From Sphingobacterium thalpophilum (GTDB taxonomy: Bacteria; Bacteroidota; Bacteroidia; Chitinophagales; Chitinophagaceae): 42,079 bases of DNA. Position 1 is the first letter of the stretch. Each line of letters begins with the position of its first letter. The notes under the pieces were generated by a model that saw only the letters and a program-made list of their open reading frames with translations, had not been told where the DNA came from and ran no database searches. The stretch lies in the NCBI GenBank assembly GCA_943325035.2, contig CALPNW020000005.1, positions 1 to 42,079 on the forward strand, written 5' to 3'. Below are positions 1-42,079 of this stretch, one piece after another. The position numbers and the translations under genes were made by a program.

Positions 1-372
1 GGGCTGGCCTGTGATCTGCAGCAAATACAGGAAACAGTTCCGGTAGCAGAGATTAAAAAAATAGTAACCGACTTTCAGGCCGAATTGCATGTACTGACCG
101 TTTTTAAGGAAACAGCGGAGAATTTAGATGCAAACATGATCAGGGAATCCAGGCGGCTGCACGTTCTGCTGAAAGACCTCCTGCCTGTTTATCATTATTC
201 GAGTGCAGAAAATATTGAAAATGAAATAGTTGCTTTTGCAGAAAAAAGCAAATTTGATTTTTTAATGGTGATTCCCAAAAAACACAACCTGATCAGCAAA
301 TTATTTACTAAAAGTCATTCCAGAAATATGTTGCTGCAAACCCATATTCCTATTTTATCAATTCATGATTAG
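1..372 (+). CDS. Universal stress protein (UspA family), C-terminal part, truncated by window start
   Basis: Frame 1 is open from base 1 (GLACDLQQIQETVPVAEIKK...HIPILSIHD*), with a UspA-like C-terminal end (DFLMVIPKKH...LLQTHIPILSIHD). Confidence 0.75.
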   Translation, partial: GLACDLQQIQETVPVAEIKKIVTDFQAELHVLTVFKETAENLDANMIRESRRLHVLLKDLLPVYHYSSAENIENEIVAFAEKSKFDFLMVIPKKHNLISKLFTKSHSRNMLLQTHIPILSIHD

Positions 373-402
373 TTTATTACTGTCTGTTTACAGCGGCTGG
401 CT

Positions 403-1212
403 ATGAAAGAAAAAAAAATCAAAAAAATAATTAAGGAATATTTTGGTAAGCTAAACCTCTATATGGGACTGCTTATTTCGGAATTTAGCATAGAAGAGAT
501 CCACCGTTTCAGGGTTGAATTTAAAAAGACCAGGGCTTTTTTACGAATGGTAGCGGAGAGTTCCGGAGATCAATACAGTATAGGTATTTCAAAAAAAATC
601 AAAAACTATTATCAGATTTGCGGTGATATCCGAAATCTGCAATTACAACGGGAAATGGTGATGGGTGCCGCCGGAAATCATACACCCAAAGCATATCTGT
701 TTGATATTAATAAAAAAATCGTTGAACTGAAAGCCACTCTTTCTTCTCTTTACGATGCTTCTGCTATTGCCGCTCAGGCTAAAAAGACAGACCGTAACAG
801 CCCTGCAAAATTACCAGGTAAAAGTATTCGGGTTTACCTGCACAACAAATGGTCCTTTATCCTGTCTTTGGTTCATTCGGATAAAATTACCGATACAGAT
901 ATTCATTTTGTGCGAAAACAACTAAAAGACCTGGTTTATAATTTAAAATTGTTGGGATATCACACCAGAGATTCCAGGAAAAACAACCTACAGCTTGCCA
1001 GGCTGGAATCCCTGGAACAACTGATGCACCAGCTGGGAGACTACCAGGACCTGACAGTACAAACTGAATTAATGCGTAAAAGTTTGTTGCCCGGTTTACC
1101 CGCATCGGAGCTGAGATTGCTGGAACAAATAAGAACCGACCATAAGCGCCTTAAAAAAGAACAAAAAAAGGCATTATTACAGGAATTACATCATTTCACC
1201 AGACAGGTCTGA
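403..1212 (+). CDS. CHAD domain-containing protein
   Basis: 269 aa; HRFRVEFKKTRAFLRMV and DIHFVRKQLKDLVYNLKLL are CHAD-type His/basic helical repeats. Confidence 0.8.
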   Translation: MKEKKIKKIIKEYFGKLNLYMGLLISEFSIEEIHRFRVEFKKTRAFLRMVAESSGDQYSIGISKKIKNYYQICGDIRNLQLQREMVMGAAGNHTPKAYLFDINKKIVELKATLSSLYDASAIAAQAKKTDRNSPAKLPGKSIRVYLHNKWSFILSLVHSDKITDTDIHFVRKQLKDLVYNLKLLGYHTRDSRKNNLQLARLESLEQLMHQLGDYQDLTVQTELMRKSLLPGLPASELRLLEQIRTDHKRLKKEQKKALLQELHHFTRQV

Positions 1213-1255
1213 TAGATAGCTCAATTGATTAATCAGTTCAACTGACCCTCACTAC

Positions 1256-1320
1256 TGACCAAAATCAGTATAAATATTGACAGCCGTCAGTATTACATAA
1301 AACGGCTATATGTACCTTGC
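1256..1320 (+). promoter_or_regulatory. ytxH-like promoter: tandem CRP/FNR-type boxes plus -7
   Basis: TGACCAAAATCA (1256-1267), TGACAGCCGTCA (1278-1289, centre +22 bp), -7-like TACCTTGC (1313-1320, centre +33 bp). Confidence 0.7.
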
Positions 1321-1341
1321 TCAAGTACCAAACCAGATTTT

Positions 1342-1578
1342 ATGAACAATAGGGCAAAAATATTGGCTGCATTAGCTGCTGGTGCGGCGGTAGGTGTTAT
1401 TCTGGGTATTTTGATTGCGCCTGATGAAGGTGCGCAAACCAGGAAGAAAATTGGTAAAGAAGGCAAAAAGCTGGCGGATGAGTTGAAATACAGAATTCGC
1501 AGAGGCAAAGAACAGTTGGGAGACCTGACTGCCGGTGCAGAAAAGGCCATTCAGGAGAAAATCAGCGAACTGGTATAA
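1342..1578 (+). CDS. YtxH domain-containing protein
   Basis: N-terminal Gly/Ala TM helix (LAALAAGAAVGVILGILIAPDEGAQTRKKI) followed by a charged helix, the YtxH signature. Confidence 0.85.
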   Translation: MNNRAKILAALAAGAAVGVILGILIAPDEGAQTRKKIGKEGKKLADELKYRIRRGKEQLGDLTAGAEKAIQEKISELV

Positions 1579-1719
1579 ATATTTTATCGCAGCATAACTA
1601 TATTTTATTCTGGCATGAACATAATTTAGCTGCATACGGTATTTTAATAAATGCTTTTATTTTCATAAATTCCCTATAGGTAAAGCCAATTATATCTCTG
1701 ATACAGGTATTTCATCTTT

Positions 1720-3384
1720 ATGAATATGACTCCCTCCCTCCTTTACAATTTAGATGAGCAGCATAAACATTGTGCGGTGTTTCATAACCCTTCGTTGGGC
1801 ATTATTCTGTATGACAGCGCTGGAAGTATTGTAACAATGAATCCATTTGCGCTGGCACTTTTCAATTATGCTGAAACAGAAATAATTGGTCATCCGATAG
1901 AAACCCTTATTCCAAGACGTTTGTTGCAGGAAAATTTTACATTTCCTAAAGGGGATCTTTCTCTGGAAACCGGATTAGATTCGGGAATATGGAAAGACCG
2001 GCTAGCGGTAAAAAAAGACGGAACTGAATTGTTTGTAGAAATAAGTCTTAGTTCCTGCAGGGTATCTAATGGAGCGGGTGTGATGGTTCTGCTAAACGAT
2101 ATAACCCTCCGGAAAAGTGCCGAGCAGCAGATTGTTCGGTTAAACAGTGAACTGGAAATTGCCATTCTTCAACGTAACAATACATTGAAGGATACCTTAC
2201 TTAAACTGGAAGTTGCACAAGACAAACTGTTGCAAACCCTCACTTTTCAAAAAGCCATTCTGGATAGTGCAGGTATGATCATAGTTGTTACCGATGAAAA
2301 TGGCATTATCAAACTATATAATCCGGAGGCAGAAAAGAAAACAGGATACACAGAAACAGAAGTGCTCAACAAGCAATTGCTTGATTTATTTATTGATGCT
2401 CCCGGAATTGCAAAAAAAAGACGGCGAATATTTAAAGAGTCCGGAGACTCTGATCTTAACGATTTTGAAGTACTTACTGCAAAAGCAAAAAAGAATACAG
2501 TATGTGAAGAAGAATTTACTGTTGTCACAAAAGAAGGTTTAATGTTTCCTGTTTCAGTAACCATTACCTGTATCAGGGATGCTGCAGGTGTAGTCAGCGG
2601 TTTTATGGGTATTGCTGTTGATATCTCTGTCCGGAAAAATGCGGAAAAAGCCTTGCATGCTGCACTGAAAAAAGAAAAAGAGATCAGCCAGATGAAGTCT
2701 AAGTTTGTTTCCATTGCTTCTCACGAATTCAGAACCCCCTTAAGCACTGTCATTTCTTCTACCTACCTCATTGGCAAATATATAACCACCGAAGACCAGT
2801 CTAAAAGAGAAAGGCATCTCAGCCGCATTGTTTCTTCGGCTAATCTGCTCACTCATACACTGGATGAATTTTTGAGTGCCGGCAGAATTGATGAAGGCTT
2901 CGTACAGGTAAAACCATCCTTATTTAATGTAGTAGGGCTTATCAAGTCGGTAAAGTCCGGGTTGAAAAAAAACATCAAGCAACATATTATTTACCACCAT
3001 TCAGGTACAGAATTGGTTTTTGCCGATGAGTCTATGTTTCAGAATGTGGTTAATAATCTGATGTCTAATTCCGGAAAATTCTCTCCCCCGGAAAGTACGA
3101 TAGAAATAAATACATCCGCTTCGGAAAACGAATTTTTCTTATCTGTGAAGGACGCTGGTATTGGGATTTCAGAGGACGATCAAAAAAATCTGATGGAACG
3201 TTTTTTCAGAGGATCGAATGTTGGAAATATTCCGGGAACCGGTTTGGGATTGCATATTGTATCTAAATATGCAGAACTTATGAACGCACAAATAGCCTGT
3301 AAAAGCAAATTGAATATTGGCACAGAGTTTACATTCCAGTTTAAAAACAAACTTATTGAAAATGAAAAAGATCCTGTTAATTGA
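1720..3384 (+). CDS. PAS-PAS sensor histidine kinase
   Basis: Two PAS domains, HisKA (SHEFRTPLSTVIS), HATPase (DAGIGISEDDQ, GTGLGLHIV). Confidence 0.93.
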   Translation: MNMTPSLLYNLDEQHKHCAVFHNPSLGIILYDSAGSIVTMNPFALALFNYAETEIIGHPIETLIPRRLLQENFTFPKGDLSLETGLDSGIWKDRLAVKKDGTELFVEISLSSCRVSNGAGVMVLLNDITLRKSAEQQIVRLNSELEIAILQRNNTLKDTLLKLEVAQDKLLQTLTFQKAILDSAGMIIVVTDENGIIKLYNPEAEKKTGYTETEVLNKQLLDLFIDAPGIAKKRRRIFKESGDSDLNDFEVLTAKAKKNTVCEEEFTVVTKEGLMFPVSVTITCIRDAAGVVSGFMGIAVDISVRKNAEKALHAALKKEKEISQMKSKFVSIASHEFRTPLSTVISSTYLIGKYITTEDQSKRERHLSRIVSSANLLTHTLDEFLSAGRIDEGFVQVKPSLFNVVGLIKSVKSGLKKNIKQHIIYHHSGTELVFADESMFQNVVNNLMSNSGKFSPPESTIEINTSASENEFFLSVKDAGIGISEDDQKNLMERFFRGSNVGNIPGTGLGLHIVSKYAELMNAQIACKSKLNIGTEFTFQFKNKLIENEKDPVN

Positions 3385-4420
3385 AGACAATAAAGATATC
3401 CGGGATAATACGTCTGAAATACTCGAATTATCCAGTTACAAAGTTATTATTGCGGAAGACGGTAAAAACGGAGTAGAGAAGGCGATTAAATACGCGCCGG
3501 ACCTGATCATTTGTGATATAATGCTGCCTATGCTGGATGGTTACGGGGTGATCCATGCAATTCAAAGAAATGATGCCATTAAAAATATACCCTTTATTTT
3601 TCTGACGGCTAAAACAGAACGGGAAGATTTCCGAAAGGGCATGGACCTTGGCGCAGACGACTATATTACCAAGCCATTTGAAGCAACGGAGTTGTTAAGG
3701 GCGGTAGACAGCCGGCTTAAAAAGATCCAGCTGCTAAAGGCAGAACTAACGCCTGGTATTGATGGGCTGAAGGAGCTGATGCAGATCTCCTCAGAAAAAA
3801 ACGTCTTACAAACCTTCACTTCCGGAAGAAACACCAATAATTATAACAGAAAACAAAAAATATACAAGGAATCGAATCACCCGGACAGTTTATTTTACGT
3901 AGTTAAAGGGAAAGTAAAAACTTATAAAATAAATGGCGATGGCAAAGAGCTTGTTACCAATCTTTATACGCAGGGAGATTTTCTGGGGTATATTTCCTTA
4001 CTGGAAGGAGGAACTTATAAGGATAATGCAGAAGCCATGGAGGAAACAGTATTGGCGGTAATACCTAAAAGAGAATTTACAGAACTTTTGGATAACAATA
4101 AAGAAATCACTCTAAAGTTTATTAAGTTACTGGCAAAAAATGTTATAGCCAAAGAAGAACATCTGTTAGGTCTGGCTTATAATTCGCTCCGGAAAAAAGT
4201 GGCAGAAGCTTTGATTCTGCTGCATAAAAAATACAGTTATTCTAAAGATGAAATCTTTGTGCTGGACATCACCAGAGAGTCTCTGGCAACTATTGCAGGA
4301 ACTGCTACCGAATCGCTGATCAGAACACTGGGAGATTTTAAGAATGAAAAACTGATAGAAATGAATGAGGGGAAAATTACAGTAGTAGACCAGACAAAAC
4401 TGGAAAGGCTGGCTAATTAG
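3362..4420 (+). CDS. Response regulator: receiver domain fused to cyclic-nucleotide-binding-like domain and Crp-type HTH
   Basis: Start chosen at ATG 3362 (MKKILLIEDNKDIRD); REC with LIICDIMLPMLDG and TKPF; cNMP-like fold (YVVKGKVKTYKINGDGKE...QGDFLGYISLLEGG); HTH (RESLATIAGTATESLIRTLGDFKNEKLI). Confidence 0.92.
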   Translation: MKKILLIEDNKDIRDNTSEILELSSYKVIIAEDGKNGVEKAIKYAPDLIICDIMLPMLDGYGVIHAIQRNDAIKNIPFIFLTAKTEREDFRKGMDLGADDYITKPFEATELLRAVDSRLKKIQLLKAELTPGIDGLKELMQISSEKNVLQTFTSGRNTNNYNRKQKIYKESNHPDSLFYVVKGKVKTYKINGDGKELVTNLYTQGDFLGYISLLEGGTYKDNAEAMEETVLAVIPKREFTELLDNNKEITLKFIKLLAKNVIAKEEHLLGLAYNSLRKKVAEALILLHKKYSYSKDEIFVLDITRESLATIAGTATESLIRTLGDFKNEKLIEMNEGKITVVDQTKLERLAN

Positions 4421-4439
4421 CAGAAATAACAATAAAAAA

Positions 4440-4463
4440 CCCGCCAGCCATATAGCTGACGGG
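4440..4463 (-). terminator. Rho-independent terminator downstream of hsp20
   Basis: Stem CCCGcCAGC / GCTGaCGGG; on the minus strand followed by GTTTTTTATTG. Confidence 0.7.
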
Positions 4464-4488
4464 GTAACCCAACTCCAACTGCTGCTGG

Positions 4489-4935
4489 TTATTTTACTGC
4501 AATCTTTGTTGCAGAATTATTTTTCATTACTTCTGTACTGGGCAGGGTGATTTTTAAAACACCATCTTCATATTTGGCTTCAATCTGCTCTTTTTTTATA
4601 TTATCAGGCAAAGTGAAGCTTCTGCTGAATGAAGAGTAACTGTATTCTTTTCTTGTGAACTTTTCTTCTTTTTCTTCTTTACTTTCTTCATTTTCGCAAC
4701 TGATGGTTAACATGTTTCCCTCCATGTCAATTTTAAAATCCTCTTTTTTTAAACCGGGTGCGGCTAAAGAAACCAGGTAAGCGTCTTTCTGTTCAGTGAT
4801 ATTTACCGAGGGCACGCTGGCTATCCGGTCTAAAAAATTGGTGCCATTATTAAACCACTCATTCCATGGTTTAAAAAAATTGTCGAACAAATGCGGGGCT
4901 CTTTCTGTGAGTTTAGATAATTCGCGGGTAGACAT
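4489..4935 (-). CDS. Hsp20/alpha-crystallin family small heat-shock protein (1)
   Basis: Start chosen at MSTRELSK; VNITEQKDAYLVSLAAPGLKKEDFKIDMEGNMLTIS...YEDGVLKITLP is an alpha-crystallin domain. Confidence 0.93.
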   Translation of the reverse strand: MSTRELSKLTERAPHLFDNFFKPWNEWFNNGTNFLDRIASVPSVNITEQKDAYLVSLAAPGLKKEDFKIDMEGNMLTISCENEESKEEKEEKFTRKEYSYSSFSRSFTLPDNIKKEQIEAKYEDGVLKITLPSTEVMKNNSATKIAVK

Positions 4936-4973
4936 GATTGCTCTGTTTAATTGTTTATAAATCAATTGAAGCA

Positions 4974-5038
4974 TAAAAGTAGAATCCAAAAAAAAATGAA
5001 TCAAGGATTACAGTCAGGTCCTTCGATGATTCTGGTCA
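4974..5038 (-). promoter_or_regulatory. hsp20-1 promoter: tandem CRP/FNR-type boxes plus -7
   Basis: Plus-strand coordinates: distal TGATTCTGGTCA (5027-5038), proximal GGATTACAGTCA (5005-5016, one mismatch), -7 TACTTTTA (revcomp of 4974-4981). Spacings 22 and 33 bp. Confidence 0.65.
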
Positions 5039-6270
5039 GCAGGGCTGTTCTTTGGCCGGTCGATCCGTTTAAAATAAAAAGTAGCCAGATGAAATATCAG
5101 CCGGATGGATTGATAGCTGCACCACCGGATAAACTGTATGAATATATTTTTCTTGCTTAAATGAAGCTCTCTGGTAATTGGAATGCAATCTTCCTGAATG
5201 ATCTTCTCCAGTTCTTTTTCTATTGCTGTTGCGAACGGTCTGTTTCTTACATCCAGATTAAGTTCGATACTGGCATATGCACTGATATCATTTACATTAT
5301 AGGATCCGACTGTAAGCCATTCATTGTCACAGGCTGCGACTTTTGCGTGTAATACGGCAGGCTGGTATTCGAGTATTTTAATATTGTTTCTTAAAAGCAG
5401 ATCGTAAAGCCATCTCTCTGCATGTTTGGCCATTATGATATCGGATTTTCCTGCAGTAATCACCCGGATCTCCACACCTCTGGCTGCCGCATTTTTCAGC
5501 AATCTGGATATCACTCTGCCAGGGAGGAAATAACTGCATAAAATGGTTACATGCGATTTCGCATGTAACAGCATTTCAATATAAGTGGCGGAAATTTCAT
5601 TTTTTCTTTTTACCCAGTCATTTCTTCTGATCCTGACCTCACAGGCATCTTCTCCGGATAACTGGAAAGCCACAGGATTATTTTCACAGGTGAGTAATTT
5701 GGTTCTTGCCGGAAATCCATTCCAGGTTTGACTGCATAATATGCAAAGGCCCCGTGCAGTTTCTCCTTCCACAAATAAAGTTAAATCGAACCAGGCAGGT
5801 TCCTCAGGCATATCATTGTATCTGTCGGCAATATTGGATCCGCCTGTTAATGCAAACCATGAATCGGTAACCAGCACTTTGTGGTGCATTCTTCTGCCGA
5901 AATAAAAGTTTTTGCTTTTAAAAAGAGGTTCAAAAAAACGAAAATGAACTCCTGCGGCTTTTAGTTCATCAATAAAATGGGTTGAAATACTTTGAGAGGC
6001 ATAGCCATCTAGCATCAGGAATACTTCTACTTTTCTTTTTGCGGCCTGCTTTAATGCCTCCCCGATCATTCGGCCGGTTTCATCGTCGGAGTAGATATAG
6101 GTCTGCAGGTGGATGGTTTTACAGGCGCTGTGAATCAACTTTAAAGCCAGGTCAAAATATTCCCTGCCTCCACGAATTAGTTTTACCTTATTATTTGTTG
6201 TGTAACCTGTGTAAATATTTCCTGTTTGGTGGGTGCCCTTGTGCGAAAGCTGATTTACCTGATTTTTCAT
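5014..6270 (-). CDS. Phospholipase D / cardiolipin synthase family protein
   Basis: Two HKD motifs (MHHKVLVTDSWFALTGGSNIADRY; LHAKVAACDNEWLTVGSYNVND). Confidence 0.9.
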   Translation of the reverse strand: MKNQVNQLSHKGTHQTGNIYTGYTTNNKVKLIRGGREYFDLALKLIHSACKTIHLQTYIYSDDETGRMIGEALKQAAKRKVEVFLMLDGYASQSISTHFIDELKAAGVHFRFFEPLFKSKNFYFGRRMHHKVLVTDSWFALTGGSNIADRYNDMPEEPAWFDLTLFVEGETARGLCILCSQTWNGFPARTKLLTCENNPVAFQLSGEDACEVRIRRNDWVKRKNEISATYIEMLLHAKSHVTILCSYFLPGRVISRLLKNAAARGVEIRVITAGKSDIIMAKHAERWLYDLLLRNNIKILEYQPAVLHAKVAACDNEWLTVGSYNVNDISAYASIELNLDVRNRPFATAIEKELEKIIQEDCIPITRELHLSKKNIFIQFIRWCSYQSIRLIFHLATFYFKRIDRPKNSPADQNHRRT

Positions 6271-6300
6271 GTAGTGCTCCGGTGGCCAATTTGAATGTAC

Positions 6301-7947
6301 CTAAATATACAATTTTTCATAATATTCTTTAGCCATACGGTTACTTTCGAACCGGGGGATGATGTCGCTCAATCCGTTTTTCAGGATGGTTGTCCACTGA
6401 TCGGGATGATCGTAATAAACAGGCAAAACTATATTTTCGAGTGTTTGAAAAAGGTTATTGGCATCAATACGGTCCTGTTCATGCTCAGGTAGATTTTTAT
6501 CGGCAGGTGGTATGATAAATGAGTTGACATTGTCTTTTGCAAATTCAGGGAACCAGCCGTCTGGCAGTGCTACATTAATAGCCCCGTTCATTGCTGCAGA
6601 CATGCCGCTTGTTCCGCATGCCTCATGGGTTAGCCGGGGAACATTTAACCAGACATCTGCACCTGATTTCAATATTTTAGTGAGCCGGAGTTCATAGCCG
6701 GAAAGGATAGAACAGTTTGCATAATTCTTACACAGGTCAGCAATTTTATCATAGATGCTGATGGCTGCATAATCCACCGGATAGGGTTTGCCTGCCCAGA
6801 TAATCTGTACAGGCCGGTCTTTATTGGTAACCAGCCGGTGAAATTTGTCCATATCATTCAACAGCAGATCGGCTCTTTTATATCCGGCAAAACGCTTTGC
6901 AAAAACAATAGTACAAACAGTGCTGTCATAAATTTCCCCGCACTGATCTGCTACCACATCAAATAGCGCCTGCTTTCCCTTTTTTTTTCTTTCTGTTATT
7001 TTTTTGTCATTATCCACATGCAGCGCTTCGTACATTTCTTCATCATGCCAATAGCTGTAATTTTGCGCATTGGTAATAGCAATGATATCGCAAATGTCAT
7101 TTTCCCTGTTCCAGATTTCCCTTAGCGTTTGTTGATGAAGTTTGGAAACTGCATTGGCTCTCTTTGCAAAACGAAGTGCCGTTAATGTATGATCAAGTAC
7201 ATCACCTTCTGTGCCGGTAATTGCCCTGATTTCACCGATAGGTATGGAACAAAAAAAGCCCATTTTTTCTAACAGGCTCAAACTGCTTTGCTGGTTTCCC
7301 GCTTTTTCGGGAGTATGGTTGGTGAAAACCAGCCTTTCTTTTACCCATTCCCTGCTGTTGTATTTTTTGTATAAAGAAAACAGGAGTGGCAGCGCATGCG
7401 ACTCGTTTAAATGATAAATGTCTGGTTGCCAGTTAATAGCTTCCATTAATTTGACTGTTCCGGTTCCCAGTAAAATAGCTGCGGCAATCTGTGTTTCCGG
7501 ATTGGAATCGTATAATTTGAAAGAGATGGTTTTTGCGAGGTAATCATTCTCCGGAAGATCTGTTGAAAGAAAAAAAATGGGTGCGGTATTAAAAACAGTG
7601 GGGGGTAAATAATAGGCGGTTACCCAAACCGGTTGCCCGGAAACTATGATGCTGAAACGGATTCCTGTCTCCTGTAAAAAACCATACCTTTTTTCCTGAA
7701 ATAATACATCCATTCTCTGGTCTTCTTTACGGATCTGATCGTAGTAACCATATTTCCATAATATACCAAAACCTATCATGGGCTGCTTTAGCTCATAAGC
7801 ACTTCTCATATGCGATCCTGCTAAAATGCCCAATCCGCCCGCATAGGTTTTAAGTGGCTGGTGAATGCCGTATTCCATGCAGCAATAAGCCACTTTAACT
7901 TTAAATTCCGGATTAATATCGTATGGAAATTTAAAGGAAAATGGCAT
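6301..7947 (-). CDS. Alpha-glucan phosphorylase family protein (GT35-like, short form)
   Basis: Motifs VAYCCMEYGIHQPLKTYAGGLGILAGSHMRSA, FAKRFAGYKRADLLL, HEACGTSGMSAAMNGAINVALPDGWFPEF. Confidence 0.85.
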   Translation of the reverse strand: MPFSFKFPYDINPEFKVKVAYCCMEYGIHQPLKTYAGGLGILAGSHMRSAYELKQPMIGFGILWKYGYYDQIRKEDQRMDVLFQEKRYGFLQETGIRFSIIVSGQPVWVTAYYLPPTVFNTAPIFFLSTDLPENDYLAKTISFKLYDSNPETQIAAAILLGTGTVKLMEAINWQPDIYHLNESHALPLLFSLYKKYNSREWVKERLVFTNHTPEKAGNQQSSLSLLEKMGFFCSIPIGEIRAITGTEGDVLDHTLTALRFAKRANAVSKLHQQTLREIWNRENDICDIIAITNAQNYSYWHDEEMYEALHVDNDKKITERKKKGKQALFDVVADQCGEIYDSTVCTIVFAKRFAGYKRADLLLNDMDKFHRLVTNKDRPVQIIWAGKPYPVDYAAISIYDKIADLCKNYANCSILSGYELRLTKILKSGADVWLNVPRLTHEACGTSGMSAAMNGAINVALPDGWFPEFAKDNVNSFIIPPADKNLPEHEQDRIDANNLFQTLENIVLPVYYDHPDQWTTILKNGLSDIIPRFESNRMAKEYYEKLYI

Positions 7948-7957
7948 GCGTAATTGT

Positions 7958-8404
7958 TTAATAAACGATGACTTCTTTACTGTTGTTCCTCACAGGTTCG
8001 CCATTTTTTGGAATACAAAGCGTTAGCACTCCCTCGTTGAATTCGGCACTCATGAATTCTGTATCTGCATGTAGGGGTAACAGGATATAATTGGTTTCTA
8101 CGGGTAAGCCCATTCCGTTGCGAGATTGTATATACTCCTCAGGATCTCTGTTTTTGTGATGCAGCACAGATACAAACAGTACCGTATCATCTACATTGAT
8201 GGAAATGTCTTCCCTGTTGGCAGCATCAATTTCAATAATGATTTTATACATATTCTGCAGTTCATGAACCGAAGGTTCTGCCAGGATAAATGAACTGTTG
8301 GAGGGTATTATGCTGTTTTCCGTTAAATGCACTCTTTCCGGGGTAGCGGTATAAATTCCCGGATAAATGGTGCACTCTTTAGTGGTATTAAAATGGGTAA
8401 ACAT
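7958..8404 (-). CDS. Hsp20/alpha-crystallin family protein (2, divergent)
   Basis: YKIIIEIDAANREDISINVDDTVLFVSVL...FNEGVLTLCIPKNGE is a weak alpha-crystallin domain pattern. Confidence 0.75.
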   Translation of the reverse strand: MFTHFNTTKECTIYPGIYTATPERVHLTENSIIPSNSSFILAEPSVHELQNMYKIIIEIDAANREDISINVDDTVLFVSVLHHKNRDPEEYIQSRNGMGLPVETNYILLPLHADTEFMSAEFNEGVLTLCIPKNGEPVRNNSKEVIVY

Positions 8405-8421
8405 ATTTTCTTATTAGCCGG

Positions 8422-8487
8422 TAAAGTTATTGGTGCAACGATGCCGGAAATTATGATTGAGGTCAATACAAGTAATGATTGATGTCA
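8422..8487 (-). promoter_or_regulatory. hsp20-2/glucan phosphorylase/PLD promoter: tandem CRP/FNR-type boxes plus -7
   Basis: TGATTGATGTCA (8476-8487), TGATTGAGGTCA (8454-8465, centre 22 bp closer to gene), -7 TAACTTTA (revcomp of 8422-8429, centre 34 bp away). Confidence 0.7.
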
Positions 8488-8509
8488 TTGTATGCAGCGG
8501 GTTTAAAGA

Positions 8510-10420
8510 CTACATCAAAATTGTTGTCTGATTCCGTTTACCCAGTATTTTTTCAAGATCTTCCTTATAAATGGTTTCTTTTTCTAATAATAACGCTGCT
8601 GTTTGGTTGAGGGCCTCTTTGTTTTGCATTAATAGATCCTTGCTTTTCAGGTAAGCACTTTCTACCAGCTTTCTGACTTCCACATCTATTAAACTGGCAG
8701 TAGCTTCACTGTATGGTTTATGGAAAGAGTGGTCCTGGTGTCCGGAAGAATCATAAAAACTGATATTGCCGATCTTTTCATTAAACCCATAATAGACCAC
8801 CATTGTATAAGCCTGTTTGGTTAGTTTTTCCAGATCATCCAATGCGCCGGTAGAAACTTCGCCAAAAATGATTTCTTCGGCTGCCCGCCCGGCCAAAGTG
8901 GCCGAAAGTAGTTCAGTAAAAGCAGATTTACTTTTCAACTGTTTTTCCTCGGGTAAGTACCAGGCAGAACCGAGTGCTTTGCCCCGGGGTATGATGGATA
9001 CTTTTGCAATTGGATCTACCTGTTGCAACATCCAGCTTACCACCGCATGTCCTGCTTCGTGATAGGCTATTTTCTTTTTTTCATCCGGAAGTATGATCTT
9101 GCTTTTCTTTTCTATACCGGCAATGATTCGGTCTATAGCAGCTACAAAATCTGAGCGGTCTATCTTATTCTTTTTTTTACGTGCCGCAATCAAAGCAGAT
9201 TCATTACAGATATTGGCGATATCCGCCCCTGAAAAGCCGGGAGTCTGTGCCGATAATAAGTGGGGGTCTATTGAATTGTCGAGTACCAGGGGCTTGAGAT
9301 GTACTTTAAAAATCTCCTCTCTTTCTTTCAGATTAGGTAGCTCCAGATAGATATGCCTGTCGAATCTTCCGGGGCGCAGCAGGGCAGGATCTAATATGTC
9401 GGCCCGGTTAGTTGCTGCAAGCACGATCACTCCGCTATTGGTGCCAAAACCATCCATCTCTGTCAACAACTGGTTCAGCGTACTTTCTCTCTCATCGTTT
9501 GCCCCACCTAAAAATGCACCCTTGCCTCTGGACCTTCCGATTGCATCTATCTCATCAATAAAAATAATACAGGGCGCTTTTTCTTTTGCTTTAATAAAAA
9601 GATCCCTTACCCTGGATGCACCTACGCCAACAAACATCTCTACAAACTCGGATCCGGAAATGGAGAAAAATGGCACTTTTGCCTCGCCTGCTACAGCTTT
9701 GGCCAATAAGGTTTTACCCGTACCTGGAGGGCCTACCAGTATCACTCCCTTTGGAATTTTTGCCCCCAGCTTGGTGAATTCATTGGGGCTTTTTAAAAAG
9801 TCGATTATTTCTTTTACTTCTGTTTCTGCTTCTTCCAGACCTGCAACATCCGCAAAACTGATATTGCTTTTTTCTTTCTCTACCAGTGTTGCAGTGGATT
9901 TTCCAAAGTTAAAGACAGATCCGCTGCCTGTGCCCAGCACCGAATTTTTTTTAAAGAAATATCCCCATACTCCCATCAGTAAAACAAACGGAAGTACCCA
10001 TCCCAGTATGTTCCAGAACCAGTTGGTGCTTTTAATATAACTAACCGGAATTTTATCAGTAAGAGGAACATTTTTTTGTACCTCATCCAGTTTTTTTTCG
10101 AGCATTTCTGCCGAACTGATCGTAAAGGTATAGTGTGGTCCCGGAGCCGTTCCCTTGCCAAATAATGGTTTTAAAACCTGCTTGAACTGCGGATCATTGG
10201 CCAGCTCTTTTTTTAGGTATACCGTTGCTTTTTCATTGTTGATCACTTCTATTTTTTCTACTGCATTTTTGCCCAAAAGGTTTTTTTCAAACTGCTGCCA
10301 GGTAATTAACTGGCTTTCATTATAAAAGTTGGCAATAGAGGGGGAGAGTATTATCAGCAGTAATACTAAATAGATCCATATTCGGTAATCTCTTTTTTTT
10401 CCGGGGGTATTCATTTGCAT
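8510..10420 (-). CDS. ftsH: ATP-dependent zinc metalloprotease FtsH
   Basis: Two N-terminal TM segments, Walker [37 protein letters not shown] zinc motif. Confidence 0.97.
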
Positions 10421-10424
10421 CCGG

Positions 10425-10467
10425 TAAAGGTGAAAAGTATTTACGACTCAACGAATGACTATGATCA
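10425..10467 (-). promoter_or_regulatory. ftsH promoter: CRP/FNR-type box plus -7
   Basis: TGACTATGATCA (10456-10467) and -7-like CACCTTTA (revcomp of 10425-10432), spacing 33 bp. A distal 22-bp-phased copy is only weak (TGCGAATGGTTA, 10478-10489). Confidence 0.55.
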
Positions 10468-10549
10468 TGGCAACGGCTGCGAATGGTTAGGCCCATCAAT
10501 TGTATTCATTCCCGTAGTTGTAATTTATGCTGATCATTGCAAAAAAATA

Positions 10550-10569
10550 AACCACCGGGGGAAGTGGTT
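10550..10569 (-). terminator. Terminator downstream of the BON gene
   Basis: Stem AACCAC/GTGGTT; on the minus strand followed by TATTTTTTT. Confidence 0.6.
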
Positions 10570-10598
10570 CATTTTTTATTATCATGGGTTGTCTGAAG

Positions 10599-11279
10599 CT
10601 ATACTTCGTAAGCATATTCCGGCAATTGTATTTCCAGGCGGCTTTCTACGCTGCTCACTCCCGGAGCCGCCCATGCCACTCTTTCTGCCTCTTCTTTTTC
10701 TGCAAAAGAACTAACTTTTCCTCTCAGGATCACTTTGTTTCCTGAAAGGCTAACAGTAATGCGACCAGCGTCTACAGTAGCACTTCTGTGAAATGCCCTG
10801 CCGATTTTCTTTTCGATATCGGCAGCAGAAATTTTTGGGGTGACCCGGATCAGATTAATAACCGATACTACTCCTGTAAGATTTTCTATAGCACGGGTTG
10901 CATTATTCCGCTGGTATTCCCATTCAACCTCGCCTTCCAGTTTTACAATACCGTCCTCTACCTTTATCTTGATCTTTTCTTCCTGTACTGCAGTATGCCA
11001 TTTTAGCGCACTTACAACTGCTTCTGCAATTTCAGTATCTGTTTTTTTGAAGTGAGCGGAAATACCCACCAGAATATCCACGGCCACCACTTTTACGCCA
11101 ACTACCCTTTTTGCAGCTTTTTCTGCTGCCAATTTTTTGGTATAGGTATCAACATGACCGGAAAGAGTTACAATTCCTTCCTTAACGGCAACGCCTATTT
11201 CCGCAGCAGACAGAAACGGGTCCCATTTAATTTCATCGAGTACATCTTTTTGGATTTGCACATCAGTTTTCATAGACAT
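10599..11279 (-). CDS. BON domain-containing protein (three BON domains)
   Basis: Three repeats: VKEGIVTLSGHVDTYTKKLAAEKAAKRV; VEDGIVKLEGEVEWEYQRNNATRAI; LSGNKVILRGKVSSFAEKEEAERVAW. Confidence 0.92.
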   Translation of the reverse strand: MSMKTDVQIQKDVLDEIKWDPFLSAAEIGVAVKEGIVTLSGHVDTYTKKLAAEKAAKRVVGVKVVAVDILVGISAHFKKTDTEIAEAVVSALKWHTAVQEEKIKIKVEDGIVKLEGEVEWEYQRNNATRAIENLTGVVSVINLIRVTPKISAADIEKKIGRAFHRSATVDAGRITVSLSGNKVILRGKVSSFAEKEEAERVAWAAPGVSSVESRLEIQLPEYAYEV

Positions 11280-11323
11280 AGGATTTAATTGATTGATTAA
11301 AAATAATTTGCTGAATACTTATT

Positions 11324-11388
11324 CAAAATAAAAGCAGCGTCTTATGCTTTCCAATGAGTAAGATCATTTCCTGTATTGACTCTTGTCA
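11324..11388 (-). promoter_or_regulatory. BON gene promoter: tandem CRP/FNR-type boxes plus -7
   Basis: TGACTCTTGTCA (11377-11388), TGAGTAAGATCA (11355-11366), -7-like TTATTTTG (revcomp of 11324-11331). Spacings 22 and 33 bp. Confidence 0.7.
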
Positions 11389-12036
11389 TTATATGGCATT
11401 TAATGATGATTTCTCCTGTTTGTTTTTTAACTGATAGAGATAGCTCAGTACTTCCTGGTCTGAAACCTGGGTAAAGTCTTCATAAAATACACCTACCGAC
11501 CCGAATTCTTCGGGGATCAGCACTGCAACAAGGCCATCGGCTTCTGTTGATAATTTCCGGAATGCTTTCCCGGAAATCACAGGAACCCCTATGATAATAT
11601 TCAGTGGTTTTCGTTTCCTGATCAGTTGTATGGTAGCGGTCATGGTGCTTCCGGTGGCAATTCCATCGTCAATAATGATGGCTGTTTTGCCGGCCAGATC
11701 AATTGGTAATGCATTCCCCACAAATTTTTGATGCATTGCTTTTATATTCTCACGGATATTTTCTAATGTTTGGGTCAGGTATGCTTCATTTACCGGTATA
11801 CCCGGATTGATAAAATGCTCCGAAAGACTGGCAGCTCCTATTGCATATTCCTTATTGTCCGGATGTCCGATTTTTTTGGTAATTACCACTTCCACCGGAA
11901 AGTTCAATTGGTTGGCAACAGCATACGCCACGGGTACTCCTCCGCGCGGAATTGCCAGTATAATGCAATCCCTGTTTCTATATGCTTCCAGCTTTTTTGC
12001 CAGTTGAATACCTGCATCGGTTCTGTTTTTAAACAT
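11389..12036 (-). CDS. Phosphoribosyltransferase family protein
   Basis: PRPP motif TAIIIDDGIATGSTMTA; IILAIPRGGVPVAYAVANQL. Confidence 0.92.
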   Translation of the reverse strand: MFKNRTDAGIQLAKKLEAYRNRDCIILAIPRGGVPVAYAVANQLNFPVEVVITKKIGHPDNKEYAIGAASLSEHFINPGIPVNEAYLTQTLENIRENIKAMHQKFVGNALPIDLAGKTAIIIDDGIATGSTMTATIQLIRKRKPLNIIIGVPVISGKAFRKLSTEADGLVAVLIPEEFGSVGVFYEDFTQVSDQEVLSYLYQLKNKQEKSSLNAI

Positions 12037-12044
12037 ATTGGCAA

Positions 12045-12494
12045 TTATTGTTTTTCAAATCTTCCGGTAATTTTCTTTATACGAATCCGATATAGAATAT
12101 ATTTTACCCTGTTGCTGTCATCAACAATACCCGTAGTTTCATGCTCGTGATGGTGTATGGTACTGCTTGTTAGCAGCGGATATACTCTTGAAAAAAGAAT
12201 ATCTCTTGCTTTTATTTCATCCCCGCCTTTGAGTTCTTCAAATTTTCCGAAAACCAGCACACTTTGCCAGTTTCTCATGTCTGTTATAATATCAGTTTCC
12301 AGACAAACCTCAGGATTCATTCTGAGTATTCTCAGCTTTTCGCCTACATTGGTTTGGCCGTAAATAAATTCTCCGTCATATGTAAATGTAGTTGGTACGA
12401 TATACGGTTTCTTCCCGTCTGTGCATGCCAGTCTTCCTACTACCTGACTCGTAAGAATATTTTTAATTTGGATGTCATTGAGTTCTCCGAGCAT
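12045..12494 (-). CDS. Pyridoxamine 5'-phosphate oxidase family (flavin-binding split-barrel) protein
   Basis: VVGRLACTDGKKPYIVPTTFTYDGEFIYGQTNVGEKLRILRMNPEVCLETD. Confidence 0.85.
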   Translation of the reverse strand: MLGELNDIQIKNILTSQVVGRLACTDGKKPYIVPTTFTYDGEFIYGQTNVGEKLRILRMNPEVCLETDIITDMRNWQSVLVFGKFEELKGGDEIKARDILFSRVYPLLTSSTIHHHEHETTGIVDDSNRVKYILYRIRIKKITGRFEKQ

Positions 12495-12514
12495 AATTGA
12501 TAGTTTAATCTTTT

Positions 12515-13039
12515 TTATTCGGGCAATACAATGGGGGTTCTTGCCCTCTGGTTGATTTCATACGCTGCAAGCTGTGTTAACCGGTCGTCTATCTGTATCT
12601 CACTGACAGAGGCTTCGTGAAATGCCAGTGAGTATTTTTCTTTGCCAACAGAATTGGCAAATGCGGCGGCAGTTCCGTAAACACTTATTTTATAATGATT
12701 GATTGCCTGTAAATTGGCCAGCAGGCAAGCATCCTTCACTTCGGCGTCCCGGCAAATGTTCAGCCGCTCTTCTGTATCATCTATAAAGGCGGCCATGATC
12801 TGGTCTGTAAAGCCTGCTGCGGAAATATTTTCTTCCTGCAAATATTCTTCCATCTTTTGTTTGTGTACAATTATCTTTTCCCGGTATCGCTGAATGACTG
12901 TTTTCAGTTTAAGGGAACTGGCAACCACTACCCATTTTTCGAGCCTGTTTTCCAGTTGTAACTCGGCCGAATGGAATTTTCTGATATCATATTCCAGCAG
13001 ATCTCCGAGGGTGGTGATGGTTTGATAATTGTCTGACAT
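12515..13039 (-). CDS. Ferritin-like DUF892 (YciE/YciF-type) family protein
   Basis: TLGDLLEYDIRKFHSAELQLENRLEKW, a helical ferritin-like pattern with Glu/His positions. Confidence 0.75.
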   Translation of the reverse strand: MSDNYQTITTLGDLLEYDIRKFHSAELQLENRLEKWVVVASSLKLKTVIQRYREKIIVHKQKMEEYLQEENISAAGFTDQIMAAFIDDTEERLNICRDAEVKDACLLANLQAINHYKISVYGTAAAFANSVGKEKYSLAFHEASVSEIQIDDRLTQLAAYEINQRARTPIVLPE

Positions 13040-13058
13040 AAAAATAAATTTAGTGGTG

Positions 13059-13123
13059 TAAAATTAGCAGAACACCAACGCAGGATTAATGCTTACAGTC
13101 AGTTCAGGTATTGATAGTTGTCA
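13059..13123 (-). promoter_or_regulatory. DUF892-PNPOx-PRTase operon promoter: tandem CRP/FNR-type boxes plus -7
   Basis: TGATAGTTGTCA (13112-13123), TGCTTACAGTCA (13090-13101, one mismatch), -7 TAATTTTA (revcomp of 13059-13066). Spacings 22 and 33 bp. Confidence 0.7.
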
Positions 13124-13158
13124 TTGTAACCGGGGCTAAAAAATAATTATTTTCCCTC

Positions 13159-13223
13159 TGACTAGAATCATCGGAAAGACTGACGTGCAGCATTGCAAAT
13201 TGGCCTTAAATGAAGTTCTTTTG
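13159..13223 (+). promoter_or_regulatory. Erythromycin-esterase-like gene promoter: tandem CRP/FNR-type boxes plus -7
   Basis: TGACTAGAATCA (13159-13170), TGACGTGCAGCA (13181-13192, one mismatch), -7-like TTCTTTTG (13216-13223). Spacings 22 and 33 bp. Confidence 0.65.
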
Positions 13224-13275
13224 GAATAGATAAATACAGCTATTATTGAAATTTCAGCAATAAAAAATTCAGGCA

Positions 13276-14613
13276 ATGCAACATTATTTTACCAAAGCAC
13301 CAATGTTCTCAGAAGCGGAGGTGATCAGCTCAATAAAGCAATGGGCCATACCACTGCAATCCAAAAATGACCTGACTCCCCTGTATGATAAAATTGGTGA
13401 CGCAAGAGTGGTTATGCTGGGAGAAGCAAGCCATGGCACCCATGAATTTTATTCCTGGAGAGCTCATATTACGCGCTACCTGATAGAAGAGAAAGGGTTT
13501 AATTTTATTGCTGTTGAGGGAGACTGGCCCGATTGTTACCGGGTAAACCGTTTTGTAAAAGGATATGCGAATTCCGGTGCAACAATTTTTGAAGTATTAA
13601 AGTCTTTCAACAGATGGCCAACCTGGATGTGGGCCAACTGGGAAATAACTGCTATGGGTAATTGGCTCTACAGCCACAATAAGGACCTTGCGCCAGAGAA
13701 GAAGGCCGGGTTCTATGGTTTGGATGTTTACAGTTTATGGGAGAGTATGAACTCTATTATGGATTATCTCCAGAAAACGGATATGGCAGCGTATGAAATT
13801 GCAGAAAAAGCGTACGAATGTTTTGAGCCTTACCGAAAAGAAGAAGGGCGGTCTTATGCTACTGCAACCCGTTTGGTTCCTGCATCCTGTGAAACTGCGG
13901 TACTTCAGCTGCTTGCTGAAATACAGCGAAAAACACCTAGTTACAATTCAGACCATGAAAATGTATTTAATACCAGACAAAATGCCTTTGTAGCGGTAAA
14001 TGCAGAAAAGTATTATCGCAGTATGTTTCTTGGCGGACCGCACAGCTGGAATATCAGGGATCGTCATATGTACGATACGCTAGACAGATTACTTGAATTT
14101 CATGGAAAAAATTCAAAAGTTATTGTATGGGAACACAATACCCATATAGGAGACGCCAGAGCTACCGATATGGTAGATGAGGGCATGTTTAACATAGGAG
14201 AACTGGCAAGAACCAGGCATGCAGACAGGGGGGTAGTGCTTGTAGGATTTGGGTCTTATTCCGGTTCGGTTATTGCCGGAAAAAAATGGGGTGCTGAAAT
14301 GGAGGCCATGCAAATGGCGGAGGCAAGAAAAGGCAGCTGGGAATATTTTTTACATAGGGCAGGAGAAGACGATAAATTATTGTTGATGAATGATTTTTTG
14401 GAAAATGACATGCTCATGGAAAACCATATTCCGCACCGGGCTATTGGGGTGGTCTATAATCCGGAGCTGGAGAAGTACGGAAATTATGTTCCTTCTATCC
14501 TGCCATTGCGTTACGACGCCTTCATTTACCTGGATCATACAAGGGCTTTATTTCCGTTGCACATACCTGCCGATAAAATGCAGATTCCGGAAACATATCC
14601 ATTCGGGCTATAA
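13276..14613 (+). CDS. Erythromycin esterase family protein (EreA/ChaN-like hydrolase)
   Basis: VVMLGEASHGTHEFYSWRAHITRYLIEEKGFNFIAVEGDWPD; VIVWEHNTHIGDARATDM. Confidence 0.93.
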   Translation: MQHYFTKAPMFSEAEVISSIKQWAIPLQSKNDLTPLYDKIGDARVVMLGEASHGTHEFYSWRAHITRYLIEEKGFNFIAVEGDWPDCYRVNRFVKGYANSGATIFEVLKSFNRWPTWMWANWEITAMGNWLYSHNKDLAPEKKAGFYGLDVYSLWESMNSIMDYLQKTDMAAYEIAEKAYECFEPYRKEEGRSYATATRLVPASCETAVLQLLAEIQRKTPSYNSDHENVFNTRQNAFVAVNAEKYYRSMFLGGPHSWNIRDRHMYDTLDRLLEFHGKNSKVIVWEHNTHIGDARATDMVDEGMFNIGELARTRHADRGVVLVGFGSYSGSVIAGKKWGAEMEAMQMAEARKGSWEYFLHRAGEDDKLLLMNDFLENDMLMENHIPHRAIGVVYNPELEKYGNYVPSILPLRYDAFIYLDHTRALFPLHIPADKMQIPETYPFGL

Positions 14614-14642
14614 AATCACTAACTCCTACAATCTCTTTTACC

Positions 14643-14828
14643 ATGAGTAAGAAAAAAACCAACTGGCCTGTTGAAAAGCCTTTGCCCGATAAAAGTCCTG
14701 AGATCAAGCCAGCCAGAGATCCTTATGAACCGCCTTTGCCAGAGTTTGATCCGGAAGAAGTTCCGGATGATGATCCATATGAAATCCCTCCGATAGAAAT
14801 TCCGCCACCTCCGGATGAAGCGCTTTAA
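14643..14828 (+). CDS. Small acidic proline-rich (probably disordered) hypothetical protein
   Basis: 61 aa, MSKKKTNWPVEKPLPDKSPEIKPARDPYEPPLPEFDPEEVPDDDPYEIPPIEIPPPPDEAL; ATG immediately downstream of the esterase gene. Confidence 0.6.
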   Translation: MSKKKTNWPVEKPLPDKSPEIKPARDPYEPPLPEFDPEEVPDDDPYEIPPIEIPPPPDEAL

Positions 14829-15059
14829 ATATGGACAGAGTTAAGGAGTTTAGGAATTATTTTCTGAGTTCATTCTGGCATTGATTTTATTTCCGGAAGT
14901 TAGTATACGGGAAATAGTTTCATGGGGTCTGTTAACTACAGGAGGGCTGCTCTAGTGCCGGATGAGATGCCGAATTATTTATATGGATATATTGATTTAT
15001 TTTATCATTTTTTTTTAAATTTATAATTACAGAAGGTTTTCATTAATAAATTTCCTCTT

Positions 15060-18041
15060 GTGTTTCCGGCAAGCAAACCGGAATCCAGTAACAAAAGACA
15101 ACCAATGCCCGACTATTCCGGTTCAAAACCAGAAAAAAAGAGTAAATCTGTAAAAATTAAAAGTACAGAATTGCAAAGCAGGAAAAAATTCCCTGTGGTG
15201 GGTATCGGGGCATCTGCGGGCGGCTTAGAGGCGCTTACTATTTTATTTGATCATCTGCCTTCTGATACGGGAATGGCATTTGTTATTGTTCAGCATACCG
15301 ACCCTACCTACAAGAGTCTGTTGTCCGAACTGATTGGCCGGCATACAAAAATGCCCGTAGCTGAAATTACCAATGCTTCCACCATTCAACCCAATTCTGT
15401 TTACATTATTCCTTCTAATAAAGATGTACGACTACACAATAGTATTTTCAGATTAACCACTCCAAAGCTTGCAAGGGCTAAAAGAAGGCCGGTTGATATT
15501 TTCTTTCATTCTCTGGCCGAAGACCAGCAGGAGTTTGCGATAGGGATTGTTCTTTCCGGTAATGGAACCGAAGGAACGCTGGGCCTGATAGAAATTAAAG
15601 CTGCAGGCGGAATGGCCATTGTTCAGGATCCTGCAACCGCACAATTTGGTGGAATGCCGGAAAACGCCATACTGAGCGGGTCGCCGGATTATATCCTGGC
15701 TCCGGATAAAATACCTTCCAAACTAAATAATTATAATAAAAAAAGAATAAAACCGGCAACCCTTAAAAAGGAAATGTTGGGACCGTCGGAACGGCAGCTG
15801 GATAAAATATTAGCGGTAATCAAATCGAGAACAGGCCATGATTTTACAGAATATAAGCCCAATACGATTATCCGGAGAATTATTAAAAGAATTGCGCTGC
15901 ATAAAACGGGATCAGTAGAAGCCTATATTGGTGTAATGGAAAAGAAACCGGAAGAAGCGATTGAATTATACAATGATTTTTTAATTGGGGTGACTTCTTT
16001 TTTCAGGGATAAGGACGTATTTAATTATCTGGAAAAAAAAGTATTACCTGGTTTATTGGAAAGTGCTGAAGAAAAAAAGGAAATCCGGGTATGGGTTTGC
16101 GGATGTTCAACGGGGGAGGAAGCTTATTCCTTTGCCATGCTTTTCCGGGAAATGCTCCTGAAACTAAAGCTGGATACTAAAGTCACCATTTTTGCTTCTG
16201 ATCTGGATAAAGAGGCAATTGTATTTGCCCGGAAAGCAGTATATCCTGCCACCATCGCTAATGCCGTTTCCGCAGAAAGAATAAATAAATTTTTTAATAA
16301 AAAGGATTCAGCATACCATTTGTGTAAGGAAGTAAGGGACATGGTGGTATTTGCTCATCATAATGTAATTAATGATCCGCCATTCTCTAAAATGGATTTG
16401 ATCAGTTGTAGAAATTTACTGATCTATATTAACAGTGATTTACAAAAGAAAATCATACAGCATTTTTATTACAGCCTGAACGATTCCGGACTTCTTGTAC
16501 TGGGGTTATCCGAAAATATTGCTAATCCGGCCGGGTTGTTTTTAACAGTCGACGAAAAATTACGGATCTTCAAAAAGAAAGCCGGATTCTCCAGAAAAAT
16601 AAATCCTGTATACGATCTTTCATTTGTAAAACAAGCGAAAGATACTACCCATAAAGCACCCATCGAATTGAGTATGAAAAAATTGAATATTTCAGGTATA
16701 ACAGAAAAGATCCTGTTAGACCAGTATGCCCCCCCCTCTGTAATTATTGATAAGTACAATGAGGCTATCTATTTTTCTGGTAATACCGGCATTTACCTGG
16801 AACCTCCTCCCGGAATTGCAAGATTTGATATTCTGGAAATGGCGCGGAACGGGCTCAAGCATAGTTTGGAAGAAGCCATTAAAAAAGCAAGAAAAACCAA
16901 CTCAGAGGTAGAAACAAAAAACATTGAAGTGTTGCTCGAAGACCAGTACAGAATAACGCGGTTAAAAGTGAAGCCGCTGCTGTCTAAGGAATATGAACCG
17001 GGTACATTAATGATCATTTTTGAACCGGTCAATAAGCCCGGCAAGCCCAATAAGGAAAATAAAAATAGTGTTGAAAAGGAGAAGTTAAAGCTCAGTTTAC
17101 TCGAAAAGGAACTGAAAATGACCAGGCAGCATCTTCAGATTGCTATCAATGAACTGGAAACTTCTCTTGACGATTTTAAATGTTCCAATGAAGAGTTACA
17201 GAGCTCCAATGAGGAGCTGGAAACATCCCGGGAAGAACTTCAGGCGGTGAACGAGGAGCTGGTTACCGTTAATGCTGAACTCAACGGAAAACTGGATGAA
17301 TTGTCTGAGTCCAATAATGACCTTACGAACTTATTGCGTTGTATTGAAGTGGCAACACTTTATCTGACCAAGGATCTCCTGATCAAAAGATTTACACCGG
17401 CAGCTACTAAAATATTTAATCTGATTTCTACTGATATAGACCGGCCTGTAACCCAGCTCTCTGCTAATCTTGAATACAACAGCCTTGTAACAGATGTTAA
17501 GCAGGTGCTTAAAACACTACAGGTTAAATCTATTCAGGTGAAAGACCTGAATGGTCTATGGTATTACATGCGGATCATTCCTTACCGGACATCCGAAAAT
17601 ATTATTGAGGGCGTACTTGTAACGCTGGTAGAGATTACCAGTCAGAAAACGGTAGAACTGGAGTTGAAAAAATCCAATGAATACCTGAATCTGATCATGG
17701 AGAATTTGCCGGTGATCCCGTATACGGCATTATTGAAACCAAAGCTTAAAATGGATTTTATTGGAAAAACTGTTGAAAGGGTAACTGGGTTTTTACCGGA
17801 AAAGTTTAGCGGTTCTATCAGTTTCTGGTCTGGCAGAATACACCCCGACGACAAAAAAAGTACATTGGCCTCTTTGGAGGATCATTCTAAGAAAGGCAGC
17901 AGGAATCAGCCTTTCAGGTGGAAGTGTGCAGATGGAAAATATAAAAGTTTTATTATCAGCAAACAGTTTATTCCAGAGGCAGAAGGCCGATCTGCTTATC
18001 TGGTTGGTGTTTGGCAGGAAACCCCTAAAATCATTGATTAA
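15060..18041 (+). CDS. CheB-CheR fusion with C-terminal coiled coil and PAS domains
   Basis: CheB methylesterase (VVGIGASAGGLEAL, VLSGNGTEGTLGL), CheR methyltransferase (VWVCGCSTGEEAYSFAM), SNEELQSSNEELETSREELQAVNEEL coiled coil, PAS. Start may be GTG 15060 or ATG 15105. Confidence 0.93.
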   Translation: MFPASKPESSNKRQPMPDYSGSKPEKKSKSVKIKSTELQSRKKFPVVGIGASAGGLEALTILFDHLPSDTGMAFVIVQHTDPTYKSLLSELIGRHTKMPVAEITNASTIQPNSVYIIPSNKDVRLHNSIFRLTTPKLARAKRRPVDIFFHSLAEDQQEFAIGIVLSGNGTEGTLGLIEIKAAGGMAIVQDPATAQFGGMPENAILSGSPDYILAPDKIPSKLNNYNKKRIKPATLKKEMLGPSERQLDKILAVIKSRTGHDFTEYKPNTIIRRIIKRIALHKTGSVEAYIGVMEKKPEEAIELYNDFLIGVTSFFRDKDVFNYLEKKVLPGLLESAEEKKEIRVWVCGCSTGEEAYSFAMLFREMLLKLKLDTKVTIFASDLDKEAIVFARKAVYPATIANAVSAERINKFFNKKDSAYHLCKEVRDMVVFAHHNVINDPPFSKMDLISCRNLLIYINSDLQKKIIQHFYYSLNDSGLLVLGLSENIANPAGLFLTVDEKLRIFKKKAGFSRKINPVYDLSFVKQAKDTTHKAPIELSMKKLNISGITEKILLDQYAPPSVIIDKYNEAIYFSGNTGIYLEPPPGIARFDILEMARNGLKHSLEEAIKKARKTNSEVETKNIEVLLEDQYRITRLKVKPLLSKEYEPGTLMIIFEPVNKPGKPNKENKNSVEKEKLKLSLLEKELKMTRQHLQIAINELETSLDDFKCSNEELQSSNEELETSREELQAVNEELVTVNAELNGKLDELSESNNDLTNLLRCIEVATLYLTKDLLIKRFTPAATKIFNLISTDIDRPVTQLSANLEYNSLVTDVKQVLKTLQVKSIQVKDLNGLWYYMRIIPYRTSENIIEGVLVTLVEITSQKTVELELKKSNEYLNLIMENLPVIPYTALLKPKLKMDFIGKTVERVTGFLPEKFSGSISFWSGRIHPDDKKSTLASLEDHSKKGSRNQPFRWKCADGKYKSFIISKQFIPEAEGRSAYLVGVWQETPKIID

Positions 18042-18113
18042 CCCATTTCCCTCAGTTAACTAACACATTCCCCCTCATCATTCAATTCTGTAGCATTTTA
18101 AAAGTAGTAATGT

Positions 18114-19385
18114 ATGGGCAGATCATCAACTGATAAAAACAAGATGCACTTACTGCGAAAAAAAGCAGAAGCGAAGATTAATTCAACCGGAAAACCCCAG
18201 GCAGAAACAGGCCATTCTTACCTGGAACATGAATTAAGCGTTCATGAAATAGAACTGGAAATGCAGCACGAAGAATTGCAGGCTGCTAATGCCAGGCTGA
18301 AAGTGTCCGTGCTTGAATATGAGGAACTATTTGAGTTCTCTCCGGTTTGTTATTTTATTCTGGATAAAGAGGGAAAGATTCAGAAGTTGAATAAAAAAGC
18401 CTGTGAAAAGCTTCAGAAAGATAAAGAGCATATTATTGGTGTGCCCTTTTCTACTTTGCTGAACGGAGAAATATTACAGGATGAGTTTTACCGCCACCGT
18501 TCTTTGGTATTTGAGACAATGAAACTGCAACGTATCAATTCTGAGATCATGCGAAAAGATGGTTCCATTATATATGTTGCCATTAACAGTTTGGTAGTTA
18601 AGGATGAAAACAATCTATTTAAACATTTTCTGTTGATTGTAAATGATGTCAGTGCCATTATTGAACGGGAAAAACTGGTAGAGCTGGATCTGGAAAAAGC
18701 CACCGAGCTGAATGAAATAAAATCCCGTTTTATCAACCTGGCTTCACACGAATTCAGAACACCGCTTACTACGGTACTTTCCAGTGCATGGCTGGCAGAA
18801 CAGCATTTTGCCTGCGGTCAAGAAACGGAAGCAATTATTTACCTGAATAAAATCAAGGCGTCGGTTAAACAAATAAAACTGATCCTGGACGAATTCATGT
18901 CCGATGAAATGCTGCAATCTGATGCAGTGAAAGTTTTCTGGGAAGTCTTTGACCTGCCTTTTTTCTGTGAAGGACTCGTATCAGATATCCGAATTTCCTT
19001 TAATGCCCGGGATTCTCTCAGCTATGTTCATACAGGTGATACCAGTATCCTTTCCGATAAAAAAGTCCTTTATCATGTATTATCTAATTTATTAATGAAT
19101 GCTGTAAAGTATTCAGTAAAACAGGTGGATGTTAGAGTTTCTTCGGAGGTGAAAAACGGGATGGTTACCATTAAAGTGTCCGACAATGGTATAGGTATTC
19201 CGAAAACGGAACAACCATTTATTTTCAACCGGTTTTACAGGGGTAAAAATGCGCTTAAATTTCAGGGAACGGGCCTTGGCCTGAGTATTTCCAAAGAATA
19301 CCTCAAACTGCTGAACGGAACTATTCGTTTTGAAAGCAGGGTGGGAAAGGGAAGCACATTTATTATTGAGTTCCCGGTTACCTGA
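18114..19385 (+). CDS. PAS sensor histidine kinase
   Basis: PAS, HisKA (ASHEFRTPLTTVLSS), HATPase (DNGIGIP, GTGLGLSIS). Confidence 0.93.
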   Translation: MGRSSTDKNKMHLLRKKAEAKINSTGKPQAETGHSYLEHELSVHEIELEMQHEELQAANARLKVSVLEYEELFEFSPVCYFILDKEGKIQKLNKKACEKLQKDKEHIIGVPFSTLLNGEILQDEFYRHRSLVFETMKLQRINSEIMRKDGSIIYVAINSLVVKDENNLFKHFLLIVNDVSAIIEREKLVELDLEKATELNEIKSRFINLASHEFRTPLTTVLSSAWLAEQHFACGQETEAIIYLNKIKASVKQIKLILDEFMSDEMLQSDAVKVFWEVFDLPFFCEGLVSDIRISFNARDSLSYVHTGDTSILSDKKVLYHVLSNLLMNAVKYSVKQVDVRVSSEVKNGMVTIKVSDNGIGIPKTEQPFIFNRFYRGKNALKFQGTGLGLSISKEYLKLLNGTIRFESRVGKGSTFIIEFPVT

Positions 19386-19386
19386 C

Positions 19387-19420
19387 AAAAAAAGAGAATC
19401 TGTTCAGATCCTCTTTTTTT
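19387..19420. terminator. Bidirectional Rho-independent terminator
   Basis: AAAAAAAGAGaATCTG-TT-CAGATcCTCTTTTTTT between a plus-strand kinase gene and a minus-strand tRNA. Confidence 0.8.
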
Positions 19421-19428
19421 AAAAATTG

Positions 19429-19510
19429 TGCGGATGGAGGGGGTCGAACCCACACGCCTCGCGGCGCTAGATCCTAAGTCTAGTGCGTCTGCCAATTTCG
19501 CCACATCCGC
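19429..19510 (-). tRNA. tRNA-Leu (anticodon UAG)
   Basis: Revcomp GCGGATGTGGCGAAATTGGCAGACGCACTAGACTTAGGATCTAGCGCCGCGAGGCGTGTGGGTTCGACCCCCTCCATCCGCA: 7-bp acceptor, long variable arm, loop CTTAGGA, TTCGA T-loop; CCA not encoded. Confidence 0.95.
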
Positions 19511-19541
19511 GCACTCAAGGCCGCAAAAATAGGGGTTTTTG

Positions 19542-21071
19542 CTAAAAGCGAACAGTAAAAATGATTCCTTTATTCGGTTCACTAACTGCAGAAATAGTTC
19601 CGCCTTGTTCTTCTATCTGATTTTTTATCAGATACAGCCCAATACCCTTACTCTCAAAACCACTGTGAAAGCTTTTCTGAAACTTAAAGAGCATGTCTTT
19701 GTAGCGGGCTAAATCAATGCCCAGACCATTGTCCTTAACGGACAGACAGATAGCACCTGTTTGTGTGAACGTTTTTATTTCAATGACCGGAACCTGGCCT
19801 GCTATTGTGTATTTGAGGCTGTTGCTCAGCAAATTGTAAATGATACTTTGTAAAAAGACCCTTGGATAAGTAAGATTGGGTATAGCAAGGTCTATTACTA
19901 TTTTAGCCTGCTTCTCATTGATGATATCCTGTAACTGGAGGCATACAATGTCGATGACTTCTTTAAAGCTGCAGTCTGATACGGGAATATCTTTTTCCAT
20001 ATGGATCTGAAGAATCTGAATTAATTCATTCAGGTTGTTGGTCAGATCAGCACTTACTTTTTTGAGGTAGTCCATCGATGCCTGCTTTAATTCAGGATCC
20101 TCGGTGGTTTCATACATTTCCAGCATTTTCCGGATATTATGTGCCGGTCCTCTTACATCATGGGTTATGATTCCTGCAAATTCCTTTAGCTGGGTTACTT
20201 TTTTTTCCAGTGCGAGTTGTGTTTTATGTAACTGACTGTTTCTGATTTCCAGATTCCTGTTAACCTGTTTTAATTCGGTTGCTTCCTGAATCTGCGATAT
20301 GATAAATTGCGGGTTACCGTTTTCGTCCTTAACTATAGAATTGGTAATAGTAGTAAAGACCAATTCTCCGTTTTTCTTAATAAAGTTCATTTCGAGGTCT
20401 AACCGCTTTATCTCCCCAGTCAGTAATTGTTTGCTCTTTGTAATGCCATCATAAAAATCATCCGGATCGCAATAGGCAGAAACATTAGAGCCAATGATTT
20501 CCTCCCTGTTGTAGCCAAGCATGGTGCATAATGAATCATTCACGTCAATGATTTCATTTTTTGTAGTTAGAATAGCTTTGCCAATATTTGAATATTTGAA
20601 TACATTTTCAAATTTCTTTTCACTTAGGTTCCGCTGTTTTTTTTCATGAGTAAGTGAGTCATTTGCATTAGTGATACCGGTAATGTCCGAAAAAGCAGCA
20701 AATGCAAACTGGTCATCTCCTAATTGTATGAGGCGGGTATTTACGTTGATCCACTTGGTAGGATTTTCATCAACGGTAATACCCATGATCACATTTAACT
20801 GGGGTTCGCCTGTTTCAATTGTTTTTGCAATCGGGTGATCCTTTTCCGGCATAGAAATGCCGTCTTTGTCGGTTGCGTACCATTTGCTGTTATAAGACTT
20901 CCTTCCGAATAACTGGTCTTCATTGATGCATAAAATGTCCAGGGCCTTACGGTTGTATCCTACAACTGCACTTGCATTATTCTGTACAACCACCCCTTCT
21001 TCGATAGAGTTAATTACTGACTGTAGAAAGTAGCTGTCCGTGAAATGTTCATTAAAGAGTTCAGTGCTCAT
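19542..21071 (-). CDS. Multi-PAS sensor histidine kinase
   Basis: PAS domains, THDVRGPAHNIRKML H-box, HATPase (DNGLGIDLARY, SKGIGLYLIKNQIE). Start at MSTELF preferred. Confidence 0.9.
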   Translation of the reverse strand: MSTELFNEHFTDSYFLQSVINSIEEGVVVQNNASAVVGYNRKALDILCINEDQLFGRKSYNSKWYATDKDGISMPEKDHPIAKTIETGEPQLNVIMGITVDENPTKWINVNTRLIQLGDDQFAFAAFSDITGITNANDSLTHEKKQRNLSEKKFENVFKYSNIGKAILTTKNEIIDVNDSLCTMLGYNREEIIGSNVSAYCDPDDFYDGITKSKQLLTGEIKRLDLEMNFIKKNGELVFTTITNSIVKDENGNPQFIISQIQEATELKQVNRNLEIRNSQLHKTQLALEKKVTQLKEFAGIITHDVRGPAHNIRKMLEMYETTEDPELKQASMDYLKKVSADLTNNLNELIQILQIHMEKDIPVSDCSFKEVIDIVCLQLQDIINEKQAKIVIDLAIPNLTYPRVFLQSIIYNLLSNSLKYTIAGQVPVIEIKTFTQTGAICLSVKDNGLGIDLARYKDMLFKFQKSFHSGFESKGIGLYLIKNQIEEQGGTISAVSEPNKGIIFTVRF

Positions 21072-21153
21072 GAAAAGCAAAGTTTTTCGGTAAGTGTTTC
21101 GGGGGGCAACAATTAAAAATAAGTATTTTTAACTAAAGCGGAACAGACCATAA

Positions 21154-22425
21154 TTACAGTGCAGAAAGTATTTTTTTTACCGCTTTATCCATCCCTTTTC
21201 CGTCTATCCACCTTAACACAACCACCAAGTCATTGGTGGGGTCTACATAAATAAAATTATTCCCGTTGCCCAGGTGAGCAAAAGCCGAGGACGGCGCGCT
21301 GGGTAAAAGTTGCCGGTCTGTATTCAGGAACCAGTTCATATAACCGTAGTCCTTTTTTACGCTGGTTGGGGTAGTGGCCTGATTGATCCAGCTTTCTGGC
21401 AACAGTTGCCGCCCGTTCCATTTACCCTTCCTTAAAGTAAGCAGCCCAAACCGTGCCATATCTTCTGCATGAATAAACATGCCCCCTCCCCAATGGCCTC
21501 CGCCACTAACGCTTTGTACAGCTGTGCCATCCAGAACAATCCAGGCATTTCTGTAGCCGGTCCATCTCCAGGTACCCGATGCGCCAATCGGGTCCATAAT
21601 ATACTCTTTCAGTACTTGTGGCAATGGTCTTCTCCATACACTGGTAGCGGCAAGTGCCAGGGCATTTACCCGGGTGTCATTGTATTCATACACAGTTCCG
21701 GGTAAATTTCTTTTTCTGTTGAGCCATTTGGATGGGTCTGCATCGGGTCTGTCTGCCCAGTCGGGCTTTCCCCAAAGGGTGCCCTCCCAGTCGCTGGTTT
21801 GCCTGAGCATGGTTTCCCATGAAATTGTTTTATTATGAGATGTTTCGAACGGGTGTATGAACTGAGGTGTGCCCAATAACGCTGCGGGTCTGTTGGCTGG
21901 TTGTTGATCGTACAGCTCAATGGGCGGTACATAATCTGCTACCATATCCTCCACCGATCCGATGAGCCCTTTTTCAACTGCCAGGCCCACCACCGAACTC
22001 AGAAAACTTTTTGTTACACTATGGGTCATATCACATTTGTGTATATCACCCCAGGATGCTACAATGTATCCTTTGTAAATGATCATGCCTGTTTGGTCGC
22101 CTCTTTCTTCGAAAGGTCCAATCCCTTCTCCAAAGGGCTCTTTGCCAAAAGTCTGGTAATGATTTACCTCCATATTCCGGGGGTTCTTAGACTCATAGTA
22201 TTTTGCAGTGTCGATGGCCTGTTGAATGGCTGTTGGGTTTAAGCCAAGGCTCTCAGGCGATTTATGCTCCCATCCCATAGCAGGGGGGAAGTAGGCAGAA
22301 GGCGTTGAGTGGTTTTTGTCTGTGTTTTTGGTTTGCGCATTGATGGATCCGCAGCAGACTATGCCAAAAATAAAAAAACAATATTGCTTAATAAGGGATG
22401 CTGTCATAGATCCTAAATTAAGCAA
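21154..22425 (-). CDS. Serine hydrolase (beta-lactamase/class C family), secreted
   Basis: N-terminal signal peptide; SxxK motif HSVTKSFLSS; YNDTRVNAL; C-terminal GNGNNFIYVDPTNDLVVVLRW. Confidence 0.9.
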   Translation of the reverse strand: MLNLGSMTASLIKQYCFFIFGIVCCGSINAQTKNTDKNHSTPSAYFPPAMGWEHKSPESLGLNPTAIQQAIDTAKYYESKNPRNMEVNHYQTFGKEPFGEGIGPFEERGDQTGMIIYKGYIVASWGDIHKCDMTHSVTKSFLSSVVGLAVEKGLIGSVEDMVADYVPPIELYDQQPANRPAALLGTPQFIHPFETSHNKTISWETMLRQTSDWEGTLWGKPDWADRPDADPSKWLNRKRNLPGTVYEYNDTRVNALALAATSVWRRPLPQVLKEYIMDPIGASGTWRWTGYRNAWIVLDGTAVQSVSGGGHWGGGMFIHAEDMARFGLLTLRKGKWNGRQLLPESWINQATTPTSVKKDYGYMNWFLNTDRQLLPSAPSSAFAHLGNGNNFIYVDPTNDLVVVLRWIDGKGMDKAVKKILSAL

Positions 22426-22450
22426 TATTGTTCAGCTGTATTATTATTGA

Positions 22451-23695
22451 TTATCGGCTTTGCGTACTTCTGTTATAGCTGCTTCGCTGATCCCTGAATC
22501 TTCCTCTTGGAGCAGGCTTTGATGGTTGAGCTTTCAGCGGTATTGCATTTAAGGGAACAGTAGATGCAAATTCATGTTCTTTTACAACCGGCAGGTTGAT
22601 CTTGATCAGTTTCTGGATATCCCTTAAGTATTCGCGTTCTTCTGTATCGCAGAAGGAAACCGCCATGCCACTTGCTCCGGCTCTTCCTGTTCTGCCGATC
22701 CGGTGAACATAAGTTTCGGGCACATTGGGTAACTCATAATTATAAACATGAGATAACTGATCTACATCAATACCCCTTGCCGCAATATCTGTTGCTACCA
22801 GTATTCGGGTAGAACCTGCTTTAAAATTAGTAAGTGCCCGCTGGCGTGCGTTCTGCGATTTGTTGCCATGAATGGCCTCTGCAGAAATACCCACCCTTGT
22901 TAATTCCTTCACTACTTTATCCGCACCATGTTTTGTTCTGGTGAACACCAGCGCAGTTTGAATGGCTTTGTCTTTCAGTAAATGAATCAGTAAGTGTTTT
23001 TTCTGGTCTTTCTCTACGTAATAAACAGCCTGTTCAATTTTTTCAACAGTAGAGGAAGCCGGGGTTACTTCTACCTTGGCAGGATCATGTAAAAGCGTAG
23101 CAGATAATTTTTCAATTTCTGTTGGCATGGTTGCTGAAAAAAACAGGGTTTGTTTTTTAGCAGGCAGTTTCGCCACAATTTTTTTAACATCATTGATAAA
23201 GCCCATATCCAGCATGCGATCTGCTTCATCCAGCACAAAGAAATCAATTTCATGCAGCTTAACATATCCCTGCTGCATCAGATCGAGTAACCTGCCGGGT
23301 GTTGCCACCAATATATCTACTCCGTTTCTGAGTGCGTTTACCTGAGGAACCTGAGAAACACCACCAAAAATTACCTGGTGTTTGAGGTAGAGGTACCTGC
23401 CGTATGCAGCAAAACTTTCGTCTATCTGAATGGCCAGCTCTCTGGTTGGAGTTAATACCAGTGCCTTGATGCTTTTGGATCTGTTGCCGTTCTGAATGGC
23501 CTGATAAGTTAATTGTAAAATAGGAATGGCAAAAGCAGCTGTTTTACCTGTTCCGGTTTGAGCACAGCCAAGCAGGTCTCTGCCTTCTAAAGCCAGCGGA
23601 ATAGCCTGTTCCTGAATGGGAGTGGGGGTACTATACCCTTCTGTTTCGAGTGCCTTTAAAATGGGCTCGATTAGTTGTAATTCTTTGAATAACAC
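22451..23695 (-). CDS. DEAD-box RNA helicase
   Basis: [36 protein letters not shown] motifs. Confidence 0.97.
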
Positions 23696-23813
23696 AATGT
23701 GTATTTAATAATGAACATCCGAGTCTTTCAGATGCTATATAGCCTAACTATTATTGGGATTACCTTGTCACTGAAGTAGATTCCAGTCTAACTGAGAGAG
23801 TATATGAATACAT

Positions 23814-23821
23814 CAAAGGTA
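23814..23821 (-). promoter_or_regulatory. Candidate -7 element for the DEAD-box helicase
   Basis: TACCTTTG on the minus strand matches TAnnTTTG; implies a leader of roughly 110 nt. Confidence 0.45.
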
Positions 23822-23891
23822 AGGAAATTTATTTTAATGCCTTTTTAAGGAACCCTGTAAAGACATTTTCAGCTGCTCATTCAACTGATTA

Positions 23892-24365
23892 TCAGTAAGT
23901 TATTAAACGGGTAATCCGCTCCAGGTAATGCTGGTCGGTTTCATCAAATTCCGCATATTCACTGCTGTCCGCATCCAGCACTCCCATTATTTTTTCCTGC
24001 CAGAATAAGGGTACCACAATCTCTGATTTGGATAAACTGCTGCAGGCGATATGCCCGGGAAATTTTTCAACATCCGGAACAATTAATGTGGCTGCCTGTA
24101 ACCAGCTGCTTCCACAAACTCCACGGCCTCTGGAAATGCGGGTACAGGCCACCGGACCCTGAAAAGGACCGAGCACCAGCTGGTCATTTTTTACCAGATA
24201 AAAGCCCACCCAAAACCAGCCGAACTGTTCTTTTAAAGCTGCAGTAATATTGGCCAGATTGGCTATCAGATCGGTCTCTCCCTCCAGCAGTCCTTTGAGC
24301 TGAGGAATCAGCGCTTCGTATTGTTCTGCCTTGCTTCCTTTATTGATCATTAAATCTTCCGCCAT
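23892..24365 (-). CDS. msrC: GAF-domain free methionine-(R)-sulfoxide reductase
   Basis: Three conserved cysteines in VACTRI, GVCGSSW, GHIACSS contexts typical of fRMsr. Confidence 0.88.
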   Translation of the reverse strand: MAEDLMINKGSKAEQYEALIPQLKGLLEGETDLIANLANITAALKEQFGWFWVGFYLVKNDQLVLGPFQGPVACTRISRGRGVCGSSWLQAATLIVPDVEKFPGHIACSSLSKSEIVVPLFWQEKIMGVLDADSSEYAEFDETDQHYLERITRLITY

Positions 24366-24383
24366 GTAATTGATAAAATTTAG

Positions 24384-25892
24384 TTAATTAAAGTAGCTGC
24401 CGATGACCGGCATTTTCTGTAATTCTTTTTTCTCGGCCCAAGCAACCAAAGCAGAGAACAAACCAATAAACAAAAACCCAAGCACTATCCCTACCCATAA
24501 AGCCGGGAACAGGAATAAAATACTTTTATGAATTGCATATAGTAAACAAACCGTGATGAGGTAGGCCATCAGTTTTTTGGTGGCATAGGGTACCGGATAA
24601 TATCGCTGACCCATCAGGTAGCTGATGATCATCATAAAAAAGTAGCAGGTAAATGTGGCAATAGCGGCGCCCAGGTAATGCAGTTTAGGGATCAATACAA
24701 TATTCAATCCAATAGTGATCAGTGCACCCACAACAGTAATATAAGCACCCATTCTGTTTTTGTCGGTGAGTTTATACCAGATACTCAGGTTATAATAAAT
24801 GCCCAGAAACACATTTCCCAATGCCAGTAACGGAACTATATAAAGCCCTTCTGTCCATAGTGGTTTGTGAATGGCGTTGAAGAACCAGCCAAATATTTCA
24901 ATAAATAAACTGATGAATAAAAACATATAGCAACAGGCAATCACAAAAAATTTCATTACCCGGGCATACACTTTTTGCGCATTTTCTTCGCTACTCTGTT
25001 TAAAGAAGAACGGTTCTGCCGCCATCCGGAATGCTTGTATTAAAATGGTGATCAGTACCGCCAGCCGGTAGATATTGCCAAAAATTCCTAACTCATGTTT
25101 GGCTTCTTCTACAGGAAGATCTACCACATGCTGGTAGATCAATCTGCTGAGCATATCGTTTACCATACCCCCCATGCCTACAATAATCAGCGGATAACTA
25201 TACTGCATTACTTTGTTCCAGAGTGCTGTATTAAAACTAAAGGAGATCTGTTTAAACTCTTTCCATAATAAAATAAAAGTGAGCATGCTTCCGGCCAGAT
25301 TACCCAATAAATAATATCCTATTCCAATACCGTTAGTGGTTAAAAAGGCAACACTACTATCCGGATGCTTGAGTACATACCCGGGCAGGATACCTAAAAA
25401 AAGCAAGACACTTAAAAAATTAACCAGTACGCTGGAAAGCCGCACCACTGCATATTTCCGGGGTCTGTTCTCCAGTCTTAACCTGGCAAAAGCCAATGTG
25501 CTGATGGTATCGAAGAACAGGATGGCAATCATCCAGGTAATGTATTCGGGGTGTGTCTGGAGATTGGCCCAGCCAACAAGCTGTTCCCTGAAAAGCAAAA
25601 TGGTTCCGGTAAATAAAATGGTAGATCCTATGAGTGATAAGGAAAGTGTACTGTATAATTTGCCGGCATCCTCTTCTTTGCTGAAACGGAAATAAGCAGT
25701 TTCCAGGCCATATGTAAATAAAACGTTTAAAAAAGGGATCATGGCATAGATCTGTGTGAGATCTGCTGTTACAGAGGGCTGCGCAAAAAACAATGGCAGC
25801 GATAAATTCATGAGATAGCCCAGAAATCTGCTGGCGATGGTAGGAATACCATACCACATGGTTTGGGAGGCTAATTTTTTTATATCACTCAA
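24384..25892 (-). CDS. Oligosaccharide flippase / polysaccharide biosynthesis membrane protein (MATE/Wzx-like)
   Basis: About 12-14 TM segments; N-terminus LASQTMWYGIPTIASRFLGYLMN. Confidence 0.88.
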   Translation of the reverse strand: MSDIKKLASQTMWYGIPTIASRFLGYLMNLSLPLFFAQPSVTADLTQIYAMIPFLNVLFTYGLETAYFRFSKEEDAGKLYSTLSLSLIGSTILFTGTILLFREQLVGWANLQTHPEYITWMIAILFFDTISTLAFARLRLENRPRKYAVVRLSSVLVNFLSVLLFLGILPGYVLKHPDSSVAFLTTNGIGIGYYLLGNLAGSMLTFILLWKEFKQISFSFNTALWNKVMQYSYPLIIVGMGGMVNDMLSRLIYQHVVDLPVEEAKHELGIFGNIYRLAVLITILIQAFRMAAEPFFFKQSSEENAQKVYARVMKFFVIACCYMFLFISLFIEIFGWFFNAIHKPLWTEGLYIVPLLALGNVFLGIYYNLSIWYKLTDKNRMGAYITVVGALITIGLNIVLIPKLHYLGAAIATFTCYFFMMIISYLMGQRYYPVPYATKKLMAYLITVCLLYAIHKSILFLFPALWVGIVLGFLFIGLFSALVAWAEKKELQKMPVIGSYFN

Positions 25893-25944
25893 GTAAACAG
25901 GTTTTAATGGGCCAGGCTCAATTGCTGTAAAAATAATGGTTCTG

Positions 25945-26349
25945 CTACAGGTTGTGCCTGTCTATTTTCTTTCTGAAGATCTTATTGATTGATTGTTTCT
26001 TTTTAGCGTCTATCCGCTTTTCCTTAGAAGCCCTGGTTGGTTTTGTTGCTTTTCGGGGTCTTTGTTTTTCCAGCGCTTTGGCAACCAATTGGTTCATTTT
26101 GCGGATCACATCCTGTTTATTACCCAGCTGACTCCGTTCTAACTGTGATTTTACCAGCAGAAACCCTTCGGCGGTTATTCTGTTTTGTAAGCGGAAAGCC
26201 AGTAATGTTTTCTCTTCTTCATTCAACAATGCAGACAGCATAAAGGGCCAGCGACCCTCTACCATGGTCTCCACCTTATTTACGTTCTGGCCGCCTTTAC
26301 CCCCGCTTCTGGCAGTTTGAAACTGTATTTCATTGCTAATATCTATCTT
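25945..26349 (-). CDS. arfB: Alternative ribosome-rescue factor ArfB (peptidyl-tRNA hydrolase, GGQ)
   Basis: Start chosen at MKIDISN; SGGKGGQNVNKVETMVEGRW; basic C-terminal tail KEKRIDAKKKQSINKIFRKK. Confidence 0.9.
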   Translation of the reverse strand, partial: KIDISNEIQFQTARSGGKGGQNVNKVETMVEGRWPFMLSALLNEEEKTLLAFRLQNRITAEGFLLVKSQLERSQLGNKQDVIRKMNQLVAKALEKQRPRKATKPTRASKEKRIDAKKKQSINKIFRKKIDRHNL

Positions 26350-26382
26350 CATTACATCAAATTTCGGATAAAAGTAGATTCC

Positions 26383-26835
26383 ATGCGTGTAGTAATTCAA
26401 CGGGTAGCTTCGGCCAGCGTTTCAATCAACGGTGTTGTAAATGGTGCTATTCATAAAGGACTGATGATTCTGGTGGGTATCGAAGAGGCCGACGGCCCGG
26501 ACGATATTCAATGGCTCAGCAATAAAATGGTGAGCCTCCGCATATTTGATGACGCCGATGGGGTTATGAATTGTTCGGTGAAAGACATTAATGGTGATAT
26601 TTTGCTCATCAGCCAGTTCACCCTACATGCCAGTACCAAAAAAGGGAACCGCCCTTCATACATAAAGGCAGCAAAGCCCGATGTGTCTGTTCCCTTGTAT
26701 GAGCAGCTGGTTCATCAGCTTTCAGCAGATCTGGGGAAACCCCTGGCCACCGGCATTTTTGGGGCAGATATGCAGGTTTCACTCGTGAATGATGGGCCGG
26801 TAACTATTGTAATTGATTCTAAAAACCGCGAATAA
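26383..26835 (+). CDS. dtd: D-aminoacyl-tRNA deacylase
   Basis: Start chosen at MRVVIQRV; LLISQFTLHASTKKGNRPSY; VSLVNDGPVTIVIDS. Confidence 0.95.
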   Translation: MRVVIQRVASASVSINGVVNGAIHKGLMILVGIEEADGPDDIQWLSNKMVSLRIFDDADGVMNCSVKDINGDILLISQFTLHASTKKGNRPSYIKAAKPDVSVPLYEQLVHQLSADLGKPLATGIFGADMQVSLVNDGPVTIVIDSKNRE

Positions 26836-27161
26836 TGACTATTTCAGCAGCGCAGCAGCAGGTAGACGAATGGATTAAAACCATTGGGGTCCGCTATTTT
26901 AATGAGCTCACCAATCTGGGCATTTTAATGGAAGAAGTGGGCGAATTAAGCCGGATTATGGTTAGAAAGTACGGCGAACAGTCTTTTAAGGCATCGGATG
27001 AAGGGCATGAAATGGCCGATGAAATGGCCGATGTGCTTTGGGTGCTGATTTGCCTGGCCAACCAGACCGGGGTAGACCTTACTGCTGCACTGGAAAAAAA
27101 TATCGCCAAAAAGACCCTCCGGGACAAGGATCGGCATCAGCAAAACAAGAAGCTGCAATAG
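26835..27161 (+). CDS. MazG-like nucleotide pyrophosphohydrolase
   Basis: EEVGELSRIMVR...DEMADVLWVLICLAN EExxE..D motif; overlaps the dtd stop (TAATG). Confidence 0.9.
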   Translation: MTISAAQQQVDEWIKTIGVRYFNELTNLGILMEEVGELSRIMVRKYGEQSFKASDEGHEMADEMADVLWVLICLANQTGVDLTAALEKNIAKKTLRDKDRHQQNKKLQ

Positions 27162-27202
27162 GGTTTCCAAAAGAAAGTTGAATAACCTATTTTTGCCGCT
27201 CT

Positions 27203-28669
27203 ATGAGCAGTATAACAGAAAATACCTTTCAGGCAATTATTTCCCACGCCAAAGAATATGGCTTTGTATTTCCGAGTAGTGAAATCTATGATGGCCTTAG
27301 TGCCGTGTATGATTATGGCCCTAACGGATCGGAGCTGAAGAAGAATATCCGCGATTATTGGTGGAAAAGTATGACGCAGATGCACGATAATATCGTGGGT
27401 ATTGATGCGGCCATTTTTATGCATCCTACCACCTGGAAAGCCAGCGGTCACGTAGATAATTTCAGTGACCCGATGATTGATAACAAAGACAGCAACAAAA
27501 GATACCGTGTAGACCATCTGATTGAGGCCAAAGCAGATCAGCTGCGCGAACAGGGTGAAGCTGCTGCTGCTGATGCACTGGTTGCACAAATGGAAGTATT
27601 ACTGGGCAGTGATGATTATGTTGCGCTGAAGCAATTAATGGCCGATCATAAAATTGTTTGCAGTGTAAGCGGAACGGGAAACTGGACGGAGATCCGCCAG
27701 TTTAATTTAATGTTCTCTACCCAGCTGGGTTCTGTAGCAGAAGATGCAGATACGATTTACCTGCGTCCGGAAACCGCACAGGGCATTTTTGTGAATTTTC
27801 TGAATGTGCAGAAAACGGCCAGAATGAGAATTCCATTTGGCATTGCACAAACCGGAAAGGCATTCCGTAATGAGATTGTAGCCCGTCAGTTCATTTTCCG
27901 TATGCGTGAATTTGAACAGATGGAAATGCAATTCTTTGTTCGCCCCGGCACCCAGATGCAGTGGTATAATTTCTGGAAAGAAGAGCGAATGAAATGGCAT
28001 ATGAGTCTGGGACTGCCTGCCGAAAAATTCCGTTTTCATGACCACGTTAAGCTGGCACATTACGCAGATGCCGCACTGGACATTGAATATGAATTTCCGT
28101 TTGGCTTTAAGGAGCTGGAAGGTATTCACAGCCGTACCGATTTTGATCTGAAAAGCCATCAGGAATTCAGTAAAAAGAAGCAGCAGTATTTTGACAACGA
28201 TATTGATGAAACCACCGGAAAGCCTTACGGCAATTATATTCCGTACGTGGTGGAAACTTCTATAGGATTAGACAGAATGTTTTTGCTGATCATGAGTAAT
28301 TCATACGAAGAGGAAACCATCAACAAAGAAGATGGAACTACAGACAGCAGGGTTGTATTGCACATACCGGCTAAGATTGCTCCCAATAAACTGGCGATAC
28401 TGCCACTGGTGAAGAAAGATGGGCTACCTGAAATAGCCAGGCAGTTGATGGATGAATGCAAATCTTCCTTCAAGTGTTTTTATGAAGAGAAAGATGCAAT
28501 CGGAAAGCGCTATCGCCGCCAGGATGCCATTGGTACACCTTTCTGTGTAACCATAGATCACCAGACAAAGGAAGACAATATGGTCACCATACGTCATAGG
28601 GATTCCATGCAGCAGGAGCGGATTGCTTTAAGTGACGTTAAACAACTGGTGCTGAACGCAGTCAGTTAA
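27203..28669 (+). CDS. glyS: Glycine--tRNA ligase
   Basis: YGFVFPSSEIYDGLSAVYDYGPNG; TAQGIFVNFLNV; class II aaRS motifs. Confidence 0.96.
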   Translation: MSSITENTFQAIISHAKEYGFVFPSSEIYDGLSAVYDYGPNGSELKKNIRDYWWKSMTQMHDNIVGIDAAIFMHPTTWKASGHVDNFSDPMIDNKDSNKRYRVDHLIEAKADQLREQGEAAAADALVAQMEVLLGSDDYVALKQLMADHKIVCSVSGTGNWTEIRQFNLMFSTQLGSVAEDADTIYLRPETAQGIFVNFLNVQKTARMRIPFGIAQTGKAFRNEIVARQFIFRMREFEQMEMQFFVRPGTQMQWYNFWKEERMKWHMSLGLPAEKFRFHDHVKLAHYADAALDIEYEFPFGFKELEGIHSRTDFDLKSHQEFSKKKQQYFDNDIDETTGKPYGNYIPYVVETSIGLDRMFLLIMSNSYEEETINKEDGTTDSRVVLHIPAKIAPNKLAILPLVKKDGLPEIARQLMDECKSSFKCFYEEKDAIGKRYRRQDAIGTPFCVTIDHQTKEDNMVTIRHRDSMQQERIALSDVKQLVLNAVS

Positions 28670-28706
28670 TGAAGTAATAAATATCAGTTGTTACTGTAAT
28701 AAATAA

Positions 28707-29453
28707 TTACCCGTATAACTCCAGGTGGATGGCTTTTTTATCATAGCCTAACTCCTGGAGTTTTTGTTTAGCATGATCTACCATTGTTTTCCATCCGCAT
28801 AAATAGAAATAGGACGGCGGGAGAGACCCATCTGTTCCTCTTTGTTCATCAATCAGTTTTTCGTAAACCTCATGAACATAGCCGGTATATCTTCCTTCAC
28901 CCACTTCTTTTTCTCTTGAAAAGCAAGGATGAAAGTGAAATCCTTCACATTCTTTTTCCAGATCTTTCAATTCTGTTTCATATAAAACATCCTCCAGTTT
29001 TCTGCAGCCAAAAACAATATGTACCTGCTGGTGAGGAACCTTAAACCGGTTAATAAAATGAACCATTGATCTGAATGGAGCAATTCCCGTACCTGTACAG
29101 ATCAGGTAAAGATCTCTGTCGAGTAGCTCCGGCATGGTGAATTTTCCCTGCGGTCCGCGAAGGATAAGCTCACTGCCCACTATTACATCGTTGAACAAAT
29201 GGGGTGTGCCCAATCCATGCTCATTCAATACTATTACCAGTTCAATGGTATTGGTACCATCGGGCGCAGATGCAATGGAGTAACTTCTCCATCGTTTGTT
29301 TTTTTGCTCATGTATCGGAAGGTCTAATGTTACAAACTGTCCGGGTTGAAAATCAAAACGTTCCAGTTCCGGAATCTGAATCCAGAAACGACGGGTACTG
29401 TGTGTTGCATCTTCAATTTTAGTGACAATAGCTTTATGCCATGGTAAAGTCAT
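28707..29453 (-). CDS. Ferredoxin/flavodoxin-NADP(+) reductase-like oxidoreductase
   Basis: RSYSIASAPD FAD motif, ICTGTGIAPFRSM NAD(P) motif. Confidence 0.9.
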   Translation of the reverse strand: MTLPWHKAIVTKIEDATHSTRRFWIQIPELERFDFQPGQFVTLDLPIHEQKNKRWRSYSIASAPDGTNTIELVIVLNEHGLGTPHLFNDVIVGSELILRGPQGKFTMPELLDRDLYLICTGTGIAPFRSMVHFINRFKVPHQQVHIVFGCRKLEDVLYETELKDLEKECEGFHFHPCFSREKEVGEGRYTGYVHEVYEKLIDEQRGTDGSLPPSYFYLCGWKTMVDHAKQKLQELGYDKKAIHLELYG

Positions 29454-29495
29454 GGGGTTGGTTTTTACGAAAGTAATGAAATATGAACATAAAAA

Positions 29496-29515
29496 AACCG
29501 GGAAGGTTCCCGGTT
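29496..29515 (-). terminator. Terminator downstream of the S8 peptidase
   Basis: AAACCGGGAACCTTCCCGGTTT followed by TTTTTATG on the minus strand. Confidence 0.75.
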
Positions 29516-29536
29516 TAGTATGGTTAATTACGCAAT

Positions 29537-29618
29537 CGTTATCGCCGGGTGTTTACCCGTTATCGGCGATTGGTTATCCGGTATTTCCGGATGACAATCC
29601 GTTATCGCTGAATGATTA
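29537..29618. repeat. Degenerate 21-bp tandem repeat (four units, 7-bp sub-phase)
   Basis: CGTTATCGCCGGGTGTTTA (29537), CGTTATCGGCGATTGGTTA (29558), CGGTATTTCCGGATGACAA (29579, diverged), CGTTATCGCTGAATGATTA (29600): starts exactly 21 bp apart. Confidence 0.7.
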
Positions 29619-32600
29619 CTTTCTGCAAATAGGTTTTCTTATTGTGCTGAATTTTCAAAATATAGAATTCGCTGCTTGTCTGTGGCAATGTAATGAGTTT
29701 GGAATACCTGCCAATAAAACCGGATTGTGAATTGGAATACACCCTTTGTCCGGCAGTATTCAACATTTCAATGGAAAGATCACTGCGGCTGGTTACTTCA
29801 AAAGAAAGCTGGAATATCCCGTTGTTTGGATTGGGGGATACACTCAGTTTGATCTCCTGCGGTGAAACAGTATTGAGTGCTGTTACTGCATAATTTAAGT
29901 TTTCGGATGTTCTTGCACAACCCAGGCCATCGGTAACAATCACTTTGTAATTGCCGGATCTGGCTGGTTTTATTTTTGGTCCATTTGCTCCGCTTACAGT
30001 TGCAGTATCATTAAATACCCACTGAAATACACCGGAATTGATACTGCTTACCAGTGAATCGCCAACCTGGTTAAGCGAAGCAGTAGCATTGGCCGCAGCC
30101 ACAACAGCAACCCGGTCACTCGCACAGCCTGTTGAAACCCTGGTGTCGTAATAGAAATAGTAGAAAGGATTCTGATTAGATCCTGCTGTTAATGAAACGC
30201 TGTTACCGGTATAGTTCATGATACCCGGAACACCGGTAGGATAGGTGGTAGTGCTTATTCCATTGTTACGGAATAAGGACGCACCATTTAAAAACTGGGC
30301 AATGATCACTTTGTCTCCACTGCTTGGTACCCGCATATTGATATTAAATACTGCACCGGAATCTGCAGGGTCATTTATTGAAACATTGCCGTTTGGATTG
30401 GTGGCGTATACGTCAATTAATTTGGTGGTTATAACTCTATAGCTATATCCGGTAGAAGTACCGGTTAAATTATCTGCCAGTGTTAATCTTATCTGACCCG
30501 GAGTGCCAACATAGAATTTCATGGTTTCTATTGTTAAAGGAACATCCGTATTGATTTTCATAAACGGTCCGGAACTGGGGTCGTTAAAATAACTGCCAGC
30601 GGTTCCAGAGAAAGAAAGTTTGGATACCGCACCTACGCTTGCTCTTGCATCAGTCGCCAGATAATAAGTACGGTCTGCAGTGATGGTATTGCTTTGAATA
30701 TTGGCGCCTAAAGCAAACGGGGCTGCAGCGGTATTGTTGGTATACCAATAATAGTTGACTGTTTTTGGATTTAATGCACTGAGTAATACATTGGTTCCGC
30801 ATACAACACCCTGACCAGCAGGGGTTGCAGGTTTGGCGGCAACAGGTGTTGTGATTACCAGCTGGTTATTGGTGGCATTCTGGTCTGTTAAAAGGCCAAC
30901 AACTGCAGTAATGGTATAGTTTGTTCCTGCTACACTGGCAAACGGCGTTTGAAAAGTATAGTCTACAGCGGTGAGTGCAGGAATTGTGCCAGGGTATGTT
31001 GCAGATAAAGTTGCAACAGTGGTGCTGCCATTTTTAATGGTTACTGTTAAAGGAACATCGGACTGACTTACTGTACCATTGTTTGCCACTGATATGGTTA
31101 CAAACTGTTCACTGTTTGCGCAGGCGCCTGCTTCGGGTGTAATCAGATTGGCAATGGCCATATCATTGGAAGGTGCAACCACTTTAACTCTGTAGTCCTG
31201 TGTTTCCCCACGTGCATAATTATTACATGGACTGATATCTGAAGCAGTTAGGGTTTCCTGAACAATGACCCGCATCAGTGCAATGGACCCAATGACAAGT
31301 TCGCTGGGTACTGTGATAATTCCGGTAAAGCTGGTGACAGCACTGCTTAATACAGCACTTTGTGCTGCCAGTTCTGTAGCCGGATCAAACACCCCGTTGT
31401 TGTTATAATCTATAAATATTTTTACGATTCTGCTTTGAGTGGTTGCATCGCAGGTACTTACCTTAACCGTAAACGGTATGGTTTGTCTGCTTTGTATATC
31501 TGCCACCAGATTGGTATTATTGGTATAAGATTTACATCCCGTTGTATTGCTGAAACGGATATTTGAAAACCCTACACTGTCTATTTTTGCGCCACCGGCA
31601 ACTGTAGATCTGGAATCGCAAATTGCGCTTCCACCTGCTCCGCTCACAACCAGTGAATACGCTTGTGAGCCCCTTGCCAGCGATCCTTTATGGGTAACCG
31701 TAATGGTATAGGATTGTCCGGGTATGGTACTGTCTACATCTATTCTTTCTGAGTTGTCTATGGAGTTATCACCTCTGATCGCCGCGCTAACAGGGCTTAC
31801 ATAGCTAAGGGTCCAGGGTAAAAATGTTTGCCCTGCCCTGGTGATTTTTATATCCAGGTCATTCACCAGTTTTTTGCTACGGTCATTCAGGTTACTGGCC
31901 GCATTAAAATTTACTGTAGCTGTAGGATCGGTCCAGGCAATGGTAGCTTTCAAAGGAACTTTTCCTGTAGCAATAACAGTTGTTGAAAAGCTTCCGCCGT
32001 TATTCAGTACTGCTTCATACAGCAGATCACTGCTGACTGAAGAATTATTGTTGGTAATGGCATTGTTTAATGCAGTTGCTGCGCGTTGTACATTCAATAA
32101 TCCCCAGCCAAACACATAGTCTGGCCCTTCGTTTGTTCCTGCTTCATCAGTTGAATGGATAGCCAATCCTTTTAAAGTGGCAGACCGCATGAAACTGCCC
32201 GGCTTAAGTTTGGTATAGAGTTCCTGTAACAGCAGCAAAGATCCGGTTGCATTGGGCGCAGACATGGAGGTTCCACTAAGGGTTCCATAAGCAGTATTTC
32301 CTGTACTGATCGGCGAAGTAACATTTACACCGTCTGCTACAAAGTCCGGTTTTATTCTTCCGTCATCGGTTGGTCCCCAGGAGCTGAAACTGCTTATCAC
32401 TACATCTGCGGGCTTATTGTAACCCGAAGCAATTCCATTAACAGCACCAATAGTGATATTGTTTTTTGAAACACCATTGCCGGCAATGATGTCGTATGCA
32501 TCATTACTGTAAATACCTGCAGGTCTGGTTCCTCCTGAAATCATTGTTCCGGAAGCATCGGGTCTGAAATAGGGTTGCCCTGTTGCAGGGCCGTTATTGT

Positions 32601-33405
32601 TTCTGTCATTACCGGCAGAAACAACCATCAGATAGTTGGGTGCATTAAAAAGTATGGAGTCTATGAGAGCGGCATTGTTACTGTAATATCCAAACCGGTA
32701 GTCTTCATTTTCGCCTACTCTGCCATAAAATTCCCATCTGGAATTGGTAGAATTGTAATCCCATCCGGCAACCAATCCATAGGAGTGATTAGACAGAAGT
32801 AATCCGGCTCCGGCTGCTGCGGTCATTTCAGAGAAATCACTCCGCTGATCGTATGCCAGTATATTCGGAATGCCATAAGCCATACCCTTGGCAACCGGAT
32901 TGATACCCTGAGCCATCATCGTTCCGGCTACGTGGGTTGCATGGTCGTTATTGCTGCCGGCACCCGGGGTATCTTTCTGCAAAATTCTGCCACCAAATTC
33001 TACGTGGGTGGACAGGGGAAATCCTTCAAATTCCCAGAGGCCTAACTTGTTTTGCATAGCCGGGGTACTCCCGGATAAATTGAATCCACTGGTGCCGCCG
33101 GGCCATAACTGGCTGGCCTTGGTAGTTGCAGCGGCAATGCTATTGCTGGTAGACTTTATGTATACCGGAAATCCGAATGCATCCAGGCCCGATAAACGCG
33201 CTGTTCTGCCATCGGCTAATCTGATGACCAGATTCCAGTTTTTTTCTCTGGCAACGGCCATTGTTCTGGTATAGTTAGACTTCTCCTGCAGTTTGAGGCT
33301 TTGTGAAAAAGCTTCCAGCTCTTTTTCATTGGTAACAGTTTGTGCAGTGGCTACTTTAAATAAAGACAGTACCACTAAAAAAGGAAGGATTACTCTTTTA
33401 ATCAT
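29602..33405 (-). CDS. Secreted S8 family serine peptidase with GEVED domain and T9SS type A sorting tail
   Basis: Signal peptide; NNDHATHVAGTMMAQG; LSGTSMSAPNATG; C-terminal SVSPNPNNGIFQLSFE...LQKVIIQR. Confidence 0.93.
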   Translation of the reverse strand: MIKRVILPFLVVLSLFKVATAQTVTNEKELEAFSQSLKLQEKSNYTRTMAVAREKNWNLVIRLADGRTARLSGLDAFGFPVYIKSTSNSIAAATTKASQLWPGGTSGFNLSGSTPAMQNKLGLWEFEGFPLSTHVEFGGRILQKDTPGAGSNNDHATHVAGTMMAQGINPVAKGMAYGIPNILAYDQRSDFSEMTAAAGAGLLLSNHSYGLVAGWDYNSTNSRWEFYGRVGENEDYRFGYYSNNAALIDSILFNAPNYLMVVSAGNDRNNNGPATGQPYFRPDASGTMISGGTRPAGIYSNDAYDIIAGNGVSKNNITIGAVNGIASGYNKPADVVISSFSSWGPTDDGRIKPDFVADGVNVTSPISTGNTAYGTLSGTSMSAPNATGSLLLLQELYTKLKPGSFMRSATLKGLAIHSTDEAGTNEGPDYVFGWGLLNVQRAATALNNAITNNNSSVSSDLLYEAVLNNGGSFSTTVIATGKVPLKATIAWTDPTATVNFNAASNLNDRSKKLVNDLDIKITRAGQTFLPWTLSYVSPVSAAIRGDNSIDNSERIDVDSTIPGQSYTITVTHKGSLARGSQAYSLVVSGAGGSAICDSRSTVAGGAKIDSVGFSNIRFSNTTGCKSYTNNTNLVADIQSRQTIPFTVKVSTCDATTQSRIVKIFIDYNNNGVFDPATELAAQSAVLSSAVTSFTGIITVPSELVIGSIALMRVIVQETLTASDISPCNNYARGETQDYRVKVVAPSNDMAIANLITPEAGACANSEQFVTISVANNGTVSQSDVPLTVTIKNGSTTVATLSATYPGTIPALTAVDYTFQTPFASVAGTNYTITAVVGLLTDQNATNNQLVITTPVAAKPATPAGQGVVCGTNVLLSALNPKTVNYYWYTNNTAAAPFALGANIQSNTITADRTYYLATDARASVGAVSKLSFSGTAGSYFNDPSSGPFMKINTDVPLTIETMKFYVGTPGQIRLTLADNLTGTSTGYSYRVITTKLIDVYATNPNGNVSINDPADSGAVFNINMRVPSSGDKVIIAQFLNGASLFRNNGISTTTYPTGVPGIMNYTGNSVSLTAGSNQNPFYYFYYDTRVSTGCASDRVAVVAAANATASLNQVGDSLVSSINSGVFQWVFNDTATVSGANGPKIKPARSGNYKVIVTDGLGCARTSENLNYAVTALNTVSPQEIKLSVSPNPNNGIFQLSFEVTSRSDLSIEMLNTAGQRVYSNSQSGFIGRYSKLITLPQTSSEFYILKIQHNKKTYLQKVIIQR

Positions 33406-33489
33406 ATAGGAATATTTTTTTCAGCATCTTTGGCTGAACCATGCATAATTATGCTCTAAATTAGATACTTTCCCACTTTAAAATGTAGT

Positions 33490-33954
33490 ATGCGATTGAT
33501 TCTTTTTTTAATGCTTGCAGGAACGGGGATCATTACCTGCTGTAAAACACCCCAAAAAATAAATTTTGAGCCCGTTTTACAGGGAATCAGCGGCACTGTT
33601 ACCGTTGTTTCCGGTAACCAGATGCCCCGGATCGGACAGTCTCCGGCTACTCCAAAAGCCTTTCCTACCAAGGTTTTCTTTTATGAACCCACTGATATTA
33701 CCCAGGTGAACAGGGTGAACGGGTCTCCTTTCTACACGTCCATCTATACTAAAATGGTTTCTTCTGTAGAAACTGACAGTACCGGCGCCTTTAAACAGGC
33801 ACTTCCAACAGGCAATTATTCGGTTTTTGTTCAGGTTAACAAGCAGTTTTATGCCAATTCGTTCGACATTAGAAATAATATATTTCTGGTACAGGTTGAG
33901 GAAGGAAAATTAACTGAAATTAAGATTGTTGTTAATAATGCGGCCAGCTATTAG
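33490..33954 (+). CDS. Predicted lipoprotein, carboxypeptidase-regulatory-like
   Basis: Signal plus lipobox-like MRLILFLMLAGTGIITCC; ISGTVTVVSGNQMPR...LPTGNYSVFVQV pattern. Confidence 0.65.
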   Translation: MRLILFLMLAGTGIITCCKTPQKINFEPVLQGISGTVTVVSGNQMPRIGQSPATPKAFPTKVFFYEPTDITQVNRVNGSPFYTSIYTKMVSSVETDSTGAFKQALPTGNYSVFVQVNKQFYANSFDIRNNIFLVQVEEGKLTEIKIVVNNAASY

Positions 33955-34014
33955 GCTTGTGTTATCTTTGCGCTCCTTTTAAACGGATTTTAATTAAAAG
34001 GATTGATAGTGAAT

Positions 34015-37000
34015 ATGAATTTGCAGACGCTTTTGGATCAATACCAGCAATCACCCCTGGTTCTACAGTTGGTGAACAGGCTATCTTATGCCGATACCCA
34101 AAAAATATTTTTAAAAAACATTCAGGGAAGCAGCGCAGAATTTTTGGTGAGTGCAGTTTTTTCGCACCCCGAAGCTCAGGGACTTAATCACCTGATTGTG
34201 CTCAATGATGCGGAAGAAGCTGCTTATTTTCATAATACGATTGAAAATTTAACCAGTGCGCTGGATCTGTTTTATTTCCCCTCCTCTTTTAAAAACAGAA
34301 AAAATTTCCGGTTACTGAACAGTTCGCATCTGATGCTCCGAACAGAGGCCCTTACTAAACTATCGAAGGGAGGCAATAAGAAGATCATCATTACTTATCC
34401 GGAAGCTATTTTCGAAAAAGTAATTCAGCCCTCTACCATCAACAGTAATATTATCAGTATCAAAACGAATGATACCATCAATCCGGAGAGTCTGATGGAT
34501 CTTTTTGTGATGTACGGATTTTTGAGGACCGATTTTGTGTATGAACCCGGGCAGTTTGCACTGCGCGGCGGGATCCTGGATATTTATTCTTTCGGGAATG
34601 AAAAACCTTACCGGGTAGAGTTGTTTGGTAATGAGGTGGATAGTATCCGGATATTTGATCCGGAAACGCAGTTGAGTGAAAGAAAATTACTGCAGGTAAA
34701 TATTATTCCCAATGTAGAAAAACTTCCCGAAGCATTTGGAGACGGAGTAGGTGACAAAATTTCCTTACTGGAATTTTTACCGGAAAACACCGTGGTATGG
34801 ATGAAGGACTGGGATGTGATTGAGGAGAAAATCCGGGTGCAGGAAGAAGACCTGGTTGGATTTTTAAGTCTCCAGCGTGATGGGCATTTTCAGCAGCAGA
34901 ACGAAGACGAAGATGCATGGGTGCTGAAAGATGTTCAGTGGACCGATTTCATCAAAGGAGGGGCATTAAAGACTTTGCTGAACCAGAAAGTAATGGTGGA
35001 GTTTGGGTATAAACCGTTCTTTGCCAGCTTTGAAATGGAATTTAATACCAAACCACAGCCCTCCTTTAACAGGCAGTTTGATCTGCTGATTAAAGACCTG
35101 AAAACGCATGAGGCTGCGGGATATACCATTTATCTTTTTGCAGAACAGGTAAAGCAGCTGGAACGGCTGAACACTATTTTTACCGATCTGAATACCGCCA
35201 TCCAGTTTACTCCGGTGGGTACCGGTATACACGAAGGTTTCATTGATCATACATTGAAGGTTATCTGTTATACCGATCACCAGATCTTTCAGCGGTACCA
35301 TAAATACAAAGTAAAACAGGCGTATAATAAAAACAAAGCACTTACGCTGAAAACGCTGCGCGATCTGCAGCCGGGAGATTATGTAACCCATATTGATCAT
35401 GGTGTAGGAACCTATAGCGGGTTACAGAAACTGGAAGTGAACGGTAAGATCCAGGAAGCAGTCCGGATTATTTACAGAGACAGTGATATTCTTTATGTCA
35501 ATATCAATTCACTGCATAAAATATCTAAGTATACCGGTAAAGAAGGAACTGTTCCTAAGATCAATAAATTAGGCAGTGATGTCTGGAACAGGCTGAAAGA
35601 AAAAACCAAGATCAAGGTTAAGGAAATTGCATTTGACCTGATTAAATTATACGCGCAAAGAAAAGCGCAGCATGGGTTTGCGCACGCACCCGATACCTAT
35701 ATGCAAACGGAGCTGGAGGCCTCGTTTATTTATGAAGACACTCCCGATCAAAGCAAGGCCACTGCAGATGTTAAAAAAGATATGGAAAGTGAGTCGCCGA
35801 TGGACCGCCTGGTTTGCGGTGATGTTGGCTTTGGTAAAACCGAAATTGCCATTCGTGCTGCTTTCAAATCGGTGGTAGATGGCAAACAGGCAGCAATACT
35901 TGTTCCCACCACCATCCTTGCATTTCAGCACTACAAAACATTTAAAGACAGGCTGAAAGATTTTCCGGTTACCGTTGATTATATTAACCGGTTTAAATCG
36001 GCGAAGGAAAAAAAAGAAACATTAAAAAGAGTAGAAGAAGGAAAGGTAGATATCATCATTGGTACACACGGATTGCTGGGCAAGGAAGTGAAGTTCAAAG
36101 ACCTTGGGGTAATGATTGTGGATGAAGAACAAAAATTCGGGGTAGGCCATAAGGAAAAATTAAAAACACTCAAGACCAATGTGGATTGTTTAACACTTAC
36201 TGCCACCCCTATTCCAAGAACATTGCAGTTCAGTTTAATGGGAGCCCGGGATCTGAGTATCATCAATACCCCGCCACCCAACAGGCAACCCATTCAAACG
36301 GAAGTGCGCGTTTTCAATGATGATTTTATACGGGATGCTATTTATTTTGAAACAGAACGGGGCGGTCAGGTTTTTTTTATTCATAACCGTGTTCAGGGTC
36401 TTGCAGAAATGAGCGCAATGATACAGGGACTTTGTCCGGATCTGAGTATCGGGTATGCACACGGCCAGCTCGAAGGACATGAACTCGAAGAAAAGATCAT
36501 GGACTTTATTGATAAAAAATACGATGTACTTGTTTGTACCAATATTGTAGAAAGTGGCGTGGATATAGCCAATGTAAATACCATTATTGTTAATAATGCC
36601 CATCATTTTGGGCTGAGTGATCTGCACCAGTTAAGGGGAAGGGTAGGACGCAGCAATAAGAAAGCCTTTTGTTATCTGCTGGCTCCTCCAATGAGTACCT
36701 TGCCTACCGATTCACGCAAACGCCTGCAGACCCTCGAGCAATTCAGTGATTTGGGTAGCGGTTTTCAGATTGCTATGCGTGATCTGGATATTCGTGGTGC
36801 AGGAAATATGCTTGGTGGAGAACAAAGTGGATTTATGGCTGAGATTGGGTTTGAAATGTACCAGAAAATTCTGGAGGAAGCCATCCGTGAACTCAAGCGC
36901 ACTTCCTTTAAAGACCTGTTTAAAGAGGAGATCAGCAAGCAGGATGATTTTGTAAGTGACTGTACGATTGATACTGATCTGGAAATTCTAATCCCGGACA

Positions 37001-37428
37001 GTTATGTAGAGAGTATCACAGAAAGGTTATCGCTTTACACCCGGTTAGACAGTTGTGAGAACGAAGAAAATCTCCTGGAGTTTCATGCAGAAATGATCGA
37101 CCGTTTTGGTCCGATGCCCCCATCCGTAGACGACCTGTTCACCACGGTAAGGTGCAGATGGCTGGCCGTAGGTATGGGTTTTGAAAAAATGACCCTTAAG
37201 GATAATATTCTCCGTTGCTATTTTATCAACAGGCCGGATTCGCCCTATTTTGAATCGGCCTTATTTAAAAAAGTGCTGGATTATTTACAAACCGGTACCA
37301 ATAAAGCCCGGCTCAAACAAACCGGCCGGATGTTTCTGCTGGTGGTAGACCATGTAAAGGGCATGGAAGAAATGAAAAGATTCCTTGACCTGATGCATAA
37401 GAATGTAGTTGGAGAAAAAGCCGTATAA
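34015..37428 (+). CDS. mfd: Transcription-repair coupling factor
   Basis: YVTHIDHGVGTYSGL (RID), GDVGFGKTEIAIRAAF, DEEQKFGVGHKEKLK, TATPIPRTL. Confidence 0.97.
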   Translation: MNLQTLLDQYQQSPLVLQLVNRLSYADTQKIFLKNIQGSSAEFLVSAVFSHPEAQGLNHLIVLNDAEEAAYFHNTIENLTSALDLFYFPSSFKNRKNFRLLNSSHLMLRTEALTKLSKGGNKKIIITYPEAIFEKVIQPSTINSNIISIKTNDTINPESLMDLFVMYGFLRTDFVYEPGQFALRGGILDIYSFGNEKPYRVELFGNEVDSIRIFDPETQLSERKLLQVNIIPNVEKLPEAFGDGVGDKISLLEFLPENTVVWMKDWDVIEEKIRVQEEDLVGFLSLQRDGHFQQQNEDEDAWVLKDVQWTDFIKGGALKTLLNQKVMVEFGYKPFFASFEMEFNTKPQPSFNRQFDLLIKDLKTHEAAGYTIYLFAEQVKQLERLNTIFTDLNTAIQFTPVGTGIHEGFIDHTLKVICYTDHQIFQRYHKYKVKQAYNKNKALTLKTLRDLQPGDYVTHIDHGVGTYSGLQKLEVNGKIQEAVRIIYRDSDILYVNINSLHKISKYTGKEGTVPKINKLGSDVWNRLKEKTKIKVKEIAFDLIKLYAQRKAQHGFAHAPDTYMQTELEASFIYEDTPDQSKATADVKKDMESESPMDRLVCGDVGFGKTEIAIRAAFKSVVDGKQAAILVPTTILAFQHYKTFKDRLKDFPVTVDYINRFKSAKEKKETLKRVEEGKVDIIIGTHGLLGKEVKFKDLGVMIVDEEQKFGVGHKEKLKTLKTNVDCLTLTATPIPRTLQFSLMGARDLSIINTPPPNRQPIQTEVRVFNDDFIRDAIYFETERGGQVFFIHNRVQGLAEMSAMIQGLCPDLSIGYAHGQLEGHELEEKIMDFIDKKYDVLVCTNIVESGVDIANVNTIIVNNAHHFGLSDLHQLRGRVGRSNKKAFCYLLAPPMSTLPTDSRKRLQTLEQFSDLGSGFQIAMRDLDIRGAGNMLGGEQSGFMAEIGFEMYQKILEEAIRELKRTSFKDLFKEEISKQDDFVSDCTIDTDLEILIPDSYVESITERLSLYTRLDSCENEENLLEFHAEMIDRFGPMPPSVDDLFTTVRCRWLAVGMGFEKMTLKDNILRCYFINRPDSPYFESALFKKVLDYLQTGTNKARLKQTGRMFLLVVDHVKGMEEMKRFLDLMHKNVVGEKAV

Positions 37429-37442
37429 AGGAGGGCATAAAA

Positions 37443-37470
37443 AAACCGATAGAATAAATCCTATCGGTTT
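37443..37470. terminator. Terminator between convergent mfd and a small ORF
   Basis: AAACCGATAG-aataaatc-CTATCGGTTT flanked by an A-run on the mfd side. Confidence 0.7.
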
Positions 37471-37491
37471 GATCAGTATGTGTTGATATAC

Positions 37492-37698
37492 TTAGAATCC
37501 TTTTGTAGCAACGCCATCAGCGATAGCCTGTAAAGCTTTTGCTTCACTCATGATAGCAGCCATTTTGTTGCCTTTACCATCATGACCACCGGCCATGTAA
37601 CCACCTTTAGCTGTTTTTGTTACAACTGCGTCTTGCATTGGAACATTTTTTTCCTTTGTTTTAAGGCAGTATGCTTTAATCATTTTTGAAGTGTCCAT
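37492..37698 (-). CDS. Small conserved-looking hypothetical protein
   Basis: 68 aa MDTSKMIKAYCLKTKEKNVPMQDAVVTKTAKGGYMAGGHDGKGNKMAAIMSEAKALQAIADGVATKGF; own terminator and A/G-rich upstream. Confidence 0.65.
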   Translation of the reverse strand: MDTSKMIKAYCLKTKEKNVPMQDAVVTKTAKGGYMAGGHDGKGNKMAAIMSEAKALQAIADGVATKGF

Positions 37699-37771
37699 TT
37701 TTTAGAATTTAGGTATTAGTTAATAGTGTACTTAATTGTCCGACCAAGATACTCTTTTTTTGATAAAATTA

Positions 37772-39757
<1,986 letters not shown>

Positions 39758-39902
39758 TTATCTGTCTTGCTTTTTAGTTACAATTTGCAAGCTGGCAAAT
39801 GTACTTAAAATAAGGGCAAAATCCTTCAAAAAGCAGCGCTAGTTTTCCCCATTTTAACATACATTAAGGGGGTGTCTTTTGGCAAAATGAATGTTTATAC
39901 AT

Positions 39903-39910
39903 TAAATTTG
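39903..39910 (+). promoter_or_regulatory. Candidate -7 element (TAAATTTG) of the AraC-family gene
   Basis: TAnnTTTG match with TTTTG about 20 bp upstream (39877-39881). Confidence 0.5.
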
Positions 39911-39917
39911 CCTCCGG

Positions 39918-40841
39918 ATGATTCAGGTAATGGACATATTAAAAGTGGCGCAGCGCAACGGTATTGATACCAGCCCCGATATTTTGTACCAGAAGGAGCA
40001 GGATATTCCTGGTTCTATTCAGTACAGTATCCGCCGATATTATGCACATCATGCCTGGGTGGCAGAAGATACCGGAATGCTCGTTTATCATTACAATGAG
40101 CACAAGCCCAAAGACAATTACCTCGAACTGAGGTACTGTACCACGGGTAACCGCTATTGTGCCGAAAGAAGCTGTTCTTCCTGCAATGAATTACCTACAT
40201 TAAACTGTCAGGGAAAGCACCAGACCATCGACGTATTTACCTTTCATTTTACCGCCACTTTCCTGCACCAGTTTGTACACAATGTAAAAGTGAGTAACCG
40301 CAAGGATGAAGTACTGGCATTTAAACATCCGCATGCTTTTACCAAGGTTTTTCCTTTGTGTGGCAAAAAGAGAAATGTACTGGACTCTCTGCTCAATCAC
40401 AGTTATTCGGGTTCACTCGAAAATATTTTTGTAAACGCCAAAATACATGAGTTGCTGTTGTACAGTATTGATTGTCTGGCAGACGAAAAAGAAGATGGGT
40501 TTACCTGCAAATTTCTGGCAGATGACAGCGGTAAAGACCGTATTTATCAGGCACGTGAAATATTGTTGCAGCATATCGGCGACCCTATTACCATCAAGGA
40601 ACTCAGCCGCAAGGTTGCCATGAATGAGTGCTACCTCAAAAAAGGATTCAAGGAAGTATTCGGAACTACTATTTTTGATTTTTATCAGCAACAAAGAATG
40701 GAGCACGCCAAGTACCTGCTCTATGAAAAAAGCCTGAGCGTTACAGATGTTTCTGCTTTACTCGGGTACTCATCCATCTCGCATTTTTCCGCCGCTTTTA
40801 AAAAGCATACCGGCCTCAAGCCATGTGAATTACTGAAGTAA
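39918..40841 (+). CDS. AraC-family transcriptional regulator with Cys-rich N-terminal domain
   Basis: C-terminal HTH_18 (DPITIKELSRKVAMNECYLKKGFKEVFGTTIFDFYQQQRMEHAKYLL...VTDVSALLGYSSISHFSAAFKKHTGLKP); N-terminal CTTGNRYCAERSCSSC. Confidence 0.92.
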   Translation: MIQVMDILKVAQRNGIDTSPDILYQKEQDIPGSIQYSIRRYYAHHAWVAEDTGMLVYHYNEHKPKDNYLELRYCTTGNRYCAERSCSSCNELPTLNCQGKHQTIDVFTFHFTATFLHQFVHNVKVSNRKDEVLAFKHPHAFTKVFPLCGKKRNVLDSLLNHSYSGSLENIFVNAKIHELLLYSIDCLADEKEDGFTCKFLADDSGKDRIYQAREILLQHIGDPITIKELSRKVAMNECYLKKGFKEVFGTTIFDFYQQQRMEHAKYLLYEKSLSVTDVSALLGYSSISHFSAAFKKHTGLKPCELLK

Positions 40842-40847
40842 ATGATT

Positions 40848-41933
40848 TTACAATCCGCTGAAACCCCTTATAGTGATGGATTGTAGAGTAGTATTGGGTA
40901 ATCCCGGTTCGTATATCCGTTGATTGATGAGGCCAATACCTCTTGCGTAACGGATCTCTCCTTCCAGCAAAATCAATGGGGTGCCGGTACCCGTTCCTGA
41001 TTCAGGCGTAAAAATCATTTCACGTTTTACCCGGATAATTTTTTGGAGGGTAATACCCATATAAACTGCTGATTCGTTGATGGCAATAACAGTGAACCGC
41101 AAGTTGGCCTGTCCGAAAATAGTGCCCGGAGCAGCCCCTCGTCCTGCCCTGATGGAAGTTGATTCCCAGGTGGCCGAAGGTGTTCCCGGCAACACGTTTT
41201 CTTTTAAGTAAATATATTCGAGCGGAGTATTGTTTACAATGGTATCGTAAAGATTTAAATAATCAAATTGGGGGGAGCCTACGCACCAGTATTCTCCGTT
41301 AGAACCCTTGGTATAAAACTCAATTGAATTGAATGGTGCAGTTTCGTAAGTATAGTATTGTTTGCTGTTGAATGTAACGCTTACCGGAGAAATCGTTGAT
41401 CTGAAACTATCCAGTGTGCTACCTCCGATTATGCTAATTGAAGGATTTAATCCATAGCGGATCCAGCCATTGGGTTTGGTGGCTAAATAGTCATAAGAAC
41501 TGCTGCCGTTATTAGGTCCTCCGGTAGTAACACTAAAACCACAGGCGCTGCTGCCAAACTTCAGTTTAAAATCAACTGTACCCATAGCGAGTGGCTGGCC
41601 TTTTCCTTTTAAAGTAATAATAGCCGCTCCGGCAGACTGTGCAAAGCCCGAATCCAGAAACCACATGCCATTTACGGTGTCGGAATAGATCAGGTATTTT
41701 CCGATGGTAGCAATAGTTACATTCACTGTTACGAGGTTACTATCGTTCAGCGGGGTATTAACAAGGTATTCTCCCATCACCAGCGAATTCCTGCAATTGC
41801 CCAGGCTATCCGTTAAGGTTCCTTCCGCAAGGCCAGTACCAATGCCCGATTCCAGACTCACTTCTTTTGTGCAGGAGAAGAATAAGACCGGAATAGCAAT
41901 GACTGAAAAGCATTTAATCAACAGTTGCTTCAT
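40848..41933 (-). CDS. Hypothetical lipoprotein
   Basis: 361 aa with lipoprotein signal MKQLLIKCFSVIAIPVLFFSC. Confidence 0.7.
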   Translation of the reverse strand: MKQLLIKCFSVIAIPVLFFSCTKEVSLESGIGTGLAEGTLTDSLGNCRNSLVMGEYLVNTPLNDSNLVTVNVTIATIGKYLIYSDTVNGMWFLDSGFAQSAGAAIITLKGKGQPLAMGTVDFKLKFGSSACGFSVTTGGPNNGSSSYDYLATKPNGWIRYGLNPSISIIGGSTLDSFRSTISPVSVTFNSKQYYTYETAPFNSIEFYTKGSNGEYWCVGSPQFDYLNLYDTIVNNTPLEYIYLKENVLPGTPSATWESTSIRAGRGAAPGTIFGQANLRFTVIAINESAVYMGITLQKIIRVKREMIFTPESGTGTGTPLILLEGEIRYARGIGLINQRIYEPGLPNTTLQSITIRGFSGL

Positions 41934-41971
41934 GAATTGGTGTGGTTTGTGGTACGAATATCAGATAAAAT

Positions 41972-42079
41972 TTACACCAATAGCGCAGCCTGCTGGGCTA
42001 AATCGGGTGATTTTAACAATAGGGCTATATTGTCTAAAGTAGTGGTGGCGATCTGGCTCAGCGCTTCTTCGGTAAAAAA
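41972..42079 (-). CDS. C-terminal end of an unidentified CDS truncated by window end
   Basis: Minus strand reads FFTEEALSQIATTTLDNIALLLKSPDLAQQAALLV* open to the window edge; too short to identify. Confidence 0.5.
   Translation of the reverse strand, partial: FFTEEALSQIATTTLDNIALLLKSPDLAQQAALLV

Follow-up and report, generated by a model that had tools for sequence, protein, structure and literature searches.

The 42,079-nucleotide stretch of DNA analysed here (the window) encodes a response regulator in which a receiver is fused to a CRP/FNR-type protein (REC-CRP). We propose, with a probability of about 0.75 for the scheme as a whole, that REC-CRP is a two-component activator that would unite FixJ and FixK in one protein and would govern a low-oxygen-type regulon through paired TGA-N6-TCA boxes. 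If true, this scheme predicts a low-oxygen two-component regulon with exact promoter rules for an abundant and poorly understood bacterial group, and the prediction is directly testable in cultured relatives; the tandem sites are present in 132 of 199 genomes. It would also provide a CRP/FNR protein that phosphorylation triggers and whose operator is conserved, and would present gene fusion as a way to shorten a sensor-relay-activator cascade. A literature search, with the standard surveys of response-regulator output domains outside its scope, returned no paper on the REC-CRP fusion and its sites; the domain order may already be on record.

Domain structure of REC-CRP and its kinase

The sequence-only reading had described the product of the regulator gene as a receiver with a phospho-Asp, a CRP beta-roll and a Crp HTH, and this description was confirmed: all three domains (PF00027 and PF13545 among them) scored above the Pfam cut-offs, and the phospho-Asp is D52 in LIICDIMLPMLDG (Table 1). 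Across 33 aligned fusions, E8, D9, D52, K104, E317 and R321 are invariant and position 82 is Thr in 30 and Ser in 3; the receiver active site (acidic pair, phospho-Asp, Thr/Ser, Lys) is complete in 33 of 33. The CRP half, whose closest solved structure is 2gau, aligns with CRP across 195 residues, and in this alignment the cAMP ligands of CRP (E72, R82, S83) are replaced by Y210, D221 and N222, with position 221 being Asp or Glu in 30 of the 33 fusions. The FNR-type cysteine cluster (N-terminal plus internal) is absent from REC-CRP, whose only cysteine, C51, lies in the receiver beside the phospho-Asp. A complete receiver, replaced cAMP ligands and this sole cysteine make phosphorylation the likely trigger, to judge from the anatomy of the protein.

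The Glu-x3-Arg spacing reported earlier for the recognition helix was also found (E317 and R321 in ATESLIRTLGDFK). The further claim, that the match between helix and motif forms a specific link between this protein and the boxes, did not survive. Glu-x3-Arg is common to the FNR-like solo paralogue described below and to several Crp-family proteins of a close relative (G160), which makes the helix argument weak and non-specific as proof; as the contact residues are the same in REC-CRP and the paralogue, the argument fits either protein as reader.

A PAS-PAS-HisKA-HATPase sensor kinase is encoded upstream (Table 1), and a kinase gene lies directly upstream of the fusion, often overlapping it, in 23 of 33 fetched genes, the window included. 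Among solved structures, the PAS of a relative's kinase (G172) matched the FixL haem PAS (E 4e-15) and DosP best, and the haem His aligned in these matches. This haem-type His is kept in 21 of 23 kinases of the family, which by itself is no proof of haem binding. The window kinase has N72 where its relatives, FixL and DosP have the haem His, and its PAS matched the DosP PAS weakly (E 3e-6). Oxygen sensing by the window kinase is doubtful because Asn replaces the haem-type His. Going by the predicted targets, the signal in this organism would be low oxygen or energy shortage.

Tandem boxes and promoter architecture

The motif first proposed, TGAC-N5-TCA, was counted 15 times in the window, where 4.5 ± 2.3 were expected and 0 of 100 shuffles came as high; boxes of this type are thus real here. 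As a definition of the motif it was replaced, the conserved unit being TGA-N6-TCA twice, 22 bp apart, with C, T or G at position 4. TGAC-N5-TCA-N10-TGA-N6-TCA is present at 5 places in the whole genome and the reversed pattern at 0. Over the order's 199 genomes, the tandem box gave 517 oriented hits in 132 genomes compared to 10 hits for the reversed pattern.

A TAnnTTTG-like element was found exactly 23 bp past the second box at 40 of 92 oriented sites in fetched loci from fusion genomes, a group that includes a few genomes also having the solo protein (e.g. G178, G198, G089). The same offset was seen at 9 of 30 sites in genomes with the solo paralogue only and at 2 of 4 in one genome with both; at any other offset the element was found at 4 sites at most. 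A Flavobacterium transcription-start study places TAnnTTTG at –12 to –5 (PMC9723704), and this register centres the second box at –41.5, the place of a class II activator, and the first at –63.5. The box pair reads as two FNR-type sites on the same face of the DNA, 22 bp apart. A sigma-70 promoter scan of window positions 1200-5100 gave nothing clearly above chance.

A position matrix (PWM) was trained on 51 promoters, all from other genomes. Its top six sites in the window were the six island promoters (28.3-32.9), each facing a gene, whereas the random maximum was 22.7 in 420 kb. The promoter of the YtxH gene probably drives the kinase and REC-CRP as well, which would amount to autoregulation. 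FtsH is a doubtful target, the matrix score of its box lying inside the random range.

Table 1. Features of the REC-CRP island and matrix-scored sites elsewhere in the genome. Positions are those of the window unless a contig is named; contigs carry the authors' numbers.
Feature	Position	Strand	Details
CHAD-domain protein	403..1212	+	left part of island, together with USP on C171
Promoter of YtxH, probably also kinase and REC-CRP	1256..1320	+	boxes 1256-1267, 1278-1289; –7 TACCTTGC 1313-1320; PWM 32.0; R1 E 1.5e-4
YtxH-like protein	1342..1578	+	first gene after promoter 1256-1320
PAS-PAS-HisKA-HATPase sensor kinase	1720..3384	+	3' end overlaps regulator gene start by 23 bp
REC-CRP fusion response regulator	3362..4420	+	352 aa; ORF and Pfam
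REC-CRP, receiver	residues 4-115		D52; Response_reg, E 1.5e-27
REC-CRP, beta-roll	residues 160-246		cNMP_binding, E 3e-20
REC-CRP, Crp HTH	residues 279-350		HTH_Crp_2, E 3e-13; recognition helix ~315-327
Promoter of Hsp20 (gene 4489-4935)	4974..5038	-	boxes 5038-5027, 5016-5005 (TGACTGTAATCC); –7 TACTTTTA; PWM 32.9, window best
Promoter of Hsp20-like gene 7958-8404	8422..8487	-	boxes 8487-8476, 8465-8454; –7 TAACTTTA after 24 bp; PWM 30.4; gene followed by GlgP-like 6301-7947, then PLD 5014-6270
Single box before FtsH (8510-10420, -)	10456..10467		partner box and –7 element degenerate
Promoter of BON-domain protein 10599-11279	11324..11388	-	boxes 11388-11377, 11366-11355; –7 11331-11324; PWM 30.3
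Promoter of DUF892 gene 12515-13039	13059..13123	-	boxes 13123-13112, 13101-13090; –7 TAATTTTA; PWM 30.8; gene followed by pyridoxamine-oxidase-like 12045-12494, then phosphoribosyltransferase 11389-12036
Promoter of erythromycin-esterase-family gene 13276-14613 (Pfam)	13159..13223	+	boxes 13159-13170, 13181-13192; –7 TTCTTTTG; PWM 28.3
Promoter of baeRF-USP	C171:2282	-	score 35.5
Promoter before secreted protein	C72:738	+	score 34.9
[NiFe] hydrogenase structural genes one way, hypA/hypB-like other way	C7:25703 / C7:25736	+ / -	scores 32.8 / 28.8
USP	C32:4114	+	score 27.8
Degenerate tandem site before fixI-fixNO (cbb3)	C33:6329	+	score 24.2, weaker

Extent of the island and sites elsewhere in the genome

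The window is the whole of one contig (C5) of a 2.86-Mb draft genome in 254 contigs that is ~90% complete. The genes around REC-CRP encode YtxH, two Hsp20 proteins, PLD, a glucan-phosphorylase-like protein, FtsH, BON, a phosphoribosyltransferase, a pyridoxamine-oxidase-like protein, DUF892 and erythromycin esterase. Window positions 1-627 match the end of contig C171 with 93.6% DNA identity, and the island therefore continues leftward on that contig, which adds a USP, a baeRF and a DNA-polymerase-beta-like gene; strain variants probably caused the assembly to break between the two. Most strict tandem boxes in this genome are inside the island, and none stands beside the solo gene of C33. The hydrogenase site (C7:25703-25767) is a bidirectional tandem-box promoter. 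Two sites on C140 (L173:1874-1937), scoring 32.3 and 30.4, make up a strong tandem promoter facing both ways; the genes on either side encode proteins of a secreted or surface type, without any evident tie to respiration.

Distribution of the fusion and the boxes

Three-domain fusions (~34-63% identity) were found in 126 of the order's 199 genomes. In wider samples, 44 of 74 genomes of the class had one and 223 genomes from the remaining classes of the phylum had none; a single-protein scan of genome contigs returned only three full-length relatives. In a midpoint-rooted tree, all fusions formed one clade (99/100), and the solo groups were nearest among the sampled proteins.

The sequence-only reading had named co-occurrence of REC-CRP orthologues with the motif across genomes as a check, and the two do co-occur. 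Where no FNR-like paralogue was present, tandem boxes were found in 89 of 105 genomes with the fusion compared to 8 of 39 without it (p 9e-13; as cells hold related genomes, several of them incomplete, and presence was called by E-value cut-offs, p-values here are guides only and permutation within families is the better measure). With the fusion label permuted within families, 0 of 20,000 permutations were as high as observed. For the other orders of the class, counting by hand gave boxes in 13 of 31 genomes with the fusion and in 2 of 27 without. Not every fusion genome has boxes: 22 of the 126 were without a strict tandem box, as were most fusion genomes of one large family of the same class (f25). 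Twenty fusion loci were newly fetched, four of them from genomes without a strict tandem hit; in 12 loci a promoter with a score of 24 or more lay within ~10 kb and 8 were without one, while 20 control stretches, taken from contigs of ten of these loci's genomes, held 0 promoters at that score.

The motif was also found without the fusion, an outcome that the earlier reading had named as counting against it. Tandem boxes occur in 28 of 73 fusion-less genomes, 20 of which have the paralogue, and this rules out that boxes require the fusion; the fusion is therefore not demonstrably their only reader. Among fusion-less genomes, boxes were present in 20 of 34 with the solo protein versus 8 of 39 without, a difference not upheld within families (p 0.14). 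The proposal that the fusion reads the boxes thus keeps the support of co-occurrence and co-location independent of the paralogue and of the class II position, and loses the status of sole reader. We conclude that REC-CRP very probably reads the boxes, its binding being predicted from the genomes.

Two incomplete genomes (G173 and G176, 73% and 87% complete) gave 7 and 4 tandem hits, but no gene for either regulator; such genes may lie in the parts that are missing. One record titled Williamsia, an actinobacterium (JADCRZ010000033.1), carries a 61% identical REC-CRP, the kinase and tandem-box promoters, and its title is probably wrong.

cbb3 loci of relatives and the solo paralogue

REC-CRP and the kinase adjoin a cbb3 cluster (FixNO, FixP, FixG, FixH, FixI, DsbD_2) in more than 12 genomes. 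In these loci fixI or fixNO is preceded by tandem promoters, and so, often, is REC-CRP itself; REC-CRP and its kinase probably control the cbb3 oxidase in these relatives. In three genomes without the fusion (G126, G096, G145), the solo protein occupies the cbb3-side place with promoters of the same kind. The present genome has an FNR-like solo CRP on contig C33, next to the cbb3 operon, with N-terminal cysteines and the same TE-S-x-IR helix as the fusion. Its closest solo relatives (67 and 65% identical) come from two genomes with no tandem box (G008 and G041). The solo protein was found in 21 of 126 fusion genomes compared to 34 of 73 fusion-less ones (odds ratio 0.23, p 1e-5), i.e. the two labels avoid each other.

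Proposed mechanism and alternatives

In the proposed scheme, the upstream PAS kinase would phosphorylate D52, and this phosphorylation, in place of cAMP or an Fe-S cluster, would put the CRP half into its DNA-binding form. Dimers would then bind the two FNR/FixK-like TGA-N6-TCA sites 22 bp apart, an architecture that is itself observed, and bound REC-CRP would activate sigma-A promoters with the TAnnTTTG –7 element. The predicted targets in the island are the YtxH-kinase-REC-CRP genes, the two Hsp20 genes, BON, the DUF892 operon, erythromycin esterase and USP/baeRF; those off the island would be the [NiFe] hydrogenase and a further USP, together with the cbb3-oxidase operon as a weak candidate. 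Such a set suggests a low-oxygen or energy-limitation programme. It is possible, and we offer it tentatively, that much of the class swapped a Cys-bearing FNR or a FixL-FixJ-FixK relay for this two-step relay, and that in the lineage of the window the kinase lost the haem-type His while the system turned from respiration to DosR-like stress or dormancy functions plus hydrogenase.

One competitor for the boxes is the solo CRP of C33, which might be their main reader, with REC-CRP a neighbour that has another target. Its TE-S-x-IR helix is that of the fusion, its N-terminal cysteines and the ability of its gene to adjoin boxes and cbb3 fit such a role, and 20 of 34 solo-only genomes have boxes, which show the same 23-bp architecture. 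However, 89 of the 105 genomes that have the fusion and no solo orthologue carry boxes, within families the boxes do not follow the solo label, the genomes of the closest solo relatives of C33 are without them, and most strict boxes of this genome are in the REC-CRP island with only a degenerate one beside C33; we consider this reading quite unlikely. To a version in which both proteins read the same sites, REC-CRP bringing in the kinase signal and the solo FNR a direct oxygen or redox signal, we would give close to an even chance, and it is compatible with REC-CRP as a two-component activator and refines it. The contact residues are identical, across the order as a whole each label is associated with boxes, both proteins are present in this genome, and there is precedent in the anaeroboxes shared by FixK and FnrN in Rhizobium (PMC7888657). 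Yet only 21 of 199 genomes have both, and the mutual avoidance of the labels fits replacement better than general partnership.

Other alternatives concern the trigger and the nature of the repeats. A ligand in the beta-roll could be the trigger, with REC-CRP not phospho-activated and the receiver only modulating; the beta-roll is well conserved, with G194, G205, F207 and G209 invariant among the fusions and Y210 mostly kept. Against this reading, which seems to us unlikely, stand the loss of the cAMP ligands, the receiver site complete in all 33 fusions and the kinase gene directly upstream, often overlapping, in 23 of 33. That the repeats are a local feature of the island, for example one spread with a mobile island, instead of regulator sites, would suit the concentration of this genome's strict tandem boxes in one island, but is contradicted by their fixed 23-bp phase to the –7 element, their orientation to genes, their presence upstream of hydrogenase, USP and cbb3 genes that are distant from the island, and their occurrence in 132 of 199 genomes, and we regard it as highly improbable.

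Comparison with known systems

The REC-CRP system resembles the rhizobial FixL-FixJ-FixK(-FnrN) cascade with its anaerobox TTGAT-N4-ATCAA (PMC7888657) in combining a PAS kinase, a receiver and a CRP/FNR-family activator without oxygen-sensing cysteines, and in having, as seen in relatives, a palindromic site of FNR type ahead of the cbb3 oxidase genes (fixNOQP/fixGHIS); the FixL haem PAS is also the nearest PDB match for the PAS of the relative's kinase. It differs in that a single polypeptide holds both the receiver and the CRP half, so that the FixJ-to-fixK transcription step is missing, in its tandem TGA-N6-TCA sites at the predicted –41.5/–63.5 positions, and in the window kinase, which is without the haem-type His. 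FixJ itself has an output domain of another type (LuxR/NarL) than that of REC-CRP.

The DosS/DosR (DevR) dormancy regulon of Mycobacterium tuberculosis has a similar gene kit under one low-oxygen two-component system, an analogy of gene content only with no homology of the regulator. DosR is of the NarL/LuxR type. In M. tuberculosis, Rv2028c-Rv2031c encode a USP, an alpha-crystallin-type Hsp20 and a phosphoribosyltransferase/erythromycin-esterase protein under DosS/DosR (PMC4410610). With E. coli CRP and FNR, REC-CRP shares the CRP fold, the Glu-x3-Arg recognition helix, the TGA-N6-TCA core and the predicted class II position, and it differs from them in its N-terminal receiver, replaced cAMP ligands and lack of Fe-S cysteines. 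The structure closest to its CRP half, 2gau, is that of a Crp/Fnr-family protein from Porphyromonas gingivalis. CrpPg of that species is of the CRP type and independent of cAMP (PMC12040651); unlike REC-CRP, these P. gingivalis proteins have no receiver domain.

Other features of the window

Genes for a CheB-CheR-PAS protein and two further PAS histidine kinases follow one another at window positions 15060-21080, with no response regulator to partner them. A tRNA-Leu gene at 19428-19510 (minus strand) underlies the spurious ORF 19262-19582.
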